This document shows, piece by piece, positions 1 to 64,000 of a stretch of 64,000 nt of DNA (the stretch's first letter is position 1; each line of letters starts with the position of its first letter). Location: positions 1 to 64,000 of IMG/VR virus record IMGVR_UViG_3300015171_000002; one strand, 5' to 3'. The notes under the pieces were generated by a model. The model was not told the DNA's origin. It did no database searches and saw nothing but the letters and a program-made list of their open reading frames with translations. The stretch comes from a virus. The position numbers were made by a program, and so were the translations under genes.

Positions 1-11
1 GATCAGTTTAA

Positions 12-480
12 ATAACTGGAAGTGGTATAAGTTCGTCAGAAACATTTGGAAATTTGGTGCTTTCAGTTGGATCAGTTTCAATAACTGGAAGTGGTATTTT
101 ATCAAATGAAGGTTTTGGTAATCCCACATTAACCGCTGGAACAGTCTATATTACTGGTAGTGGAATAAATAGTTCGGAAGCATTTGGTAATCCGACATTA
201 ACAACATTTTCTTATATAACTGGTTCTGGAATTAGTTCTGGTGAAATCTTTGGTAATTCGACATTAACTACCGGCCCGGTATTTATTACGGGAAGTGGTA
301 TTAGTAGTTCTGAAAATATCGGAAATCTAACAATTAGTGTTGGAGCAGTAAATATAACCGGAAGTGGAATAAATAGTTCCGAATCATTTGGTACTACAAC
401 AATTACTTTATCTGGACTAATGATTAGTCCTAGTTCAATAGATTCAGGTGAGTTATTCGGTACTTTGAATGTTATTTTAG
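12..480 (+). repeat. Tandem 66-69 bp coding repeats
   Basis: Seven degenerate units, each encoding ITGSG(I/L)-x-S-x-E-x-FGN followed by a short variable strand. Units differ mostly at third positions and in the spacer, so they are old duplications under protein-level selection, except for the first one, which is nearly identical in DNA to the second over positions 1-20 versus 71-90. Confidence 0.7.
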
Positions 481-608
481 GAGATGCACCTATACCACCA
501 TCACCAGATCAAAGACCGACACGACCATTATTTGAAAACGATACAATGCGAGATAGAGATATAGGTGGATTTATTAGGAGAATGTTAAGTGATAATAAGA
601 TATTTTAA
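54..608 (+). CDS. Tandem-repeat structural protein, 5' part missing or interrupted
   Basis: The reading frame consists of about six 22-23-residue repeats of the type ITGSGINSSE-x-FGN-x-TLT followed by a non-repeat basic tail ending IGGFIRRMLSDNKIF. Such Gly/Ser-rich beta repeats are typical of virion surface or fibre-like proteins; that role is inferred. The frame reaches back almost to the window edge but is closed by TAA at 9-11, in a stretch that otherwise matches the repeat at 71-90 where the codon is TCA. The only start after it is TTG at 54 without a clear ribosome site. So this may be the 3' end of a longer gene cut by a nonsense change, or a gene with a weak start. Followed by the promoter at 616. 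Confidence 0.5.
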   Translation: MVLSVGSVSITGSGILSNEGFGNPTLTAGTVYITGSGINSSEAFGNPTLTTFSYITGSGISSGEIFGNSTLTTGPVFITGSGISSSENIGNLTISVGAVNITGSGINSSESFGTTTITLSGLMISPSSIDSGELFGTLNVILGDAPIPPSPDQRPTRPLFENDTMRDRDIGGFIRRMLSDNKIF

Positions 609-615
609 TATAGAC

Positions 616-644
616 TTGACAAAATTCTAAAAATGTGGTATAAT
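616..644 (+). promoter_or_regulatory. Sigma70-type promoter for head genes
   Basis: TTGACA at 616-621, 17 bp spacer, TATAAT at 639-644 with an extended TGTGG upstream of the -10. It follows the stop codon of the repeat protein and leaves a 5' leader of about 165 nt before the protease/scaffold gene at 817; no recognisable riboswitch is seen in the leader. No TAGTAC palindrome is present. Confidence 0.85.
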
Positions 645-816
645 ATACAACATATCCCCGAAATAGTTATCTCTGGATAAACCATCGGCTACTAAGTCCA
701 GCGCAATTGACCGAATATCTATTTCAAATTTTTTGTAAATCCCCCTAAATAATAATTTAAAGTAATAAAGTGTGCCTTAGAGCATACTATCTGTTTAACT
801 CCCCCACAAGGATAAT

Positions 817-2868
817 ATGACCAATAGTTTAATAAGTTTTATTGAAAAAAGTTATATGGATGTAATTCATATAGCCGAAGATGAAAGAAAACCTAAAAGC
901 AAAGAAAATTTAGTTGAATTTTCTATGTTTATTAGTAAGGCTAACCTCGACAATAACGGTAAAATGTTGTGGGCGGCTAGTGGTAGTGATACTAAAAAAG
1001 ACTCATTTAATGAAAATATGAGCCGACAATTATTTGAAACATTTCTAAGCCATATCAATCAAGGTGTTAATTTACCTATTTATTTGAGTTTAGCACATTA
1101 TCCAAGATTGAGTGGTAAGGGTGAAGCCGGTGTAGCTACCGATGTTTTTATTGACGGCGATATTTTAAAGGCTAAAGGTTATTTTAGTAATACCCCATTA
1201 GGAACAAAAATTTATAATTCTATTCGTCAGGATAGAAGAAACAATATCGCACAAGATAAAAGAGTAAGAATTTCTATTGGATTTTATGATCAAATGCATA
1301 GTCATTCAAATGGTGTAATTTGGGAATATAAACCCGGTGTGGTTGCATCTTGTTCAGAATGTGAAAAAAATCCTAAAGGTGGAAAAACTTATTTATCTGG
1401 TGTTTTAGAACATTTTGCAGTAACCAGAGTTCCTGTAAATACTAGAACAGATATTGTTGCTAAAAGTGAAAGTGAAACTATGACAACTCGTTATGAAGAT
1501 GCTTTAAGCATCGTTGGAGATGCAAGTATTGTAGACCCTATTGAAAGAGCAGTACAAGAAGAAAGAGTGGAAAAATCTGAAACTAATCAGACCTTGATTA
1601 CAAAAGCAGATAATCCTAATCCAGTTGGAAATGCAATGGATTTACAAGTACCAAATTTAGCTAACGTAAAACCGAATAATCCAACACTTTCAACTTATCA
1701 AGTTCTTTCAGGACTACCAAAAGAAACATTATTACAACTTTTCGGCAAAATGGAATCGGATGGAACACTTTCAACCGATGCGGTTTCAGAATTAGTTAAT
1801 TATATTATGAATAATTTAACAGATAGAAGTAATGTTGAAAAAGCTGATACCGGTCAATGGCCTACACCTCTTGATAGTGGTATGCCCGGTGCTAAAGTTT
1901 CTGCTAATAAGCCAGAAAAGAAAAAGAAAGATATTATCACTGGCGAAAATGCAGAAACCGCGAAATTAAACAATATCGCTGGACACGTTGAATTTTCGGA
2001 AGCAGAAAAGACAAAGGAAACCGATATGGAGAATAAATCTAAAAATTCTAAGGATACTGATAAAGACCCCGAAGATAAAAATGAAGGGCCAGAAACAGAG
2101 CCAGAGAATGATGCAGAAGATAAAAAAGAGAAAAAAGTCAAGAAAAGTGATGTAACTGATGGTGGTAGAAGTACAAACGATACCCAACCAGATACAGTTA
2201 AACTAATTGGCGCAGTTGAAGCATTAGTAAATGCTATTGGTCAGTTAATTGCACGTCCCGCAAGCGTAGCAACTACTGGCGAAAAAGTTGAAAATGCTAA
2301 AGAGCCGGATGGAACATCTGACTTACCTTTGCCAACCAGTGCAGTTGACTTTACTACTTCAAATAACCAGATTGGCCCAGGAACACCGATTAGTGGTGGA
2401 GCGCCAAATGGTAGTTTTGATGAAGCCTCACCAATAAAAGGTGTGGTATCAGATTTTTCGGAAGCAATGAAAAACGCAGTTTCGAAGTCTGGTAATGATA
2501 GAAAAGTGGCATTTCAAGAAATTCTAAATCAAACTGCTGGAAAGATGAAAGAATTAGATGCCGCATTAGATAGTCAAAACCAAACAGTTAAGAGCGAGGG
2601 ACAGATTCAACAATTAAATGTTGAAGAAGTTGTTAATCGTATCATAGACGAAAAATTAATTCCTATTCAAGCTGGACAGGCTGAAATTAAGAGTTTAATT
2701 CAAGGTCTAACTCTTGGTAAATCAAATACAGTTTCAACACAAAAACAATTAGAAGTTCCACAGATGAAATCAATTGTTAACGCAACTGGTGTGCCACAAG
2801 TTCAGAAATCTCAGATGATGAGTATTGCTGATATTGCACATAAAACAACTATTGGAACACTAAAATAA
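817..2868 (+). CDS. Prohead protease-scaffold fusion protein
   Basis: 683 residues. The first ~215 resemble phage prohead proteases of the XkdF/S78-like type: a beta-rich core ending in LEHFAVTRVPVNTRTDI, the usual 'what follows is valid for this diet of peptides' C-terminal strand motif of this family. Residues ~370-450 are a long acidic and lysine-rich low-complexity linker, and ~545-683 are predicted coiled coil, as expected for a scaffold that organises the capsid shell and is cut out by its own protease. Starts at ATG 817 after ACAAGGATAAT. Sits directly before the capsid gene, the normal order. The catalytic residues cannot be assigned with certainty by eye; function is from position and architecture. 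Confidence 0.7.
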   Translation: MTNSLISFIEKSYMDVIHIAEDERKPKSKENLVEFSMFISKANLDNNGKMLWAASGSDTKKDSFNENMSRQLFETFLSHINQGVNLPIYLSLAHYPRLSGKGEAGVATDVFIDGDILKAKGYFSNTPLGTKIYNSIRQDRRNNIAQDKRVRISIGFYDQMHSHSNGVIWEYKPGVVASCSECEKNPKGGKTYLSGVLEHFAVTRVPVNTRTDIVAKSESETMTTRYEDALSIVGDASIVDPIERAVQEERVEKSETNQTLITKADNPNPVGNAMDLQVPNLANVKPNNPTLSTYQVLSGLPKETLLQLFGKMESDGTLSTDAVSELVNYIMNNLTDRSNVEKADTGQWPTPLDSGMPGAKVSANKPEKKKKDIITGENAETAKLNNIAGHVEFSEAEKTKETDMENKSKNSKDTDKDPEDKNEGPETEPENDAEDKKEKKVKKSDVTDGGRSTNDTQPDTVKLIGAVEALVNAIGQLIARPASVATTGEKVENAKEPDGTSDLPLPTSAVDFTTSNNQIGPGTPISGGAPNGSFDEASPIKGVVSDFSEAMKNAVSKSGNDRKVAFQEILNQTAGKMKELDAALDSQNQTVKSEGQIQQLNVEEVVNRIIDEKLIPIQAGQAEIKSLIQGLTLGKSNTVSTQKQLEVPQMKSIVNATGVPQVQKSQMMSIADIAHKTTIGTLK

Positions 2869-2900
2869 TCGCTAATTAATATGCGATAGGAGATTTTGAA

Positions 2901-4058
2901 ATGGAAGAAAGAATTCAAGATTTGGGTAATGGAGGACAAGGTACATTTGTAGAAAGAGCTAGTGATGCTATTATTTCACCAGTTTATTCTACTCCTGCTG
3001 ACTTTGCTGCACAATGGGCAACCCCATTAGACCCAACAGAGCTAGTAGCACTAGCCGAAGAAGCTAGTCTTTATAAGTGGCTTCCCGTATTACGAACAGT
3101 TCTAAAAGAAGAAACTTGGAGAGAATTATCTACTCTAGCGTTTACTTCTGGTAGTAGTTATATCTCATTCTCAGACGGAACATGCCCCGAAGAATATACT
3201 CACAGTGGTAGCAATACTACAGTGACTCTAAAAACTCAAGGTGCTAAGAGAAGTCTAGGAATTTCAGATATCATGCACTCAATGGGTGTAGCAAGTCTAC
3301 CTATGGGTGGTATCAATAACATGGTTGGGCCTTATGCTTCTTTCGAAGGATTGCCAGGACAACAAGCATTTGATGCTAGTACAATTGGTAGAATTCGAGA
3401 TATGAAGGCTCAAGAAATTGCATTAGCCGGTATCTTAGTTCTAAACGGCCAGGACAGACTATTAGTTCAAGGAAATTCAAACTCAAACTCATTAGAATAT
3501 GATGGTTTGGAAAGATTCCTAAGAACAGGTACAGCCTGTCACGCCGATGATTCTAACCAAACTGGTAGCTTTACTGCTCTAAAGTTTGATAGATTTATCG
3601 TTGAAGGTACAGTTAGACCAACCGTATTAACTGCTCACCCAACAGTTTTACAAGAATTACAATCTGGTTATTTCCAGTTAGGTTTTCAGGGTTCACAAGT
3701 TCTATATCACGACAACGGTAATAGACTTATCCCAGGTTTCAATTTCGCATCAAGCGTAAATACTGCGGTAGGTTCATTAGCAATGGTAGCTGATTTGAAC
3801 TTTACTAGAACTAATCTTGGTGGTGGTGCTTTCAAAGCGGTTGTTTATGCTTTGAGAATGTCACACAACGGAGTACCTCTAGTTTACAGACGAGTACAAA
3901 TTCCTTTGTCATATAAGGACTTACTACCCGGATGTACTGCAATTAGCTTTATGATTTGGGAGAAATCAGCCCTAGTTATCAAGCATCTTTGCGCCCACAA
4001 TATCTACGGTGCCGCATTTACCGGAAGGATCGTTACTACTGTACCCGTAGTTGGATAA
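2901..4058 (+). CDS. Major capsid protein, HK97-fold type
   Basis: 385 residues, a typical length for HK97-fold shells. It follows the protease/scaffold, has a good ribosome site (GATAGGAG, 2886-2893) and codon use richer in C/G-ending codons than its neighbours, as in highly expressed phage genes. It has an N-arm with a SPVYSTPADF segment, a central region rich in small residues, and a C-terminal beta region ending GRIVTTVPVVG. A strong terminator follows at once, which is common after capsid genes. No paralogous capsid or decoration gene is recognised elsewhere in the window. Assignment rests on position, size and composition. Confidence 0.75.
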   Translation: MEERIQDLGNGGQGTFVERASDAIISPVYSTPADFAAQWATPLDPTELVALAEEASLYKWLPVLRTVLKEETWRELSTLAFTSGSSYISFSDGTCPEEYTHSGSNTTVTLKTQGAKRSLGISDIMHSMGVASLPMGGINNMVGPYASFEGLPGQQAFDASTIGRIRDMKAQEIALAGILVLNGQDRLLVQGNSNSNSLEYDGLERFLRTGTACHADDSNQTGSFTALKFDRFIVEGTVRPTVLTAHPTVLQELQSGYFQLGFQGSQVLYHDNGNRLIPGFNFASSVNTAVGSLAMVADLNFTRTNLGGGAFKAVVYALRMSHNGVPLVYRRVQIPLSYKDLLPGCTAISFMIWEKSALVIKHLCAHNIYGAAFTGRIVTTVPVVG

Positions 4059-4080
4059 TACAGTAGTTAGTTGACGAAAT

Positions 4081-4118
4081 AATAGATGCATGTATTATAA
4101 CATGCATCTATTTTTTTT
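4081..4118 (+). terminator. Rho-independent terminator after capsid gene
   Basis: Perfect hairpin AATAGATGCATGT / ACATGCATCTATT with a 4-nt loop followed by eight T. Placed 23 nt after the capsid stop codon, it ends the head operon. Confidence 0.93.
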
Positions 4119-4180
4119 AACTATTCACTATAGCAGAAAAACTAAAGAAACCTGTTATTTCTTTGTAGGTATATATCAAT

Positions 4181-4209
4181 TTGACAAAATAATAAAACTG
4201 TGATATAAT
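4181..4209 (+). promoter_or_regulatory. Sigma70-type promoter
   Basis: TTGACA 4181-4186, 17 bp, TATAAT 4204-4209 preceded by TGTGA. Drives the small gene at 4236. No palindrome upstream. Confidence 0.85.
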
Positions 4210-4235
4210 GAAGAAATGAAGGAGGAAATAAATAT

Positions 4236-4574
4236 GTGATTATAATTTCTTTCCGAAATGGTAATAAAGAATTGGCTGAGATTGTGAAGGATATAAAGGA
4301 GTTAAAAAGAATGGCAGTAACATTTCAAGATACTTTAGATGAATTAGTTCAGGATGAATTGGACGAAAAAGTAGCATTACAGGCCGTAAGAGATGTTTTA
4401 GTAGCATTAAATACTAAAGTTCAAACCGGATTAGATCAGATTGCATTACTGACATCACAATTAGGTAATGCACCCACACCAGAACAATTAGCACAATTAC
4501 AGGCTACCGCTGATGCTCTAAAAGTAGATACAAAAGCGATTGTAAATACTGTAAATCCACCCGTAACACCCTAA
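4236..4574 (+). CDS. Small helical protein between capsid and membrane gene
   Basis: Up to 112 residues, mostly amphipathic helix (AVTFQDTLDELVQDELDEK, then LNTKVQTGLDQIALLTSQL) with a Pro-rich end. Position just after the capsid gene suits a small virion or head-fibre protein, but no family is recognised. The start is uncertain: AAGGAGGA at 4219 sits before ATG at 4234, but that ATG is followed immediately by TGA; the open frame begins with GTG at 4236 overlapping it. A second good ribosome site, AAAGGAG at 4295-4301, precedes ATG 4311, which would give an 87-residue product. It has its own promoter and terminator, so it is a one-gene transcript. Confidence 0.6.
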   Translation: MIIISFRNGNKELAEIVKDIKELKRMAVTFQDTLDELVQDELDEKVALQAVRDVLVALNTKVQTGLDQIALLTSQLGNAPTPEQLAQLQATADALKVDTKAIVNTVNPPVTP

Positions 4575-4597
4575 AAATAAAATAATAAAACACAAAG

Positions 4598-4623
4598 AAG
4601 AGCTTAGAAATAAGCTCTTTTTT
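4598..4623 (+). terminator. Rho-independent terminator
   Basis: Perfect 9-bp stem AAGAGCTTA / TAAGCTCTT closed by a GAAA tetraloop and followed by T residues to 4623. Confidence 0.93.
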
Positions 4624-4642
4624 GATTCTAATTAGAAAACAC

Positions 4643-4671
4643 TTGACAAATCGAAAAAGTTGTGATATAAT
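4643..4671 (+). promoter_or_regulatory. Sigma70-type promoter
   Basis: TTGACA 4643-4648, 17 bp, TATAAT 4666-4671 with TGTGA. Starts the long operon that runs through the membrane gene at 4722 into the sugar cassette. Confidence 0.85.
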
Positions 4672-4721
4672 GCACAAAGTTTTAGTAAAGAATTCATAAT
4701 ATCTTACGAAAGGAAAAAACG

Positions 4722-5441
4722 ATGAGATTCCTTACGATTCCAAATGGTAAGGGTTATATGGCCGGATTTTATTTATTATTAGGTATAATTGTTTTTATTT
4801 GTGCCGGAACTTTAGTATTATCAAATGTCTTATTTTCAGCTTTAGGAATTATGTTATTTACAGGTGGTAAAATAGCGTGGGATTTAAATAATGCGCTTTT
4901 TCCCACTTTTACTATTTTAAGTGGTGGCCGTATTGGATTATTATTAGGTCTGGTAGGTGGTATTCTAGCCGGTGTTTCACAGATGAGATTATGGGTTATT
5001 CCAACAAAAGGTACTAAAGCAATTACCGAAAGAAAAGGTTTATTTTATTTATTAAGTGCAACATTTGTTTTATATGATATTTTAAGTACTTATTATTTTA
5101 TTATCGGTGGAGTATTTATAAGTGATATTGGTTCAATGTTATTATCTATTGGAGTATCAGTTGCCATGTTCTGTATCGGCCCAATAATGTTTTTTATATG
5201 GTCAATGGAAACAATAGTATCTAATCATAAAGAAGGTTTTTCAGCTATTGGAATTGGCATTGGAAATTTTATCGGTTTCGGTGGTCATTTATTAAAACAA
5301 GTTCAGAATCTAGCTGATTGGGAAGTAAAAGACGAAACTGAAGAAATAAAAGAAAATTTTCAAGAAAAACAACAGCCTGGGCGCGGACGTGGTAGACCAA
5401 CAAATAACAATAGAGATTTTACAGAGAGTGAGGCAATATAA
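4722..5441 (+). CDS. Multi-pass membrane protein
   Basis: 239 residues with about four to six hydrophobic segments: roughly 13-35, 38-60, 66-92, 103-130 and 135-165. The C-terminal ~50 residues are hydrophilic, ending in an RG-rich stretch (PGRGRGRPTNNNRDFTESEAI, split here for length) likely facing the cytoplasm. The ribosome site GAAAGGAA precedes ATG 4722. It could be a holin-like or membrane-remodelling protein, or an exporter subunit for the following glycan genes, but no family is recognised. First gene of the transcript from the promoter at 4643. Confidence 0.6.
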   Translation: MRFLTIPNGKGYMAGFYLLLGIIVFICAGTLVLSNVLFSALGIMLFTGGKIAWDLNNALFPTFTILSGGRIGLLLGLVGGILAGVSQMRLWVIPTKGTKAITERKGLFYLLSATFVLYDILSTYYFIIGGVFISDIGSMLLSIGVSVAMFCIGPIMFFIWSMETIVSNHKEGFSAIGIGIGNFIGFGGHLLKQVQNLADWEVKDETEEIKENFQEKQQPGRGRGRPTNNNRDFTESEAI

Positions 5442-5687
5442 GTGACTGATATTTTAGCAAATGGTTCAACTTTCTTAGTTTCAAAAAGACCAATATCATA
5501 TATATCATTAGATAATGGTCATAATTATGTTCCAGTAATAAGACATAATTTGAACATAATTGAAGTAGCTGATGAAGATGTACCGGGATTATTGATGAAA
5601 CAATGTGGATGTTGTGATGCTTATTTTAAATGTTTTTCAGTCGCAAACCAGGATCAAGTAGATTTATGGAGAAGTCCAGAAGAATGA
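5442..5687 (+). CDS. Small Cys-rich protein, paralogue of the 19971 gene
   Basis: 81 residues from a GTG that follows directly on the TAA of the membrane gene. The core VADEDVPGLLMKQCGCCD matches VEDADIPDILNKKDKQGGCC in the 70-residue protein at 19971, so the two form a small family; other parts differ (N-terminal YISLDNGHNYVPV versus RYIFNDSNNHILL). The GCC motif could bind metal. The two copies stand near the two ends of the sugar cassette, one on the head side and one on the tail side. No function is known. The last bases overlap the reductase start (ATGA). Confidence 0.6.
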   Translation: MTDILANGSTFLVSKRPISYISLDNGHNYVPVIRHNLNIIEVADEDVPGLLMKQCGCCDAYFKCFSVANQDQVDLWRSPEE

Positions 5688-6610
5688 TAAATAATAGAAT
5701 CGGTGTAATCGGCCCTGCTGGACGATTAGGAACAAATTTATTAGAACGGGGTTGTTCTGGTATTCAATGTGATGTTACATCTCTGGATAGTATTAAAGAA
5801 GCCATTGGTAATGAAAATTATGATTGTATAATTAATTGTGCGGCATTTACCGATGTAGATAAAGCTGAAACTGACCGGTTAACTGCTTATAATGTTAATA
5901 GTTATGGCCCCCTGAATATTGCTAAGATATTCGAAGGTAAAATAGTACATATTTCTAGTGATTATATTTTTGATGGTGAGAATGGCCCATATAAAGAAGA
6001 TGATATTGCTCATCCTCAAAATGCATATGGTTTTTCAAAATATTTAGGCGAAGTGGCTTTGAGACGATTTATGGATAGAGTATTAATTGTTAGAACAACA
6101 ATACTTTACGATAATAGTTCCAAAGCCAATTTTGTTTCCAGTGTTTACGAACAATTAAAAGCTGATAAACAAGTTAAAGTTCCTAAAACAATTATTGGTA
6201 ATCCTACCAATGTAGAACATCTTACATTAGGAATTCTAGATGCACTTGAAAAAGATGTTACCGGTATTCTAAATATATCTGGTAAAACTAGGATGAGTAG
6301 ATATGAAACTGCTATAGAAATAGCCAGATTTTTTGATTTTGATAGTAAAAATATTATGGATAGTCCTGCCTGGGGAGATGCTAAAAGACCGGAAAAGGTA
6401 GGATTTGTTTTAGATAAAGCTAGAAATTTAGGTATTCCACTTTTTTCTCTCTGGCAAGGTTTACATGAGTTCAAACATTCGATGGAGCCTAAATCTATCC
6501 CTGTAGAAATTAAAGAAAGATTAGAAAATCTTAGTTCTGGTGGAATTATTATTCCAGATAATAAACCTCTACTTTATGTATTTGATTCAACGGTAACAAA
6601 AGATGAGTAA
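5684..6610 (+). CDS. RmlD-like dTDP-4-dehydrorhamnose reductase (SDR)
   Basis: 308 residues of an extended short-chain dehydrogenase. Seen: nucleotide-binding GPAGRLG at 10-16, SSDYIFDG at 91-98 and the catalytic pair YGFSK at 115-119. RmlD enzymes reduce the 4-keto sugar nucleotide in dTDP-rhamnose synthesis; this one may act on another deoxysugar nucleotide. ATG 5684 is chosen because it overlaps the preceding stop as ATGA and gives the expected Rossmann N-terminus; a longer frame upstream lies within the preceding gene. First enzyme of the glycan cassette and overlaps thyX by 8 nt. Confidence 0.85.
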   Translation: MINNRIGVIGPAGRLGTNLLERGCSGIQCDVTSLDSIKEAIGNENYDCIINCAAFTDVDKAETDRLTAYNVNSYGPLNIAKIFEGKIVHISSDYIFDGENGPYKEDDIAHPQNAYGFSKYLGEVALRRFMDRVLIVRTTILYDNSSKANFVSSVYEQLKADKQVKVPKTIIGNPTNVEHLTLGILDALEKDVTGILNISGKTRMSRYETAIEIARFFDFDSKNIMDSPAWGDAKRPEKVGFVLDKARNLGIPLFSLWQGLHEFKHSMEPKSIPVEIKERLENLSSGGIIIPDNKPLLYVFDSTVTKDE

Positions 6611-7232
6611 TGTAAAACTGGTTTGGATAACTTCCAATGCTGAACAAATTATAGGTCATTGTGCCAGAGTTAGTAATCCAACTAATCAAGACAATCCCGA
6701 TGTTAGTAAATTATTGGCTTATTGTTTAAAGAATTCTCATTACTCTATATTTGAAATGGCGAATATGTGTGTCGAAATAGAAACAAGTAGAGCCATTTCA
6801 GCCCAAATTTTACGACATCGTTCTTTTAGTTTTCAGGAATTTAGTCAGAGATATGCAGAAGTTCAGACATATGAGCCATATCATGCCCGACGACAGGACT
6901 TAAAAAATCGACAGAATAGCGTTGATGATTTAGAAGAAAATGATATTAATTGGTTTTATGCCGCTCAAGATAAACTTTGGAGAGATATAGAACTTATTTA
7001 TCGACAAGCTTTAGAGCGAGGCATAGCTAAAGAAGTGGCTAGAGCCGTTTTACCAATGAGTACTCAAACCAGATTATATATGAATGGTACAATTAGAAGT
7101 TGGATAACTTATTTACAATTAAGAACTGGAAATGGAACACAATTAGAACATCAGCAAATAGCAGATAGTATTAAGTATATATTTAGAAAGGAATTGCCGA
7201 TTATTTCTTCGGCGCTAGAATGGAATATTTAG
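6603..7232 (+). CDS. thyX: Flavin-dependent thymidylate synthase ThyX
   Basis: 209 residues. The signature RHRxxSxxxxSxRY is seen as RHRSFSFQEFSQRY at 71-84; the C-terminal region has the family's LRTGNGTQLEHQQIA segment. ThyX methylates dUMP using methylene-tetrahydrofolate with FAD and NADPH, feeding dTMP to phage DNA synthesis. Its location inside a sugar operon rather than with dUTPase (48938) is odd. The frame overlaps the next gene by 13 nt, so it is translationally coupled. Confidence 0.93.
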   Translation: MSNVKLVWITSNAEQIIGHCARVSNPTNQDNPDVSKLLAYCLKNSHYSIFEMANMCVEIETSRAISAQILRHRSFSFQEFSQRYAEVQTYEPYHARRQDLKNRQNSVDDLEENDINWFYAAQDKLWRDIELIYRQALERGIAKEVARAVLPMSTQTRLYMNGTIRSWITYLQLRTGNGTQLEHQQIADSIKYIFRKELPIISSALEWNI

Positions 7233-8431
7233 ATTTAGAAAGTAAAAAATGGAAACCGGGCGAATGGACATATATTAACAAGTTAAAATGGGGTAGACCG
7301 GAATTAGAACAGATTATGAAAGTTTTAGAATCTGACTGGTTTGCGGGAAACAGTAAATTTAATGAACGATTTGAAGCCAAATTAGTTGAATTTTCAGGTA
7401 TGAAATTTGCTCAAACAACAAATAGTGGAAGCGCCGCGTTAGAAATAGCAGTACAAACATTGTTACAAAAAGGTATCTGGAAACGTGGAGATAAAATACT
7501 ACATCCCGCTTTGACTTTCCCAACATCGATTTCGAGTTGCATTATGGCTGGACTTGTACCAGTATTTGTAGATGTGGACGAAGGTACTTATGTTATTTCT
7601 GATGATGGTATGGATAAAGCCTTTGAAATTCATAAAGATATTAAAGGTGCCATTATTCCGGCCTTGTTGGGAAATGTACCCAATATTGATAAATTAAAAT
7701 TCCATTTAGATAATAAACCCCTAATTATAGATAGTTGTGATGTTATGGGCAGTAAATGGGATGGTAAGGAAGTAGGAAGTTATGGAGATTTTGCGGCTTA
7801 TTCTTTTTATGGTAGTCATCATATCAGTACTTTTGGAGTCGGTGGAGGGCTTGTTACAAATAACCCGGAATATGCCAGTTTTATGAAAAGTTTAACTTTT
7901 TGGGGTAGAGATTTTTCATTTGATACCGCTGACCCAATTGAGAGTTTTTTAAGGAGATACAGTTATCAATCAATTGGCATGGATGCTCAAATGACAGCCG
8001 TTCAAGCCGCATTTGGACTAGCTCAATTTGAAAGATTACCGGAATATTTAGGTGAAAGAAATACGGTTTTTAATCGTCTACATAATCTATTTTTGAGATA
8101 TCAAGATTATTTTATTTTACCTATGCGAACAGATATTAAAGCTGATGTGAACTGGTTTTGTTTTCCCATCACTATTCGTCAAGGAACACCTTTTACTAGA
8201 GAATTTTTCGTAAAACACTTGTTAGATAAAAAAATCGAGATTCGACCAATAATGGCAGGAAACCTATGCAATCACCTTCCTTATTCTATGATTAAATCAG
8301 AAATTGTAGGTAGTCTACATAATAGTGATGTAGTAAGCAGACGTGGATTCTTTATTCCGTCTGCACCCATGAGTAGTGAACAATTGGAATATTATATTAG
8401 CGTTTTAGAAGCTTTTTTAAAGAAATATTAA
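7220..8431 (+). CDS. DegT-family PLP enzyme, ColD/RfbH-type sugar 3-dehydratase
   Basis: 403 residues of the DegT/DnrJ/EryC1 fold: NSGSAAL at 68-74, the PLP-ring aspartate in DSCD at 171-174, and the active-site loop SFYGSHHIST around 196-204. Where aminotransferases have the Schiff-base lysine (SxHxxK) this protein has histidine. That is the hallmark of the dehydratases ColD and RfbH/E1, which remove the 3-hydroxyl of 4-keto-6-deoxy sugar nucleotides on the way to 3,6-dideoxy sugars. So a 3-deoxy sugar product is inferred. Lies between thyX and a glycosyltransferase with overlap or 1-nt spacing. Confidence 0.85.
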   Translation: MEYLDLESKKWKPGEWTYINKLKWGRPELEQIMKVLESDWFAGNSKFNERFEAKLVEFSGMKFAQTTNSGSAALEIAVQTLLQKGIWKRGDKILHPALTFPTSISSCIMAGLVPVFVDVDEGTYVISDDGMDKAFEIHKDIKGAIIPALLGNVPNIDKLKFHLDNKPLIIDSCDVMGSKWDGKEVGSYGDFAAYSFYGSHHISTFGVGGGLVTNNPEYASFMKSLTFWGRDFSFDTADPIESFLRRYSYQSIGMDAQMTAVQAAFGLAQFERLPEYLGERNTVFNRLHNLFLRYQDYFILPMRTDIKADVNWFCFPITIRQGTPFTREFFVKHLLDKKIEIRPIMAGNLCNHLPYSMIKSEIVGSLHNSDVVSRRGFFIPSAPMSSEQLEYYISVLEAFLKKY

Positions 8432-8432
8432 T

Positions 8433-9098
8433 ATGAAACTATCAATCATAACTCCAATTTTTAATAAAGCTACTATGACAGCTAATTATATTAATACTTT
8501 AGTTCAATATATGGATGACGATGTTGAATTGATAATTATTGATAATAATTCTAGCGATAATAGCTTAAATATCTTAGCATCAGCTAGAAAGTTATTTCCA
8601 ACTAAAAATATAAAGATTTATTCACATAATAAAAATGTTGGTTTCGGCGCAGCTAATAATGCCGGTGCTAAACTGGCAAGTTCTGAAAATTTATTATTTA
8701 TTTCGAATGATGTTGTTGTAGTTGGAGATTTTATTACTCCGACTGTAGAATTCCTAACCGCTAATGTAGCTTTATGTGGCCCACATCTCTATTCTTTTGA
8801 TACGGGTTGGAATACATTCAAAGAAACATCGGTTATTCCATATGTTGAGGGGTTTTGTATGGCAATTCAAAAAACTCAATTCAACATGGTACAGGGATTC
8901 GATGAAAAGTTCTTTTTAGATATGGAAGATTTAGACCTATCTTATAGATTACATCTGGCCGGAGTAGCTTTGGCACAATTGAATTTACCAGTTGTACATC
9001 AGTTAGGTGGTAGTTTTGACCAGTTAAATGTAAATCGTTCAGATATTACAGAACAGAGTTTAGCTTATTTTATGCAGAAATGGAATCTAACCCGCTAA
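8433..9098 (+). CDS. Family 2 glycosyltransferase
   Basis: 221 residues with the GT-A start SIITPIFNKATMTANYI, the nucleotide-binding IIIDNNSSDNS near 35-45, NVGFGAANNAGAKLA, FISNDV as the DxD-like position, and a MEDLDLSYR acceptor/base motif near 169. Similar to rhamnosyltransferase-like GT2 enzymes. Starts 1 nt after the preceding stop. Confidence 0.88.
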   Translation: MKLSIITPIFNKATMTANYINTLVQYMDDDVELIIIDNNSSDNSLNILASARKLFPTKNIKIYSHNKNVGFGAANNAGAKLASSENLLFISNDVVVVGDFITPTVEFLTANVALCGPHLYSFDTGWNTFKETSVIPYVEGFCMAIQKTQFNMVQGFDEKFFLDMEDLDLSYRLHLAGVALAQLNLPVVHQLGGSFDQLNVNRSDITEQSLAYFMQKWNLTR

Positions 9099-9683
9099 AT
9101 GAGAGAACATATAGATGGATTGATTTTTTCACCAGTTTTTAATTTGCGGGTCGGAGAAAGTCAACACGAAGTAAATACTATTTTAGAAATTATAGCAAAT
9201 TATAATATTACTAAATTTGTAGAAATTGGTGTACATGAAGGTGGTCTAACTGAATTTATTCTTAATAAAACCTTTTGTCAGTATTTAGGAGTAGAAATAG
9301 ATTCAGGTCTGGTCAGTCCCGAAATAAAAAAATTAGTAGATAATCATGGTGATAGAATTCTCTATATGGATTGTATGAGTACAGTTATTTATACAGAAGT
9401 AAAAAGTTTTGTAGATCATGGCAAGTGTTTAGTTTATTGTGATAATGGTAATAAACCGAGAGAAATAGAAAGATTTCATGGCGTAATCAAACCCGGTAGT
9501 ATTTTACTCACACATGATTTTACAGATGGAACTAGAAAGGTAAGAGATTTACCTTATCATTATTATAATACAAGAGAAGTAACAGTAGAAGATATTGCCT
9601 TTTTAGAATCAGATGAAAGTTTTCAACGCCTACCAGAATTTATTTTTCACGAAACAAGAAATATAGGTTGGATTAAATTATGA
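9099..9683 (+). CDS. Class I methyltransferase-like protein
   Basis: 194 residues. KFVEIGVHEGGLTEFIL near 43-59 is a Rossmann motif I, YLGVEID gives the acidic residue after strand 2, and KPGSILLTHDF resembles the strand-5 region of cephalosporin-hydroxylase-like or FkbM-type methyltransferases found in glycan clusters. Likely modifies a sugar or lipid-linked intermediate. Begins directly after the preceding stop; overlaps the next gene by 4 nt. Confidence 0.65.
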   Translation: MREHIDGLIFSPVFNLRVGESQHEVNTILEIIANYNITKFVEIGVHEGGLTEFILNKTFCQYLGVEIDSGLVSPEIKKLVDNHGDRILYMDCMSTVIYTEVKSFVDHGKCLVYCDNGNKPREIERFHGVIKPGSILLTHDFTDGTRKVRDLPYHYYNTREVTVEDIAFLESDESFQRLPEFIFHETRNIGWIKL

Positions 9684-10375
9684 TTATAATTTGTGCAAGA
9701 TGTTTAAATGAGGAGAAAAACATTGAAAGATTCCTTAAAGCGTATAGTTTTGCGGATAAAATTATTATTTCTGACGGTGGCTCAAGCGATTCATCTTTAG
9801 ATATTTTAAATAGTTATCATGGAGTTTTACAACCAGAGCTAGATATTATTAGTTTTCCACAACATGAACAAATCGGAGAATGGAAATGGAATCCAGATAA
9901 TCCACATATTAATTATGTAATTGACCGAGCTAAGGAATATTGTAAAACAAGTGATGATTGGATTATTATGGATGATATAGATGACGTTCCTAATAAAAAT
10001 TTACAATTAGATGCTAGAAAAATATTAGAAAGTTCTGTTTTTCCACAAGTAAATGTATTTAGATTATATATGTGGGGTGAAAAAGAATTTTTTCCTAAAA
10101 TGAATGATAATTTTAATCCATTATTCACATCACTTTGGGCCTGGAAACCGGTAGAATTAAATGTTCGAGCAGATAATGATTTCAAACATGGAACAATTAT
10201 AGGTCTAATGGATAACCCACTATTAGTTTTACCACCTTATTGTTTATTACATTATTCATGGAGTCCAGATACTATAGTAAGTAAAGTCCAAAAATATAAT
10301 GATATTGGCCTACCGATGAATCATCCTTTAGACTTCGCTGGAATACCGGAACCTTTACCGGAGTGGGTAGAATGA
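9680..10375 (+). CDS. Family 2 glycosyltransferase
   Basis: 231 residues with CARCLNEEKNIERFL at the N-terminus, IISDGGSSDSS near 31-41, and IMDDIDDVP near 95-103 as the metal-binding acidic cluster. Resembles short GT2 enzymes acting on cell-envelope glycans. Overlaps neighbours on both sides (ATGA-type). Confidence 0.8.
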   Translation: MIIICARCLNEEKNIERFLKAYSFADKIIISDGGSSDSSLDILNSYHGVLQPELDIISFPQHEQIGEWKWNPDNPHINYVIDRAKEYCKTSDDWIIMDDIDDVPNKNLQLDARKILESSVFPQVNVFRLYMWGEKEFFPKMNDNFNPLFTSLWAWKPVELNVRADNDFKHGTIIGLMDNPLLVLPPYCLLHYSWSPDTIVSKVQKYNDIGLPMNHPLDFAGIPEPLPEWVE

Positions 10376-11106
10376 TAGATATATTTCCGTGGTTAGATTT
10401 AGAAACTATTTCTACTTGTAATAGAACTTGTGAGACTTGTCTTAGAAATAGTCATCCCGATAGAGAAGAATTAAAATCTTGGTTTGAATTACATTACTTA
10501 GAAATGGACGTAATCGAAGAAGCTTTACGACAAGTAAAAGAAATGGGCTTTACTGGTGGAGTACGTTTATCACATTATAATGAGCCGACAATGGATGAGC
10601 GTTTACCGGAAATTGCCAGTCTGGTACAATCCTACGGTTATAAAGCCTATATGAATACTAACGGTGATTATTTCACTGAAAAAATGGCTAAGGATTTAGA
10701 TGGTAAGTTCGAACAAATTATTGTAACGCTCTATATGGAAAATCCGATCAAGGCACAACGGGCAATTTGGATACCATCTTTATTCAAACAAACCGAGATA
10801 GCAGTTATTACACAATCAGAACATATGGCTACTCATTTCAGTCCTAAATTCGATACTGCCGCTTTAGCTGAACAAAATAGAGAACATCCCTGTCTGGAAC
10901 CACAAATAAGAGTTATTATAAATCATCGTAGACAATATTTATTATGTTGTGATGATGTAGTTGGAGTTTATAATTTAGGCAAATTTCCAGATGTAAGTAT
11001 AAAAGATTATTGGTATGGCGCTAGACACGAATTATTAGTAAATAGATTAAAAGAAGTGGGAGGCAGACACATACATAAATATTGTATGGCCTGTCCAAGA
11101 ATTTAA
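10372..11106 (+). CDS. Radical SAM/SPASM protein
   Basis: 244 residues. The iron-sulfur motif CNRTCETC (C16, C20, C23) is of the CX3CX2C type; a second cysteine cluster near the C-terminus (CLEP, LLCCDD, CMACPRI) is SPASM-like and would hold a further cluster. GGVRLSHYNEPTMDE contains the GGE-equivalent and substrate region. Such proteins modify peptides, sugars or tRNA; here a sugar or virion modification is inferred from the operon. ATG 10372 is used since it overlaps the previous stop (ATGA); three upstream codons in frame are inside the preceding gene. Confidence 0.8.
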   Translation: MIDIFPWLDLETISTCNRTCETCLRNSHPDREELKSWFELHYLEMDVIEEALRQVKEMGFTGGVRLSHYNEPTMDERLPEIASLVQSYGYKAYMNTNGDYFTEKMAKDLDGKFEQIIVTLYMENPIKAQRAIWIPSLFKQTEIAVITQSEHMATHFSPKFDTAALAEQNREHPCLEPQIRVIINHRRQYLLCCDDVVGVYNLGKFPDVSIKDYWYGARHELLVNRLKEVGGRHIHKYCMACPRI

Positions 11107-11301
11107 TTGAAGAAAATAGAACATAAATTTACATTTGAAATGTCTTGGAATAATCATGGTAGTTACTGGCATATTGATCATATCAAACCATGCTCTAAAT
11201 TTGACTTATCAAATCCCGAAGAACAACAAAAATGTTTCCATTATACCAATATGCAACCGTTACCAGCTATTGATAATCTAATAAAAGGTAACAGAATATG
11301 A
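11107..11301 (+). pseudogene. HNH endonuclease fragment
   Basis: 64 residues from a TTG. WHIDHIKPCSKFDL and FHYTNMQPLPAIDNLIKGN correspond to the C-terminal half of the HNH fold (H..H and the Asn-rich helix) of homing or recruited HNH nucleases. The N-terminal half with its usual zinc knuckle is missing, so this looks like a remnant of a mobile HNH gene between the two radical SAM genes. It overlaps the next gene by 4 nt, so it may still be translated. Confidence 0.6.
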
Positions 11302-12563
11302 AAATAGCTCTAGTATGGCCGAAATCAACATTTTTAGATAATCCTATGGTTTGGCCTCCCCTCGGTTTATTATATCTTTCTAGTCAATTAAAGGCGCAAG
11401 GGCATACCACAGAGTTTTATGATTTAAATTTTACTGAATTACCGAAAGACGGTGAATATGATCAAGTCTGGTTATCGGCTACTTCTCCCCAAATGCAGGA
11501 AATAAAGAGAGTGGCAGATATTACAAAAAATTGGAAAACTAAAACCGTTTTAGGGGGTGCAGGCCCGTGGGCTAATCCCGATAGTTGTAAAAATTTAGGA
11601 TTTGATTTAATCGTTGGTGGTGAAAGTGATCATCCCGAAAGTATTAGAAAAATAATAGATACTGTTAAAAATGGTAGCGAATCTTATATATTATTACCTA
11701 TTTCAAGAACATTAGATTGGGTATTACCCCCCGATAGAAAATGGACTCAAGATTATTATTCATATATGACAGATGCGATTGGTAATAAATATAGAATGAG
11801 TAGTTTATTTACAAGTCGTGGCTGTCCTATGGAATGTGCTTTTTGTGAGTCCGGTCGTCATGGAATTATTTGGGATAGATTAACTCGTTATGAAAGTATA
11901 GATATCGTTGAACATCAGATAAAAGAAATAAAATCACAGGGATTTAATGGATTGGCCTATTACGATGATATACTGCCACTAAATAAGAAAAGAACATATC
12001 AGATTATGGATTTACATCGTAAATATGATATGAAATATAGATGTTTTCTACGGAGTGATATTATAAATAAACAGGGTGGAAAAGAATATCTAGAAGCTAT
12101 GCGTGATGGTGGATTGATTCAAATATTTGTAGGTATTGAAAGTGCCAGTAATAAACAAAAAGATAGTATTCATAAAGGTACTACAATAGAACAAGATACT
12201 AATGTATTACAATGGTGTCGTGAATTAGGAATATTATTCAAAGGAAGTTTCATATTGGGATTGCCAGGAGAAACTAGAGAAACTATGGAAGAAACTAAAA
12301 AATGGATATTAAGTCAAAATCCAGAAGGTATAAGAATTCAGGTCGATAGACTTATTCCATTTCCCGGTACACCTTTGGGAGATCATCCAGAATTATATGA
12401 TTTAAAATATGAAAGACAAGTAGACGATAATTTTTTTTATGCTGGAAGGGATGATTTAGAAATGCATAGCTTTGTTAGTACTTCTAGTTTATCTCTTGAT
12501 GAGATAGATGATTTTTGGAGAAATTTAGAGAAAGAAATGAAAGAGAAAGGTTTCCGAAATTGA
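11298..12563 (+). CDS. B12-binding-type radical SAM enzyme
   Basis: 421 residues with an N-terminal cobalamin-binding-like Rossmann region (MKIALVWPKST...NPMVWPPLGLLYLSSQLKAQGH; roughly 1-125) and a radical SAM barrel with SRGCPMECAFC (C176, C180, C183). Typical of methyltransferases or ring-modifying enzymes in natural-product and glycan clusters; AdoCbl residues cannot be confirmed by eye. HRKYDM...FRSD-like and ETMEETKKWI segments agree with the family. Ends in overlap with a methyltransferase (TTGA). Confidence 0.8.
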   Translation: MKIALVWPKSTFLDNPMVWPPLGLLYLSSQLKAQGHTTEFYDLNFTELPKDGEYDQVWLSATSPQMQEIKRVADITKNWKTKTVLGGAGPWANPDSCKNLGFDLIVGGESDHPESIRKIIDTVKNGSESYILLPISRTLDWVLPPDRKWTQDYYSYMTDAIGNKYRMSSLFTSRGCPMECAFCESGRHGIIWDRLTRYESIDIVEHQIKEIKSQGFNGLAYYDDILPLNKKRTYQIMDLHRKYDMKYRCFLRSDIINKQGGKEYLEAMRDGGLIQIFVGIESASNKQKDSIHKGTTIEQDTNVLQWCRELGILFKGSFILGLPGETRETMEETKKWILSQNPEGIRIQVDRLIPFPGTPLGDHPELYDLKYERQVDDNFFYAGRDDLEMHSFVSTSSLSLDEIDDFWRNLEKEMKEKGFRN

Positions 12564-13198
12564 GAGATTATTCTAATTTTGATAAGTATATAACCGATTT
12601 ACAAGACGATGTTTACCCCCAACCCGCAGACCCACTACATCAACAATGGGGAGAATATATTCTAAATATTTGGCTACCAGAATTATCAGGTATAAATAAA
12701 ATATTATTAGATGTTGGATGTGGACAGGGCCAATTTCAACCGACAATAGTAAATAATAAATTTCAATGGATAGGTGTTACATTAGGAACAGATTATAATA
12801 TTTGTTTAGGTAAAAATTATCAGGTCTATCAACAAGATTTTTCTTTCCTTACAGATTTTAGAGATAATAGTGTAGGAGTAATTTTGAGCCGACACAGTTT
12901 AGAACATTCACCTTTTCCAATTTTAACGCTCATGGAATGGTATCGAGTATCTAATAAATATTTAATTTTAGTTTTACCTAATCCAGATCATTTTCAGTTT
13001 TTCGGAAAAAATCATTATTCAGTTATGACAAATTCTCATGTTTTATGGTTGGCGGCTAGAGTGGGATGGAAACCAGTCACTAAAGATTATAGTGAGCGTC
13101 AAGAATTACGTTATTTATTTGAAAAAGCAGAACCGAGAAGAGAATTAATGTGGGAATCAGAGGGACGATTAGAAGCAGAATATGGAAGTACTCGATAA
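12560..13198 (+). CDS. SAM-dependent methyltransferase
   Basis: 212 residues. ILLDVGCGQGQF near 50-61 is motif I; VILSRHSLEHSPFPI is the LEH motif of the Methyltransf_11 group. The start is taken as TTG 12560, which overlaps the preceding TGA as TTGA and has GAGAAAGG upstream; a longer frame lies wholly inside the radical SAM gene. Substrate unknown, probably the same glycan as its neighbours. Confidence 0.75.
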   Translation: MRDYSNFDKYITDLQDDVYPQPADPLHQQWGEYILNIWLPELSGINKILLDVGCGQGQFQPTIVNNKFQWIGVTLGTDYNICLGKNYQVYQQDFSFLTDFRDNSVGVILSRHSLEHSPFPILTLMEWYRVSNKYLILVLPNPDHFQFFGKNHYSVMTNSHVLWLAARVGWKPVTKDYSERQELRYLFEKAEPRRELMWESEGRLEAEYGSTR

Positions 13199-13232
13199 TG
13201 AATACTATTAGAAAAGTTATAGGTAATTTATA

Positions 13233-14174
13233 ATGATAAATGTTGCAATTTCGGGACTTGCATTCAGTGTCACGGCGCACATGGAATATATTGTTAGAGC
13301 ATTTAAGCGTCGAACGGATTGTGATGTTAGAGTAGTCGGCCCCTATCCTGGTCTAAATATGCCGTGGACTCGAAATGGTATAACTGGAATTGTTATGCCA
13401 GATAATTATGATTTCAAACCGGATATAGCTTTACCTTTTAATGGAGCCGGTCAAAATGCTCCTATTTCTTATATTGAAGGTTTATTGAAAGATTTCAAAC
13501 CCGATTTATGGTTAGATTGTGATAGTGGATTTTATTTAGATGGTACTCCTAAAACCGGTGTTAGAGCTTTATTCGAGGGTGATCCACATGTGTTACGCGA
13601 TTATTATAATGGACATAAACATAATTATAAATATGTATTCAATCCACAAAATAATTATTCAACACAAGATGAATATTATTTAACATATGCGGCTGATCCG
13701 ATTTGGCATTCTCCGATAGATGGAACAGAAAAGATATACGATGTGGCACTTATCGGTAACTTTTATACCCATAGAGTAGATTTTATTAATGGATTACGTA
13801 GTCAAGGTAAAAATGTATTTTTCGATTTAGGACAGGCTAAAGAAGATGCTAGATTGATTTATGCTCAATCGAGAGTAGGATTAAATTGGTCTACTCTTGC
13901 TGATTTAAATGCCAGAGTATTTGAATTGATGTGTATGGGAATTGCACCAGTTATGAATAGAGTACCCGGACTGGTTTTATTTGATGAAGGTGTAGATTAT
14001 TTAGGATTTGATGATGCCGCTCAAGCTAATGCACAAATAAATTTATTATTAAATGAACCAGATTTAGCCAAATCTATGGGAATAAATGCCCGAAATAAAA
14101 TAATAAATGACAAACATACCTGGGATGATCGCGTTCAAACCATTTTAGAAGTTACTGGTTTAGTTGTAAATTGA
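13233..14174 (+). CDS. Glycosyltransferase, CgeB-like GT-B fold
   Basis: 313 residues. VAISGLAFSVTAHMEYIV begins the N-terminal Rossmann domain; the C-terminal domain has LNWSTLADLNARVFELM and AQANAQINLLLNEPDLA, the pattern of the spore-protein CgeB/Glyco_trans_1_2 family that uses nucleotide sugars. A 34-nt spacer before it holds a possible 11-residue leader ORF (13198-13233) overlapping its start. The -35 box of the next promoter overlaps its stop. Confidence 0.8.
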   Translation: MINVAISGLAFSVTAHMEYIVRAFKRRTDCDVRVVGPYPGLNMPWTRNGITGIVMPDNYDFKPDIALPFNGAGQNAPISYIEGLLKDFKPDLWLDCDSGFYLDGTPKTGVRALFEGDPHVLRDYYNGHKHNYKYVFNPQNNYSTQDEYYLTYAADPIWHSPIDGTEKIYDVALIGNFYTHRVDFINGLRSQGKNVFFDLGQAKEDARLIYAQSRVGLNWSTLADLNARVFELMCMGIAPVMNRVPGLVLFDEGVDYLGFDDAAQANAQINLLLNEPDLAKSMGINARNKIINDKHTWDDRVQTILEVTGLVVN

Positions 14175-14199
14175 CAAAAAACCAAAAATGTGATATAAT
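14171..14199 (+). promoter_or_regulatory. Sigma70-type promoter within the sugar cassette
   Basis: TTGACA 14171-14176, overlapping the TGA of the preceding gene; 17 bp; TATAAT 14194-14199 with TGTGA. Gives a second transcript for the distal glycosyltransferases and connector genes. Confidence 0.85.
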
Positions 14200-14225
14200 G
14201 GAGAAAGAAAGTATATAAAAATATT

Positions 14226-14732
14226 ATGAAGAAACCAGAATTATTTAGTATTAATAAAAGAGTGGGGCAACAAAATCAAGCCAGAAATTTGAATGGAAGA
14301 TTAGTTGAAAGAACTGAATTCTTATTTGTTATGATGGGTGAGGAAGTAACTTTTGTGACTCCGGTTTATGACCCCGATCATTTTATTTATCAGAATTTAA
14401 TGCCTATCTCAGAAGAAGAAGTAAGAATAAAATATTTAGGTGTTTTACCAATAGCATTACGTGGTAGTCACATTTTATGTACTTGTGGAGCAGAAGCAGT
14501 AATAGCTATAGATGGTGATTATGCTGGAATGGCCGTTTGTAAATCGGTTGCTACTTTAGGTAAACATCAGACCAGTTTCCAGATAAAAAATCAACATCTA
14601 ATCGTAGATAAGAAAACCCAAGATGAACGTTATATGGGTGATAGTGATATTGCCAAAACTATCAAGAGTGAAGAACAGGCGAGCGATGAACATTCAGAAG
14701 CTATTAGAAAAGGCTCTGATTTAGATGGGTAA
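14226..14732 (+). CDS. Unrecognised 168-residue protein
   Basis: A mixed alpha/beta N-terminal part (MMGEEVTFVTPVYDPDHF, then MPISEEEVRIKYLGVLPIAL) and a short ILCTCGAEAVIAIDGD segment with two cysteines, followed by a charged, probably disordered tail rich in Glu, Ser and Asp. No family is recognised. It is the first gene after an internal promoter and overlaps the following glycosyltransferase by 8 nt. Confidence 0.6.
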   Translation: MKKPELFSINKRVGQQNQARNLNGRLVERTEFLFVMMGEEVTFVTPVYDPDHFIYQNLMPISEEEVRIKYLGVLPIALRGSHILCTCGAEAVIAIDGDYAGMAVCKSVATLGKHQTSFQIKNQHLIVDKKTQDERYMGDSDIAKTIKSEEQASDEHSEAIRKGSDLDG

Positions 14733-15801
14733 ATTAATAAAAGTTCTTACTGTTTCTGGTAGTCCTAAAAATATTAGTGCAGAAACTCTAAACGGTAGAG
14801 GTGTCGGTGGAGCAGAATTAGCTCTGATAACATGGTCAGAATTATTAGCTAAATCTGGATATTTATTAGATATTTATAATCAAACAGAAGGTAAAAGTTT
14901 TTATGAACAGATTACAGGTGGTTGTGTAAACTGGTTGCCAGATGATAGACCTATTTTTAGTGATGATAGTATTTTAGTTACCTTTCGTGGCCCAAATGAA
15001 TTATCTAAAACAACCGCCCATAGAAAACATATTGGTTGGAGTTGTGATCAGTTTACTGTAGGTGATTATATCGAATGGTATAAAGACGTAGATACGATGG
15101 TACTTATTTCAGAATTTCATAAGCAGGATCATATCATGCGTTACGGAAAAGAATTGGTTGAAAGTAAAGGCGTTGTATTAGACCTGGGTGTTAGGACGTG
15201 GGAATATGAAACCAGTATTGAAAAAATACCCTATCAATTTATTTATTGCAGTATTCCAGACCGGGGATTAGAAAATCTTTGTCAAATCTGGCCGCAGATA
15301 AAAGTATCCTATCCACTGGCTACATTGATTATTACGAGTGATTATACACTTTGGGGAGCAGCCGACCCATTAAATATGCAATACAGATTGATGTTTGCCG
15401 GTTTAGAAGGTGTAAAATTTGTTGGAAATGTACCGAGAAATGAATTAGTACGTTATCAGATGCAGAGTGAAATTCAATTATATCCTTGTATCTATGATGA
15501 AAATTTCTGTATCGCTAATGCGGAATGTCAGGTAGCAGGTTGTTTCTGTATTACATCAGCACAAGGCGCATTAAAAACAACTAACTTTACTGGTTATAAA
15601 GTTTATAATAATGATTATATGAATGCAATAAATATTTTTTATAATTTAGATAATAATACTCGAAAAGAATTATCAATAGATATAAGAAATAAAGCATTTA
15701 AAAGATTTGGTTGGCAAGAAATCGCAAAACAATGGGAAACTATTCTACAACCACTAGAAGCGAAAGAAAATGCTAGTAAAGGAAATAAATTATATGCGTA
15801 A
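14725..15801 (+). CDS. GT-B glycosyltransferase
   Basis: 358 residues. GRGVGGAELALITWSELLAKSGY is split here as GRGVGGAELALI plus TWSELLAKSGY; it is the N-terminal glycine-rich loop common in GT4 enzymes. The C-terminal domain has YCSIPDRGLENLCQIWPQI and YPCIYDENFCIANAECQVAG, where E-x7-E-like donor binding lies. Overlaps the next gene by 8 nt. Donor and acceptor unknown. Confidence 0.78.
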   Translation: MGKLIKVLTVSGSPKNISAETLNGRGVGGAELALITWSELLAKSGYLLDIYNQTEGKSFYEQITGGCVNWLPDDRPIFSDDSILVTFRGPNELSKTTAHRKHIGWSCDQFTVGDYIEWYKDVDTMVLISEFHKQDHIMRYGKELVESKGVVLDLGVRTWEYETSIEKIPYQFIYCSIPDRGLENLCQIWPQIKVSYPLATLIITSDYTLWGAADPLNMQYRLMFAGLEGVKFVGNVPRNELVRYQMQSEIQLYPCIYDENFCIANAECQVAGCFCITSAQGALKTTNFTGYKVYNNDYMNAINIFYNLDNNTRKELSIDIRNKAFKRFGWQEIAKQWETILQPLEAKENASKGNKLYA

Positions 15802-16936
15802 GCGGCTTTTATGGATCGGAGATTGGATGTTAGGTAAGGATGGTAGTCCATTAACGGGTTATTGTGGTATTTCAGATTATTACGCTCCTAAACTACATAA
15901 AGAATTTAATGTAATAGCTTTGGGATTTGCATATCAAAGAAATCAGCACAATTATTTATTTAGTTTGAGTCATACTCCTATTCAGTCATTAGGTGTAGCA
16001 TTACAAAGTATAAATTCAACTTATTCAATCGATTATCTTATCTGTTCAGCCGATATTACTGTACAGGCACAATTATTGAAAGTTCCTCGTAATAAAACTA
16101 AATATATTGGAATTTTTGCAGTAGAAAGTAGTCCAGTATATGCACCCTGGGCAATGGCTTTAGCATCGATGGATTATAAATTACCAATCAGTCAATTCGG
16201 AACAGATGAATGTGAAAAAGTCGGTTTAGAAGCAACTCATCTTGTTATTCCTACCGATAGAAATATCTGGAAACCTAGAACTTGGGAAGAAAAAGAATCT
16301 ATCAAAGATATGTTAGGTGTCAAAGATAAAACGACTCTGTTTATCAATGCAGCAGGTAATGAAAGAAAGAATATTGCTACAGTCTTAGAAGCTTTGAAAG
16401 ATATTCCCAATAAAGAAAAATATTATTTATTCATGCTGACAAATGCTGATAGTCAGGTCAGTTGGGATTTACGAGAACTTGTTACCAGATTTGATTTGAA
16501 TAGAAATGTAACCATATTTGAAAAGGGTCTATCTCAAGTTGAAACCAGACGTTTATATGCTGGCGCTGATTTTTTTATTAATATCAGTAAAGCTGAGGGT
16601 TTATGTATGCCGATATTAGAAGCTATGTCAGTTGGTACACCAGTAATAGCTACTAATGCAACAGCCATGAAAGAACATTTAGGAAGTGGAGATAATAGAC
16701 GTGGTATTGCTATTGAACCAGATTTCAAATTAATTGATGTATTCGGTAATACGGATAGATTTTATGTGATTGCTGAAACCTTTCAGAAAACACTAACGTA
16801 TCAGGCTAATCTTTTACGAGAATGGGGTCGAGATTGTTCTCATCTAAATCAAATAACGGATAAAGCACAGGCTTATATTGATGAGCGTAATAATAAAAAT
16901 TCATTAGAAGTATTAAGGAATATTATCAATGTCTAG
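15794..16936 (+). CDS. Family 4 glycosyltransferase
   Basis: 380 residues. The N-terminus RLLWIGDWMLGKDGSPLTGY gives the GT-B nucleotide fold; INAAGNERKNIATVLEAL and ISKAEGLCMPILEAMSVG show the retaining GT4 donor site with its E-x7-E pattern, followed by TPVIATNATAMKEHL. ATG 15794 is chosen because upstream in-frame codons fall inside the preceding glycosyltransferase. Overlaps the next gene by 8 nt. Confidence 0.87.
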   Translation: MRKRLLWIGDWMLGKDGSPLTGYCGISDYYAPKLHKEFNVIALGFAYQRNQHNYLFSLSHTPIQSLGVALQSINSTYSIDYLICSADITVQAQLLKVPRNKTKYIGIFAVESSPVYAPWAMALASMDYKLPISQFGTDECEKVGLEATHLVIPTDRNIWKPRTWEEKESIKDMLGVKDKTTLFINAAGNERKNIATVLEALKDIPNKEKYYLFMLTNADSQVSWDLRELVTRFDLNRNVTIFEKGLSQVETRRLYAGADFFINISKAEGLCMPILEAMSVGTPVIATNATAMKEHLGSGDNRRGIAIEPDFKLIDVFGNTDRFYVIAETFQKTLTYQANLLREWGRDCSHLNQITDKAQAYIDERNNKNSLEVLRNIINV

Positions 16937-17810
16937 AAATAAACATAGAAACTTACCGGATACACCTGCAAAAATAAAAACTGTTATCTTTCCTAAAATT
17001 GATGTAGTTATTCCGGTTTATGGTCAGTTTCCAACTCTGGCTAATGGTATAGAAGCTTTAGATAATGCCATGAATGGAATCAGTTATAGAGTTTTTATGA
17101 CAGATGATGTATCACCCGATTTAGCTAAAGTCGGTAGAGATTATTATTCATCCCTAAAGGATAATTCTAAAATAGCTCCAATAACCTATCATAAAAATAA
17201 TCAAGGTTTCGGTAAGTCTTGTAATGATGCTGCCAGTATGGGAAGTGCTAAATATATTCTTATTCATTCCAGTGATGTAGTTTTAATGCCAGATTCGGTA
17301 AAAATAATGTATGAACATATCGAGAACAATCCTGATATTGGAATTATTGCACCTAAATTATTATTTTTTCCAAACCAAAAAGACCCTAATCGGCCAGCCG
17401 GAAAGGTGCAAAGCGTAGGAATATTTTTCGACTCTATGGGTGAACCTTTTCATCCTTTTAATGGTTGGGACGAAAATCACCCATTGGTAAATATAGTCAG
17501 AGATGTAAATGCTACAACTGGTGCAACCTTTTTAATTCGAAGAAATGTTTGGCAACAATTAAAAGGATTTAGTTTAGATTATGGTAGAGGTACATGGGAA
17601 GATATAGATATATCTTTTAGAACAAGAATGTCGGGACTTAAGATAAGAATTCTACCACAAGCGGTAGGATATCATTATACTAATTTATCGGTTTTAGGTG
17701 ACAAAGAAGGATTTCCTTTGAATCATAATAAAGATATTTTCAAAGCGAAATTTAATCAAATAATCCCCTACGATTCTTGGGTGCAGAGCGGTGTTTTTTA
17801 TGATGACTAA
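16929..17810 (+). CDS. Family 2 glycosyltransferase
   Basis: 293 residues: VVIPVYGQFPTLANGIEAL, FMTDDVSPD, NNQGFGKSCNDAASMG, LIHSSDVVLMPDSV (DxD position) and GTWEDIDISFRTRMSG. Last enzyme of the cassette; the gene after it begins the connector module. Like the GT2 at 8433, resembles rhamnosyl/galactofuranosyl-type enzymes. Confidence 0.87.
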   Translation: MSRNKHRNLPDTPAKIKTVIFPKIDVVIPVYGQFPTLANGIEALDNAMNGISYRVFMTDDVSPDLAKVGRDYYSSLKDNSKIAPITYHKNNQGFGKSCNDAASMGSAKYILIHSSDVVLMPDSVKIMYEHIENNPDIGIIAPKLLFFPNQKDPNRPAGKVQSVGIFFDSMGEPFHPFNGWDENHPLVNIVRDVNATTGATFLIRRNVWQQLKGFSLDYGRGTWEDIDISFRTRMSGLKIRILPQAVGYHYTNLSVLGDKEGFPLNHNKDIFKAKFNQIIPYDSWVQSGVFYDD

Positions 17811-17898
17811 ACAATATATTAAATATAAAAGAAAAGTTATCCCCGTAGAAAAAAATCCCCTAAACCATCTAAGATTATTAAGAAAGAGAAATAAATGA
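17800..17898 (+). CDS. Small basic protein linking sugar and connector modules
   Basis: 32 residues, MMTKQYIKYKRKVIPVEKNP then LNHLRLLRKRNK; strongly basic. Starts at ATG 17800 (or 17803) inside the end of the glycosyltransferase frame and ends in an ATGA overlap with the next gene, an arrangement that suggests translational coupling. No family is recognised; it might be only a coupling peptide. Confidence 0.45.
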   Translation: MMTKQYIKYKRKVIPVEKNPLNHLRLLRKRNK

Positions 17899-18593
17899 AC
17901 GTTCAAATTCCACTAACCACACCGCAGTTTTTAACTGAACAGATGTTCATTAATTACGGAATGTTCACCGGGTCTGCTACATCTTTTCAAATACAAGCTG
18001 CCTTTTGTATTGCAGAAAATCAAGTTGCTAGAGATGTTGGAACATTTCTAATGCCAACTACCTTTACCGGAACCGTTGGGTTTTTGGGATTTGATACTCC
18101 ATATGAAAGTCCAGTGGGAAAGATTATTTCGGTAGATAATATAGTTCTACATAGACGTTATTCCAATGGTATAGATCAATATATTTCAGGTACAGCTTTT
18201 GTTAGAGATATAGATAATGGTTATTATTTTATTGCCGAATCACCCAATGATAATAGTTCATGTGTGGGTTGTACATCACCAGTAGTGGGTTATTATCAAT
18301 TTAATGTTTCTATTACAGCCGGATATCCAAGTGGAACGGTTTCGAATAATCCTATGGCTCAACTTGCCGCATGTATGGCCGCAGATATCGCATTAAAAAT
18401 GATGTATGATGAAGGTATCGGTGTTCAATATGAAAATCTTGTTAAAACATTACAAATTGGTCGTCTAATTCAATCAATGGAAACTAAATATTTCTTGAAT
18501 ACAATTTATGGGCCTAGTAGTAGAGCTAATTATATTAGTAAATTATTAGAACCATTTAAAATAACAAGAGTTGGTTTCCTGGGTAGATTTTAA
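17895..18593 (+). CDS. Putative head-tail connector/adaptor protein
   Basis: 232 residues; N-terminal beta-rich part with IPLTTPQFLTEQMFINYG and a C-terminal helical part (AQLAACMAADIALKMMYDEG, then LVKTLQIGRLIQSMETKYF). It heads the run of four genes of descending size that precedes the major tail protein, the usual place for adaptor, stopper, gp10-like and terminator proteins. Contains a CVGC motif near 120. Assignment from position only. Confidence 0.5.
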   Translation: MNVQIPLTTPQFLTEQMFINYGMFTGSATSFQIQAAFCIAENQVARDVGTFLMPTTFTGTVGFLGFDTPYESPVGKIISVDNIVLHRRYSNGIDQYISGTAFVRDIDNGYYFIAESPNDNSSCVGCTSPVVGYYQFNVSITAGYPSGTVSNNPMAQLAACMAADIALKMMYDEGIGVQYENLVKTLQIGRLIQSMETKYFLNTIYGPSSRANYISKLLEPFKITRVGFLGRF

Positions 18594-18989
18594 ATGTCAA
18601 TTATTTATAATTTGCGTGGAAGTATATTCCGTGATCAAATAGCATATGATGATAATGGTGGAGCAGTTGTAACAGGAACAACTACAATAGCTAGTAATGA
18701 ACCCTGTCGTCTAGATTATATTATTCCTAAGATGAATATAATAGCACCACAAGGTTTAGAAACAAATGTTACTTATTCTTTTTATATCAGGTCAACACGT
18801 CAACATCCTATTAATATAAGAGAAAATGATTATGTAGTAATAACTTTTCCTAATTTTCATTCTGAATATAATAATAGACTTAGAGTAAGGGGTGTTCAAC
18901 GTGAAACTTTACATCCACAAGACCCGAATTCTATTCTTGAATGTGAAGTAGTTAGAATTAGAGAATCTCGTAATAATCTTATAGATTAG
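18594..18989 (+). CDS. Putative head closure (stopper) protein
   Basis: 131 residues, beta-rich, with a barrel-like pattern (GLETNVTYSFYIRSTRQ, then IRENDYVVITFPNF, ending LECEVVRIRESRNNLID). Size and place fit the head-closure protein that plugs the connector after packaging. Begins immediately after the preceding stop codon. Confidence 0.55.
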   Translation: MSIIYNLRGSIFRDQIAYDDNGGAVVTGTTTIASNEPCRLDYIIPKMNIIAPQGLETNVTYSFYIRSTRQHPINIRENDYVVITFPNFHSEYNNRLRVRGVQRETLHPQDPNSILECEVVRIRESRNNLID

Positions 18990-19002
18990 AACAGGAATTA
19001 TA

Positions 19003-19467
19003 ATGGCAGATGACGGTGTAGTTTTATTAAATTTCGAAGCTCTTATAGAAAAAGCTCAATTAGGAGTAATTGAAGGTTTAAATCAAGCCGCATTAGAATT
19101 TTCAGTTAGATTAGCGGCTGAACTTCCGGATGGAGTAGCAGCTAAATCTATTGTAGTAAAACCAAGTAACCGACAAGGTGATAAATTTACTGTAACAGTT
19201 GGAATAGAAAACGAAGGTGTTTTAAAATATTTATGGGCTTACTGGAAAGGTGAACCAGAAATAATTACTATTTCAGGTCATCCCTGGATGAGGTTTGATA
19301 GATGGAAAAATGGGCCAAGTGAATTACGCTGGCGAAAAGATAATTTATTCCATTTTAAAACCGTAAAACATGAATATCTAGCACATGACTTTGTTGAAAG
19401 AGCTATAGCCAAATTTGACACCTTTGGAGAAACAATTATTAGAAAGTTTAATGAAAGAGTAAAATAA
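19003..19467 (+). CDS. HK97 gp10-like neck/tail-completion protein
   Basis: 154 residues with an N-terminal long helix (FEALIEKAQLGVIEGLNQAA), a beta part with YLWAYWKGEPE and HDFVERAIAKF near the C-terminus, resembling HK97 gp10-like tail-completion proteins where the final helix packs after an H-x-F-x3-A motif. AACAGGAATTATA provides a ribosome site. Confidence 0.6.
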   Translation: MADDGVVLLNFEALIEKAQLGVIEGLNQAALEFSVRLAAELPDGVAAKSIVVKPSNRQGDKFTVTVGIENEGVLKYLWAYWKGEPEIITISGHPWMRFDRWKNGPSELRWRKDNLFHFKTVKHEYLAHDFVERAIAKFDTFGETIIRKFNERVK

Positions 19468-19470
19468 TCT

Positions 19471-19917
19471 ATGATTAGTCCTGAATTAGTACAACGTGCT
19501 ATTATAAAAATGTTACAAGCTGATGCCGGATTAAGTGCTGTACTTACCGGTACAAAACAGATATTAGAATTAGAATATCAGGGCCAAGATTTTAGTTATC
19601 CAAATATTCGAGTAGATATTCAACCTCAATCTCCAATTGGAACTGGAACGGATAGAACCAGATTATCGTTAATTCATTGGACAAATAGAATTTATTCCGA
19701 ACAGCCGAGTAGTCAGGAAGCTAATCATTTATTAGGACTGGTTGTTAAGGCTCAATTTGATAAACAATGGGTAGGAACAGATAGTAATAATATACCTAAT
19801 TTTTATCTTATTCGAATAAATTTGGCGAGTATAGATAATGCTATGCGAATAGCAGATAAGTTATGGGTAGCTAGTGCGATATTTGAATCTGTTGTAAATC
19901 CTAAAATAGTCCCCTAA
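19471..19917 (+). CDS. Putative tail terminator protein
   Basis: 148 residues with an N-terminal helix ELVQRAIIKMLQADAGLSAVL, a central YPNIRVDIQPQSP strand, and a helix-strand end; matches the size and fold pattern of gpU/gp17-like tail terminators. It follows the gp10-like gene as expected. A promoter lies directly after it. Confidence 0.55.
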   Translation: MISPELVQRAIIKMLQADAGLSAVLTGTKQILELEYQGQDFSYPNIRVDIQPQSPIGTGTDRTRLSLIHWTNRIYSEQPSSQEANHLLGLVVKAQFDKQWVGTDSNNIPNFYLIRINLASIDNAMRIADKLWVASAIFESVVNPKIVP

Positions 19918-19937
19918 AAGTCTATTTAATTACTGAT

Positions 19938-19966
19938 TTGACAAAAATTGAAATGTGTGGTATAAT
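19938..19966 (+). promoter_or_regulatory. Sigma70-type promoter next to an ATG
   Basis: TTGACA 19938-19943, 17 bp, TATAAT 19961-19966 with TGTGG. The first ATG of the next gene starts only 4 nt after the -10, so the transcript would begin at or inside that codon; either an upstream transcript serves it or translation begins at a later ATG. Confidence 0.85.
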
Positions 19967-19970
19967 ATAA

Positions 19971-20183
19971 ATGAAATTAATTAAATGTTTAATGTTGGGG
20001 ACTGTCGTTGCCTATGGTGTCGTCTCTCAACAAAGATATATTTTCAACGATAGTAACAATCATATTTTGCTAGTTGAGGATGCAGATATTCCCGATATTC
20101 TAAATAAAAAAGATAAACAGGGTGGTTGTTGTAATTCACCGCTGGTTATAAAAGATATCTTCGAATTAATCCCCACTGAATAA
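19971..20183 (+). CDS. Small Cys-containing protein, paralogue of the 5442 gene
   Basis: 70 residues. VEDADIPDILNKKDKQGGCC matches the VADEDVPGLLMKQCGCCD core of the protein at 5442. There is no ribosome site before ATG 19971 and the promoter -10 ends at 19966; ATG 19989 and 19995 are downstream alternatives. The N-terminus IKCLMLGTVVAYGVV looks hydrophobic. Function unknown; both family members flank the glycan cassette at the head and tail sides. Confidence 0.5.
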   Translation: MKLIKCLMLGTVVAYGVVSQQRYIFNDSNNHILLVEDADIPDILNKKDKQGGCCNSPLVIKDIFELIPTE

Positions 20184-20203
20184 AAAACATATAAAATAGT
20201 TAA

Positions 20204-20256
20204 TAAACGTTCTTCTTGCGGGGAACGTTATAAGTTTCTGCTTGCGGGGCAGAATG
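20204..20256 (+). promoter_or_regulatory. Twin hairpins with a shared CTTGCGGGG loop in the tail-tube leader
   Basis: Two adjacent hairpins, AACGTT-(CTT)-CTTGCGGGG-AACGTT and TTCTG-CTTGCGGGG-CAGAA, carry the same 9-nt loop on different stems. They lie about 45 nt before the ribosome site of the major tail protein gene. The conserved loop on unrelated stems suggests a protein- or ribosome-binding RNA signal; no terminator T-run follows. Confidence 0.6.
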
Positions 20257-20300
20257 AATAATTTTAGACTTGTCTAAATATTATTTAAGGAGAATTTAAA

Positions 20301-20936
20301 ATGGCTTTAGTAACAGGAAGTGCGTTCGGTAGCATTACAGCACAAACAGAATTATACATCGAAGGTGCACCCCAAATTTACATTGAAGATTTCAATGGAG
20401 CCTATGGTTTTGGGCCGGATAGTGATGGTTTTTATTGGCAATTGAGCGGTACTACTGCTTATCCAGTTTATCAATTAGGTTGCTATGAAAATGTCTCATT
20501 CGGAGATAATCTAACCGTTAACATGGTTAGATGTGATACCGTAGGTGATAAAGACGCAATTATTAAGAGAAACTTTATGGAAATTAAGTTTACATTAAAG
20601 AGTTTCTTCCCGATTAAATTAATTGCACCTTTCTTTGGTACATCAGTAGCAGCAGTAACAACAAATGCTGGTACTCACACAGAGAAATTTGGTTTTGGAC
20701 TTTTTGATAATAGTAAGTATTATAAAGTATATTTTCCAAAAGTATACGATGAAACAAATGGTGAATACGTAGCAATTACGGGTCACAGATGCAAGTTAAT
20801 GACAACCGCTGATATCAGTTTTACCTATGGTAATCCGTGGACTCTCCCGGTTGTAATTAGAATGTTGGCTTATGATACTCTACCAACTGCTCAATTATTT
20901 GCAACTATTGTTAGAAAAGACGCTCAGAGATTATAA
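20301..20936 (+). CDS. Major tail (tube) protein
   Basis: 211 residues, beta-rich, with an excellent ribosome site (AAGGAG) and codon use like the capsid gene, indicating high expression. Its place between the terminator and the chaperone/tape-measure genes is that of the tail tube subunit of siphoviruses; only one such gene is present and there is no sheath gene. The DNLTVNMVRCDTVGDKD region and the IKRNFMEIKFTLKSFFPI strand pair fit the tube fold. The leader contains two hairpins with the same loop. Confidence 0.78.
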   Translation: MALVTGSAFGSITAQTELYIEGAPQIYIEDFNGAYGFGPDSDGFYWQLSGTTAYPVYQLGCYENVSFGDNLTVNMVRCDTVGDKDAIIKRNFMEIKFTLKSFFPIKLIAPFFGTSVAAVTTNAGTHTEKFGFGLFDNSKYYKVYFPKVYDETNGEYVAITGHRCKLMTTADISFTYGNPWTLPVVIRMLAYDTLPTAQLFATIVRKDAQRL

Positions 20937-20996
20937 TAAACTGAAAGGAAATAGGATGAGTAGGATAATAATTCTACTCATCCTATTACCCTAAAT

Positions 20997-21710
20997 ATGA
21001 ACTTTGTAGAAACTCTTACAACAAAAAATATAAAATTTGGCGAACAAGAATTTGAATTATTACGTTTGGGTGATTTTTTTAAACTTGAAATATTGAGAAA
21101 GAAATTAATAGAATCAATAAGAAAAAAAGATAAAAAACAGTTAAAAGAATCAATTGAAGATATTATCTTTTTACAGACGCGAGGTTTATTCAAATCTGAA
21201 AGTTTTTTCGAGAGATTACAGGCAGCATATCAAACTATTATCTTTAATCAAATAAATGCTGATGCCGCTATTTTCAAACCCCGTAAAACAAAAGAAAACA
21301 AACCACAGGAAACATCGAGTTGGAATTATGATGGTAGAACATTAGCCATTTGGATAGATACCTTTGCTCAAAACTATCACTGGTCTTTATCTGAAATTTT
21401 AAATCTACCGTTGAATACAGCTATTTATTTATATCAAGAAATTGCTATAAATATCCAATTGAAAAAAGAGTGGGAATACTCACTTACTGAATTGGCTTAT
21501 CCGTATAATAAAAATACAGAAAAGAATGAATTCAAACCATTACAAAGACCCGACTGGATGGCTGAAACTGCTGATGCATTAATTACAGTAACTAAGATTC
21601 CAAAAAGTTTATTACCATTTGGTGTTATTACAGACCTTTCCGGTATGGGAGTATTAGGACAAAATGAACAATCCTTTAGCCTTTCTAAAGAACAAACTAA
21701 AGAAGGTTGA
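20997..21710 (+). CDS. Tail assembly chaperone, gpG-like
   Basis: 237 residues, start NFVETLTTKNIKFGEQEFEL followed by helical LGDFFKLEILRKKLIESI, the pattern of tail chaperones that coat the tape measure. It overlaps the next frame by 47 nt. The second frame is offset by +1 rather than the more usual -1, and it has its own ATG, so either an independent start or a +1/-2 frameshift could join them. The conserved C-terminal portion (LTELAYPYNKNTEK) is rich in charged residues. Confidence 0.65.
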   Translation: MNFVETLTTKNIKFGEQEFELLRLGDFFKLEILRKKLIESIRKKDKKQLKESIEDIIFLQTRGLFKSESFFERLQAAYQTIIFNQINADAAIFKPRKTKENKPQETSSWNYDGRTLAIWIDTFAQNYHWSLSEILNLPLNTAIYLYQEIAINIQLKKEWEYSLTELAYPYNKNTEKNEFKPLQRPDWMAETADALITVTKIPKSLLPFGVITDLSGMGVLGQNEQSFSLSKEQTKEG

Positions 21711-22071
21711 AAAACCGGATAATACTTTTATTATAAATAAAAGACAAATAACCATTTTACCAGTGACTTATGATGAGACATTGGAAGTGGTTTTTTTACT
21801 ATTACCTTATATAAAAATGGTCAGAGTAATAAAAGAAGAACATAAATCTAATCTTGATCCGATTATATTTTTTGATATTGTAGAAAATCTTATTCTACAA
21901 TTAAGACGACAGGATATAAATAAAATTTTACAGATATTATTAAAACAAGACGAAGGTTTTGTTTCCGAACTAACCACAGAAGATTTTGTAAGATTAGCAC
22001 CAATTTTTATTAGAATAAATCATCTAATTGAAGTTATGTTTATTCTTAGAAACCTGGGAGCATTTGAATAA
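21664..22071 (+). CDS. Tail assembly chaperone, gpT-like partner
   Basis: 135 residues, helical (LEVVFLLLPYIKMVRVIKEE, then VENLILQLRRQDINKILQIL). It starts inside the preceding chaperone gene (ATG 21664, with AGGAC shortly upstream) and ends one base into the tape-measure ATG. In lambda-like phages the second chaperone domain is made by frameshift; here a separate start is plausible. Confidence 0.6.
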   Translation: MNNPLAFLKNKLKKVEKPDNTFIINKRQITILPVTYDETLEVVFLLLPYIKMVRVIKEEHKSNLDPIIFFDIVENLILQLRRQDINKILQILLKQDEGFVSELTTEDFVRLAPIFIRINHLIEVMFILRNLGAFE

Positions 22072-24950
22072 TGGCTAGTCCGGCTGCAATTCTTGTCCAA
22101 TTACAAATAGCTACTGAAAAATTCGTTAGTGATCTAAATAAAGCACTAACGACAAGTTTAGGGTTAACTACTAATTGGTCAAAACAAGTTCAACAATCGA
22201 CCGCACAAGCACTTAATCCTGCTCAAATAGAAGCTTGGACAGCAGCATTAAACAAGTTAAATTTATATTTAAACGTTAATGAGAAACAGTTTGCAAGTAC
22301 AACAACAAGTGTAAAAGGTTTTGCACTAGCTACTCTTGATGCTCTTGTTAAAGGTGGTCACGAATATGATACTGCATTATTATCTATGCGTGATAATATG
22401 GTTGAATATGGTGTTAGCCTAAGACAAGCAGGTATTTTAGCTATTGAATTTGGTCAAGCTACTATCAATGGTGTAAATGGTGTTTTAGATGTAAATAGAA
22501 AATTACCATTATCTTTCAAAGAAACATCTGATGCTATTGGCGAGGCTAGTGTAAAATTCCAAGAGCTTATAAATAATGCATCACAATTAGTTCCAGTTGA
22601 AAAGGAAATAGAATCTGGTTCTAATGGTGTAGCTAATGCAACTAAAAATGCCGGTAATGGATTTGATTATTTAGCTAATAGAATTAAAAGTGTTGTCGTA
22701 TCACTTCTAATTGTTCAAACTATTTATCAGGTTATTCAAGCTTTTAAAGATTTAACAACCGCATCTCAACAATTAGCTCAGACTCAATACGAATTATCTG
22801 CTAATGTAGAATATGCTAATAAAGTACTTGGCCCACAGATCGGTAATCTAAAAGAATGGCAAGCCGAGATCGAAAGACTTTCAACAGTATTAAAGGTATT
22901 TTCAAAACAAGATATTACTGAATCTGTAAGTAAAACAATTGAATTAACTGGTCAACTCGGTTTTACTAAAGACCAGATGAGTAGTTTAATAGAAGTTGCT
23001 GCTCATCTTGCCGAAAGAACTGGTAAAAGTTTAATTGATACTATTACCGAATTAGGTAATGCTATTGGTGGAGGTCGATTACAGGGACTTCATGATTTAG
23101 GTTTATATATTCGAACTACAGACCTAGCTACTGAATCTTGGACTGAAGGTTTAGGAAAAAATATAAATGGTTTATCTGATCAGGAAAGAGCTTTAGTCGC
23201 ATTAAATGTCGTTCTAAAAAAATCAAATGATTTAATTTCTACAACTGGCGATTATTTAGATACTACAGCCGGTCAGATGAAAGCGGCAGATACTAGTGCT
23301 GATAATTCAACTAAAGTTATTTCAAAAAGTCTCGAAGGTCTTAATTTAATTCTAAAAAATATTTGGGCTGATTTTTTGGGCTATGTTAGTGATGGTATAA
23401 GTAAATTTAAATTATTAGATGACTTCATTACACAATTTAATTTAAAACATTCTCTAGCAAATTCAATAGGAAAACCACCAGAACTAGGAGATGTTGGATT
23501 AGCACCTTTTGGAGATTTAGGTAAGACTTCAAATGGCCCCGATGCTAAAATAAATAATGCTATTGCTATTGGTGATCTTAAAACATTAGCAAATTTATTA
23601 AATGATCCTAAAATTCAGACATTTTTTGGAGGTGCTACTCAAAATCAATTCCAAACATTATTTAATTTAGCTGAAATATATGCTAAAAAATTACAAGATG
23701 TTAAAGACAAACAGAACGAAGTATTTAGATTATCAGAACATGATAATAGTCCCGTAGCCGGTTCAACATCTAGTTCAGGAACGAATACAGATTTATCCGG
23801 TATTGAAATTACTGCCGTTGATTCCACAACTAAAAAAGTTGAAGCACTTTTCGATAAATCTAAAAAAGATTTAGATAAAGCTCAATTAGATTATATGGAT
23901 AGTATTAGCAAAGCTTATGAAAATAAGATTAAAGCTAATATAGCGGCATTAGAAAAATATAATGATAATCTTTCTAAAATCAATCAAAATTTTGCTCATA
24001 AATCTATTGATGAAACAACTAAATATCATAGAGAATTAGCTACACTTGAAACAGAAGAAGGTTATAAAGAAGTTGATGCCGCTGATGTACGTGATAAGAA
24101 AATCATAGATAATAAGAAAAAATACTATGATGCCCTACGCGCATTAGATGAACAATTTTATTTTAGTATTTTCGATGCGGTTGCTAATAATGACGCTATT
24201 GCTATTTTCGCCGCAGAGCGAAAATACAATATGGATAAGGATAAATTAAAACAGAATTATAAAGACCAGAATCAAGCCGCAAATGAGAATTATCAAGATA
24301 CTATTGAAAAAATTCAAAAAGATACTGAAAGACGTAGAGAATTATTACAGGAAAGATATAATCAACAGAATCAAGACTATGCTATTCAGCGTCAGAGAGA
24401 AATAGATGCCAATGCTAAAGCATTTAAAGAGGATATTGCGGTTAACCAGAGCCATTACGAACAAGAAACAATAGCATTAAAAGCAAAATGGGAAGAACAG
24501 AAAAATTTAATAATAACAAATACAGCCGATGCCTATGCTCAATTAATAAGTGATTTAAAAACTGCTTTAACAGCGCATCAAGATTATTGGACTGGTTTAA
24601 TAGATGGTTGGACAAAATATTATACCGACTTAGAAAAAATGGCACTATATTATAAAGATGTACCCGGCGCTCCTACTTATGCACCTCCAACTAATCCACC
24701 TCCAACCAACCAAACAACTCAATGCCCTCCCGGTCAGGTTTGGAGTGATAAATATAAAGCATGTGTTCCAAATGAAATTGGTGTTAGTGGCCCTTCAATA
24801 ACAACATCATCAGGTACGGGAATTACAGCAGTAAAAACACATAAATTAACAATTGGTAGTGATGGAACAATTTCAGATGCTATATTAAATTCGGTTATAA
24901 AGGAAGTAGCCGATACGATTCAAACAATGGTCGTGGAAAGAGGCGGCTAA
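22071..24950 (+). CDS. Tape measure protein
   Basis: 959 residues, the longest helical protein in the tail module. N-terminal helices (~1-190), a hydrophobic segment SVVVSLLIVQTIYQVIQAF near 207-225 that may insert into the host membrane, a mixed core, then a very long coiled coil (~590-850, e.g. DKDKLKQNYKDQNQAANEN), then a Pro/Asn-rich hinge with CPPGQVW and a short C-terminal domain. It sets tail length and is ejected ahead of DNA. Directly follows the chaperones and precedes tail-tip genes. Confidence 0.87.
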   Translation: MASPAAILVQLQIATEKFVSDLNKALTTSLGLTTNWSKQVQQSTAQALNPAQIEAWTAALNKLNLYLNVNEKQFASTTTSVKGFALATLDALVKGGHEYDTALLSMRDNMVEYGVSLRQAGILAIEFGQATINGVNGVLDVNRKLPLSFKETSDAIGEASVKFQELINNASQLVPVEKEIESGSNGVANATKNAGNGFDYLANRIKSVVVSLLIVQTIYQVIQAFKDLTTASQQLAQTQYELSANVEYANKVLGPQIGNLKEWQAEIERLSTVLKVFSKQDITESVSKTIELTGQLGFTKDQMSSLIEVAAHLAERTGKSLIDTITELGNAIGGGRLQGLHDLGLYIRTTDLATESWTEGLGKNINGLSDQERALVALNVVLKKSNDLISTTGDYLDTTAGQMKAADTSADNSTKVISKSLEGLNLILKNIWADFLGYVSDGISKFKLLDDFITQFNLKHSLANSIGKPPELGDVGLAPFGDLGKTSNGPDAKINNAIAIGDLKTLANLLNDPKIQTFFGGATQNQFQTLFNLAEIYAKKLQDVKDKQNEVFRLSEHDNSPVAGSTSSSGTNTDLSGIEITAVDSTTKKVEALFDKSKKDLDKAQLDYMDSISKAYENKIKANIAALEKYNDNLSKINQNFAHKSIDETTKYHRELATLETEEGYKEVDAADVRDKKIIDNKKKYYDALRALDEQFYFSIFDAVANNDAIAIFAAERKYNMDKDKLKQNYKDQNQAANENYQDTIEKIQKDTERRRELLQERYNQQNQDYAIQRQREIDANAKAFKEDIAVNQSHYEQETIALKAKWEEQKNLIITNTADAYAQLISDLKTALTAHQDYWTGLIDGWTKYYTDLEKMALYYKDVPGAPTYAPPTNPPPTNQTTQCPPGQVWSDKYKACVPNEIGVSGPSITTSSGTGITAVKTHKLTIGSDGTISDAILNSVIKEVADTIQTMVVERGG

Positions 24951-24953
24951 AAG

Positions 24954-25415
24954 ATGAGTACAGTTAAATTATATAATGAAAATTTTGCAAGTCCAGCAAT
25001 TCCATATTTTGAGATAAATAGTGTAAGGATGCCAACTCCAAGTTCTTTTACTTGGATTCCACCAGCACAAATAGGATTAAATGGTGCTGGTCGGCAACGA
25101 TTATATCCATTTTGGGGAATAACTCTGGGTTGGGATATTTTAAGTGAAAATGAATATTCTTTTTTATATAATACCTGGTTGGGAGTAAGTTCGGGTTCAA
25201 TTCAGGTTATGTTACCTCCAACATGGGGTAATTCAACGGGTTTGCCGTGGAATGTTCTCGCATCTGGTTCATTAAGAAACTATAATTATTATAATATTTT
25301 GTTAGATCAACCCATTGCTCAAGCAACAATAGAAAATATCGGCTATCAAAACGTAAAACAAATGATTCGAAAAATTTACGGTGTAACACTTCCCGCTGGT
25401 CAACAGGGGCCATAA
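24954..25415 (+). CDS. Putative distal tail (tail-tip) protein
   Basis: 153 residues, aromatic and beta-rich (YFEINSVRMPTPSSFTWIPP, then RLYPFWGITLGWDILSENEY). It is the first gene after the tape measure, the position of distal tail proteins in siphoviruses, although it is short for a Dit. Starts 3 nt after the preceding stop. Confidence 0.5.
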   Translation: MSTVKLYNENFASPAIPYFEINSVRMPTPSSFTWIPPAQIGLNGAGRQRLYPFWGITLGWDILSENEYSFLYNTWLGVSSGSIQVMLPPTWGNSTGLPWNVLASGSLRNYNYYNILLDQPIAQATIENIGYQNVKQMIRKIYGVTLPAGQQGP

Positions 25416-25416
25416 T

Positions 25417-28400
25417 ATGACAGTATTAACGCCAACACAACTAACAACTGTCCGTGATACAAATGGACAATATACTAATCTCTATTTAACTAAATTTGAG
25501 CCAAGAATTTTAATGCAGGCCCAAATCAATGATGCTAATATAGTGAAAGGCGCACAAGTAATTACATTTAATAATGTTATTACTGGTAGTTATACTAATC
25601 TGGCGGCGGGACAATCCGTTTATATTGGAAGTAGTCAAGGTGGAAATGATATTGGCCGAGTCCGGTTACGGTCGGTTACTTCTACCACACTAACGGTAGC
25701 TGTAGATGACGCTATTTTTTATGCTAATGGTCAATATATTACTGTTAGAGAATTCTATGAAATCTGGCCGGTCTTTCCCTTTGCGAGTTTAAATACTGGA
25801 ACACTGGTGCCAACTATTTATAAAGATTGGGATATTACATATTCTGATCAGAATGTAAATTTTGACCCGATTATTATTATGGGGCCAGATTTTGCGGGAT
25901 TTTATGATACTCTAACAGGAAATGCGTTCTATGGTAGTAATATATTTTTTTCTGCCACAGGAAGTTATACAGTAGATGGAAGTACAATCAGTTCCTATTC
26001 TTGGAACTTTCCGACAGCATGTACAATTACAGGTAGTACATCCGGTACACCCGGAAATGTTCAATTTACTGCCCCTGGCATGTATGTTGTTAGATGTGCG
26101 GTAACTGCATCAAATGGAAAAACTGCTGTATCTTATCGTCATATTGCTTTATTAAATAGACATTTTGGGCCTATTGATAGTTCTGTAACTTCTAGCTATG
26201 AGGAAATAGCCGATTGGGAATTTGGACAAATCAGTACAGATCATATTAATGGAGCCATTGCTAATATAAGTGTTAGAAATAGAGCCGATGAATTTAAAGA
26301 TGGTGACTTAGTTATTATCTTCAGAGAAGATTATTATTCTAATATGTTACAATCTTTCGGTGGTTATCCGGGTAGAGAAAATATTCTATTTGTAGGATAT
26401 GTGGATAAGGCTGATACAACATATGATACTTTTATTTCAAAAACAGATTTTATTTTAAAAGGTTCAGCAGCTTATCTACAGAATAAAGAAATGTTTAGTG
26501 TTCAAATACAGGATACTCAAGGTACACCTTCTGATTGGAGATATATAAAAAATACGACTATTCAAAAGGCTCTTATTCATTATGTCAGATGGCATTCAAC
26601 TTTATTAAATGTAAAAGACTTTAATAAACTAACTAATACTTCTCAGGGTGATTATCACGAAGATGTTATTCTATTTCAAAAAGGTGAAATTCTTTCTAAT
26701 CTAACAAGTTTCATGCAAGGAAAATTATTTGGATTCATTAGTAGTGATAGACAAGGTGAATTTTTTACTGAAATAGATTTACAAATGATAGTTACTGGTA
26801 GTCGGCCAGCATCTATTATGACTTTTCAAGAAGGAGATTGGTTAGGAGATACTAAAATTTCCGAAATTGTTGAACAGCCAGTTTCAAATGTTTTACTTGG
26901 TGGAGTTGCTTATGATCCTACAACAACTTATTATATAACTGGTGTTCCTTTATTAAGTCGAGCGCCCGGTCAGTGGCAAACCTATGTCGGTAAATCACAA
27001 AATGTTAGTGGTATTACTTTATCATCTCTTGGACAAACCGAAATAAATCAAATTTCTGGTTTATATTATGCAAAAGTAAATAATGAAAGTCCCGATTTAC
27101 AATTAGATTTATCATATAATATGTTAAATATTGATATGTATCCACAATCATTTTATGATTTTAATATCTCTGGAACAGCCGTGGTTTATCGTGGTTTCAA
27201 TTGGAAGCCAAAACGTCTAATTCCACGAAAAGAAACAATTAAATTAGATAAATTTGTATTAAGACAAATTATTACTTTTGAAACTGAAACATCTGGCCCG
27301 CCTGGGGATAGTGTTATAATTCCTACAAGTGTTCCCAATGGAGATTGTACGGATTGTGTTCCACCAAAACCATGTGATTGTGTAACTAATCCTAGTTGTG
27401 ATGGTTGCCCTCCACCTGTAGGAGTTGGTGATAAAAATACAGTTTATGTTGTAACTCAGGCACTTATTGGTCGAAGTAGAGATTTTTTAAATTCTAGTCC
27501 AACATGGTCAGCGGTTCCTACATCCGGCGTTTCTGGAATATTTAGAGATTTTATTCTCGACCCCTGGAATCCGGTCAATGGAGCCTTCTTGGTAACATCG
27601 ACTGGAATTTGGATGAGTACTGACCTGAATTCTGCAAGTACCTGGACACAAATACTTGCATCTGGTTCAGGGTATCCCAATTGGAATACTGGCGGAAGTG
27701 TAACTATCGCTCAATGTTTTAGAATTGTAGCAACTATTCAAAACCAGAATCTATTCTATGCCATGCTTTCTGATGGTAGCAGCAATGTTGTTATTGCCGT
27801 TATTCAAATAAGTGGTGGTATTGTAACTATTTATTGCAATCAAACCGGTATAGATGCTGCTTTAGGAGGTTCGGCGTCAGTAGCCTTTTCTATTTCTCAA
27901 AACAAAGGCTACCAACCTATACCTTATCCGAATCAGGCTAACAGTAGCGGCAATGTTTATTTTGGGGGGCTAGGAAAACAATTATATGTAAGTGGAAATG
28001 GTGGAGTAACATTTACCCCACGGGCTATTCAAGCCACGACAGATTTTTATGCGCCATTAGATATTCAGGTTCCATATGTTTATGGTAGTAGTGACGATGG
28101 ACTTATTTACGTTGGCGGCGGGCGTAGCTCTACCACAGAAGCTTATATCCTAAAAAGTTCTAGTAAATTTTCAACTTATGGAAATAATATCAGTCCAACT
28201 ACAGTTCATGGTAGCTATCCAGATGGCGTTGGATGCGAAGATGGTATTTCTAAAAGTAACAGGAATATGGTTGCTCATGCTCAAGATGGTAACAAAATGT
28301 ATATTCTAGGAACGCAATCCCGCGACAGCCGTGGCTATGAGGAGCCGCATCTACTATACACTTCGGATGCTGGTGCTACTTGGACATTAAAACATAGTTT

Positions 28401-28674
28401 TGTTGGTACTTTAGGTAGTGGTGATGGATTTGTAAATTGTTTGGGATTATGGCCTTATAATGAAAATGTAGTTTATGTTTTAGGAAATCAAGATGGCTTT
28501 AATAACGGAGATGGTTCTATTTTATACTCAGAAGATGGTGGCGTTACTTTTATAGATAAAATTGGCAATTGGACTACTACATTTGGAGCAAAAACACAAC
28601 CAGGATGGAAGGATAGTCCGGCTAATGTTCACAATGCTAGAGTAATGATAGTTCCGGTATGGTTGGCTTATTAA
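25417..28674 (+). CDS. Large tail-tip protein with PKD-like and Asp-box propeller domains
   Basis: 1085 residues. N-terminal ~150 residues are tail-hub-like beta structure; ~165-245 has a PKD/Ig-like pattern (FSATGSYTVDGSTISSYSWN ... GMYVVRCAVTASNGKTAVSY); ~250-620 is a mixed hub region; ~625-660 is a Cys/Pro-rich hinge (DCTDCVPPKPCDC and CDGCPPP); the rest (~665-1085) is a beta-propeller with Asp-box motifs such as LYVSGNGGVTF, LLYTSDAGATW and ILYSEDGGVTF, as in sialidase/sortilin folds. It probably combines hub and glycan-binding functions. Confidence 0.65.
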   Translation: MTVLTPTQLTTVRDTNGQYTNLYLTKFEPRILMQAQINDANIVKGAQVITFNNVITGSYTNLAAGQSVYIGSSQGGNDIGRVRLRSVTSTTLTVAVDDAIFYANGQYITVREFYEIWPVFPFASLNTGTLVPTIYKDWDITYSDQNVNFDPIIIMGPDFAGFYDTLTGNAFYGSNIFFSATGSYTVDGSTISSYSWNFPTACTITGSTSGTPGNVQFTAPGMYVVRCAVTASNGKTAVSYRHIALLNRHFGPIDSSVTSSYEEIADWEFGQISTDHINGAIANISVRNRADEFKDGDLVIIFREDYYSNMLQSFGGYPGRENILFVGYVDKADTTYDTFISKTDFILKGSAAYLQNKEMFSVQIQDTQGTPSDWRYIKNTTIQKALIHYVRWHSTLLNVKDFNKLTNTSQGDYHEDVILFQKGEILSNLTSFMQGKLFGFISSDRQGEFFTEIDLQMIVTGSRPASIMTFQEGDWLGDTKISEIVEQPVSNVLLGGVAYDPTTTYYITGVPLLSRAPGQWQTYVGKSQNVSGITLSSLGQTEINQISGLYYAKVNNESPDLQLDLSYNMLNIDMYPQSFYDFNISGTAVVYRGFNWKPKRLIPRKETIKLDKFVLRQIITFETETSGPPGDSVIIPTSVPNGDCTDCVPPKPCDCVTNPSCDGCPPPVGVGDKNTVYVVTQALIGRSRDFLNSSPTWSAVPTSGVSGIFRDFILDPWNPVNGAFLVTSTGIWMSTDLNSASTWTQILASGSGYPNWNTGGSVTIAQCFRIVATIQNQNLFYAMLSDGSSNVVIAVIQISGGIVTIYCNQTGIDAALGGSASVAFSISQNKGYQPIPYPNQANSSGNVYFGGLGKQLYVSGNGGVTFTPRAIQATTDFYAPLDIQVPYVYGSSDDGLIYVGGGRSSTTEAYILKSSSKFSTYGNNISPTTVHGSYPDGVGCEDGISKSNRNMVAHAQDGNKMYILGTQSRDSRGYEEPHLLYTSDAGATWTLKHSFVGTLGSGDGFVNCLGLWPYNENVVYVLGNQDGFNNGDGSILYSEDGGVTFIDKIGNWTTTFGAKTQPGWKDSPANVHNARVMIVPVWLAY

Positions 28675-28675
28675 A

Positions 28676-30100
28676 ATGACTAGTGAAACACTTCGACTAA
28701 AACAATTAATTGGAAAATTGATAGATACCAAACAAGATCGTCAAGAATTTATTGGTGGTTTGTTAGGAACATATGTTAATGGTGTGGCAACGGTTAGAGT
28801 ACCGAGTCAGCCGGGATATGTTTATGTTCGAATAAATGGTAGTTATAGTGAAGTTGTTCCAGCCGTAAACGGAGTTGTAGCAGAAGTTTTCGACTTAAAA
28901 GTACTTATTTATATTCCACCAGAAAATCCAGGAATTTATGCTATTAAGGGTAGAGACTTAAATCAGTATAGTTCTTTTGGTGGTAGTAGTGGTGGTGGTG
29001 GAAGTGCTTATTTACCACATCACGGCGATACACATAGTTTCGGAAATGGTGTAGACCCTGTATTTATTTACAAACGTCAGATGATGCAACCTTTAGGTAT
29101 TCATCCGACAGTACCTATTTCTAATCATTTATATGTTGAGCCAGATTTTTATATTTGGCAAAACCAAATAAAATATTTCTATGGAGCTAATACAGCCAAT
29201 TTAACCGCCGCCAAACCCACGAATGGTACAAGCGGAAGATATCTAACAATTTATCTAAATGGAGCAACAAATACTTTAGCTTATCTTACCGGTACTGATT
29301 TTACTATTTGGCCGTTTCCAGCTACCGGAACATTAAATACAATTATTGCGCCGTTAGTAAGTATAGGAATTCCTTTAGGCGCGGTAATTCTAACGAGTGG
29401 AAGTTCTACTTTCGATTGGCCGGTATTAAAGGATATTAGAAGTTTTTTAGATGGTGGTGGAAGTTCAACTCTAATCCATCCATTAGACCCCAGTGGTGGA
29501 TATCATACCGGAACTTTACCAGGACGATATATAATTGTAAATGATCCCGGAAATTATTATACCGGAACAGTAAATGTCGATCAAGCCCTTCAAGAAGTTG
29601 GAGTAAGAATTGGTGCCTTTACTGGAACATACCAAGTATTAGGAACGGGTATAGCCGGTAGACTAGCTGAGTGGACGAATATAAATACTATTCGAGAAAC
29701 CACAATAATAAAATCGGGTATTGGAATAATTACATTCAATGCAACATCTAATTTAACTCTTACATTAGATGGAACAATGGAAATAGACCCTACAGCCACA
29801 AATGGTCAAGCACTTATTTATAATAGTTCACTAAATAAATGGGCCGGTGGAGATGTAAGTGCTGGTGGTGGTACAAGTTCTGGACATGATCACGGCGTTA
29901 CTAGAATAAATGCCATTTCAGGTTCATTATCTTTACCATTACTCGATTTCGCACAATCAATAGAATATGTTTCATTTAACGGTTTCTTAATAGATGCTGT
30001 TACATATTCAATTAGTAGTGGTTCAGATTACATAGTTCTAGATTCTCCACTAAATACTAATGGTGTTTTTATGGTTGGATATCAGGTATTAAATATATAG
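28676..30100 (+). CDS. Baseplate/tail-fibre anchor protein
   Basis: 474 residues. N-terminal ~95 residues look like an OB-like domain of baseplate proteins (LLGTYVNGVATVRVPSQPGY, AEVFDLKVLIYIPPENPGIY). A GGSSGGGGS linker and HHGDTHSFGNGVDP follow, then fibre-like beta sheets; the HTGTLPGRYIIVND part and the last ~75 residues (GHDHGVTRINAISGSLSLPL) may trimerise. Presumably joins the tail tip to the receptor-binding proteins that follow. Confidence 0.55.
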   Translation: MTSETLRLKQLIGKLIDTKQDRQEFIGGLLGTYVNGVATVRVPSQPGYVYVRINGSYSEVVPAVNGVVAEVFDLKVLIYIPPENPGIYAIKGRDLNQYSSFGGSSGGGGSAYLPHHGDTHSFGNGVDPVFIYKRQMMQPLGIHPTVPISNHLYVEPDFYIWQNQIKYFYGANTANLTAAKPTNGTSGRYLTIYLNGATNTLAYLTGTDFTIWPFPATGTLNTIIAPLVSIGIPLGAVILTSGSSTFDWPVLKDIRSFLDGGGSSTLIHPLDPSGGYHTGTLPGRYIIVNDPGNYYTGTVNVDQALQEVGVRIGAFTGTYQVLGTGIAGRLAEWTNINTIRETTIIKSGIGIITFNATSNLTLTLDGTMEIDPTATNGQALIYNSSLNKWAGGDVSAGGGTSSGHDHGVTRINAISGSLSLPLLDFAQSIEYVSFNGFLIDAVTYSISSGSDYIVLDSPLNTNGVFMVGYQVLNI

Positions 30101-30107
30101 GAATAAA

Positions 30108-30935
30108 ATGGGAAGTTCATTAAATAAAACAGAAGCAATAACGTTAGCTAATAAAGCTGGTGTAAATGTAAATGAAGGTGATGTAGTAGTCTTAGACTTA
30201 CTAAATGCATCTAGTTTTACTATTACTGGTAGTAGTCAATTAGCTACTCGAACAATAGGAGTAGTTTTAGATACTGGTGGAATTGTTACCGGCAGTAGTG
30301 GACTAATAGCTATAAATGGTTATGTTCCACAAATAAATTTATTAAGCGGAAGTTCAATCGGGCAAACAGTTGGTTTATCTAGCGTAGCCGGAAAAGCTAT
30401 GCCACATTCAAATATTTTAGTAGGAGATTTTGGACAAGTCTTATCAGCAGGAACAACACCGGACTGTATTTTATGGGGAAAAAGTGAATCATCATTTCCT
30501 CCTGTAGTAATAAAATATCAAGAAACAGCACAACCAACAATACCTAATCTTACCGGAACAATTGTAAATTTTGATACAAAGGTTACAGATACATATAATG
30601 CAGTAACAGTTGGGAGTAATTGGAAATTCGTGGTTCCTGTTACTGGATATTATTTCGTGGAAGCATCCTGTTTATTCAATAATACTATAAATTGGGCTTT
30701 AACAAAAACTGGATTATTAGATGTTTACAAAAATGATGTTCTAAATGCACATTTACAAAGAATAGATAATTTAGAAGCGGGTTCAAATTTATTCATGAAT
30801 TTAATTGGTTCAACGATCATTCAAGCAAATGCCGGAGATACAATTCAGATATATATTACTCAGCAAACAGGTGGTAATTTACAAATGAATGGTGACTCAA
30901 ATCATAATTATATAACAATATGTAAGGTAGCATAA
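30108..30935 (+). CDS. Receptor-binding fibre head 1, C1q-like C-terminus
   Basis: 275 residues. The first ~130 are shared with the next two genes (NKTEAITLANKAG, GVVLDTGGIVTGSSGLIAI, then GDFGQVLSAGTTPDCILWG). The C-terminal ~135 are a C1q/TNF-like jelly roll: KFVVPVTGYYFVEASC and ANAGDTIQIYITQ are its typical strands. Conserved N-terminal platform with a changed head domain is the usual design of exchangeable receptor-binding proteins. Confidence 0.7.
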   Translation: MGSSLNKTEAITLANKAGVNVNEGDVVVLDLLNASSFTITGSSQLATRTIGVVLDTGGIVTGSSGLIAINGYVPQINLLSGSSIGQTVGLSSVAGKAMPHSNILVGDFGQVLSAGTTPDCILWGKSESSFPPVVIKYQETAQPTIPNLTGTIVNFDTKVTDTYNAVTVGSNWKFVVPVTGYYFVEASCLFNNTINWALTKTGLLDVYKNDVLNAHLQRIDNLEAGSNLFMNLIGSTIIQANAGDTIQIYITQQTGGNLQMNGDSNHNYITICKVA

Positions 30936-30936
30936 A

Positions 30937-31740
30937 ATGGGAAATAGTATTAATCATACCGTAGCATTAAATCTAAAAAATAAAGGTAATACCAATGTTT
31001 CAAGGGGAGACGTTGTTATTATAGATAAAGCTAACGCAGATGCCTTTACCGTTACGGGTAGTCAGGGATATTCTAATTCAACTATTGGAGTAGTTTTAGA
31101 CCAAGTTGGTATTACTACTGGCTCATCGGGAATGGTAACTATTGAAGGATATTGCCCACAAGTTAATTTAATTTCTGGTTCAAATATCGGAGATACTATT
31201 TTCCTAAGTTCAGTTCAACAAAAGGCTCAATCACATTCAACTATTCTACCCGGAGATTTTGGTCAGGTTCTTTCGACTGGAACAACCCCCGATGTTATAT
31301 TATGGGGAAATTTCCAAAACGGCCAAGATTTCCTACAGAGTGTATATACTGGTTCAACAATATTAATGGGTTTAACAGGAACAGTTAATTATGTTGATGT
31401 AGATGCCACAAATGCGGCTATTACGTTTATACCGGCTAGTTCTGGTAAATATAAAGTTACATTTCAATTCAGTCATGGTCTAACAGATAATAACGGAACT
31501 TCTATTTATTTCAGATTAACAGATGGAGTTACTAATTCATGGGGAGTTTTTAGTAATTCTCATACAAATAGCTTTAGAGCCACTTCTATTACCATAAGTT
31601 ATGTCTTTAATTGGGTAGGTGGTGTATCCCAAAAAGTTAGATTACAAAAGTTAGTAGGTAGTGCAATAACTACTGCCAATGAAATAGATTCTGATGTACC
31701 TAATAATATTGGATTATATATGTTAGTTGAAAGATTATAA
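30937..31740 (+). CDS. Receptor-binding fibre head 2, paralogue
   Basis: 267 residues. The N-terminal platform is clearly paralogous to its two neighbours (GNSINHTVALNLKNKGNTNV, GVVLDQVGITTGSSGMVTIE, GDFGQVLSTGTTPDVILWG). The C-terminal jelly-roll domain differs: FIPASSGKYKVTFQFSHGL and SITISYVFNWVGGVSQKVRL. Overlaps the third paralogue by 1 nt (TAATG). Confidence 0.68.
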   Translation: MGNSINHTVALNLKNKGNTNVSRGDVVIIDKANADAFTVTGSQGYSNSTIGVVLDQVGITTGSSGMVTIEGYCPQVNLISGSNIGDTIFLSSVQQKAQSHSTILPGDFGQVLSTGTTPDVILWGNFQNGQDFLQSVYTGSTILMGLTGTVNYVDVDATNAAITFIPASSGKYKVTFQFSHGLTDNNGTSIYFRLTDGVTNSWGVFSNSHTNSFRATSITISYVFNWVGGVSQKVRLQKLVGSAITTANEIDSDVPNNIGLYMLVERL

Positions 31741-32600
31741 TGGGAACTTCACTTAATAAAACTCAATCTTTATATTTAAAAAATAATTCTGGACAAACTG
31801 TTACTAAGGGGGATACGGTTATTATTGATAGAAGTTTAGCCAGTTCGTTTACTTTAACTGGTTCAAGTGGATATACTCTTACACAAATTGGAGTAGTTTT
31901 AGATCAAACAAATGTGGCTAATGGAACATCTTGTCTGGTAGCCGTAGGTGGTTATGTGCCAGTTATTAATTTAATCTCTGGTTCAAATGTGGGAGATACA
32001 TTTGGCCTATCATCTGTAGTCAAAAAGGCCATTCCACATGCTAATATATTAGCGGGAGATTTTGGTCAGGTTTTATCTGCTGGAACAACTCCCGATGCTA
32101 ATTTATGGGGAGATATTGAAAGACGTGGAGAATTTGTTGGATGCGCCTATGGTTTAAATACCGGTTCTGTACCAACAAATACGGTTTATTATCCTCTAAA
32201 TTGGGTAAAAGATTTTGATACTCATAATGCTTTTCAAACTGGAAGTTCTTCTACTGTTATTGCAAATGCTAATAGATTTACTGCTCCAATATCAGGATAT
32301 TATGATATAAATTTTAATGTTCGATTTTTTAATTCATCTTGGACATTAGCATCTACCTGTCAAATATTCTGTTATATAAATGGCATAGCTGGTTCGGACT
32401 ATCATCAATTTGGCGAATTTGTAGCACAATCCGCTAACTCATTTGAAATTCAATGCGGTGGTAGCAAAACAGTCTTTTTAAATAAAGGTGATTTTATCAA
32501 TTTCGTTATTTTTCAAGTTTCAGGTTCGACTAAAGTTATACAGGGTAATGGTCATAATAATGGTGGTGATAGTTATTTCAGTATTATAAAGGTAGGTTAA
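31740..32600 (+). CDS. Receptor-binding fibre head 3, C1q-like C-terminus
   Basis: 286 residues, third member of the family: GTSLNKTQSLYLKNNSGQTV, GVVLDQTNVANGTSCLVAVG, GDFGQVLSAGTTPDANLWG, then a C1q-like head with FTAPISGYYDINFNVRFF and LNKGDFINFVIFQVSG. Three tandem copies suggest stepwise host-range expansion or mixed-fibre virions. Confidence 0.7.
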   Translation: MGTSLNKTQSLYLKNNSGQTVTKGDTVIIDRSLASSFTLTGSSGYTLTQIGVVLDQTNVANGTSCLVAVGGYVPVINLISGSNVGDTFGLSSVVKKAIPHANILAGDFGQVLSAGTTPDANLWGDIERRGEFVGCAYGLNTGSVPTNTVYYPLNWVKDFDTHNAFQTGSSSTVIANANRFTAPISGYYDINFNVRFFNSSWTLASTCQIFCYINGIAGSDYHQFGEFVAQSANSFEIQCGGSKTVFLNKGDFINFVIFQVSGSTKVIQGNGHNNGGDSYFSIIKVG

Positions 32601-32602
32601 TA

Positions 32603-34531
32603 ATGACAAGCAGATTGGGTATACATTCAATTCGACCAAATAAAGTACTTTCTTTTATTGCACAAGCAAAACTGAGAGGAGTTACATTTCCAGTTGTCAA
32701 AGCAGTAGATGATACCGGTACTTGTATCAAGGTAAAAGAAATAAGTCCAAATACTATCACTATTACAAGATTTGTAACTGATAATATTAGCCTACAAGGA
32801 TTAGAAAAATGGACAGTTCAAGATAGAATAAATATGGCTATCAGATTAATGGATTATTTATTTCTGAGATGTAAAGATTCAGCAGGAATAGACCATCCCG
32901 AAATTAGAGCAAATACTAATTTCTTTGAAATTATAAATGAAGCCGATCCTCGTGGTTTTTATGATTTTTATGGATTATTCTTAATTGAATTAGTAAAAGA
33001 AGCTAATAAACGAAATATAAAATTAGCACTTCCAGCTTTTAATGCTGGTACTCCTGAATGGGACGATATTGTAAAGATTGTAAATACTGGTTTATTTAAG
33101 CTGGTAAAAGATACTGGACATATCTTATCTATTCACGAAGGTGTTTTTGGAACTGACCAACCCATAGATTTATGGTATGGCGATTTAATTCCGGGTTCAC
33201 CTAAAGTAGATGGAGCAGGAGCTTTATGTTTTAGATATAAGTATTTATATTCACTTCTAGTACCTAGAAATGAAGTTGTACCAGTGGTAATATCAGAATT
33301 TTATGCGGGCGGCGGGTATACGTTGGCTCCCGATAAAGTAGTAGAAAGAATGAAATGGTATGATACGTTGGCTCAGAAAGATTCGTATGTTTTGGCGGTA
33401 TTACCGTTTACAATTGATCCTACACCGAATTGGAATAATGCTGATTATACTTATGCTTATGATGCTATTATAAATTATATGATGACACAATTGTCACCTC
33501 CAAACCCTACACCAAACCCTACACCGGTTCCGACTCCTATTCCAGTAACTAAAATGTTAGTTGGCGTTCATGGTAGAGCAAATGGTAGAATGGAACAATT
33601 AGATTTTCAGGCTGTTTCAACCAGTAAGGTAGAAGCAGTTAAATTACTTTCAACCGCCGACCCTCTAGATGTAGATACATTAAAACAAATAAAACCAGAT
33701 ATGTTTATTATGGTTAGATTATTTGTAGATTTTCAAAATGGACGTGTTCTAAATTCACAACAATTTGTGGATAGTATCAAAGATGATATGAAAAATTTCT
33801 ATAATAAAGGTGTTCGATATTTTGAAATTCATAATGAGCCAAATATTTATAGTGAAGGTTATAGTCATTCTTGGAAAAATGGAACAGATTTTACGGTTTG
33901 GTTCAATGAAGTTGTTAGAATTCTAAAAACTCTATATCCAGATACTAAACTAGGATTTCCTGGTATTTCTCCGGGTGCATCTATTCCAGATGTTAGAGCT
34001 GATGAATTACAATTTATAAAAGAATTGGGAAATATAAATGCTGATTGGGTAGGTGTTCATATGTATTGGCAGACACAACAAGAATTAGATACCATTAGTC
34101 AGAATATTTTACCTTATGCTCAAAAATTTAATTTGCCGTTTTATATTACAGAATTTAGTAATCCAAATACAGGTATTGACCGGACTACAAAAGCTAAACA
34201 ATATTTACAGTTCTATTCTAAGATTATCGCAAATGCAGCATTTAGTTTTGTAGTATCGGCTCCATCTGGTTTTGAAAGCGAGGTTTGGCGAACAGAAAAA
34301 AATGAAATGACGGTTATTCCGGTTATTATCGGAGAAAGAATAAGCACAATGGTAGGTAAAAAAGTAACGAATACAAATCCACTAAATCTAAGAAAAGGGC
34401 CTGGAACAAATTTTGAAGTTGTGGGAACAATTGCTGTTGGTAGTGTTTTTACAGCTTTAGAAGAGAGTAATGGTTGGATTAGACTAACTAGCGATTTATG
34501 GAGCAAGAAAGATTATTTGAAATTAGTTTAA
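32603..34531 (+). CDS. Two-barrel glycosidase-like protein with SH3b domain
   Basis: 642 residues: barrel one ~1-300 (FFEIINEADPRGFYDFYGLF with the NE pair typical of clan-A glycosidases, and VISEFYAGGG), a PNPTPNPTPVPTPIP linker ~303-318, barrel two ~320-565 (YFEIHNEPNIYSEGYSHSW, with NEP, and FYITEFSNPN), then a bacterial SH3 domain ~575-642 (LNLRKGPGTNFEVVGTIAVG). Both barrels keep acid residues at the ends of strands 4 and 7. It could be an endolysin, a virion-bound depolymerase, or a polysaccharide-degrading tail protein; no signal peptide is seen. Confidence 0.75.
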   Translation: MTSRLGIHSIRPNKVLSFIAQAKLRGVTFPVVKAVDDTGTCIKVKEISPNTITITRFVTDNISLQGLEKWTVQDRINMAIRLMDYLFLRCKDSAGIDHPEIRANTNFFEIINEADPRGFYDFYGLFLIELVKEANKRNIKLALPAFNAGTPEWDDIVKIVNTGLFKLVKDTGHILSIHEGVFGTDQPIDLWYGDLIPGSPKVDGAGALCFRYKYLYSLLVPRNEVVPVVISEFYAGGGYTLAPDKVVERMKWYDTLAQKDSYVLAVLPFTIDPTPNWNNADYTYAYDAIINYMMTQLSPPNPTPNPTPVPTPIPVTKMLVGVHGRANGRMEQLDFQAVSTSKVEAVKLLSTADPLDVDTLKQIKPDMFIMVRLFVDFQNGRVLNSQQFVDSIKDDMKNFYNKGVRYFEIHNEPNIYSEGYSHSWKNGTDFTVWFNEVVRILKTLYPDTKLGFPGISPGASIPDVRADELQFIKELGNINADWVGVHMYWQTQQELDTISQNILPYAQKFNLPFYITEFSNPNTGIDRTTKAKQYLQFYSKIIANAAFSFVVSAPSGFESEVWRTEKNEMTVIPVIIGERISTMVGKKVTNTNPLNLRKGPGTNFEVVGTIAVGSVFTALEESNGWIRLTSDLWSKKDYLKLV

Positions 34532-34540
34532 GGAAAAAGC

Positions 34541-34618
34541 ATGACACTTTACGTTTATGATGGTTCAACACAATCTAAAAGATTGATTTTCGGAGCAGGA
34601 ATTGTTTCAATTAGATAA
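34541..34618 (+). CDS. 25-residue ORF before a fibre-like gene, possible frameshifted N-terminus
   Basis: MTLYVYDGSTQSKRLIFGAG followed by IVSIR, with a good ribosome site (AAGGAAAAAGC). It ends in TAA inside the first codons of the next frame. The next gene has only a TTG start, so this may be the real N-terminus of that protein joined by a +1 slip near 34601, or an indel, or a separate leader peptide. Confidence 0.4.
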   Translation: MTLYVYDGSTQSKRLIFGAGIVSIR

Positions 34619-35105
34619 TATTGGAAATGCTACTTTGTTGCATGGATTGATTTTAGGTGGTTTAGTAACTAAATATAATAATATATCAACCGTTGGTAAT
34701 GGTGTACCATCAATTTTGACTACTGTTGATTTACTTACACAAGGAGCATCGATTGGTTCTACACTACTTTATGCCATTCCTGCTTCCGGTGGAGGATTAT
34801 ATAGAATACATTATTATTCTAAGGTAACGAGAGCTTCATCGGGAACATCTGGTCTTGGGCCATTACAAATAGTATTTACTGATAATTCAGATAGTACCGT
34901 TTTAACTACCACTTGTTTAGGACAAAACGGAAGTGGAGTAGCTACAACGAATGAAGGTGGTTTACCAACTACTACACAATATGTCGGAATGATAGAAATT
35001 TGGGCAAAATCATCTACTAATATTAATTATACTTTTCTTTATGCATCTTCTGGTATTACATCTATGCAATATGAACTTCATATCAAATTAGAATATGTGG
35101 GATAA
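34602..35105 (+). CDS. Beta-rich fibre/head-domain protein
   Basis: 167 residues from TTG 34602 (GGAG 6 nt upstream): LFQLDNIGNATLLHGLILGG then a jelly-roll-like part (GGGLYRIHYYSKVTRASSG, TTTQYVGMIEIWAKSSTNIN, MQYELHIKLEYVG) similar in style to the C1q-like heads at 30108-32600. Probably the last virion gene; the next transcript begins the replication module. See the overlapping 34541 frame for the start problem. Confidence 0.55.
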   Translation: MFQLDNIGNATLLHGLILGGLVTKYNNISTVGNGVPSILTTVDLLTQGASIGSTLLYAIPASGGGLYRIHYYSKVTRASSGTSGLGPLQIVFTDNSDSTVLTTTCLGQNGSGVATTNEGGLPTTTQYVGMIEIWAKSSTNINYTFLYASSGITSMQYELHIKLEYVG

Positions 35106-35107
35106 TT

Positions 35108-35152
35108 TAGTACAAAAGTACTATAGACAATTGAAAAAATAAGGAGTATAAT
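35108..35152 (+). promoter_or_regulatory. Palindrome-associated promoter, leaderless type
   Basis: TAGTAC-AAAA-GTACTA at 35108-35123, -35 TAGACA 35124-35129 directly adjacent, 17 bp, TATAAT 35147-35152. ATG of the next small gene begins 6 nt after the -10, so its first base is the expected transcription start. First of twelve such sites and the border between virion genes and replication genes. Confidence 0.8.
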
Positions 35153-35158
35153 TATAAA

Positions 35159-35326
35159 ATGGAAAATATTATATTAAATCGAATCGTTGAATTAAAAAAT
35201 GAACGACAGGCTATTATTACGAACGCAGATAAAACCATTTTTGCTATAGATGTTACTATTTGCGAATTACAACATTTATTAGATTTAACGAAATCTGAAA
35301 CTATACCCACTGAAACAAGTACTTAA
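35159..35326 (+). CDS. 55-residue protein, probably leaderless
   Basis: MENIILNRIVELKNERQAII then TNADKTIFAIDVTICELQHL and an acidic Thr-rich end; predicted helical hairpin. ATG 35159 lies at the predicted +1 of the promoter just upstream; AAGGAG at 35141 would be available only to a longer transcript. The stop TAA lies inside the next palindrome. A small, early regulator-like protein is possible but not shown. Confidence 0.6.
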   Translation: MENIILNRIVELKNERQAIITNADKTIFAIDVTICELQHLLDLTKSETIPTETST

Positions 35327-35361
35327 GTACTATTGTTTCAATAAATTTCCTATGCTAACAT
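35317..35361 (+). promoter_or_regulatory. Palindrome-associated promoter
   Basis: AAGTAC-TTAA-GTACTA at 35317-35332 (one mismatch in the left arm), TTGTTT 35333-35338, 17 bp, TAACAT 35356-35361. Drives the helicase/primase operon, whose first gene has a strong ribosome site AGGAGGT. Confidence 0.6.
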
Positions 35362-35383
35362 AAGCATCAGGAGGTAATAAAAA

Positions 35384-35968
35384 ATGACAGAAATTGAAAC
35401 AAACAATCTGACACCATCACAACTGGTTGTCAGATTGTTGGCTTTGGAAAAAGAAGTAGAATTACAGCGGGAAGAATTAGATGTTCTCCGTGAAAAGAGA
35501 CGCAAGATAGCTAAAAAAGAATTTACTGATACTGATAAACTCACTGAAATGAAAACCATTTTCTTGCGGAGTGAGCCACATAACCGACAAGACCCTTTTA
35601 GTAATTGGGAATTAGTTTTTTGGGCATCTTATTTATTATCTAATACCAGTCGTAGAGAAAAATTAGATAGCATTGGAGAAGTTGCTAAACGAGGACATAA
35701 GATTCAAAAAATAGTTGAATTTTATATTGCTGGTTTGAAAAGAATGTATCCAGATGAATTACCACAAACACTAGATGCAAAAGCTAGATCACAGGTAAAG
35801 AATTTCTTAGAATATGTCCTACTAACACATGAAACACTTCCTACTAAAAATGGGCCTGTTCCTATGGGGTTCTATATTGCTATCAGTGATTGGAGTGTTA
35901 CACAATTTAGTAGTAAAGTAGCATCTTGGAATCAATCTCATCAAATCGAAGATCGTCCACCAAAGTAA
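35384..35968 (+). CDS. Replication-module protein, unrecognised
   Basis: 194 residues, an N-terminal coiled coil (LVVRLLALEKEVELQREELD then VLREKRRKIAKKEF) followed by a helical domain (FSNWELVFWASYLLSNTSRR ... KIVEFYIAGLKRMYPDELPQ). First gene of the helicase-primase operon; a helicase loader or replisome accessory role is possible by position only. Confidence 0.55.
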   Translation: MTEIETNNLTPSQLVVRLLALEKEVELQREELDVLREKRRKIAKKEFTDTDKLTEMKTIFLRSEPHNRQDPFSNWELVFWASYLLSNTSRREKLDSIGEVAKRGHKIQKIVEFYIAGLKRMYPDELPQTLDAKARSQVKNFLEYVLLTHETLPTKNGPVPMGFYIAISDWSVTQFSSKVASWNQSHQIEDRPPK

Positions 35969-35977
35969 AGGATAATC

Positions 35978-37246
35978 ATGGCAAATCTTTCAATTGAAAG
36001 TGAATTTATTTCAGATATCATTTCTGGAAAGTTAAGTATAGATGCAATTAATAAAACTAATTTCGAGCCTAATTATTTAGAATATAATGGTGAAATATAT
36101 GAATGGTTATTCGATTATGTGAATCTAAATTCTGAATTACCAACTCTAGAATTAGTTCAAACCAGATATCCAGAATTTAGATTTATTGAAACAAAAAATA
36201 ATCCAGACCAATTAATAGACGCTATTAGAAAAAATAGTGAATTAGATCGTTTTAAATCAGCAGTTACTAAATCAAGTACTTTACTTCAGAATTCAGGTAG
36301 TGTAGATGTTGCCAGAAATTATCTAACCACTGAATTAGAAAAATTCAATGGCAATACAGAACAAGACGTATTCGACTTATCTAAAGAAGATGATTCTAAC
36401 ATTGTTTTTGAAATATATAAAGAAAAATTAGCTAAAATAGAATCTGGTGAAAAGATATTCATTCCTAGTGGCTTAGGTAAGGAAATGGATAACTGGTTAA
36501 ATGGTGGCTGGCGGGGGGGTGATCTAATAGGTGTATTGGCCCCATTGGGTACTGGTAAATCATGGTTATCTATGCTTTTTGCCAGTTCAGCTATGAAGAA
36601 TAAATTCAGTCCTTTTATTCTGGCCCTAGAAGGTACATTAGAAAAGGAAAGTTATCGAAGTATTACTACTCTAGCCGGAACACCTAATTCTGATTTACAT
36701 ACAGCTATGTTACCAGAATTAGATTTTGCTAAGGCATTAGTTCAGATTAGAAATATTGCACAAGAAACAGGTACACATTATTATCTAGCTCTACATGGAA
36801 CAAGAGAAGTTTATACTCCATCTGTTTTTAGACAAAAACTAATCAAATATAAACCCGGTCTAGCCATTGTGGATTATTTATCCCTGATGGCTCTTAGTCA
36901 AAAGGTTGGAGCAGATGATTGGGCAGAATTTTCTGCTATCTCTAAATCACTGAAAAGAATTGCAGTAAGTTTAGAAATACCAGTAATTGCTACTCTACAA
37001 GGTAATCGGGCATCATTAACTAAAGATAGTTTGGATGCTAACGATAGTTCCTATTTTGGTATCTTACGAGATTTTGATATCGTTTTAGGGTTGGCTAAAG
37101 TAAAAGGTAAGAAATTTATCCTTAGAATAAACAGTGTCAAAGGACGTGATCAAGAAGATGTATTCGATGGATACTACAGAACGGATTGGAATACGGGAAA
37201 AACCGAGTTTGCCGGTGCGGTAGATGAGAACGAAGGAACTTTCTAA
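35978..37246 (+). CDS. DnaB-like replicative helicase
   Basis: 422 residues. RecA-like domain with Walker A APLGTGKSW at 188-196, Walker B LAIVDYLSLM near 295-304 and IPVIATLQGNRAS (motif H4-like). The N-terminal ~150 residues are a helical domain corresponding to the DnaB N-domain, with a linker. ATP-driven 5'-3' unwinding at the phage fork is expected. Followed with no gap by the primase. Confidence 0.88.
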   Translation: MANLSIESEFISDIISGKLSIDAINKTNFEPNYLEYNGEIYEWLFDYVNLNSELPTLELVQTRYPEFRFIETKNNPDQLIDAIRKNSELDRFKSAVTKSSTLLQNSGSVDVARNYLTTELEKFNGNTEQDVFDLSKEDDSNIVFEIYKEKLAKIESGEKIFIPSGLGKEMDNWLNGGWRGGDLIGVLAPLGTGKSWLSMLFASSAMKNKFSPFILALEGTLEKESYRSITTLAGTPNSDLHTAMLPELDFAKALVQIRNIAQETGTHYYLALHGTREVYTPSVFRQKLIKYKPGLAIVDYLSLMALSQKVGADDWAEFSAISKSLKRIAVSLEIPVIATLQGNRASLTKDSLDANDSSYFGILRDFDIVLGLAKVKGKKFILRINSVKGRDQEDVFDGYYRTDWNTGKTEFAGAVDENEGTF

Positions 37247-38128
37247 ATGGATGAACAGATATTGGAATTGGTCAAATTACTAAAAATCGACAAATATCAA
37301 ATCCGGGGAAATGAAATCAAAACGCTTTGTCTCAATCCAGAACACGATGATCATAATTTAGGAAATTTCTCCATCAACCTAAATAATGGAATGTTTTTCT
37401 GTTTCGCATGTGGTTACAAAGGCAGTATCGTTTATTTACTTTCAGAAAATGGCACAAAATATACCAAAGCTATTAGAATATGGAATCAGTTACGGAAAGT
37501 AAAAGAATTATACATTCCAGCACTACCAGTAGATAAATATATTATCGCAGCCTATAAAAGAAATGGAATATCTCAATATGCCCTAGATAGAGTAGGAGAT
37601 GAAAACTTACTAAAGGAATATGATGTTTATTCTGATAATTGGGGTAATCCAGTCTTTTTAACTAAGAATTTTAGGGGACAGTATACATCGGTTTGGGTTA
37701 GAGAAAATGGTAAATATTTCTTAGTTGAGCCATTAACCGCTAGACGAGATGGCTGTATTTTTGGAGAACATTTACAAGAAACTGAATATTGTTATCTTTC
37801 AGAAGGGCCATTTGATAGTATGAAATTGCGAAAAGTAACAGGCCAAAAATGTATAGCAGGTTTTGGAACATATTTATCAAAAGCACAAATATCAAAAATA
37901 AATAAAATAGATAATCTAGTTTTATTTTTCGATGGTGATAATGCCGGTCGCAATGCTAGAAATAGATTATTCAAAATATTAGAAAATAAACATGATATTT
38001 TTTTAACTGGTAAATTTATAGGTGATCCAGATGAATTATCAGATGAAGAAATAAAAAATGTTTTGAAAAGAAAATTATCAAACATAGAATATAAATTTTA
38101 TGGAGCTAACAGATGCAAAAATTCATAG
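37247..38128 (+). CDS. DnaG-like primase
   Basis: 293 residues. Zinc-binding C28, H33, C52, C55 (CLNPEH ... FCFACGYKGS) and a Toprim domain with SEGPFDS at 185-191 and FFDGDNAG at 227-234, the metal-binding Glu and Asp-x-Asp. It lacks the C-terminal helicase-binding domain of bacterial DnaG, as usual in phages. Starts directly after the helicase stop. Confidence 0.88.
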   Translation: MDEQILELVKLLKIDKYQIRGNEIKTLCLNPEHDDHNLGNFSINLNNGMFFCFACGYKGSIVYLLSENGTKYTKAIRIWNQLRKVKELYIPALPVDKYIIAAYKRNGISQYALDRVGDENLLKEYDVYSDNWGNPVFLTKNFRGQYTSVWVRENGKYFLVEPLTARRDGCIFGEHLQETEYCYLSEGPFDSMKLRKVTGQKCIAGFGTYLSKAQISKINKIDNLVLFFDGDNAGRNARNRLFKILENKHDIFLTGKFIGDPDELSDEEIKNVLKRKLSNIEYKFYGANRCKNS

Positions 38129-38355
38129 ATTTAACCGGTTTATGACTATCGGGGTTTGTAGCAAATAAAATAATGGCTTAATCGATAATAAAATATGCGA
38201 AATACAGCACACTTTTTGAGGTCGATTTTTCAAAAACGGCCCTAGAATAAAATAGGGGTACAAACATACGTTTTCAACATTTTGGATTATTCTAGACCGT
38301 CCTAGAGCCTTTTTCGGGATAGCGGAATAATAAAATTAATAAAAAAGGAATATAA
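38129..38355. other. 227-bp gap with G-rich and CCTAGA repeats, possible origin
   Basis: No gene. Contains TATCGGGGTTTG, AATAGGGGTACA and several copies of CCTAGA/TCTAGA (CCCTAGAA, TTCTAGAC, TCCTAGAG), partly in inverted orientation. It lies straight after helicase and primase. It could be a replication origin or an upstream regulatory region of the next gene; nothing decisive is seen. AAAAAAGGAATATAA at its end is the ribosome site of the next gene. Confidence 0.35.
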
Positions 38356-38856
38356 ATGCAATCAAGATTATTAGTAAGTGGATTTGATAGAAGTGCCAAT
38401 AGTGAAGTAGCTAAATATTTAGCTAAAGAAAAGGATAATGCTATGGTTCTTTCTGAACATGAGTTTCAGAAAGCTATAGAATGTCCGGATAAAAGACAGG
38501 CTAGGTACGGTTGGCTTAATACAGTCGTAGATATGGAGAGAATGTACCATCAAGATATTATAGTTCTATGGTTTAGTAAAAATGATAAGAAAAAGATTAG
38601 AGAACAAAATCCAGATAATAAAACATTATTAGGTTATTGTAATGAATTATTGTTTACACCTTATTCTAACAAACTGATGAATACTATAAGAACACATATC
38701 TACTTTGTAGATATTTCACAACGGGTTAGATTATCTGATACAGCGGATATTATAAACAATAATCTAGGTAAAGAAGATATAGCTACATTTGAAGCTGAAG
38801 ATACAATAATCTGGTCTTACCCCTATGAAATTCTAGAACTGGTTAGAAATGATTAG
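38356..38856 (+). CDS. Unrecognised 166-residue protein
   Basis: Alternating strands and helices (LLVSGFDRSANSEVAKYLAK, DIIVLWFSKNDKKKIREQNP, THIYFVDISQRVRLSD) reminiscent of a P-loop-free Rossmann-like fold, without a known motif. Its stop codon TAG is the first triplet of a TAGTAC palindrome. Sits between replication genes and the two Gln tRNAs. Confidence 0.55.
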   Translation: MQSRLLVSGFDRSANSEVAKYLAKEKDNAMVLSEHEFQKAIECPDKRQARYGWLNTVVDMERMYHQDIIVLWFSKNDKKKIREQNPDNKTLLGYCNELLFTPYSNKLMNTIRTHIYFVDISQRVRLSDTADIINNNLGKEDIATFEAEDTIIWSYPYEILELVRND

Positions 38857-38899
38857 TACCGGTGTACTATTTGACAAATTTCAAGAAATGTGGTATAAT
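38854..38899 (+). promoter_or_regulatory. Palindrome-associated promoter for Gln tRNAs
   Basis: TAGTAC-CGGT-GTACTA 38854-38869; TTGACA 38871-38876; 17 bp; TATAAT 38894-38899 with TGTGG. The TAG is the stop of the upstream gene. Predicted start near 38906, six bases before the first tRNA. Confidence 0.88.
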
Positions 38900-38911
38900 A
38901 TATGAAATTAT

Positions 38912-38982
38912 TGGCTTGTGGTGTAACCGTAACATTTTTCTCTCTGAAAGAAAAGTTTTTGGTGCAAGTCCAGACAGGCCAG
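38912..38982 (+). tRNA. tRNA-Gln(CTG)
   Basis: Acceptor TGGCTTG / CAGGCCA with discriminator G; U1-A72 as in other Gln tRNAs. Anticodon arm TTTCT-CTCTGAA-AGAAA; T-arm TTTGG-TGCAAGT-CCAGA. The D-loop lacks the GG pair and the stem has a G-U, so it is a divergent tRNA. No CCA encoded. Confidence 0.72.
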
Positions 38983-38986
38983 CTAT

Positions 38987-39058
38987 AACGGTGTCGTCCA
39001 AAGGTTAAGACTAATGGCTTTGACCCATAGAATAGACGTTCGAATCGTTTCACCGTTG
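38987..39058 (+). tRNA. tRNA-Gln(TTG)
   Basis: Perfect acceptor AACGGTG / CACCGTT, discriminator G, D-stem GTC/GAC, anticodon loop CTTTGAC on an ATGG/CCAT stem, T-arm AGACG-TTCGAAT-CGTTT. Four bases after the first Gln tRNA, same transcript. Confidence 0.85.
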
Positions 39059-39063
39059 CTATA

Positions 39064-39103
39064 CTCTAGGTGTATCATTATTGGTACATCCTAGAGCTTT
39101 TTT
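39064..39103 (+). terminator. Rho-independent terminator after Gln tRNAs
   Basis: CTCTAGG-TGTA / TACA-TCCTAGAG stem with one bulge, then a run of T. Closes the two-tRNA transcript. Confidence 0.9.
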
Positions 39104-39132
39104 ATACGAAAAATTTTGCCAGTAGTAAGCAG

Positions 39133-39177
39133 TAGTACCAACATCCTATTGACAAGTTTTTAAAAAAATGAGAGAAT
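39133..39177 (+). promoter_or_regulatory. Palindrome-associated promoter
   Basis: TAGTAC-CAAC-ATCCTA 39133-39148 (two mismatches), TTGACA 39149-39154, 17 bp, GAGAAT 39172-39177 as a weak -10. About 120 nt of leader precedes the DNA methylase gene. Confidence 0.55.
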
Positions 39178-39265
39178 TGAAAAATGGATAATTGAAAGGG
39201 ACGTGGTAGGGTGGGTTTAATAGAGTCTATATTAATTAAACTTCTTAAATATATAGGTATATGGT

Positions 39266-39301
39266 ATGAAGATATGTAAATCATGTGGAGAAAATAAATA
39301 A
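39266..39301 (+). CDS. Possible 11-residue CxxC micropeptide
   Basis: MKICKSCGENK, overlapping the methylase ATG as TAATG. It has a CxxC pair but no clear ribosome site; it may be an upstream coupling peptide or chance. Confidence 0.25.
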   Translation: MKICKSCGENK

Positions 39302-40074
39302 TGTATACAGATTATATAACATGGGGTGATTGTCTAAATGTTATGGCAGTTCTACCAGATAATTCTATAGATTGTATTCTCTGCGATTTGCCTTATTCTA
39401 TTACTGGATTTAAATGGGATAGTATTATTCCTTTTGATAAGTTATGGGAACAATATATCAGAATAATCAAAGATAATGGAGCCATAGTACTCAATTCTAT
39501 TCAACCCTTTACCAGTAAACTTATATTATCTAATCCTGAAATGTATAGATATTCTTATGTATGGGATAAGGGTAGAGCATCTAATTTTATGAGTGCCAAA
39601 GTAAAACCGCTCATCAGAACAGAAGATATATGTGTTTTCAGTAAGGCAACTGCTAATTCTATGTCGTCTGTCAAAATGAAATATTATCCACAAGGATTAG
39701 TTAGAGTAGATAAAAAAGTAAAGAATGGTAAAAATGTCGGTGGTCAAGTAGCTGTAGCTAAACAAGCTGTTTATACACAAGGCAAAGAATATATTCAAGA
39801 ATTTACTAATTATCCTAATAATATAATACAAATAGTGAATGACAGTAATCCACTACACCCAACTCAAAAACCGATAGCTTTATGTGAGTATCTAATAAAG
39901 ACTTATACTCAAGAAGGTGAAATAGTTTTAGACAATTGTTGTGGTTCTGGTACAACCTGTTTAGCCGCTAAAAATACTGGTCGTCATTATATTGGTATAG
40001 AAAAAGATGAAAATTATTTCAATATAGCAAAAAATAGATTAGAAAATGATTACAGGAACTTACTACGGTACTAA
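39301..40074 (+). CDS. DNA adenine N6 (or N4-cytosine) methyltransferase
   Basis: 257 residues with DLPY at 29-32 (motif IV) before the SAM site DNCCGSGTT at 211-219, i.e. beta-class order, and HPTQKP at 186-191. Such DLPY enzymes usually methylate adenine. A second methylase of DPPY type is encoded at 57821. Probably protects phage DNA from host restriction or regulates it. Confidence 0.87.
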   Translation: MYTDYITWGDCLNVMAVLPDNSIDCILCDLPYSITGFKWDSIIPFDKLWEQYIRIIKDNGAIVLNSIQPFTSKLILSNPEMYRYSYVWDKGRASNFMSAKVKPLIRTEDICVFSKATANSMSSVKMKYYPQGLVRVDKKVKNGKNVGGQVAVAKQAVYTQGKEYIQEFTNYPNNIIQIVNDSNPLHPTQKPIALCEYLIKTYTQEGEIVLDNCCGSGTTCLAAKNTGRHYIGIEKDENYFNIAKNRLENDYRNLLRY

Positions 40075-40110
40075 AGTACTATGGAAAATTATAGAGTCTT
40101 GTGGTATGAT
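40066..40110 (+). promoter_or_regulatory. Palindrome-associated promoter, leaderless type
   Basis: CGGTAC-TAAA-GTACTA 40066-40081, overlapping the end of the methylase gene; weak -35 TGGAAA 40082-40087; 17 bp; TATGAT 40105-40110 with TGTGG. ATG 40117 is 6 nt after the -10. Confidence 0.65.
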
Positions 40111-40116
40111 TTTATT

Positions 40117-40380
40117 ATGACTAAAACTAAAAGCACTATAATGATGGAGAATTCCATCAGAACTAAGGTATATCTAGCCGGTCTTATTGAAGAAAATAAA
40201 GTAAGTGTACCTTTAGATTTATGGTTTGATCTTGCTATAATTCTTGGTAAATATACTCCGATCTGGCTAAAACCAGATATGAAAGATAAGAATAATGTCA
40301 GAATGTGGAATCTATTAACACATGATAGTCAAGAAAGAGAATATATCGGAACAGGATTAGACGCAGATGAAAAACCTTGA
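40117..40380 (+). CDS. Unrecognised 87-residue protein, probably leaderless
   Basis: MTKTKSTIMMENSIRTKVYL continuing AGLIEENKVSVPLDLWFDLA. ATG 40117 is chosen because it coincides with the predicted transcription start; the longer frame from 40081 would place codons inside the promoter. Overlaps the nucleotidyltransferase start by 14 nt. Confidence 0.55.
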   Translation: MTKTKSTIMMENSIRTKVYLAGLIEENKVSVPLDLWFDLAIILGKYTPIWLKPDMKDKNNVRMWNLLTHDSQEREYIGTGLDADEKP

Positions 40381-41239
40381 TATAATATTTGAAACCAATG
40401 GGGGTAGTTATTTATATGGAACTAACCTGCCTAGTAGTGATTTAGATAGGCGTGGTGTTTGTATGGAGCCGCGTCAGGCTTTATTAGGTCTTTCTCCATT
40501 TGAACAATTCGAGGATAATTCAAATGATCAGGATAGAGTAATCTATGGATTACGTAAATTTACTACTCTAGCATTGGGTCAAAATCCTAATATTGTAGAA
40601 TTATTATATGCACCATTAGAATTAGATAATTTATTAGTTACTAAGGAATGGATGAATCTGGTTATGTACCGAGAATTATTCTTATCTCGGAAAGTAGCCG
40701 ATACATTTGTTGGTTATGCAGTTTCTCAACTAAAGCGTATGGAAACTCATTATCGTTGGATGACAATAGACCCTCCCGAAAAACCCGATCCAATGGATTA
40801 TGGTCGAGTTTTAGAAAAGAAATTTGGAGTAGAAACAGCCGTTTGGATAAATTCTAATTTACGAAATGAGTATGATAATAAACTGAAAGCATGGCAACAA
40901 TATAATATTTGGATAGATAATCGAAACATTGCACGTCATAATTTAGAAGAAGAATATGGATATGATACTAAAAATGCTATGCATCTGGTTAGATTATTAC
41001 AGCAAGGTGAAGAACTTCTAAAAACTGGTTTTCTTAAATTACCACGTCCAAATGCTAGAGAATTATTAGATATTAGACGTGGTTCGATGAAATATGAAGA
41101 AGTTATCAAATATATGGAAACTAAAAAAATAGAATTAGATGAACTAAAAAAGGTTTCTGTTTTACCTGAAAAACCAGATTTTAATAAAGTAGAAAATTTA
41201 ATAATGAATATTAATGAAGATTATCTACGGGGAAAATAA
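40367..41239 (+). CDS. RlaP/COG3541-type nucleotidyltransferase
   Basis: 290 residues. GGSYLYGTNLPSSDLDRRG at 12-30 is the polymerase-beta-type GS...D-x-D active site as found in the predicted nucleotidyltransferases of COG3541 (RlaP), which comparative genomics links to RNA ligase and repair operons. The rest is helical (RHNLEEEYGYDTKNAMHLVR, typical of this family). In this phage a kinase-phosphatase and Ro60 are also present, so a role in RNA end repair is plausible. Confidence 0.8.
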   Translation: MKNLDIIFETNGGSYLYGTNLPSSDLDRRGVCMEPRQALLGLSPFEQFEDNSNDQDRVIYGLRKFTTLALGQNPNIVELLYAPLELDNLLVTKEWMNLVMYRELFLSRKVADTFVGYAVSQLKRMETHYRWMTIDPPEKPDPMDYGRVLEKKFGVETAVWINSNLRNEYDNKLKAWQQYNIWIDNRNIARHNLEEEYGYDTKNAMHLVRLLQQGEELLKTGFLKLPRPNARELLDIRRGSMKYEEVIKYMETKKIELDELKKVSVLPEKPDFNKVENLIMNINEDYLRGK

Positions 41240-41260
41240 AATATGAAAATAGGAGTAAAC

Positions 41261-41695
41261 ATGACAGGTACTAATATTGAAGATTGGGCAGGGAGTGAGC
41301 AATATCTAGCAGAATTTGAAGATGTTTGGGATGATTATCGTCATATGGTAAGTCGTGGTATTACTACATATTCGGATATTCAAGTACGAGATTTATTTCA
41401 AAAATTATCAATAATTACTGCTCATTCTGAAATGCGCTTATCGGTGGTTGAAGCCAAGAGGGATGCGGCTAAACTTAGTTTATCTTTAACACAAGGAATT
41501 TTATTGAGACGATATACCAATGGTGCTATGAATAAACGTATGGCAGAAGTAGCCGGAGATACTGACTATGAAATAGAACTAAAAAAATATAGTGATTGTG
41601 AAGATGATGTAACAATTGCTAAGGGAAGTACTAAGGCTAGTAGTACTGCCGCCAATGCTTTATCACGCGAGATTTCATCCCGTTTAAAGAATTAG
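41261..41695 (+). CDS. Helical 144-residue protein
   Basis: Start taken at ATG 41261, which has AGGAG 7 nt upstream; an in-frame ATG at 41243 has none. Mostly helix (DIQVRDLFQKLSIITAHSEM, RLSVVEAKRDAAKLSLSLTQ), no family recognised. The TAG stop starts the next palindrome. Between the nucleotidyltransferase and SSB genes, so a recombination/repair accessory is possible. Confidence 0.55.
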   Translation: MTGTNIEDWAGSEQYLAEFEDVWDDYRHMVSRGITTYSDIQVRDLFQKLSIITAHSEMRLSVVEAKRDAAKLSLSLTQGILLRRYTNGAMNKRMAEVAGDTDYEIELKKYSDCEDDVTIAKGSTKASSTAANALSREISSRLKN

Positions 41696-41738
41696 TACCA
41701 GAGTACTGCTTGACAAATTTCAAAAAATGTGGTATAGT
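41693..41738 (+). promoter_or_regulatory. Palindrome-associated promoter for SSB
   Basis: TAGTAC-CAGA-GTACTG 41693-41708, TTGACA 41710-41715, 17 bp, TATAGT 41733-41738 with TGTGG. Nearly identical to the Gln tRNA promoter over the -35 to -10 region (both contain TTGACAAATTTCAA). About 75 nt of leader. Confidence 0.85.
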
Positions 41739-41815
41739 ATTTTCAATTCAATAGCCTAACCAGCACACGATAAAAATTGAGTCGGTAACTCATAATATAA
41801 GAAAAGGATAAAAGA

Positions 41816-42517
41816 ATGAGCGAATTATTTGGAACTAAGAAATTAGAATTTGGGCCAGTTTTGAGTAGTGGATTAGCACCGTGGGTTCACGAATTAAAAC
41901 CTAAAAGTGGTGATAATTATAAATTTGTACCACTACATTCTCTAGAAGAATCAATGTCACTTTGGGTACATCGTCAACAGGTTAAATATGATGGTGGATT
42001 TAAATATGTTGTTTCTGGAAAGAAACTTGATCCGGCAGTAGAATCACCATTTGATAATGATCCTCGTAAGGAAGTAAATGGTATCAAGCCACTTTATTAC
42101 ATGTTAGTTTTTGTAACAAGTGGAAATGATGCTCTAAAAGGTCATGTTGGATATCTAGAACTACGTCAGAATCTAAAGAAACGTGATGGTACATATGATA
42201 GAATGGCAAAGTATGAAGATGATAGTGAAAGTCATTCCGTAAAAGGTATTAAATGTTCGCTATCAAGAAATGGTAGTGGATTAAATGATACTGTTTACGA
42301 ATCAAGTATTACCGACCCTTATAAATTCACTAAAGCAGATCAGGAAGTTATTGACAGAGAAGTGCCTGAACTGGTAACACATCTAAAGAGTCTATATATC
42401 AAACCCTGGACTACTGAAGAATTTACTAGAATTTATAATGCTGGTATTGTAAACAGTGTAGCACCTAAATCAACTGCCCCACTAGCAGAATTTAGTGCTG
42501 ATGAGATACCATTTTAA
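41816..42517 (+). CDS. Single-stranded DNA-binding protein
   Basis: 233 residues. The acidic C-terminus ending SADEIPF matches the SSB tail (DDDIPF) that recruits replication and repair partners. The body (HELKPKSGDNYKFVPLHSLE, YMLVFVTSGNDALKGHVGYL, KGIKCSLSRNG) fits the large phage SSBs of gp32 type rather than the short bacterial OB type. Single gene with own promoter and terminator, just before DNA polymerase. Confidence 0.78.
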   Translation: MSELFGTKKLEFGPVLSSGLAPWVHELKPKSGDNYKFVPLHSLEESMSLWVHRQQVKYDGGFKYVVSGKKLDPAVESPFDNDPRKEVNGIKPLYYMLVFVTSGNDALKGHVGYLELRQNLKKRDGTYDRMAKYEDDSESHSVKGIKCSLSRNGSGLNDTVYESSITDPYKFTKADQEVIDREVPELVTHLKSLYIKPWTTEEFTRIYNAGIVNSVAPKSTAPLAEFSADEIPF

Positions 42518-42539
42518 TAAGAAATAGAATAAAAAATTT

Positions 42540-42581
42540 ATAGAGTCTGGATAGTATAATGCTGTCCAGACTCTATATTTT
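42540..42581 (+). terminator. Rho-independent terminator after SSB
   Basis: TAGAGTCTGGA / TCCAGACTCTA perfect 11-bp stem with a 13-nt loop, then TATATTTTAT. Partial readthrough to the polymerase is possible as no promoter is seen after it. Confidence 0.88.
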
Positions 42582-42595
42582 ATAAGGATAATAAA

Positions 42596-45010
42596 ATGCT
42601 CGAAGATTTAGACTTAAAAGAAATTCAAAAGCGAAAATATATAGGGGGCTGGATTGACCATTCTGATATTTTCCTATGGTATCGTGAACAGGGACAGCGT
42701 AAAGTTGTTCGTATTCCAAATGTGCCAAAATATTTTTGTATTGATAGAGTCCAATTCGAAAAAGCAGATCGGGCATTATTCAAGAATTATAAACAAAGAG
42801 AATTATATACTAAAGGTGTAATTACAGGCCGTTATGCTTATGTCTATCCTAATATGGATTTATATAAATCTAATATGAATAGTTGGCTTACTGAAATGGA
42901 TAATGCTGGTTTGAAACCATTAGAAGCTGATCTTTCTAATCTACAACGATACATGATAGATAATAATATTCAGGTAGCTAGTCCAGCAGATGAGAATGGG
43001 CCTACTGTTGTCTATTTTGATATTGAAACCGATGACCGTCAAGATATGATTGAAATTGGTGGTGAACGTATAGTTTCAATGGCCTGGAAAGATGCTCATA
43101 CAGGAAAAGAATATTTCGAGCGTTTACAGGCTGATACTGATGAAGCCGAGAAAGATTTTCTAACTCGGATTTATACTGCCATTGTACAATATGATGTTAG
43201 GGTTGGTTATAATAACTATGGATTCGATGATCCTTATTTACAGCTAAGATTTGAACGATATCATATTGATTTAGATAAATGGAAACGTGTTGCCAGTTTG
43301 GATATTTTCAATATCTTTGAGAGACAGGGAACATATCGAAAATATGATGTTCGAAACAGAAAATTAGATACTATTGGTAAAGCCGTTCTAGGACGTGGTA
43401 AAATAGAACATACTGAAAAAATCTGGGAATTATGGACTAATCATCCTGATAAACTGGAAGAATATAATCTAGAAGATGTCAGACTAATTTATGATATGGA
43501 GAATATTTTAGGTAGTGTCAATTTAGTGCTTTCAGTTTGTTCCTTTGCTGGATTATTACATTCGCTAAATTATTCTCCCGCTAAAACGGTAGATACATTT
43601 CTTTTACGTTCTGCTCAAAAACGACGTAAAGATTTTGATTTTAGATATGGTACAAGTTATTACCGACCTGAACATATGTCAACTGGTAAATTTGGTGCAT
43701 TTAGCAGAAATGCATTACCAAGTGATAAGCGTAAAGGACGTAAAGAAATTCTTTTAGATGAATTTAATATTGAATATGAGCCGGTTTTAGGCGCTTTGGT
43801 TATGGAGGCTGACCCTGGATTATATAGAAATGTTTATGCTTTTGACTTCCAAAGCTTGTATCCGAATACTATTCGAGCATTTAATATTGGGCATGATACC
43901 TTAGTAGATGAAACTTTTACTGGAACTAAAAATCAAGCACCTAATGGTCAATATTATAGAACAGATATTATTTCTGGTATGTCAGAAGGTGTAACTTTTC
44001 TAATCAATAAAAGACGCGAAGTCAGGGCGGGAATGAAGTTAGAACGGGATGAAATTAGATTAAAGGCGTTAGATATTCTACAACGGGGAATAAAAGAATT
44101 AACTAATAGTTTCTATGGTGTAACTGCTCAATATGGTGGACGTTATTATTCTAAGGCAATTGCAGAAAGTATTACCAGTGGTGGACGTACTTTTCTACCC
44201 TTTGGAGATGAGTTTTATGCGTCAAGGGGGCATAAAATTGTTATTGGAGATACGGATAGTTTATATATTTCTATTCAGAATGATGCTGATCCCGAAGTAT
44301 TAAATAAACAATATATTGATGCATTATACGAAATGCTTAGACGAAAATATAATGTATTCAAGCCTGAATATTTACAGATGAGTTATGAAAAACGAATGGA
44401 AAGCGTCTTGATTATTGCCAAGAAATTATATTCAGCCTGGGTAGTTATGGAAGATGGCAAGTCTGTAGATGGGCATTTAGTAAATAAAGGCTTAATGATG
44501 TTGAAAGGAAACTTCCCGAAGTGGGCGAGTAATATCTGTTTGGAAATTCTAACAGACCTTTTATCACGAAAATATGAGAATGTAGATCATTATCTAAGAA
44601 TAATAAACCGAGAAAAAGATAAACTTGCGAATGGTAAAGTAGATTGGCATGGATTATTAATATCTGCTAGGATTGGTAAAGCTCTGAGTGAGTATCAAAA
44701 TGAAAATGCTTTATGTCATGTGCGTATAGCAAGACGCCTCGCCGCCAGTGGTAAATATATTCCGGCTTATTCCACAATATCTTATCTGATTACAGATGCG
44801 AGTGCCGACCCAATGGAAGGAATTGCCGACGATGAAGTTAATGAAAATTCTGAATATGACGCAACTTATTATTGGAATCAGATTCTCATTAAACAGTTGG
44901 AAAGTTTATTAAGTCCAGTATTCAAAGAGATAGATTGGGAAACAATTAAGTTTCCACGTTATTTGAAACGAACAAACTATTTCACACTTAAATCGAAAGT
45001 GAGTTTATAA
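42596..45010 (+). CDS. Family B DNA polymerase
   Basis: 804 residues with proofreading motifs FDIETDD 141-147 (Exo I), GYNNYGFDDPYL 204-215 (Exo II) and YNLEDVRLIYD 290-300 (Exo III), and polymerase motifs DFQSLYPNT 417-425 (A), NSFYG 504-508 (B) and GDTDSLY 551-557 (C). Acts at the phage fork with the helicase, primase and SSB. AAGGATAATAAA is its ribosome site. T4/RB69-like in order but shorter. Confidence 0.95.
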   Translation: MLEDLDLKEIQKRKYIGGWIDHSDIFLWYREQGQRKVVRIPNVPKYFCIDRVQFEKADRALFKNYKQRELYTKGVITGRYAYVYPNMDLYKSNMNSWLTEMDNAGLKPLEADLSNLQRYMIDNNIQVASPADENGPTVVYFDIETDDRQDMIEIGGERIVSMAWKDAHTGKEYFERLQADTDEAEKDFLTRIYTAIVQYDVRVGYNNYGFDDPYLQLRFERYHIDLDKWKRVASLDIFNIFERQGTYRKYDVRNRKLDTIGKAVLGRGKIEHTEKIWELWTNHPDKLEEYNLEDVRLIYDMENILGSVNLVLSVCSFAGLLHSLNYSPAKTVDTFLLRSAQKRRKDFDFRYGTSYYRPEHMSTGKFGAFSRNALPSDKRKGRKEILLDEFNIEYEPVLGALVMEADPGLYRNVYAFDFQSLYPNTIRAFNIGHDTLVDETFTGTKNQAPNGQYYRTDIISGMSEGVTFLINKRREVRAGMKLERDEIRLKALDILQRGIKELTNSFYGVTAQYGGRYYSKAIAESITSGGRTFLPFGDEFYASRGHKIVIGDTDSLYISIQNDADPEVLNKQYIDALYEMLRRKYNVFKPEYLQMSYEKRMESVLIIAKKLYSAWVVMEDGKSVDGHLVNKGLMMLKGNFPKWASNICLEILTDLLSRKYENVDHYLRIINREKDKLANGKVDWHGLLISARIGKALSEYQNENALCHVRIARRLAASGKYIPAYSTISYLITDASADPMEGIADDEVNENSEYDATYYWNQILIKQLESLLSPVFKEIDWETIKFPRYLKRTNYFTLKSKVSL

Positions 45011-45011
45011 A

Positions 45012-45353
45012 ATGAATGCCAGAGAGAAACTTTGTGATTTATTTGATTTACCATATATTACTGATGATGAAACTCTTTTTGATTGCGCTTTGAAATATAC
45101 AGAAGATTCTACTGAAGATTCTGATATTGAAATCGAAGAATTAGAAGAAAAGAATGAAAAATTATCAGATGATAAAATAGATTTATTATATTCTAATAAA
45201 AAATTACAAATGGAATATAATGAACTGAGTGCAAATTATAAATTAATCGCGTTTACATTTCAGCGATATGTAAGTGGTGATTCGGATATTATAGATGAAA
45301 AAGTTTGGGAACTACCGATTTGGGAAGAACTAAGAAAAGAGAGTGAAGAATAG
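45012..45353 (+). CDS. Coiled-coil acidic protein
   Basis: 113 residues; N-terminal short domain, then a strongly acidic coiled coil (DSDIEIEELEEKNEKLSDDK). Starts 1 nt after the polymerase stop. Possibly a polymerase or recombination accessory protein; no family. Confidence 0.5.
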   Translation: MNAREKLCDLFDLPYITDDETLFDCALKYTEDSTEDSDIEIEELEEKNEKLSDDKIDLLYSNKKLQMEYNELSANYKLIAFTFQRYVSGDSDIIDEKVWELPIWEELRKESEE

Positions 45354-45367
45354 TAGGAGTAAAAATT

Positions 45368-46372
45368 ATGGAAAATATTGACCGTTTAGTAGTTGATTTG
45401 AATAAAAGTTATGTGGGAACTGGTCTGACACAAATGATTAGAAAAGGTTCTGAGATGCCGCCACTTCGAACATTTCCCACTGGAATTCCTACATTAGATT
45501 ATGATTTAGGTGGTGGAGTCCTCTGGGGCCGAACATTAGTAGTAGCCGGTAACGCTGGAACTGGTAAGACTTCATTAGCCTATCAGACTCTAGCGCAAGC
45601 TCAAAAATTAGGAATTATGGGTTTTTGGTTTGATACTGAAAAAGCTTTCGACCGGGATAGAGCCGCTAAATTTGGTGTAGATATTAATAATCTATATGTA
45701 ATTAATAATGATGAACTAACCGCAGAAACCATGTTTGCCTTATTGAGAGATACTATTCGAAGTGTAAAAGCTCAACAAGATACTAGGGCGATTTTTATTG
45801 TAGATAGTTTAGCTGGTATTCAAATTGAAAATATGTATGAAACCGATGCAGGTCACGTTATGGCTGGAAATGCTAAAGCTATTAATCAGAGTGTAACGGT
45901 TTGGAATATTTTACTTGCGGAAAACCAGATTTTATTTTTAATAAATGAATTACGAGATACAATGAGTTCAATGGGTGAACAAGATGTAATGCCTGGGGGC
46001 CGCGCCCAAGAATATTTTTCCAGTCAAACGCTTTGGACAAGAGCCGGTCAAACATTAAAAGAAGGTACGACTCCCGTGGGTCAAGAAATGAAATGGACTA
46101 TTAAAAAGAGTAGAAGTAGTCCACCAAAAGAAGTTGGTTTGATTAATTATAATTATAGAACTGGGTTTCAACTCGGTGAAAATTTAGTAAGTGTGGCTTT
46201 GGAAATGCAACTATTAGAACAATCTGGGGCATGGTTTACTGCTCCAAATGGTGAGCGTTTTCATGGTAAGGAAAAGTTAGTTGAAAAACTTATGGAAGAT
46301 GCTGCTTTTATGGAAGATTTAAAAATTAGAGTTTATTCATTAATGCCCATCAAGAATTGGGATGGTAAATAG
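45368..46372 (+). CDS. RecA/UvsX-like recombinase
   Basis: 334 residues, Walker A GNAGTGKTS at 61-69 and Walker B IFIVDSLAGIQ near 142-152, then LAENQILFLINELRDTMSSM (L1 region) and KSRSSPPKEVGLINYNYRTG. Typical of phage RecA-family strand-exchange proteins. Its TAG stop forms the start of the next palindrome. Follows polymerase as in many lytic phages. Confidence 0.88.
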   Translation: MENIDRLVVDLNKSYVGTGLTQMIRKGSEMPPLRTFPTGIPTLDYDLGGGVLWGRTLVVAGNAGTGKTSLAYQTLAQAQKLGIMGFWFDTEKAFDRDRAAKFGVDINNLYVINNDELTAETMFALLRDTIRSVKAQQDTRAIFIVDSLAGIQIENMYETDAGHVMAGNAKAINQSVTVWNILLAENQILFLINELRDTMSSMGEQDVMPGGRAQEYFSSQTLWTRAGQTLKEGTTPVGQEMKWTIKKSRSSPPKEVGLINYNYRTGFQLGENLVSVALEMQLLEQSGAWFTAPNGERFHGKEKLVEKLMEDAAFMEDLKIRVYSLMPIKNWDGK

Positions 46373-46414
46373 TACCAAAGTCCTATTGACGATAATCAAA
46401 AATTATAGTATTAT
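46370..46414 (+). promoter_or_regulatory. Palindrome-associated promoter
   Basis: TAGTAC-CAAA-GTCCTA 46370-46385, TTGACG 46386-46391, 17 bp, TATTAT 46409-46414. Starts the nuclease/exonuclease/dUTPase operon; the first gene has GAGGTGAT as ribosome site. Confidence 0.75.
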
Positions 46415-46433
46415 GTCTAATAGAGGTGATGAT

Positions 46434-46919
46434 ATGCCAAGTGAAGAATATTATAAAAAAGAAATTATCAGAGTCCGACAACTATTAAATGATGCATGGT
46501 ATGATAGGCCAGATTATACAGGATCAACGGAGAAAAAAATGCCAGATAGTTTACAACCCATAAAAGAAAATTATTTTCAAACCATGAAAAGAATAAATCC
46601 AACTTTATATAATTTGTTTGAAAAATGTGCTGAAAAAATAGTAAAAAAGAATCATGACTACGCCGGAGAAGGCGATTTTTATAAGAACTTTCGAAAATCA
46701 GAAAGAACTAAAGTTCCAGCGTGGCATGGTATTTTTCTGCGTTTTCAAGATAAAGAAAGTCGTATTGAACAATTTATTAATACTGGTATTCTAAAAGTTG
46801 AAGATGAGAGTATTGTAGATACTCTGGTCGATGGTGCTAATTATCTTTTGCTTATGTGCGCCTGTTATTTAGATGATAAAAAAACTAAGGAAGTTGTAGA
46901 TCAACGAGATGCCGCGTAA
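46434..46919 (+). CDS. DUF1599/Nmad1-like nucleotide-metabolism protein
   Basis: 161 residues. KKNHDYAGEGDFYKNFRKSE, then FLRFQDKESRIEQFI and DTLVDGANYLLLM match the all-helical MazG-like family DUF1599 linked to modified nucleotides in phages. ATG 46434 is chosen as it follows GAGGTGAT and lies downstream of the expected transcription start; the frame extends further upstream into the promoter. Overlaps the next gene by 11 nt. Confidence 0.72.
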   Translation: MPSEEYYKKEIIRVRQLLNDAWYDRPDYTGSTEKKMPDSLQPIKENYFQTMKRINPTLYNLFEKCAEKIVKKNHDYAGEGDFYKNFRKSERTKVPAWHGIFLRFQDKESRIEQFINTGILKVEDESIVDTLVDGANYLLLMCACYLDDKKTKEVVDQRDAA

Positions 46920-47223
46920 ACTATCGGATAGAGAAGAGAAGTATCTAAAAATATTAGGTGCTGATCCAACTATAAATAGTGGTGCAACATTTGGTGATGG
47001 TGATGGTGTTATTCATGGTGACTGGAATTCCTATGGTATAGAAGTAAAAGCTACAGATGCTAAATCCTTTTCTATAAAATTAGATATCTGGAAAAAGATT
47101 GAACATGAGGCCAATAGAATAAATTTAGAGCCTATTCTAGCCATTGACATTCAGGGTAAAAGATTAATAATTATGGACGTAAATGAATTTAGAAAGTTAG
47201 AGGAATATTATAATCATAGATGA
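46909..47223 (+). CDS. PD-(D/E)XK nuclease, resolvase-like
   Basis: 104 residues. INSGATFGDGDG then YGIEVKATD gives the D-x(n)-E-x-K core, with a C-terminal LAIDIQGKRLIIMDVNEF strand pair. Small holding-junction-resolvase-like nucleases of phages look like this. Followed in 4-nt overlap by a second nuclease. Confidence 0.7.
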   Translation: MPRKLSDREEKYLKILGADPTINSGATFGDGDGVIHGDWNSYGIEVKATDAKSFSIKLDIWKKIEHEANRINLEPILAIDIQGKRLIIMDVNEFRKLEEYYNHR

Positions 47224-47609
47224 CAGATTTAATTATACCTAAACGTAAAATAACCAGACGTTCAGCTAAAGGTAAAGGACGTGGTTTTCAAAAGGATGTG
47301 GCGAGACAGATTAGAGAATATTTTGGATTATCTGATAGTGATGTTAGAAGTACTGCCGCCAGTGTTGGTGGAGAAGATATTCTATTTTCTGAACTGGCTA
47401 GAAATACATTTCCTTTTAGTGTGGAATGCAAAAACCAAGAGCGTGTAAATATTTGGGCCGCAATTGAGCAGGCAAATAAAAATTCTAAAAAATATACTCC
47501 ACTTGTAGTTTTCAAAAAAAATCATTCAGAAACATATGTTACCATAGACTTCGAAGCATTTCTAGCTTTGGTAAAACATGGTGTAGAAAGCATGAAGCCA
47601 ATAGAATAA
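47220..47609 (+). CDS. PD-(D/E)XK nuclease
   Basis: 129 residues. A basic N-terminus (IPKRKITRRSAKGKGRGFQK), GGEDILFS (metal Asp) and PFSVECKNQE (E-x-K) followed by IWAAIEQANKNSKKYTPLVV form a complete small endonuclease core. It may be a VRR/Holliday-junction-type enzyme, acting with its neighbour. Confidence 0.75.
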   Translation: MTDLIIPKRKITRRSAKGKGRGFQKDVARQIREYFGLSDSDVRSTAASVGGEDILFSELARNTFPFSVECKNQERVNIWAAIEQANKNSKKYTPLVVFKKNHSETYVTIDFEAFLALVKHGVESMKPIE

Positions 47610-47610
47610 T

Positions 47611-47868
47611 ATGCTAAATTATACAATAAAACAAATGATGATAGCTGTGGGGCTGGCTAAGGGTTTGACAAGAATTGAAATTTGTCGAGTAGGTGGTTGT
47701 GATAATTCTTATATTACAAAAAGTCTAAAACGTGACGAATTTAATTATTTAATTAAAAAATTCAAAAATCTTCCCGAAGATAAAGATACAAAAGAATATA
47801 AAGGTATTAGTACACTTTATATGGAAATTGGAAGATTACTTTATACCGAGGGAGAAAACAGAAAATAA
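47611..47868 (+). CDS. Small helix-turn-helix protein
   Basis: 85 residues. IKQMMIAVGLAKGLTRIEI then CRVGGCDNSYITKSLKRDEF read as a tri-helical HTH of the kind that recognises DNA. A candidate for a phage transcription factor acting on the TAGTAC palindromes, but there is no direct evidence. One nucleotide overlap with the next gene. Confidence 0.55.
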   Translation: MLNYTIKQMMIAVGLAKGLTRIEICRVGGCDNSYITKSLKRDEFNYLIKKFKNLPEDKDTKEYKGISTLYMEIGRLLYTEGENRK

Positions 47869-48509
47869 TGAAAAATAAATATTGTGTTCATCGACATACT
47901 ATTGATAGTCACCCCAATTGTTTTTCTACACTTTGGTATAAGAAACCTAATCAAAGATTGGGGTATTTAGATATTGAGTCGAATGGTTTAGATGCTAATA
48001 ATGGGCGTATGTTATCCTGGGCTATTAAACCTTATAGAGAAAATCAAATCAGTTCAGACTATGTTAAATGGGATGATATTTTTGAAAAACCTGGATTGGT
48101 AAATAGAGAATTTGATAAACGTCTTGTTATGAGTTTATTAGCTGAAATGCAGAATTATACTGGTTTTGCTACATATTATGGAACAGGTTTTGATATAAAA
48201 TATATTCGTGCCAAAGCTATGCAATACGGATTACAATTTCCCCGATTTGGTGAAATGGGACATATAGATTTATATTATCAAGTTGTCGGCAAAATGAAAT
48301 TATCTAGAAATTCTCTAAAGGTTTCTACTAAATTTTTAGGTATTAGTGGTAAAACAGATTTAGATTTTGAATACTGGCAACTGGCATGTTTAGGTGATAA
48401 AGAAGCTATGTCGGAATTATTAGAACATAATAAACAAGACGTTATAATTCTTGAAAAACTTCACCGTGAGTTGGAGCCTTACGGTAAATTTGATCGTAAA
48501 TCATTATGA
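47868..48509 (+). CDS. DEDD-type 3'-5' exonuclease
   Basis: 213 residues. YLDIESNGLDANNGRMLSWA (first D-E), GFATYYGTGFDIKYIRAKA (second D), then LEHNKQDVIILEKLHRELEP (third D with Y/D context). This is the predicted PolB-like exonuclease group (RNase H fold). May process ends in recombination or degrade RNA. Overlaps a homing endonuclease remnant by 4 nt. Confidence 0.78.
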   Translation: MKNKYCVHRHTIDSHPNCFSTLWYKKPNQRLGYLDIESNGLDANNGRMLSWAIKPYRENQISSDYVKWDDIFEKPGLVNREFDKRLVMSLLAEMQNYTGFATYYGTGFDIKYIRAKAMQYGLQFPRFGEMGHIDLYYQVVGKMKLSRNSLKVSTKFLGISGKTDLDFEYWQLACLGDKEAMSELLEHNKQDVIILEKLHRELEPYGKFDRKSL

Positions 48510-48721
48510 GTAATTTAAAATATGAGTGTAATGAAAGCTATTTTTCAGTACCCAATATTGAAAATTCCTATTGGGCTGGATTTATAGCGGCAGATGGATA
48601 TATTAATGATAGGTATGATTCATCTATCTCTTTATCTGGAAAATATGCTGAGAATATTTTAAAATCTTTGCTATTAGTTAATGTGCCAAGAATGGAGAGA
48701 AAATGGAATCAGATACAATAA
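48506..48721 (+). pseudogene. LAGLIDADG homing endonuclease remnant
   Basis: 71 residues. NSYWAGFIAADGYINDRY contains a LAGLIDADG-type helix (WAGFIAADGYI) with the start of the following beta sheet (SSISLSGKYAENIL), then the frame ends. The second half of the nuclease is missing, so it is a truncated invader, still in frame with the upstream gene (ATGA overlap). Confidence 0.7.
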
Positions 48722-49002
48722 ATCTATCTAGAGAACAAATACTAAAAATATTAGAATTTTGGTCAGATGTAGGTGTTATAATAATAGATGTGACCAATAA
48801 TGAGAAAATATATCCTGGCGGCACACTAAAATATATTTATGATAAAGAAACTGATATCATAAATATAAAAGGATTATCTAATCAAGATATGAATTATATT
48901 GGAACATTATCAGATTTTCTAAAAGGACATACTTTTTATGTTACTAAAAGTCAAGAAATTGATAAAAGAAGCAATTATACCAACACGCGCAAAACATGGT
49001 GA
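48703..49002 (+). CDS. Unrecognised 99-residue protein
   Basis: MESDTINLSREQILKILEFW continues into beta strands (VGVIIIDVTNNEKIYPGGTL, KYIYDKETDIINIKG). Starts inside the remnant of the homing endonuclease and ends inside the dUTPase frame, where its last ~20 codons overlap. The end may have been altered when the nuclease invaded. Confidence 0.5.
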   Translation: MESDTINLSREQILKILEFWSDVGVIIIDVTNNEKIYPGGTLKYIYDKETDIINIKGLSNQDMNYIGTLSDFLKGHTFYVTKSQEIDKRSNYTNTRKTW

Positions 49003-49366
49003 TGCTGGATTTGACTTATTTGCCTTATCAATGGGATTTAATTCTAATTTCGTTGAATATTTTACTGGATTAGCGATAGAAATAGAATACGGCTATGTCG
49101 GGCTAATATTTCCGAGAAGTTCACAAAGTAAATATGATCTAGTTCTAGCTAATTCTGTCGGAGTGGTGGATAGTGGTTACAGAGGAGAAATATCTGTTCG
49201 TTTCAAGATGATAGAAAGTAAAGGTGAACGAGCTAAAATTTATAATGTGGGTGACAGAATAGCTCAACTCGTTATTTTAGAATTACCGGGTGTTGTCTTA
49301 CAAGAAGTAGATAAATTATCTGAATCAGAACGTGGTATTAATGGATATGGTTCAACCGGTCGCTAA
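48938..49366 (+). CDS. dut: dUTPase
   Basis: 142 residues with all five motifs: DAGFDLF 22-28, PRSSQ 59-63, SVGVVDSGYRG 73-83, GDRIAQLVI 105-113 and ERGINGYGSTGR 131-142. A homotrimer of this type converts dUTP to dUMP, the substrate of ThyX (6603). The start overlaps 65 nt of the preceding gene. Confidence 0.93.
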   Translation: MLLKVKKLIKEAIIPTRAKHGDAGFDLFALSMGFNSNFVEYFTGLAIEIEYGYVGLIFPRSSQSKYDLVLANSVGVVDSGYRGEISVRFKMIESKGERAKIYNVGDRIAQLVILELPGVVLQEVDKLSESERGINGYGSTGR

Positions 49367-49386
49367 TTTATAATAAATTCAACTAT

Positions 49387-49415
49387 TTGACAAAAATCAT
49401 AATTTGTGGTATAAT
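49387..49415 (+). promoter_or_regulatory. Sigma70-type promoter, leaderless type
   Basis: TTGACA 49387-49392, 17 bp, TATAAT 49410-49415 with TGTGG. ATG 49422 begins 6 nt after the -10. No palindrome upstream. Confidence 0.88.
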
Positions 49416-49421
49416 ATAAAA

Positions 49422-49958
49422 ATGACGCAAGAAATAGCCAAAATAGATGAAATTTCCGAAGAATCGGTCAAATTTTTTGATTTAGTTACCAGACAGGGGA
49501 TTAAACCTGTCGAAATAGCTAATTCTACTGGTTATTCTCTTAAAACAATCTATAATAGAATAAATCGTGGTCGTGAGATTGTAAATGAAGAAATTCGTAA
49601 AAATAAACCACAAATTTTAGCCGATCTTTGGAATAAATATGAGTATCTTTGGGAACAAGCTGATACGGAATGGAAAGCTAGTAAAGACCCTGCATTTCTA
49701 AAACAAATGCAATCCGTATTAGAAGCTTACAGAAAGATGTTAGCCGTAGATGATGCACCGAAAGCACCGGTCAATGAAAAGGGTGAAACTGTTCAAAATA
49801 CAATGGTTCTAGTTTTCTCTGAAGATGCTTATGCTAAAAAAGAAGCTGAATTAATTGAGTTGGAAAAAGAAGAAAAAGAAAAAGCAATTGATGGCACTTT
49901 TACCGTAACTGAAACTAGTACTAAAGTACCATTGTCAAATGATGAAAACGGTTTATAA
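49422..49958 (+). CDS. HTH-coiled coil protein, small-terminase or regulator-like
   Basis: 178 residues, MTQEIAKIDEISEESVKFFD, then an HTH (QGIKPVEIANSTGYSLKTIY), a helical middle and a Glu/Lys-rich coiled-coil end. Similar in layout to small terminase subunits, but a DNA-binding regulator is equally possible. It is transcribed leaderless from the promoter at 49387; upstream in-frame codons lie within the promoter. The last codons encode the palindrome that starts the tRNA array promoter. Confidence 0.6.
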   Translation: MTQEIAKIDEISEESVKFFDLVTRQGIKPVEIANSTGYSLKTIYNRINRGREIVNEEIRKNKPQILADLWNKYEYLWEQADTEWKASKDPAFLKQMQSVLEAYRKMLAVDDAPKAPVNEKGETVQNTMVLVFSEDAYAKKEAELIELEKEEKEKAIDGTFTVTETSTKVPLSNDENGL

Positions 49959-49959
49959 T
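49916..49959 (+). promoter_or_regulatory. Palindrome-associated promoter of the tRNA array
   Basis: TAGTAC-TAAA-GTACCA 49916-49931 within the 3' end of the upstream gene, TTGTCA 49932-49937, 16 bp, TATAAT 49954-49959. Predicted start near 49966, sixteen bases before the first tRNA. Confidence 0.82.
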
Positions 49960-49981
49960 GTTGTCAAGTTCGAAAATTTAT

Positions 49982-50059
49982 GTGGGCGTAATTGCACACG
50001 CTTCTAACGTGTACGCGAATAATTGGATGTAAATGCGGGTTCAACTCCTGCCGCTCACA
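49982..50059 (+). tRNA. D-arm-less tRNA-Arg(TCT)
   Basis: Acceptor GTGGGCG / CGCTCAC, discriminator A; anticodon arm ACACG-CTTCTAA-CGTGT perfect; T-arm GCGGG-TTCAACT-CCTGC. Only 7 nt (TAATTGC) lie between acceptor and anticodon stem, so there is no D-arm, while 22 nt separate the anticodon arm from the T-arm. Same layout in the next tRNA. Confidence 0.6.
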
Positions 50060-50063
50060 CTAT

Positions 50064-50141
50064 CTAGGTATATTAGAATTGTCTTCGAAACAATACTCGT
50101 ATAACGGAATGAAAATGTGGGTTCAAATCCTACTACCTAGA
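50064..50141 (+). tRNA. D-arm-less tRNA-Arg(TCG)
   Basis: Perfect acceptor CTAGGTA / TACCTAG, discriminator A; anticodon arm ATTGT-CTTCGAA-ACAAT perfect; T-arm GTGGG-TTCAAAT-CCTAC. Again 7 nt (TATTAGA) instead of a D-arm and a 22-nt variable region that aligns with its neighbour at about half of its positions. Confidence 0.6.
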
Positions 50142-50285
50142 CAGAATTATATTCTCGCATTTGTGCGATAAACAAACCGTCTGTCTGCTTACGGGATATG
50201 GACAAATCTATAAAAACAGATTGGCCTAGACTGAGCCAGGAAAGAAGTCGTGTCCTATCTTATCGGTGGAAGGATAAACCGATAT
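50142..50285 (+). ncRNA. Structured RNA segment A in the tRNA array
   Basis: No ORF. Hairpins TCGCA-TTTG-TGCGA, AATCT...AGATT and TATCGGT-GGAAGGATAA-ACCGATA. The last loop, GGAAGGATAA, recurs on a different stem at 51472-51482. Shares CTATCTTA and ATAAACAA/ATAAACGA blocks with segment B (51345-51511), so both may be copies of one RNA element. Confidence 0.4.
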
Positions 50286-50358
50286 GTACCTATAGCTCAA
50301 ATGGCAGAGCAAGAATCTTTTAAATTCGAGGTTGTGGGATCATGGCCCATTAGGTACA
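50286..50358 (+). tRNA. tRNA-Lys(TTT)
   Basis: Acceptor GTACCTA / TAGGTAC, discriminator A, D-stem GCTC/GAGC, anticodon loop CTTTTAA, T-stem GTGGG/CCCAT with loop ATCATGG. The following endonuclease gene starts 2 nt after its 3' end. Confidence 0.82.
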
Positions 50359-50360
50359 CT

Positions 50361-50753
50361 ATGTTACCAAAACAAAAAGGTGAAATTACCGAAGCTATTA
50401 TTTTAGCCAAGTTTATCGAACGTGGTGAAGTAGTTTTATTGCCGTGGGGCGATAATCAACGTTTTGATATGGTTCTATATAGAAATAATAAATTTATTAG
50501 AATTCAATGTAAAACTGGTAAAATAGTAAATGGTACAATAAGATGTAATGCAAAAAGTACTAATTGGAATACATTAGAACATTATGATTATAAGGGACAG
50601 ATAGAATTTTTTGCTATTTATTGTCCAGATAATAAAAAATGTTATATGATATCTGTAGATGACGTTGGAATAAGTCAAATTTCTTTAAGAATAGATATTC
50701 CTAAACATGGAAATCAATATTCTTTCAAATGGGCAAAAGATTACGAAATATAA
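50361..50753 (+). CDS. I-Ssp6803I-like PD-(D/E)XK homing endonuclease
   Basis: 130 residues: KGEITEAIILAKFIERGEVV, PWGDNQRFDMVLYRNNKF and IRIQCKTGK form the E..D..Q-x-K core of the PDDEXK group-I-intron endonuclease family, whose type member I-Ssp6803I cuts a tRNA-fMet gene. It is inserted between two tRNA-Lys genes. ATG 50361 follows the tRNA by 2 nt and has no ribosome site; longer frames would run through the tRNA. So it is likely translated from a tRNA-processed, nearly leaderless mRNA. Confidence 0.75.
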   Translation: MLPKQKGEITEAIILAKFIERGEVVLLPWGDNQRFDMVLYRNNKFIRIQCKTGKIVNGTIRCNAKSTNWNTLEHYDYKGQIEFFAIYCPDNKKCYMISVDDVGISQISLRIDIPKHGNQYSFKWAKDYEI

Positions 50754-50757
50754 GTAT

Positions 50758-50830
50758 GTACCTATAGCTCAATTGGTGGAGCAGATTACTCTTAATAATA
50801 AGGATATGAGTTCGAGACTCATTAGGTACA
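50758..50830 (+). tRNA. tRNA-Lys(CTT)
   Basis: Same acceptor as the TTT gene (GTACCTA / TAGGTAC), D-stem GCTC/GAGC, anticodon loop CTCTTAA, T-arm ATGAG-TTCGAGA-CTCAT. Starts 4 nt after the endonuclease stop codon. Confidence 0.88.
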
Positions 50831-50834
50831 CTAT

Positions 50835-50905
50835 GTTTTATTGGTCTACTGGAAGGACGATAAACTCTCAATTTATAGGCGGCAGTTCAATTCTGCCATA
50901 AAACA
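50835..50905 (+). tRNA. tRNA-Glu(CTC)
   Basis: Acceptor GTTTTAT / ATAAAAC, D-stem GTC/GAC, anticodon arm ATAAA-CTCTCAA-TTTAT, T-arm GGCAG-TTCAATT-CTGCC, discriminator A. Confidence 0.88.
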
Positions 50906-50907
50906 CT

Positions 50908-51012
50908 ATGTTATTTACTGGATTAATTATTTTATTTTGTGCAATTGGTTATAAAAGTTGGATATTATTTTTAGTTGGTTTATATGTTATAACTAGAACA
51001 GATAAGAAATAG
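50908..51012 (+). CDS. 34-residue single-pass membrane peptide
   Basis: MLFTGLIILFCAIGYKSWIL then FLVGLYVITRTDKK: two short hydrophobic stretches and a basic end. Starts 2 nt after tRNA-Glu(CTC) without a ribosome site. One of several tiny membrane proteins in the array. Confidence 0.55.
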   Translation: MLFTGLIILFCAIGYKSWILFLVGLYVITRTDKK

Positions 51013-51015
51013 AAC

Positions 51016-51086
51016 GCGACATTCTTCTATAGGTAGGAATTCTGACTTTCAATCAGATAGATAGGGTTCGAGTCCCTAATGTTGCA
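51016..51086 (+). tRNA. tRNA-Glu(TTC)
   Basis: Acceptor GCGACAT / ATGTTGC, D-stem TTC/GAA, anticodon arm TCTGA-CTTTCAA-TCAGA, T-arm TAGGG-TTCGAGT-CCCTA, discriminator A. Confidence 0.88.
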
Positions 51087-51272
51087 CTAGAGAGTGTTTT
51101 TCTAAACTCTTGAATCGGGCCAAAAGGTGAAATCGTAGGCTGTGGGGTTATCATGTGAAATAACCGGCTTTATCTTGTTTTACCAGAATAAACGAGCGTT
51201 ATAGGTCAAATAAATTCGATAATGGGATATTGACTTTCTTCATAGAATGGTAAGATTAAATTCTATAAATAT
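51087..51272 (+). ncRNA. Structured RNA segment C
   Basis: No ORF in 186 nt. Hairpins GGTTAT...ATAACC near 51147-51166 and CTTGTTT-TACCAGAAT-AAACGAG near 51174-51196. The latter shares AATAAACGAG with segment B. Not a recognisable tRNA, tmRNA or RNase P RNA. Confidence 0.35.
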
Positions 51273-51344
51273 CAGGGTGAGGGAAAAATGGTAATCCGTT
51301 GCGTTTGGGGCGCGAAGAAGCTGGATCGTTGCCAGCCACCTTGA
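51273..51344 (+). tRNA. tRNA-Pro(TGG)
   Basis: Acceptor CAGGGTG / CACCTTG with one G-U, D-stem GGA/TCC, anticodon arm TTGCG-TTTGGGG-CGCGA with G37 as in other Pro tRNAs, T-arm GCTGG-ATCGTTG-CCAGC, discriminator A. Confidence 0.82.
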
Positions 51345-51511
51345 CCTATCAGATAATCTAGAATATTCTGAAAATGTATCTAATCATACCAAAATTAGCG
51401 GTTATCGTTTTCTCGAAAATAAACGAGGTTTGTCTACCAGCTTGTCAACGATAGACTATCTTAACTAATCAAAGTGGAAGGATAAACTTTAGATTTTTTA
51501 TAAGGAATAAT
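51345..51511 (+). ncRNA. Structured RNA segment B
   Basis: No ORF. Ends with AAAGT-GGAAGGATAA-ACTTT, a hairpin with the same 10-nt loop as in segment A. Contains CTCG-AAAATAAA-CGAG and GTCTA...TAGAC pairings. The region merges into the ribosome site AAGGAATAAT of the next gene. Confidence 0.38.
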
Positions 51512-51823
51512 ATGTTACCAGAACGAAAATTAAATGCTCAACAGAACGCTATACTACAACTTTCTGCAATTATAGCAGCCGTACATTTCGAGACAAATGA
51601 TGCAGTTACTAAACAGTTTATTACTATGATGGCTAGTCAAGTAGCGGCAGAATATCAACAGGATAGCCAAGACCCATTAGCTCCATCTTTATTTTTGCCG
51701 GTTAAACTAACTGAAGTTTTTAGGGATGCAATGGCTAAGATGCGAACAGGTTATGAACTTGATTTAAAATCTCAAAAACTGGTGCATACCATATCTAAAA
51801 ATGGCAAAGGAAAAAATGACTAG
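51512..51823 (+). CDS. Helical 103-residue protein
   Basis: LNAQQNAILQLSAIIAAVHF, then QFITMMASQVAAEYQQDSQD and a basic end. Ribosome site ATAAGGA. No family recognised. Overlaps the next gene by 8 nt. Confidence 0.55.
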   Translation: MLPERKLNAQQNAILQLSAIIAAVHFETNDAVTKQFITMMASQVAAEYQQDSQDPLAPSLFLPVKLTEVFRDAMAKMRTGYELDLKSQKLVHTISKNGKGKND

Positions 51824-52019
51824 ACGTTGTAGTAAATGTGGTTTTGAGTGGGATGGTAAAGATACAGAATGTTATAATTGTGAATCAGAAGAAACTTATA
51901 TCCTACCAGACAGTATTGATTTAGAAGTTTCATTCGGTAATATAAAAGATAATAAAATTTTAACTAAGAATTTATTAACTGGTGATAGTTTAAAACGTAA
52001 ACTAAAAGAAAGAAAATGA
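51816..52019 (+). CDS. Zinc-ribbon protein
   Basis: 67 residues: RRCSKCGFEW then DTECYNCESEE is a two-knuckle zinc ribbon. ATG 51816 is preferred (AAGGA 6 nt upstream); an in-frame ATG at 51801 is also present. Followed by a membrane peptide in ATGA overlap. Confidence 0.65.
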   Translation: MTRRCSKCGFEWDGKDTECYNCESEETYILPDSIDLEVSFGNIKDNKILTKNLLTGDSLKRKLKERK

Positions 52020-52141
52020 TATTCTCAATTTGTTTTATTTTATTAGGTTGGTTATTTGTTGGTTCTTATAAAATAATGATGGGAATATTAGAGGGAATAT
52101 TATTTGCAGGTTTATTTGTTTTGAATAGAATATTCGGGTAG
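52016..52141 (+). CDS. 41-residue membrane peptide
   Basis: MIFSICFILLGWLFVGSYKI then MMGILEGILFAGLFVLNRIF: two predicted membrane helices. Its TAG stop lies inside the acceptor stem of the following tRNA-Ser. Confidence 0.55.
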   Translation: MIFSICFILLGWLFVGSYKIMMGILEGILFAGLFVLNRIFG

Positions 52142-52231
52142 ATGGCTGAGTCCGGCTGAAAGCGCCTGTCTTGAAAACAGATAATCGTATTGAATAAATA
52201 TGGTTCGTTGGTTCAAATCCAACTTTACCCG
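52136..52231 (+). tRNA. tRNA-Ser(TGA)
   Basis: Acceptor GGGTAGA / TTTACCC, discriminator G, anticodon loop CTTGAAA, class II long variable region (about 26 nt), T-arm GTTGG-TTCAAAT-CCAAC. Confidence 0.88.
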
Positions 52232-52236
52232 CCTTT

Positions 52237-52323
52237 GGAGAGTTGACAGAGTGGTAATGTGCTAATTTGCTAAATTAGAGCCGCCCGTAAAAGGGTGCAT
52301 AAGTTCGATACTTATACCCTCCG
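52237..52323 (+). tRNA. tRNA-Ser(GCT)
   Basis: Acceptor GGAGAGT / ACCCTCC with one A-C mismatch, anticodon arm CTAAT-TTGCTAA-ATTAG, variable hairpin GCCC/GGGT, T-arm ATAAG-TTCGATA-CTTAT, discriminator G. Confidence 0.87.
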
Positions 52324-52341
52324 CTGAAAGGAAATATTATC

Positions 52342-52518
52342 ATGGGAAAACTAAAATTTTGTTCCTGTTGGATGTGTAGAAGTGGAAAACATACTCCATA
52401 TGGAAAATGTCTTATAAAACAAGCCGTACATTCCTGGCGGCAAGAAGTAAGAATAAAATTAAAAATGGGTGATTACGATAATATTCCTGAATATAAAGCA
52501 GTTGGATATACAGATTAG
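52342..52518 (+). CDS. 58-residue Cys-rich protein
   Basis: GKLKFCSCWMCRSGKHTPYG then KCLIKQAVHSWRQEVRIKLK: cysteines 7, 9, 12 and 23 may bind a metal. Ribosome site GAAAGGAAAT. No family recognised. Confidence 0.55.
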   Translation: MGKLKFCSCWMCRSGKHTPYGKCLIKQAVHSWRQEVRIKLKMGDYDNIPEYKAVGYTD

Positions 52519-52527
52519 TTATATAAT

Positions 52528-52878
52528 ATGTCAAAAAATAATGAAGAAGCTGAACATGAAGCCGGTGAGCATGTAGATAGTATTCTTACCTTTTTTCGTA
52601 AAAGAGAAAAAATGTTAAATTTCTATGGTTTAGAAATGCAAGACTTTCTTTTTATGGAAGCTATGGTAAAAGATACTGAATCTTTACCATTACATAATTT
52701 ATATGCTATGGCTATGATTAATAATGAATCTCTTGAAATAGCAGATATTAGTGATGCTAGACATTTTATTAGGGGTGCAATTCTAGGATATGCGTTAGGT
52801 CTAAAAAATACTTGGCCGGATTTAAATGGTGATGATGGAAAAGAATTACCTGGAAGTGATGAATTAATTCCAACTTAA
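52528..52878 (+). CDS. Acidic 116-residue protein
   Basis: Acidic N-terminus (SKNNEEAEHEAGEHVDSILT), helical middle with MQDFLFMEAMVKDTESLPLH and ISDARHFIRGAILGYALGLK, acidic end. Unrecognised; compatible with a small anti-host or inhibitor protein but no evidence. Confidence 0.55.
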   Translation: MSKNNEEAEHEAGEHVDSILTFFRKREKMLNFYGLEMQDFLFMEAMVKDTESLPLHNLYAMAMINNESLEIADISDARHFIRGAILGYALGLKNTWPDLNGDDGKELPGSDELIPT

Positions 52879-52891
52879 TGATTGGATATAC

Positions 52892-52962
52892 AGACTGATA
52901 CGATAACGGTAGTCATTCAAACTCCAAATCTGAAGGTGTAGGTTCAAATCCTACTCGGTCTG
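52892..52962 (+). tRNA. tRNA-Trp(CCA)
   Basis: Acceptor AGACTGA / TCGGTCT, discriminator G, anticodon loop CTCCAAA identical to the bacterial Trp loop, one A-C mismatch in the stem, T-arm GTAGG-TTCAAAT-CCTAC. Confidence 0.82.
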
Positions 52963-52965
52963 CCT

Positions 52966-53148
52966 ATGTTTTTTGAACAATTACCACAATATATACATAT
53001 TATAATAAGTTTTTTGACCTTTTTACCAATTATATTAAAGCCTGTTCTAACACTTTTAGCAGTTGCTTTATTTGGTATTCATGCATATAAAAAAAGAGAT
53101 TGGGAAAGTTTTGCCTGGTTTGTTATAATAATTGTGTGGGCTATTTAG
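52966..53148 (+). CDS. 60-residue membrane protein
   Basis: MFFEQLPQYIHIIISFLTFL with VLTLLAVALFGIHAYKKRD and FAWFVIIIVWAI: two or three membrane segments with a basic loop. Starts 3 nt after tRNA-Trp without a ribosome site. Confidence 0.6.
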   Translation: MFFEQLPQYIHIIISFLTFLPIILKPVLTLLAVALFGIHAYKKRDWESFAWFVIIIVWAI

Positions 53149-53157
53149 GAATATAAA

Positions 53158-53469
53158 ATGTCTTGTCAATATGATAATACCAGAGTTGGAGCAATAATAA
53201 TATTAAGTAATGCTGGTGCGACTTGTTTCGAATGTAATACACACTATGATTTACCAGATGGAACTATAGCTAAATATGTAGGACATTTCGAAGAAAGCGT
53301 AAAAGTAGCCAAATTAGAATTATATCCACCTTATAAAAATTGTTCGGGTTGTGGCAAAGAAATATATGGTTTACAGATTATTTGTGATAGTGGTAGTTTA
53401 GAAGAATTGTTCTCTAAAAAAGAAGTTGAACAGGATATTACAAGTGCAATATCCAAAGAAATGTTATAA
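53158..53469 (+). CDS. Zinc-ribbon-like protein
   Basis: 103 residues with cysteines CFECN near 25 and CSGCGKE near 62, spaced as two zinc knuckles of a beta-ribbon; C-terminal helix acidic. Unrecognised family. Confidence 0.58.
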   Translation: MSCQYDNTRVGAIIILSNAGATCFECNTHYDLPDGTIAKYVGHFEESVKVAKLELYPPYKNCSGCGKEIYGLQIICDSGSLEELFSKKEVEQDITSAISKEML

Positions 53470-53491
53470 AAAATATAGTAAAATAATTATG

Positions 53492-53561
53492 CGCGTGTTC
53501 GAACAAAGTAAGTTCATCATTCTGTGAAAATGAAAATGGTGCCTCGAACGCCCACATGCGA
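53492..53561 (+). tRNA. tRNA-His(GTG)
   Basis: Acceptor CGCGTGT / ACATGCG, discriminator A, G at -1 in the DNA, D-stem GAAC/GTTC, anticodon arm TCATT-CTGTGAA-AATGA, T-arm TGGTG-CCTCGAA-CGCCC with one mismatch. Confidence 0.8.
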
Positions 53562-53589
53562 CTAAAAACAATATAAAAAAGGATAAAAC

Positions 53590-53841
53590 GTGAAAATTAT
53601 AGTTAGAGCAAGCAATGGTGAGAATATGTGGCTTGATTATAGAAAATCTCTGGAAATAAAAATCTCAGAAGAAGATAAAATAACAAGACGATTAAGTTTT
53701 TACGATGGTGAGCCAGAGGATAATAACTTAAATAGAAATTTTAGTGATGTTTATTCTATTCCTGGCCTGATGCAATTAGCCTTTGAAGCCGGTAAAGCCG
53801 GTCAAACTTTTGAAATTGTAGAAGAAGAGCCTGAAAAGTAG
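53590..53841 (+). CDS. Unrecognised 83-residue protein
   Basis: GTG start after AAAAAAGGATAAAAC. IIVRASNGENMWLDYRKSLE, then SIPGLMQLAFEAGKAGQTFE. TAG stop opens the next palindrome. Confidence 0.5.
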   Translation: MKIIVRASNGENMWLDYRKSLEIKISEEDKITRRLSFYDGEPEDNNLNRNFSDVYSIPGLMQLAFEAGKAGQTFEIVEEEPEK

Positions 53842-53882
53842 TACTACGGTACTATAGACAAAACTGAATATCTGAGTAAAAT
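53839..53882 (+). promoter_or_regulatory. Palindrome-associated promoter, leaderless type
   Basis: TAGTAC-TACG-GTACTA 53839-53854, TAGACA 53855-53860 adjacent, 16 bp, TAAAAT 53877-53882. ATG of the kinase-phosphatase starts 6 nt later. Confidence 0.78.
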
Positions 53883-53888
53883 AAAAGA

Positions 53889-54770
53889 ATGAACACACAA
53901 AAAATCGTTTTCTGTCGAGGACTTCCGGGTTCAGGTAAATCAACATGGGCTAAAGATTTTGTGTCTAAAAATTCTAATTGGGTAAGAACTAATATGGATG
54001 ATATTCGTGAAAAATATTATCCTAATACAAAATTTTCGAAAGAACGGGAAGTTAGTGTCATATCTATTGAAGATAATGAGATTATTATAGCATTGAATGA
54101 TGGAAAAAATATCGTAAACGATAACACTAATTTTAATTCGGTTCATCGTGAACGAATTCTAAAAATTGCTAAAAGTTTAAATATTAATGTAGTATGGGAA
54201 ATTAAAGAATTTAATACAAATTTAGCAGAATGTATTAGAAGAAATTCCAAAAGAGATAATCCTATTCCTCTCAATGCTATTATGAGAATGTGGAGTAAAT
54301 ATCTTAAACCGACACCGATAAAATATAATAAAAATTTATCGGATGCAATCATTGTAGATGTGGACGGAACATTAGCAGATAAAGGTGATAAGAGTCCTTA
54401 TGATCGTGATTTTTCTCTTGATACTTTGATTGTTCCGGTTGGACAACTTATTAGAACACAAAAAGCATTTTATGGAGATAAATTAAATATTCTGATAACT
54501 ACGGGTCGTCATGAAAGTTCGAGAGAAATTACTAAAAAATGGTTATTTGAAAATAATATTCCATTTGATGAGATTTTTATGCGCCCTAATTGGGGGAAAG
54601 AAAAAAATGAGCCACATGATTTTATTATTAAAACAGATATTTATAATAATAAAATTAAAGATAAATATAATATTTTATATTGCATAGATGATAGAAAACA
54701 AATTAAATATACCTGGCTTGAATTGGGATTGTTTGTTTTTGACGTGAATCAGACTGATGATGATTTCTGA
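53889..54770 (+). CDS. Polynucleotide kinase-phosphatase
   Basis: 293 residues. N-terminal kinase P-loop GLPGSGKST 11-19 with DDIR and a lid; C-terminal HAD phosphatase DVDGTLAD 157-164 and TTGRHESSREITKKWL. This is the order of T4 PseT, which heals 5'-OH and 2',3'-cyclic-phosphate ends of cleaved tRNA so a ligase can seal them. Leaderless start. Its place within the tRNA array agrees with tRNA repair. No RNA ligase is seen in the window. Confidence 0.9.
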   Translation: MNTQKIVFCRGLPGSGKSTWAKDFVSKNSNWVRTNMDDIREKYYPNTKFSKEREVSVISIEDNEIIIALNDGKNIVNDNTNFNSVHRERILKIAKSLNINVVWEIKEFNTNLAECIRRNSKRDNPIPLNAIMRMWSKYLKPTPIKYNKNLSDAIIVDVDGTLADKGDKSPYDRDFSLDTLIVPVGQLIRTQKAFYGDKLNILITTGRHESSREITKKWLFENNIPFDEIFMRPNWGKEKNEPHDFIIKTDIYNNKIKDKYNILYCIDDRKQIKYTWLELGLFVFDVNQTDDDF

Positions 54771-54778
54771 CGGAACAC

Positions 54779-54807
54779 TTGACATATTTCGATTTTTGTG
54801 GTATATG
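54779..54807 (+). promoter_or_regulatory. Sigma70-type promoter
   Basis: TTGACA 54779-54784, 17 bp, TATATG 54802-54807 with TGTGG. Leader of about 75 nt before groES. No palindrome. Confidence 0.72.
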
Positions 54808-54884
54808 GCGAGAAATATTTATAATGTATTATCAAATATTGATATTTATAAACTAAACAGAAAGTGGAACTTCTAAAGGATAAA

Positions 54885-55166
54885 ATGATTAATATTACAC
54901 CTTTATATGATAGAGTTATTGTTGAGCCTGTTAGTCCAGTACAAAAACAATCTACAATTCTTGTGGTAGAAACTCCAACAATTGTTATTGGCAAAGTTAT
55001 TGATGTTGGAGCCGGTTATCTGGTAAATGGCGCTTTGGTTCCTATGATTGTTGTAAAGGGACAATTAGTAAGTTATCCAGCTTATGCCGGAACAGAATAT
55101 CCGTATCAGGGTAAGAAATATACTATTCTAAAAGAATCTGATGTTATCGGAATTATAAAGGAATAA
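54885..55166 (+). CDS. GroES-like co-chaperonin
   Basis: 93 residues: MINITPLYDRVIVEPVSPVQ, then VGKVIDVGAGYLVNG-type roof region and VKGQLVSYPAYAGTEYPYQG, KKYTILKESDVIGIIKE. ATG 54885 is preceded by AAAGGATAAA. T4 Gp31 and other phage GroES proteins replace or modify the host co-chaperonin for capsid folding; same role inferred. Confidence 0.82.
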   Translation: MINITPLYDRVIVEPVSPVQKQSTILVVETPTIVIGKVIDVGAGYLVNGALVPMIVVKGQLVSYPAYAGTEYPYQGKKYTILKESDVIGIIKE

Positions 55167-55167
55167 A

Positions 55168-55416
55168 ATGAGCGGATTTGTAATTCTAACTTGTGTATGT
55201 AAATCAGATTTTCAAGATAAGAAATATGGTAAAAGTAAACGTGTTGCTAATCTATCTAAAACAGAACTAAATGCTTTTTGTACGGTTTGCGGAACTAAAT
55301 TAGTAAGTGGTAAAGCTGCCCTCGCTGATAAGAAAAAAGCTGACAAAATAGCTGAAACTGTAAAAGAAGATAAACCTAAAGCACGTCAAAAAGAAAAGGC
55401 TGGCAATAAAAAATAA
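55168..55416 (+). CDS. Cys-rich basic protein
   Basis: 82 residues: VILTCVCKSDFQDKKYGKSK and FCTVCGTKLVSGKAALADKK suggest a zinc ribbon with a Lys/Glu-rich disordered tail. Follows groES by 1 nt. Confidence 0.52.
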   Translation: MSGFVILTCVCKSDFQDKKYGKSKRVANLSKTELNAFCTVCGTKLVSGKAALADKKKADKIAETVKEDKPKARQKEKAGNKK

Positions 55417-55623
55417 ATGCAATTAAAGAAATACGGTAATAATCAAGTAGCAATTTTTGATGAGAAGAATAAACGATTTGTACGTTCTCGCGGAGAAAAT
55501 CTGGCAGTAGCAGTTAAGAATATTAGACGCCTAGATTTGCGTGAATATTTTCAATCTTTAAAACGCCAAGAGATTATAAAAGCCGTACAAATAATTTATG
55601 AAGAACAGAATAAATCTTTTTAA
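55417..55623 (+). CDS. Unrecognised 68-residue basic protein
   Basis: MQLKKYGNNQVAIFDEKNKR, then LAVAVKNIRRLDLREYFQSL. No ribosome site, but it starts immediately after the preceding stop, so coupled translation is likely. Confidence 0.5.
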   Translation: MQLKKYGNNQVAIFDEKNKRFVRSRGENLAVAVKNIRRLDLREYFQSLKRQEIIKAVQIIYEEQNKSF

Positions 55624-55733
55624 TGTTTATTATAATGGCTTGTATAATAATAGGTATAATATTTTTACCAATACTGGCTATTCTTATTTGGGCAATAGCT
55701 AGTCAAAGTGGTTCAGAATGGAATAGGAAGTAG
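55623..55733 (+). CDS. 36-residue membrane peptide
   Basis: MFIIMACIIIGIIFLPILAI then LIWAIASQSGSEWNRK: one hydrophobic helix with hydrophilic end. TAATG overlap with the preceding gene; its TAG stop starts the next palindrome. Confidence 0.55.
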   Translation: MFIIMACIIIGIIFLPILAILIWAIASQSGSEWNRK

Positions 55734-55775
55734 TACTAAAGTCCTATTGACTGGTTCGTAGTTCTGAAGTAAGAT
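55731..55775 (+). promoter_or_regulatory. Palindrome-associated promoter
   Basis: TAGTAC-TAAA-GTCCTA 55731-55746, TTGACT 55747-55752, 17 bp, TAAGAT 55770-55775. Transcribes a structured RNA segment, tRNA-Gly and a membrane protein gene. Confidence 0.7.
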
Positions 55776-55781
55776 ATAAAA

Positions 55782-55945
55782 AGTGGTAGGGACAGTAAAC
55801 GGAGCAATGGGAAAACATATTCAAGACTAATCTAAGATATACTAGTTACCAAATTAGAACAAATATGATAATGATACCGCACCGGCCACAAATAGGCTTA
55901 AGCAGGTTTGATAGTTTTCCTCTCATATGTTAAAAACTATCGTAT
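55782..55945 (+). ncRNA. Structured RNA segment D
   Basis: No ORF over ~165 nt between promoter and tRNA-Gly. Contains ACTAATCTAAGATATACTAGT (ACTA pairing TAGT) and a long hairpin GATAGTTT...AAACTATC near 55909-55942. Purpose unknown. Confidence 0.35.
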
Positions 55946-56017
55946 GCGGGATGAGCGAGACAGTAACGCAACAGTTTTCCAAACTGTGACTAGCAGGTGC
56001 GACTCCTGTATCCCGTA
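55946..56017 (+). tRNA. tRNA-Gly(TCC)
   Basis: Acceptor GCGGGAT / ATCCCGT, discriminator A, D-stem GCG/CGC, anticodon arm ACAGT-TTTCCAA-ACTGT, T-arm GCAGG-TGCGACT-CCTGT. Confidence 0.87.
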
Positions 56018-56057
56018 CTGAAATAATAAAAGAATATACTAAATTAAAAGGAAAAAT

Positions 56058-56432
56058 ATGAAACAGGATACTGATATTGGCGCTTTTCTGATTGGATTTT
56101 TTGGGTTACTAACTGGTGGAGCATTATTATTTGTTTTATTAAGTATGCTATCAGTTTTTGTAGAATCATGGGCATTAGTAACATTATGGGGCTGGATTGC
56201 TGTACCGACTTTTCATATGCCAGAATTACTATATTGGCAAGCCTATGGAATTGTAGTAATTGTTGGATTTTTAAGTTCACATTCAATGAGTTTAGGTCAG
56301 TATCAGCGTGATTTAGATACTAAAACTTCAACCAGTACCAGTATTATTTGGGGAATTACTAATATTCTTGGGCCGGTATTTACAGTATTTTTTACTTGGT
56401 TTGTTTTACACTTTTTGTTCGCAGTAATTTAG
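56058..56432 (+). CDS. Multi-pass membrane protein
   Basis: 124 residues with about four hydrophobic segments (IGFFGLLTGGALLFVLLSML, WALVTLWGWIAV, YGIVVIVGFLSSHS, VFTVFFTWFVLHFLFAVI). AAAAGGAAAAAT is the ribosome site. Could be a superinfection or holin-like protein; not recognised. Confidence 0.6.
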   Translation: MKQDTDIGAFLIGFFGLLTGGALLFVLLSMLSVFVESWALVTLWGWIAVPTFHMPELLYWQAYGIVVIVGFLSSHSMSLGQYQRDLDTKTSTSTSIIWGITNILGPVFTVFFTWFVLHFLFAVI

Positions 56433-56451
56433 TATTTGAAATATAATAAAC

Positions 56452-56538
56452 TGATGTAGCCGGGAGATAATTCATAAGTACGGCATAGAGATACTATTCC
56501 CAATAATCGGTAAAATAACGTAAATTTGGGATACATCA
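56452..56538 (+). ncRNA. Closed structured RNA (segment E)
   Basis: A perfect 7-bp terminal helix TGATGTA / TACATCA encloses GCCG...CGGC and ATTCCCA...TTGGGAT stems, a three-way junction of 87 nt. It is tRNA-sized and next to tRNA-Ala, but has no T-arm or anticodon arm. It contains GATAATTCATAAG, a weak match to the AGAAATTCATCA motif of the Ro60-linked RNAs. Confidence 0.4.
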
Positions 56539-56544
56539 AATAAT

Positions 56545-56617
56545 GGGGCTTTGGTGCTAATCAGTAACACAGTACTTTTGCAAAGTTCAGTAAACGGGGC
56601 AGAGCCGTTAAGCTCCA
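56545..56617 (+). tRNA. tRNA-Ala(TGC)
   Basis: Acceptor GGGGCTT / AAGCTCC, discriminator A, D-stem GTG/CAC, anticodon loop TTTGCAA on a stem with one T-T mismatch, T-stem AACGG/CCGTT with an unusual GGCAGAG loop. Confidence 0.75.
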
Positions 56618-56623
56618 CAATAA

Positions 56624-56790
56624 ATGAAACTAAAATGTCCACAATGCGGTAGATTATTTATTATTCCAGCTACAGATATATGGTGGTTGGCAGATGCAAA
56701 AAAAGAAATCCTAAATTAATAATAATCTGTAGTAGATGTGGACGTATTGAAGAAATAAAATCTGAAAAGATTCGACGTAAAATAAAATGA
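56624..56790 (+). CDS. Zinc-ribbon protein split by a -1 frameshift at A7
   Basis: Frame one gives MKLKCPQCGRLFIIPATDIW and ends at 56719 (31 residues). A -1 shift on the run of seven A (56697-56704; gca aaa aaa g) leads into RNPKLIIICSRCGRIEEIKS and ends at 56790. Joined, the 55-residue product has the paired CPQC and CSRC knuckles of a zinc ribbon. Either programmed -1 slippage, transcript slippage, or a sequencing/indel error explains it. Confidence 0.6.
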
Positions 56791-56865
56791 TGCGGGTTGG
56801 TGTAGTGGTCTATCACGCCAGTCTCATAAACTGTTATTCGCTCTGTTCGAATCAGGCACCCGCTA
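56791..56865 (+). tRNA. tRNA with CAT anticodon (Met or Ile2)
   Basis: Acceptor TGCGGGT / ACCCGCT with U1-U72 mismatch, D-stem GTG/CAC, anticodon arm CCAGT-CTCATAA-ACTGT, T-arm CTCTG-TTCGAAT-CAGGC with one mismatch, discriminator A. A 1-72 mismatch is an initiator feature, but the three G-C pairs of initiators are missing; Ile2 with lysidine is possible. Confidence 0.8.
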
Positions 56866-56867
56866 CT

Positions 56868-57272
56868 ATGAATCATAAAGATGAAGTATTAGAAATAACT
56901 TTCGGGAAAGCTAATAATATTTTAAGACGTTCTTTATTATTTAGCTTTATAGTAAAATTAGGAATAAATAAATGTTATAGATGTAATTTACCTATGACAT
57001 TAGATAATTATTCTATTGAACATATAGAGTCATGGGAATATTCAGATACGCCGAAAGAATTATTTTTCGATTTAGATAATATATCTTTTTCACATAAGTT
57101 TTGTAATAATAGTGCTGGTGGGCATGTTGGTTATAGTAAGAAAAATTCTTGTCGTTATGGTCATAAGTGGACTGAAGAAAATACTTATTGGCGAACAAGA
57201 AATAATGGTAAGAAACAGCGTCAATGTAGAGAATGTAATAGATTGAAAGCTCAACGACTAAGAAATAAATAA
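56868..57272 (+). CDS. HNH homing endonuclease
   Basis: 134 residues. CYRCNLPM and EHIESWEYSD, then LDNISFSHKFCNNS give the HNH core with its zinc; a C-terminal second zinc-like part (CRYGHKWTEENTYWRTRNNG, then CRECNRLKAQR) is common in phage HNH enzymes. ATG 56868 follows the tRNA by 2 nt and has no ribosome site. Inserted between tRNA-Met and tRNA-Ile. Confidence 0.8.
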   Translation: MNHKDEVLEITFGKANNILRRSLLFSFIVKLGINKCYRCNLPMTLDNYSIEHIESWEYSDTPKELFFDLDNISFSHKFCNNSAGGHVGYSKKNSCRYGHKWTEENTYWRTRNNGKKQRQCRECNRLKAQRLRNK

Positions 57273-57273
57273 T

Positions 57274-57346
57274 ATTCCCATCTTCCAATGGTTAAGGAAA
57301 CGGGTCTGATACACTCGGAATTGAGGTTCGAATCCTTGTGGGAGTA
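57274..57346 (+). tRNA. tRNA-Ile(GAT)
   Basis: Acceptor ATTCCCA / TGGGAGT, discriminator A followed by CCA in the DNA, D-stem TTC/GAA, anticodon arm CGGGT-CTGATAC-ACTCG, T-arm TGAGG-TTCGAAT-CCTTG. Confidence 0.87.
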
Positions 57347-57352
57347 CCATGT

Positions 57353-57440
57353 GCTAACGCGGCTATAAATTAACTTTTATCGGTTAGCTAATCTCTGGCT
57401 TAGATGATAACTGTAGGCATACAGATAGCCCTAATTAAAA
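57353..57440 (+). ncRNA. tRNA-like structured segment F
   Basis: GGCTAT / ATAGCC closes a segment with TAAC...GTTA, ATCT-CTGGCTT-AGAT (loop spells anticodon GGC) and CTGT-AGGCAT-ACAG with a 6-nt loop. It could be a decayed tRNA-Ala(GGC) or an unrelated RNA; GCTAAC...GTTAGC is a competing hairpin. Confidence 0.35.
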
Positions 57441-57448
57441 TATAAATT

Positions 57449-57521
57449 GACACTGTAGCAAAGAGAGTAATGCGTTCCTCTGCAAAAGGAATATACGAGG
57501 GCGCAAGTCCCTCCGGTGTCT
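57449..57521 (+). tRNA. tRNA-Cys(GCA)
   Basis: Acceptor GACACTG / CGGTGTC, discriminator T as expected for Cys, D-stem GCA/TGC, anticodon arm TTCCT-CTGCAAA-AGGAA, T-arm GAGGG-CGCAAGT-CCCTC. Confidence 0.9.
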
Positions 57522-57523
57522 CT

Positions 57524-57739
57524 ATGGAAAATCTAATTAAACAATCACGGAAAGATGAAGTAGTAGTAAATAAAGGTTCAGATAATTTAGTCTGTAATAT
57601 GTTTGGGCATATCTGGACGGAAATAAAAGATGATAGACCTATTGAAATGGTTAATACTTATCATGCCAAATTTCCTAGAACAGATAGATGTAGCCGCTGT
57701 AAAAAAACAGTACAATATTCAGTTTTATCTATGATGTAG
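57524..57739 (+). CDS. Cys-containing 71-residue protein
   Basis: MENLIKQSRKDEVVVNKGSD, then CNMFGHIWTEIKDDRP and CSRCKKTVQYSV; a Cys..His..CxxC arrangement may hold zinc. Starts 2 nt after tRNA-Cys with no ribosome site. Confidence 0.58.
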   Translation: MENLIKQSRKDEVVVNKGSDNLVCNMFGHIWTEIKDDRPIEMVNTYHAKFPRTDRCSRCKKTVQYSVLSMM

Positions 57740-57744
57740 TTTAT

Positions 57745-57818
57745 GCCGAATTAGCTCAGATAGCTAGAGCGCCTGTCTTACATACAGGATGTGAATGGTG
57801 CAAGTCCTTTATTCGGTA
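57745..57818 (+). tRNA. tRNA-Val(TAC)
   Basis: Acceptor GCCGAAT / ATTCGGT, discriminator A, D-stem GCTC/GAGC, anticodon arm CCTGT-CTTACAT-ACAGG, T-arm AATGG-TGCAAGT-CCTTT with one T-T mismatch. Confidence 0.88.
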
Positions 57819-57820
57819 CT

Positions 57821-58408
57821 ATGAAAAATGTAATTTTAACATCACATACTGGAAATAATGCAGATTTATTGCCTTATATTTTTGAATTATACGTTCCAGA
57901 TAGTAGCAAAATAGCTGATGTTACTTATGGTAAAGGCGTATTTTGGAATAATATAGATAAAGAAAAATATCAATTATTTCCAAGTGACCTACAATCTGGT
58001 ATAGATTTTACTAAATTACCTTATGAAAATAATATTTTTGATTGTCTAATTTTAGACCCCCCGTATATGCATGGCGGGCAAACAATAAAATCTAGTATAA
58101 ACGATTGTTATAAAAATAAAAATACCAGTCACGAAAGCGTTATCAGATTATATACTGGTGGAATATTAGAAGCTAGTCGTGTTCTAAAGAAAAAAGGAAT
58201 TATATTAGTAAAATGTCAGGATGAGATTGAAAGTGGAAAACAACGATTATCTCATTTAGAATTAATTCAAATATTAGAAATTTTAGGATTTAGTATAGAA
58301 GATTTATTTATTCTGACACAAAAAACAATTCCAGCTATGCGGGAAAATTATCAGAAAATAGCTAGAAAAAATCATAGTTATATGATTGTTGCAAGATTTA
58401 GAAAATGA
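57821..58408 (+). CDS. DPPY-type DNA methyltransferase
   Basis: 195 residues. VTYGKGVFWNNI is the SAM motif I, LILDPPYMHGG near 83-93 is motif IV, and ASRVLKKKGIILVKCQDEI follows as in N6-adenine methylases. Compact, with no separate recognition domain. Starts 2 nt after tRNA-Val without a ribosome site. Together with the DLPY enzyme at 39301 the phage codes for two methylases. Confidence 0.78.
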   Translation: MKNVILTSHTGNNADLLPYIFELYVPDSSKIADVTYGKGVFWNNIDKEKYQLFPSDLQSGIDFTKLPYENNIFDCLILDPPYMHGGQTIKSSINDCYKNKNTSHESVIRLYTGGILEASRVLKKKGIILVKCQDEIESGKQRLSHLELIQILEILGFSIEDLFILTQKTIPAMRENYQKIARKNHSYMIVARFRK

Positions 58409-58483
58409 CGCTCGGTATCATAATTGGAATAATGAACTTGCCTGTCACGCAAGGATATGAGAGTTCGAGTCTCTTTCGGGTGG
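58409..58483 (+). tRNA. tRNA-Asp(GTC)
   Basis: Acceptor CGCTCGG / TCGGGTG with several G-U pairs, discriminator G, D-stem TCA/TGA, anticodon arm CTTGC-CTGTCAC-GCAAG, T-arm GAGAG-TTCGAGT-CTCTT. Confidence 0.82.
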
Positions 58484-58487
58484 CCTT

Positions 58488-58772
58488 ATGAAAATACCAA
58501 TCGATAGTTTTGAAGCATATAATTTAGATGATGGTTCCATAATGATAGAAATGTATGGTAGAGACTTTCGTATTGGTATTACTATAGATAAAGATACAAA
58601 TGAATCGGGTATGTGGCTTGTTTGTAATCAAAAATTAGATAAAATTTTAGAGCCACATCATCATAGAATTTTTGATTTATTTCCACCAGAAATGGTAGAA
58701 ATGATTGCTAAAATAAATACAATAGAAAAACCTTATGAAATTGAATGTTGGGAAGATGATGGTGGTCAATGA
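58488..58772 (+). CDS. Unrecognised acidic 94-residue protein
   Basis: MKIPIDSFEAYNLDDGSIMI, then LFPPEMVEMIAKINTIEKPY. Starts 4 nt after tRNA-Asp without a ribosome site; ends in overlap with the next gene (ATGA). Confidence 0.55.
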   Translation: MKIPIDSFEAYNLDDGSIMIEMYGRDFRIGITIDKDTNESGMWLVCNQKLDKILEPHHHRIFDLFPPEMVEMIAKINTIEKPYEIECWEDDGGQ

Positions 58773-58954
58773 TATTTATTGATGTAGATAATTGTCCTAG
58801 TTGTGGTGATGATCATATTGAGGTAAATGCTGTAGAATTACCTATTCCAGTGACAATAGATGGACACGAATATTCTTTTATGCTTATCTGTCCTGAAACC
58901 GGCGATAGTGTATATGTAAATGATAGTGATAAATTTCAAGTAATAAAGGAATAA
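58769..58954 (+). CDS. Small zinc-ribbon-like protein
   Basis: 61 residues: FIDVDNCPSCGDDHIEVNAV then MLICPETGDSVYVND; one CxxC and a later Cys. Unrecognised. Confidence 0.52.
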   Translation: MIFIDVDNCPSCGDDHIEVNAVELPIPVTIDGHEYSFMLICPETGDSVYVNDSDKFQVIKE

Positions 58955-58956
58955 AA

Positions 58957-59187
58957 ATGTGGTTTGAATTTCATTTTTCTATAACACTATTTAAATATAA
59001 TTTTCAGGCTAGTTGGGAGCCTTATAATGGTGTAAATAATGGAATAAAAGGTAATTCACCGATAAAAAAACCATATATTTTTAAAGTAAAAGAAACAGAA
59101 CTAAGTGCCGCTAAATATTATGGGGGTTGGTGGTCTTGGAGTTGGAATTGGTTATATTTTGAGTTTCAAATAACAGAATTAGTTTGA
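58957..59187 (+). CDS. Aromatic 76-residue protein
   Basis: MWFEFHFSITLFKYNFQASW, then YYGGWWSWSWNWLYFEFQIT: unusually rich in Trp, Tyr and Phe. AAAGGAATAAAA ribosome site. No family recognised; the aromatic patch suggests membrane or protein binding. Confidence 0.55.
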   Translation: MWFEFHFSITLFKYNFQASWEPYNGVNNGIKGNSPIKKPYIFKVKETELSAAKYYGGWWSWSWNWLYFEFQITELV

Positions 59188-59191
59188 TTAT

Positions 59192-59265
59192 GCCTTTGTG
59201 GTGCAATCGGTAGACACAACAATTTTAGAAATTGTGGTCTGAAAGTTCGAATCTTTCCAAAGGCA
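59192..59265 (+). tRNA. tRNA-Leu(TAG) with short variable loop
   Basis: Acceptor GCCTTTG / CAAAGGC, D-stem GTG/CAC, anticodon arm ACAAT-TTTAGAA-ATTGT, variable loop only GGTCT, T-arm GAAAG-TTCGAAT-CTTTC, discriminator A. Bacterial Leu tRNAs normally have a long variable arm. Confidence 0.83.
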
Positions 59266-59275
59266 CTTTTTGTAT

Positions 59276-59349
59276 GTCCCATTAGACCAATTGGCAGAGC
59301 CGTTTCGCTCAAGACGAAAATGTTGAAAGTTCGAATCTTTCATGGGATA
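59276..59349 (+). tRNA. tRNA-Leu(CAA) with short variable loop
   Basis: Acceptor GTCCCAT / ATGGGAT, weak D-stem, anticodon arm TTTCG-CTCAAGA-CGAAA, variable loop ATGTT, the same T-arm as the preceding tRNA-Leu, discriminator A. Confidence 0.78.
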
Positions 59350-59353
59350 CTAT

Positions 59354-59437
59354 GAGTAAGTATCCAAACTGGCTGAAGGACGATGACTGTAAATCATCCA
59401 CTATGAAACGTTGTAGGTTCAAATCCTATCTTACTCA
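59354..59437 (+). tRNA. tRNA-Tyr(GTA)
   Basis: Acceptor GAGTAAG / CTTACTC, D-stem TCC/GGA, anticodon arm GATGA-CTGTAAA-TCATC, class II variable region of 14 nt, T-arm GTAGG-TTCAAAT-CCTAT, discriminator A. Confidence 0.9.
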
Positions 59438-59452
59438 CTAAAGGAAACTAAA

Positions 59453-59866
59453 ATGGATTACTTTCAATTTATAAAAGATTACGAATTTATTGAAAAACAT
59501 TTAGAAACTATAGTACCTATTTATAAAAAGATTTACGATTTAGATAGATGGTCTTATTTAGGTATTGATTTTACTCAAGATGAGCCAGCTTTCCGCGATG
59601 ATGGTATTTTAATTTATTTCGATAAATATTATTCTGGTGATAACGATTATGAAAGATTTAGAGTTCCATTTGAATTTTTTAGTTTTATGGATCATCAAAT
59701 TGAAGAAGAATTAGTTAGACGAATAGATGAACAGAGATCAATAGAAACTAAAAAACAATTAGAGAAGTTAGAAAAAGAAAGATTAGAAAAAGAAGCGGCA
59801 CTTAAAATTAGAGAAGAAGCTGAATATAAAAGATATTTACAACTAAAAGAAAAATATGAAAAATAA
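59453..59866 (+). CDS. Protein with C-terminal coiled coil
   Basis: 137 residues; N-terminal ~90 mixed (FIKDYEFIEKHLETIVPIYK, then PFEFFSFMDHQIEEELVRRI), C-terminal helix rich in Glu/Lys/Arg. AAAGGAAACTAAA ribosome site. Unrecognised. Confidence 0.55.
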   Translation: MDYFQFIKDYEFIEKHLETIVPIYKKIYDLDRWSYLGIDFTQDEPAFRDDGILIYFDKYYSGDNDYERFRVPFEFFSFMDHQIEEELVRRIDEQRSIETKKQLEKLEKERLEKEAALKIREEAEYKRYLQLKEKYEK

Positions 59867-59867
59867 T

Positions 59868-59940
59868 GCCGCTGTTGCATAGATGGTCTGTGCGTCATTC
59901 TGAAGAAATGAAGGTACTGGATCGTTACCAGTCGGCGGCA
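59868..59940 (+). tRNA. tRNA-Phe(GAA)
   Basis: Acceptor GCCGCTG / CGGCGGC, D-stem GCA/TGC, anticodon arm TCATT-CTGAAGA-AATGA, T-arm ACTGG-ATCGTTA-CCAGT, discriminator A. Starts 1 nt after the preceding stop codon. Confidence 0.88.
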
Positions 59941-59971
59941 CCTTGTAATAATAGATTTAGGAGAATAATAA

Positions 59972-60250
59972 ATGCTCTATAGAACACTTTGTGATGTTTT
60001 AGATGAAATGAGAAAAGCATATAAAACTTATAATTTTTCCTATCTTCCTGGCCTAATCGAAGAGATTCAACATTTAGGTAATCGAATGGAAGCCGCTTTA
60101 GAAGAAGGTCATCAGGTAGAATATTATCACGCAAAGGCCAAAGAAGCCGAAGCTGAATATAAAGAAGTAAAGGCACGTCTCGAAGAACTTCAAAAACAAT
60201 TACCAAAAGATGAGCAACCCGATGAGAAAAAAGGTTATATAGATTATTAA
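59972..60250 (+). CDS. Helical coiled-coil protein
   Basis: 92 residues, mainly helix (LCDVLDEMRKAYKTYNFSYL, then AKEAEAEYKEVKARLEELQK). Ribosome site TTTAGGAG. Unrecognised. Confidence 0.55.
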   Translation: MLYRTLCDVLDEMRKAYKTYNFSYLPGLIEEIQHLGNRMEAALEEGHQVEYYHAKAKEAEAEYKEVKARLEELQKQLPKDEQPDEKKGYIDY

Positions 60251-60253
60251 TAT

Positions 60254-60325
60254 TCCCGCTTAGTTTATTCAGTAAAACAGGTATCTTGTAAATATCGGTG
60301 GGCCGAGCGAAGCGACCAGTGGGAG
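60254..60325 (+). tRNA. tRNA-Thr(TGT)
   Basis: Acceptor TCCCGCT / AGTGGGA with one G-U, D-stem GTTT/AAAC, anticodon arm GGTAT-CTTGTAA-ATATC, T-stem GGCCG/CGACC with one mismatch and loop AGCGAAG, discriminator G. Last canonical tRNA of the array. Confidence 0.75.
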
Positions 60326-60327
60326 CC

Positions 60328-60372
60328 TAGTACTAAGGTACTATAGACAAAGTTTCAAAACTGATGTAAAAT
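60328..60372 (+). promoter_or_regulatory. Palindrome-associated promoter of the RNA locus
   Basis: TAGTAC-TAAG-GTACTA 60328-60343, perfect arms; TAGACA 60344-60349; 17 bp; TAAAAT 60367-60372. The transcript starts near 60379 and has no ORF for over 700 nt. Confidence 0.8.
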
Positions 60373-60378
60373 GTTTTT

Positions 60379-60656
60379 ATAAGGTGTCGAGGGAAAGAAA
60401 TTCATCATACAGCCTAATTGTAACAGGGAACAGTTCTAGTAAAAGTCTAGTCAAATTTTCTGCCCAATTTTACCCTTAGTTTTCTGACAGTGGTGATAGT
60501 TATAATATAAGGAATGAAGCCAGTGTCAGAATAATAAATAGCTAATCTAATCGAATGTAAGCAATTACTGAGATTACTAGGCTGTTTCGGAGAGTTCAGC
60601 CGCATTATTGATAGAAATATCTTTATAGCGAAAAACTCTCCACTGTAAGAAACAAA
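60379..60656 (+). ncRNA. Multi-hairpin RNA, first part of the 730-nt locus
   Basis: No ORF. It carries AGAAATTCATCA at 60396-60407 after GTGTCGAGGGA; a stem TTCTGACA / TGTCAGAA enclosing 34 nt (~60482-60531); and GGAGAGTT / AACTCTCC enclosing a GATA-GAAA-TATC tetraloop hairpin (~60589-60642). The stacked perfect stems point to a functional structured RNA. Confidence 0.55.
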
Positions 60657-60657
60657 A

Positions 60658-60726
60658 TCGTAGTAGCTCAAAAGAGAGCGCAGCCATTCAGGGGCTGAGA
60701 TAAGGGTTGGGATGGCCTTTCTACGA
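60658..60726 (+). ncRNA. tRNA-like RNA with UCA anticodon loop
   Basis: TCGTAG / CTACGA ends, TA linker, D-arm GCTC-AAAAGA-GAGC, perfect anticodon arm CAGCC-ATTCAGG-GGCTG (loop U33, UCA, G37). The T-arm is poor (AAGG...CCTT with a 10-nt loop). UCA would read UGA. As several genes here stop with TGA, it may be a decayed or non-decoding tRNA mimic. Confidence 0.42.
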
Positions 60727-60745
60727 ATAAAGTTCTATATCATAA

Positions 60746-60852
60746 AAGAAATAGGTATGGATAGTGAGTTGAGGAATTCATCGGATATTAACTGAAAGGT
60801 TAACTTGGTTCAAACCCAAAATCGTAATAAAACTTTCCTTGACGATTTTCTT
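60746..60852 (+). ncRNA. Second Y-RNA-like module
   Basis: The 5' part GATAGTGAGTTGAGGAATTC then ATC aligns with GATAGTGAGCCAAAGAAATT then CATC of the Y RNA candidate at 61634. It is followed by a T-arm-like TTGG-TTCAAAC-CCAA and a stem AAATCGT / ACGATTT; outer bases AAGAAA / TTTCTT can pair. No D-arm follows. Confidence 0.5.
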
Positions 60853-61053
60853 CCAAACAAATAGCGTTGAATTTATATTCGGCGCACAAAGACTTAAAAG
60901 CACCAGTGGATGAAATATGAAACTTGGTAGCGTTCATATAATAATGAACAGTCTGTTTTAAAATAAAATATTTGGGTGTTGAAATCAGAAATTCATCAAT
61001 GCTAAAGGAAACTTTCTGATTGAGTTTACCCCTAATAATATATTTGTTAGATC
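60853..61053 (+). ncRNA. Last part of the RNA locus, with a third motif copy
   Basis: ATCAGAAA...TTTCTGAT (60984-61020) encloses AGAAATTCATCA (60987-60998). No ORF longer than a few codons. Downstream comes the terminator at 61054. Confidence 0.5.
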
Positions 61054-61115
61054 AAACGTCACTTCTACTCTAAACTTTTTCAATTAATAATTTTAGTAAG
61101 TGACGTTTTTCTTTT
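61054..61115 (+). terminator. Rho-independent terminator of the RNA locus
   Basis: AAACGTCACTT / AAGTGACGTTT perfect stem with a partly paired long loop, then TTTTTCTTTT. It ends the transcript from 60379, defining a non-coding unit of about 730 nt. Confidence 0.88.
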
Positions 61116-61152
61116 AAGTAGCAGTACTAGAAGCAGTAGAAAGGATTAGAAA

Positions 61153-61380
61153 ATGTTGACAGTTAAGTGGATTAAACAAGATATTGGATATGAGGAAATA
61201 TTTTCAGCTAATAGAGTATGGCTTAGATGGAAAATGCATGAAAATGATGCCCCCTCTAAATTAATGGTTGAAAAGGTGGATCAAGGTGAAGTATTAGAAT
61301 TTACAGAGGGCCAGTTTTATATTATGAATTTTGAAGGTAAAACGGTCGGAAATTATTTTCTAGAAAAAATACCACAATAG
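61153..61380 (+). CDS. Unrecognised 75-residue protein between RNA loci
   Basis: MLTVKWIKQDIGYEEIFSAN, VDQGEVLEFTEGQFYIMNFE; beta-rich small domain. AAAGGATTAGAAA is the ribosome site. No promoter is evident, only a GTACTA half-site at 61124. TAG stop opens the last palindrome. Sits between the RNA locus and the Ro60 transcript, so a link to Ro60 is possible by position. Confidence 0.55.
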   Translation: MLTVKWIKQDIGYEEIFSANRVWLRWKMHENDAPSKLMVEKVDQGEVLEFTEGQFYIMNFEGKTVGNYFLEKIPQ

Positions 61381-61423
61381 TACTAAGGTACTAGTTGACA
61401 AAATAGAGAAGTTGACGTAGAAT
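61378..61423 (+). promoter_or_regulatory. Palindrome-associated promoter of the Y RNA-Ro60 transcript
   Basis: TAGTAC-TAAG-GTACTA 61378-61393, TTGACA 61395-61400, 17 bp, TAGAAT 61418-61423. The leader from ~61430 to the Ro60 start is about 400 nt. Confidence 0.8.
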
Positions 61424-61433
61424 ACTTACATTG

Positions 61434-61553
61434 GTGAAAGTAATATAAATAACCTAAACAGCTACGTACTGTTCACAAAATAGCTAGTAGACTGTCCGTT
61501 TGAGAGACAGAGTATGCTAGAATGAAGGAGCATGGGTTTATCCTTTCTTTCAC
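61434..61553 (+). ncRNA. Closed structured RNA upstream of the Y RNA
   Basis: Terminal helix GTGAAAG / CTTTCAC. Inside: AACAG-CTACGTA-CTGTT (5 bp, 7-nt loop, anticodon-arm-like), CTAG...CTGTC / GACAG...CTAG and AAGGA / TCCTT. tRNA-like in style (acceptor-like ends and TA after the first strand) but without a T-arm. Confidence 0.45.
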
Positions 61554-61561
61554 AATAAAAT

Positions 61562-61626
61562 TTATAGTGGTGTCCAGTGAAAAAATATCGGTATTGGAAC
61601 GGGCGCAATATACCGAGCCACTATAA
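61562..61626 (+). ncRNA. Closed hairpin RNA between structured RNA and Y RNA
   Basis: 9-bp perfect closing stem TTATAGTGG / CCACTATAA with an inner hairpin CGGTAT...ATACCG. Another independent element in the Ro60 leader. Confidence 0.42.
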
Positions 61627-61633
61627 TAAATAT

Positions 61634-61803
61634 AAAGATAAGATAGTGAGCCAAAGAAATTCATCAAAATGATAATTTGGCGATATGAGTTCGAATCTCA
61701 TGCCTGACGAAAGTTGGGTTAGCTCAACTGGTAGAGCATAAAAACAATTTCTTAGCAATTTTCTTCTTATTTTTTATGCGTATATTAGAAATAATTTATC
61801 TTA
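61634..61803 (+). ncRNA. YrlA-like Y RNA, circularly permuted tRNA mimic
   Basis: Order: AAGATAA (61635-61641) that pairs TTATCTT (61796-61802); GATAGTGAG; hairpin GCCAAA...TTTGGC holding AGAAATTCATCA (61655-61666); T-arm ATGAG-TTCGAAT-CTCAT (61685-61701); acceptor-like stem GCCTGAC-GAAA-GTTGGGT (61702-61719) closed by a GNRA loop; TA; D-arm GCTC-AACTGGTA-GAGC (61722-61737); ATAAAAA...TTTTTAT hairpin. T-arm first, D-arm last is a permuted tRNA. This agrees with the described tRNA-mimic module of bacterial YrlA RNAs, and it precedes Ro60, the usual YrlA context. Confidence 0.75.
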
Positions 61804-61826
61804 CCCTGGAAAGGCGTTGAAACAAA

Positions 61827-63368
61827 ATGACAAAATTTAATAAATTAAATGTATCTGAAAAAGTTGGAATTGGTAATAAAGTAACTGTAAATAAAGCCGG
61901 TGGGCCAGCAATTACACTTTCTGATCGAATGGAATTAGCTACTCTTTTATTGACTTCTTTTGTAGATGATAAATATTACGAAACTGCATCAGAACAATTA
62001 AAACGATTAAGTTCTATTTTTGATCGATTAAATAGTAATGGTGATGCTAAATTCGCAGCTAAAGCGGCTATTTATGCTAGACATACAATGGGAATGCGTT
62101 CTATTTCTCAAGCTCTTTCGGCTAATATTGCTGCTAAAGTAAGTGGGCAGGACTGGACTCGTTCATTTTTTGAGAAATTTCCACGGCGAGTAGATGATAT
62201 GACTGAATTAGTTAGTTTCTTTCAGTCTAATTTCTCAACTGGTAAGAATAAATCAGGATATCCAAGAGCATTACCAAATGCTATGAAATATGGATTACGA
62301 AATGCTTTTGGTAAATTCAATGAATATCAGCTTGCTAAGTATCGGGCCGAGGGTAAAGAAGTTAGTCTATTAGATTTAGTAAATATTCTACATCCAGTTC
62401 CAAATGATAATAATAAAATAGCTTTAAATAAGTTAGTTAATGGAACTTTGACAAGTACTGAAACTTGGGAAAGTCAGATTTCAAATGCTGGACAAGTAGG
62501 AGAAAATAAGGAAGAAGTAGACGAATTAAAGGGACAAGCTTTCGATAACTTAATTAGAACTAAGAAAATTGGTTATTTTGCCCTATTAAAGAATTTACGA
62601 AATATTCTACAATTATCACCAGAAAGTATTGATGCAGCAGTAGAAATGCTAACCGATAAGAAAATGATTGAAAAAAGTTTAGTATTTCCTTTTAGATTTT
62701 TAGATGCTTATGAAGCTATTCAAGCAGAAGCGGTTGGAGGACATAGTAATAAAAATGTTCAAAAGCTTTATGCTGGTATCAACAAGGCATTAGAATTATC
62801 ATTTAGTAATGTGCCTGAATTCAACGGTACTAATTTAATTGCTGTAGATAGTTCTGGTAGTATGAGTGGTAGACCTTTCCGAATTGCGGCACTTTTCGGA
62901 GTTATTCTACTAAAACAAAACCCGGATAGTGATTTCATGCTATTTGATGATGATGCCAGATATGTAAAGAATGTCAATCTAGGTGATACTACTCTAAGTC
63001 TTGTGGAAAGTTTATATAAGTCTCAAGGTGGTGGAACTAATCTAGCTGATGTTTTCGTAAAAGCAAATAAGAAATATGATCGAGTATTTATTTTTTCTGA
63101 TTGTCAGTCATGGATGGTAGCCGATAACTATTCTAATTATTATAAAGGTGCAGTAGGAACAGTAAAAAATACATTCGCGGCATATTCAAAGAAATATGGT
63201 AAGCCGAGAGTATATAGTATAGATTTAGCAGGTCATGGAAGTGCGGAATTTAGTTCTAATGATGTAAGTACTGTAGCTGGATTTTCTGACAAAACTATAA
63301 CATTACTATCTAGGATGGAGCAGGATAGAAATGCTCTAGTAAATACTATCGAAGCTGTAGAACTATAA
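61827..63368 (+). CDS. Ro60/Rsr orthologue (TROVE-vWA RNA-binding protein)
   Basis: 513 residues. Residues ~30-330 are the helical TROVE ring (AKAAIYARHTMGMRSISQAL, PNAMKYGLRNAFGKFNEYQL, LKNLRNILQLSP); ~335-513 are a von Willebrand A domain with a full MIDAS DSSGSMSG at 341-348 and GGGTNLADVF. In animals and bacteria, Ro60 binds misfolded RNAs in its ring and Y RNAs on its outside; in Deinococcus the Y RNA tethers it to PNPase. GGAAAGG lies 12 nt before ATG 61827. A YrlA-like RNA lies directly upstream. Confidence 0.93.
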   Translation: MTKFNKLNVSEKVGIGNKVTVNKAGGPAITLSDRMELATLLLTSFVDDKYYETASEQLKRLSSIFDRLNSNGDAKFAAKAAIYARHTMGMRSISQALSANIAAKVSGQDWTRSFFEKFPRRVDDMTELVSFFQSNFSTGKNKSGYPRALPNAMKYGLRNAFGKFNEYQLAKYRAEGKEVSLLDLVNILHPVPNDNNKIALNKLVNGTLTSTETWESQISNAGQVGENKEEVDELKGQAFDNLIRTKKIGYFALLKNLRNILQLSPESIDAAVEMLTDKKMIEKSLVFPFRFLDAYEAIQAEAVGGHSNKNVQKLYAGINKALELSFSNVPEFNGTNLIAVDSSGSMSGRPFRIAALFGVILLKQNPDSDFMLFDDDARYVKNVNLGDTTLSLVESLYKSQGGGTNLADVFVKANKKYDRVFIFSDCQSWMVADNYSNYYKGAVGTVKNTFAAYSKKYGKPRVYSIDLAGHGSAEFSSNDVSTVAGFSDKTITLLSRMEQDRNALVNTIEAVEL

Positions 63369-63372
63369 TAAA

Positions 63373-63402
63373 AATAGACCATAGAAATATGGTCTATTCC
63401 TA
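63373..63402 (+). terminator. Weak hairpin after Ro60
   Basis: AATAGACCATA-GAAA-TATGGTCTATT perfect stem with a GAAA loop, but only CC then TATT downstream; may be a processing signal or weak terminator. Confidence 0.55.
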
Positions 63403-63419
63403 TTAAAGAATAAAAAAAA

Positions 63420-63920
63420 ATGTATAATCCATACGATTTATTACCGAGTGAATTTGATAATGCTGTTTTTCCAGAATTATATAAAGATTATAATTATGGT
63501 GAATATGATTATAAAACATATAAAAAAGAAGTTAAAAAATTAGTAGATAAGAGAGAAAAAATGACAAATAAATTTAATGTAACCAATAGAACAGGCAACC
63601 AAATAGTAGTAAAATTAGATGATGGTACAACAGTATCAGGAACAGTTGTACAAGTAACAAAAACATTAAAGGCATTGGGTTATGATGCTAATTTAGAAAA
63701 AACATATAAATCTAGTACAAATGGAACGGTTTTAATTAGTAGTATGCCGACTCCACATATTCGAAATGCTGTAGCAAAACAAATTCAGGTCTGGTTAGAT
63801 GGACTAAAGAAACTAGATAATGCTGATTTTTATGAAGAAGTTTATAATAAATTAGATATGCCGTTTTGGGATAATGAATTTATAAATTTAGTAGAAGAAT
63901 TACAAGATCGTGACGATTAG
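63420..63920 (+). CDS. Unrecognised 166-residue protein after Ro60
   Basis: Acidic N-terminal part (MYNPYDLLPSEFDNAVFPEL), Lys-rich helix, then a beta part NVTNRTGNQIVVKLDDGTTV and a C-terminal VEELQDRDD. The ribosome site before ATG 63420 is poor (AAAGAATAAAA); ATG 63561 after AGAGAGAAAA is an alternative that would start at MTNKFNVTNRTG. Could belong with Ro60, but separated by a hairpin. Confidence 0.5.
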   Translation: MYNPYDLLPSEFDNAVFPELYKDYNYGEYDYKTYKKEVKKLVDKREKMTNKFNVTNRTGNQIVVKLDDGTTVSGTVVQVTKTLKALGYDANLEKTYKSSTNGTVLISSMPTPHIRNAVAKQIQVWLDGLKKLDNADFYEEVYNKLDMPFWDNEFINLVEELQDRDD

Positions 63921-63922
63921 TT

Positions 63923-64000
63923 TTGGAAAATAATAAATTTGGGGTGCAAATTCAAGTAAATAGCGATGATTTATTTGATGAACGTAGAAAAGAATATATT
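63923..64000 (+). CDS. Start of a further gene at the window edge
   Basis: Open frame from TTG 63923: ENNKFGVQIQVNSDDLFDER then RKEYI, running off the window. Composition looks coding; true start and function unknown. Confidence 0.4.
   Translation, partial: MENNKFGVQIQVNSDDLFDERRKEYI

What the first reader, a model, noticed from the sequence alone, without database searches (positions are those of the whole stretch)
61634..63368. Phage Ro60 with its own YrlA-like Y RNA
A complete TROVE-vWA protein (MIDAS DSSGSMSG) is preceded by an RNA built as T-arm, acceptor-like stem capped by GAAA, then D-arm, with the 5' and 3' ends pairing. All seven acceptor-like pairs form (GCCTGAC with GTTGGGT, three G-U). 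This is a circularly permuted tRNA mimic of the YrlA kind, next to Ro60 as in bacteria. A phage carrying both parts would have its own RNA-surveillance or RNA-decay machine, perhaps to handle tRNA fragments or to redirect host PNPase.
Basis: partly seen in the sequence, partly recalled or inferred. Interest (0 to 1): 0.96.

Follow-up and report, generated by a model that had tools for sequence, protein, structure and literature searches.

The report
Phage Ro60 with a Y RNA
This large virus of microbes (apparently of bacteria) carries both halves of a known RNA-handling machine, a ring-shaped Ro60 protein and a small RNA that imitates a transfer RNA, so it can probably make its own RNA quality-control particle; the pairing is real and turns out to be common in phages, and was already known in principle.

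Summary
The 513-aa ORF at 61827-63368 is a Ro60/Rsr-type TROVE-vWA protein (Pfam TROVE 1.4e-21; predicted fold matches Thermus phage phiLo Ro60, animal Ro60 and Deinococcus Rsr). The 141-nt RNA just upstream (61634-61774) is a YrlA-like Y RNA. Rfam YrlA aligns full length but at 29.7 bits, below its gathering score of 69. A covariance model built from 19 other phage Y RNAs, without the window, finds it at 66.6 bits (E 2.8e-16 in 64 kb); the next match, a tRNA-tRNA junction, scores 19.9. In 28 viral sequences, 31 of 32 pairs show compensatory change; the window forms 30 of 32.

It is not unique. Ro60 is in 95 phage records, and YrlA-like RNAs lie beside it in many, often as arrays. Phage Ro60 and Y RNAs were reported or proposed before (mycobacteriophages, Listeria phage CKA15). 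This is a new, divergent member of a known kind.

The same 112-kb fragment carries 21 tRNAs, a polynucleotide kinase-phosphatase, two RNA ligases and a CCA-adding-like enzyme, so I favour tRNA surveillance and repair; that function, and any PNPase link, is inferred. The most surprising things lie in relatives: an un-permuted tRNA-shaped Y RNA in crAss-like phages and a 214-292-nt non-tRNA-like version in huge phages.

The parts
61827..63368 (+). Ro60/Rsr-type protein (TROVE domain plus C-terminal vWA domain), 513 aa
   Evidence: Pfam TROVE 1.4e-21; PHROG 850 6.1e-38; profile A8 against PDB: phage phiLo Ro60 1e-53, Xenopus Ro60 5e-25, Deinococcus Rsr 4e-24; AlphaFold2 pLDDT 82, Foldseek 9kop, 9l5y, 9nfa, 2nvo, 1yvp. 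K171, D341, S343, S345 and T404 invariant and H189 at least 90% in 34 homologues.
61634..61774 (+). YrlA-like Y RNA, 141 nt
   Evidence: Rfam YrlA 29.7 bits full length; model R1 built without the window 66.6 bits, E 2.8e-16; 30 of 32 consensus pairs formed; covariation.
61634..61658 (+). 5' strand of Ro-binding stem: outer stem, conserved GATAGTGAG (61642-61650) and inner stem
   Evidence: A11 consensus GGTAGTGAnAAnAGAGTTACTTCG in 28 viral sequences; both stems covary.
61659..61665 (+). ATTCATC, the counterpart of the conserved TTACTTC after the inner stem
   Evidence: Alignments A2 and A11: T27, C29, T31, C32 invariant.
61685..61701 (+). T-arm, ATGAG-TTCGAAT-CTCAT
   Evidence: 99.3% of cells paired, 4 of 5 pairs with changes on both sides in A11.
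61702..61719 (+). Acceptor-like 7-bp stem closed by GAAA
   Evidence: 97% of cells paired, all 6 consensus pairs with changes on both sides.
61722..61737 (+). D-arm, GCTC-AACTGGTA-GAGC
   Evidence: 94.6% of cells paired, all 4 pairs with changes on both sides.
61749..61774 (+). 3' strand of Ro-binding stem: inner stem, conserved AATTTTCTTC (61757-61766) and outer stem
   Evidence: A11 consensus AATTTTCTCC; helices 1 and 2 of A11.
61395..61423 (+). Promoter-like site TTGACA-17-TAGAAT (11 of 12), a possible start for the Y RNA/Ro60 leader
   Evidence: consensus match only, 17 sites found against 13.3 expected in shuffles.
53889..54770 (+). Polynucleotide kinase-phosphatase, probable partner in RNA repair
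   Evidence: HAD_PNKP 1.6e-27; PHROG 505 polynucleotide kinase 5e-67.
38912..60327 (+). 20 tRNA genes, the likely pool served
   Evidence: ARAGORN; one more tRNA-Leu beyond the window.

Best explanation
A large tailed phage encodes a Ro60 ribonucleoprotein. The Y RNA gene lies just upstream of Ro60 on the same strand (directly visible). Its paired ends with the conserved GAUAGUGAG / AAUUUUCUUC strands form the Ro-binding stem that docks on the outside of the Ro60 ring (inferred from homology to Y RNAs). The T-arm, capped acceptor stem and D-arm form a compact tRNA elbow without a clear anticodon arm or free 3' end (helices shown by covariation). That module tethers or competes for tRNA-binding proteins, such as tRNA-modifying enzymes, an exonuclease or repair enzymes, and gates access of structured RNA to the ring (inferred). 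With the phage's 21 tRNAs, polynucleotide kinase-phosphatase, two RNA ligases and CCA-adding-like enzyme, the most likely job is surveillance and repair of tRNAs, the phage's own or the host's, when they are cleaved or misfolded during infection (inferred). Identity of the two parts about 0.97; the tRNA-repair function about 0.45.
For: Protein identity. Residues in the region that binds Y RNA in animal Ro60 (Xenopus K170 and H187, from memory) align with window K171 and H189, conserved in 34 homologues. RNA identity. Synteny: a Y RNA match of at least 40 bits beside Ro60 in 31 of 80 viral loci, 29 of them upstream on the same strand, and in about 50 of 80 loci from assembled genomes. Repair kit on the same 112-kb record: kinase-phosphatase 53889-54770, T4 Rnl1-like ligase 73268-74347, CCA-adding-like nucleotidyltransferase 75684-76364, DRB0094-type RNA ligase 76366-77403, 21 tRNAs. 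Literature: jumbo phages that carry TROVE proteins were discussed together with RNA repair (PMC7824862).
Against: No expression or binding data. The repair enzymes are 7-14 kb away, not in one operon with Ro60. No RtcB and no PNPase-type domain in the fragment, though it is incomplete. The inner Ro-binding stem is weak in an isolated fold. Many phages carry repair ligases and tRNAs without Ro60 (general knowledge), so co-occurrence is weak evidence of shared function.
Confidence: 0.6

Rival explanations
1. RYPER-like decay machine: the Y RNA's tRNA-like end tethers the host exonuclease PNPase to phage Ro60, which feeds structured RNA into it and redirects host RNA decay.
For: This is the mechanism shown for Deinococcus Rsr (cited in PMC12282133); the anatomy here, Ro stem plus a further module, is compatible.
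Against: Host unknown; no PNPase domain in this fragment. The tRNA-like module is of the YrlA type, and whether it binds PNPase cannot be told from sequence.
Confidence: 0.25
2. tRNA decoy: the Y RNA mainly mimics tRNA to occupy host anticodon nucleases, tRNA-binding defence proteins or modification enzymes; Ro60 only stabilises it.
For: T-arm, acceptor-like stem and D-arm strongly conserved; related phages have arrays of Y RNAs with different tRNA-like modules, some with an anticodon-like hairpin.
Against: The window RNA has no clear anticodon arm and no free acceptor end, which most anticodon nucleases and synthetases need.
Confidence: 0.2
3. Not a Y RNA: a chance join of two decayed tRNA halves in a tRNA-rich region.
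For: The window is full of tRNA genes; the module is made of tRNA-like arms.
Against: Real tRNA-tRNA junctions in the same window score at most 19.9 bits against 66.6. All five helices covary across homologues, including the Ro stem, which tRNA halves would not supply. Same position beside Ro60 in many phages.
Confidence: 0.02

Closest known systems
YrlA Y RNAs of bacteria (Rfam RF02553; Chen 2014, Sim and Wolin reviews, from memory and citing papers)
   Same: Order T-arm, capped acceptor-like stem, D-arm inside a stem made by the 5' and 3' ends; next to Ro60/Rsr.
   Different: 29.7 bits against a gathering score of 69; AT-rich; Ro-stem strands GAUAGUGAG / AAUUUUCUUC rather than the Rfam consensus. 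All related phage Y RNAs tested also fall below 69 (best 51.6).
Mycobacteriophage Y RNAs (Chen 2014, as cited in PMC12282133)
   Same: Phage-borne Y RNA.
   Different: Different phage lineage; not compared directly here because the paper is not held.
Listeria phage CKA15 Rsr plus proposed Y RNAs (PMC12282133)
   Same: Phage Ro60 near abundant non-coding RNA.
   Different: There expression was seen and Y RNAs only proposed; here structure and covariation are shown and expression is unknown.
Ro60 of Thermus phage phiLo (PDB 9l5y, 9kop)
   Same: Best solved relative in sequence and fold.
   Different: About 22% identity; no YrlA-like RNA found beside it.
Deinococcus Rsr / RYPER
   Same: Ro60 orthologue, PDB 2nvo, E 4e-24 with the profile.
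   Different: PNPase tethering shown there, untested here; its Y RNA was not compared here.

Membership tests
Ro60/Rsr (TROVE-vWA) | TROVE domain | tested here: met
   77.6 bits against cut-off 23.
Ro60/Rsr (TROVE-vWA) | C-terminal vWA with MIDAS residues | tested here: met
   D341, S343, S345, T404 invariant in 34 homologues; VWA_2 20.2 bits is below its cut-off of 27, but Foldseek aligns the whole protein to Ro60 structures.
Ro60/Rsr (TROVE-vWA) | Ro60 fold | tested here: met
   Foldseek E 2.9e-16 to 2.3e-11 with Ro60/Rsr structures, TM 0.56-0.70.
Rsr equivalog (NCBIfam NF041674) | Curated equivalog score | tested here: not met
   27.9 bits against 900: a Ro60-family protein, not filed as an Rsr equivalog.
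Ro60/Rsr (TROVE-vWA) | Binds Y RNA and misfolded RNA | not testable with these tools
   Needs binding assays.
YrlA-type Y RNA | T-arm, capped acceptor-like stem, D-arm in permuted order | tested here: met
YrlA-type Y RNA | Ends pair to form a Ro-binding stem with conserved strands | tested here: met
   the inner half is weak by energy alone.
YrlA-type Y RNA | Adjacent to a Ro60 gene | tested here: met
   Ends 52 nt before the Ro60 start codon.
Rfam RF02553 as curated | Gathering score | tested here: not met
   29.7 against 69. Filed as a YrlA-like Y RNA outside the curated Rfam family, like its phage relatives.
YrlA-type Y RNA | Expressed and bound by Ro60 | not testable with these tools
   Needs RNA-seq and pull-down.
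RYPER (Ro60-Y RNA-PNPase) | PNPase partner | tested here: inconclusive
   None encoded in the 112-kb fragment; host unknown.
Bacterial RNA-repair operon (rsr-yrlA-rtcBA) | RtcB ligase with Ro60 | tested here: not met
   No RtcB in the fragment; ATP-dependent RNA ligases are present instead.

The most novel reading that the evidence does not exclude
Phage Ro60 systems use the Ro-binding stem as a shared handle on which interchangeable RNA modules are mounted: permuted tRNA mimics as in this window, class II or anticodon-bearing mimics in tandem arrays, stems without a module, an un-permuted tRNA shape with the Ro stem in the anticodon position (crAss-like phages), and a 214-292-nt non-tRNA module (huge phages). 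The phage RNP would then be a programmable adaptor for tRNA and RNA handling, of which this window is one plain example.
Probability: 0.45. Interest if true: 0.75.

Novelty: new member of a known kind. Interest (0 to 1): 0.5.

Why it matters
It supports, with covariation and synteny over tens of viral loci, that phages commonly encode both halves of the Ro60-Y RNA particle, mostly unannotated or mis-annotated as tRNA. The function of bacterial Ro60 is poorly understood, and culturable phages with the same arrangement (crAss001, CcrColossus, Xanthomonas phage Olaya, Brevundimonas phage Gurke, Gordonia phage Neville) would let it be tested by deleting either half and watching tRNA and RNA decay during infection.

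Tried and rejected
Chance or tRNA debris: rejected by the junction control and covariation. A second Y RNA in the window at 61411-61477 (GACGTAGAATACTTAC...CTGTTCAC): not found by R1, folds otherwise; not claimed. The 61556-61634 hairpin (z -2.46) has no convincing Rfam match and no Ro-stem motif; unexplained. PNPase or RtcB in the same record: none. Host from terminase and DNA polymerase: best matches are haloarchaeal tailed viruses at about 32% and 25% identity, too distant to name a host. Ro60 tree: the window sits on a long branch without firm placement; phage and assembled-genome Ro60s are mixed (at least 6 switches forced), and some 'genome' loci are tRNA-dense and may be phage contigs binned with bacteria, so direction of transfer is not claimed. 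Chen 2014 and the Sim and Wolin reviews are not held.

Full report
What is there. The window is the first 64,000 bases of a 112,017-base IMG/VR virus record, probably a fragment. At 61827-63368 lies a complete 513-aa ORF with the MIDAS motif DSSGSMSG. Pfam gives TROVE at 1.4e-21, PHROGs gives an RNA-binding protein family at 6.1e-38. A profile of 34 homologues matches the phage phiLo Ro60 structures at 1e-53, Xenopus Ro60 at 5e-25 and Deinococcus Rsr at 4e-24. The AlphaFold2 model (pLDDT 82) matches the same structures by Foldseek, led by 9kop and 9l5y, the latter titled as Ro60 of Thermus phage phiLo. NCBIfam's Rsr equivalog cut-off is not reached. So it is a Ro60-family protein.

The RNA. 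Rfam YrlA aligns over its whole length with 29.7 bits, E 1.7e-4 for 481 bases, but its gathering score is 69, and a scan of the whole window with gathering thresholds lists only tRNAs. To test it independently I collected YrlA-like matches beside Ro60 in other phages, aligned 19 of them without the window, found 29 of 31 pairs with compensatory change, and built model R1. R1 finds the window RNA full length at 66.6 bits, E 2.8e-16 in 64 kb; the next matches are tRNA genes at 19.9 and 19.3 bits, the first spanning a tRNA-Lys/tRNA-Glu junction, which is the natural control for 'two tRNA halves side by side'. On 32 model-aligned sequences every pair has changes on both sides, 94.3% of cells pair, covariation 0.918 against 0.236 in shuffles and at most 0.18 when slid (that alignment leans to the model). 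On a MAFFT alignment of 28 viral sequences including the window the figures are 31 of 32 pairs, 93.1%, 0.863 against 0.246, and the window forms 30 of the 32 pairs.

Ro-binding stem. The 28-sequence alignment shows conserved strands GGTAGTGA...TTACTTCG and AATTTTCTCC. The window has GATAGTGAG...ATTCATC and AATTTTCTTC. By energy alone the outer stem is firm, but the inner stem has a probability of only about 0.1, because GCCAAA pairs locally with UUUGGC. Either protein binding shifts this, or the hairpin is a real alternative state; I cannot tell.

How common. tblastn finds Ro60 in 95 of 50,697 phage records, and a profile-guided scan finds 381 relatives among viral contigs. R1 matches of at least 40 bits lie beside Ro60 in 31 of the best 80 viral loci, 29 upstream on the same strand, and in about 50 of 80 loci from assembled genomes, mostly Verrucomicrobiota and Bacteroidota. 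Several of the latter are dense with tRNA genes and may be phage contigs in bacterial bins. A tree mixes phage and genome Ro60s (at least six switches forced) and does not place the window firmly.

Mechanism. Shown: both parts present, adjacent, same strand; the RNA's structure maintained by selection; the protein's fold and conserved residues. Inferred: binding of the Ro stem to the outer face of Ro60 at the region holding K171 and H189, which align with the Xenopus residues K170 and H187 that I recall as needed for Y RNA binding (alignment). Context: the record also holds 21 tRNA genes, a polynucleotide kinase-phosphatase, a T4 Rnl1-like RNA ligase, a DRB0094-type RNA ligase and a CCA-adding-like nucleotidyltransferase. 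I therefore favour tRNA surveillance and repair over PNPase redirection, at modest confidence. No RNase_PH or RtcB domain is in the fragment, and the host is unknown.

Against the known. PMC12282133 cites Chen 2014 for Y RNAs in mycobacteriophages and proposes an Rsr with Y RNAs in Listeria phage CKA15; PMC7765460 mentions phages with YrlA; PMC7824862 discusses TROVE proteins of jumbo phages under RNA repair; a Mycolicibacterium prophage with YrlA is listed in PMC8190616. The finding is therefore a new and divergent member of a known kind. Its phage relatives also miss the Rfam cut-off (best 51.6 bits), so the Rfam family under-reports this RNA.

Verdict. Observation confirmed, identity supported, function open, novelty moderate. 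The stranger items are in the relatives and are listed under things noticed in passing.

Noticed in passing
L027 3866-4010 (crAss001, NC_049977) and L021 4615-4757 (cr112_1): Just downstream of Ro60, an unannotated ~143-nt RNA with acceptor stem, D-arm and T-arm in normal tRNA order and a Y RNA Ro-binding stem (motif GTTGGTGTAG...GTTACTTC) where the anticodon arm should be: an un-permuted counterpart of YrlA. Found in 24 phage records, all crAss-like.
   Followed up: partly
L011 5583-5867, also L034, L036, L038, L041, L042, L048, L055, L056, L067: Huge phages related to LR745206 carry, upstream of Ro60, a 214-292-nt RNA whose ends form a Ro-type stem but whose interior is a conserved non-tRNA module; no Rfam match in L011, some compensatory pairs (10 of 40 predicted). 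A shorter Y-like RNA precedes it.
   Followed up: partly
L022 1298-2403 (CcrColossus), L024 1809-2424 (Olaya), L028 1488-2221 (Gurke): Arrays of about 4 to 7 Y RNAs before Ro60, some with an intact tRNA-Asn-like anticodon hairpin (CGACTGTTAATCGAG), some with a class II-like long variable arm, some without tRNA-like module.
   Followed up: partly
L028 2086-2160, L022 1619-1686, L023 1969-2059: Annotated 'tRNA' genes before phage Ro60 (tRNA-Ser, tRNA-Gln, tRNA-Pro) that overlap Y RNAs and are probably mis-annotated.
   Followed up: partly
window 61556-61634: A stable hairpin (z -2.46, 1 of 200 shuffles as good) directly before the Y RNA, without a convincing Rfam match or Ro motif.
   Followed up: partly
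window 61428-61560: Non-coding stretch after a good promoter-like site (61395-61423), with possible long-range pairing GTGAAAG/CTTTCAC; unexplained.
   Followed up: partly
record positions 73268-77403 (L029 10269-14404): Two RNA ligases around a CCA-adding-like nucleotidyltransferase, with a tRNA-Leu gene just before it: an RNA-repair cluster.
   Followed up: partly
record 103959-105311 and window 42596-45010: Terminase and DNA polymerase are closest to haloarchaeal tailed viruses, though at low identity.
   Followed up: no
window 54864-55166: A GroES-like co-chaperonin gene (Cpn10, 2.8e-16) near the tRNA cluster.
   Followed up: no
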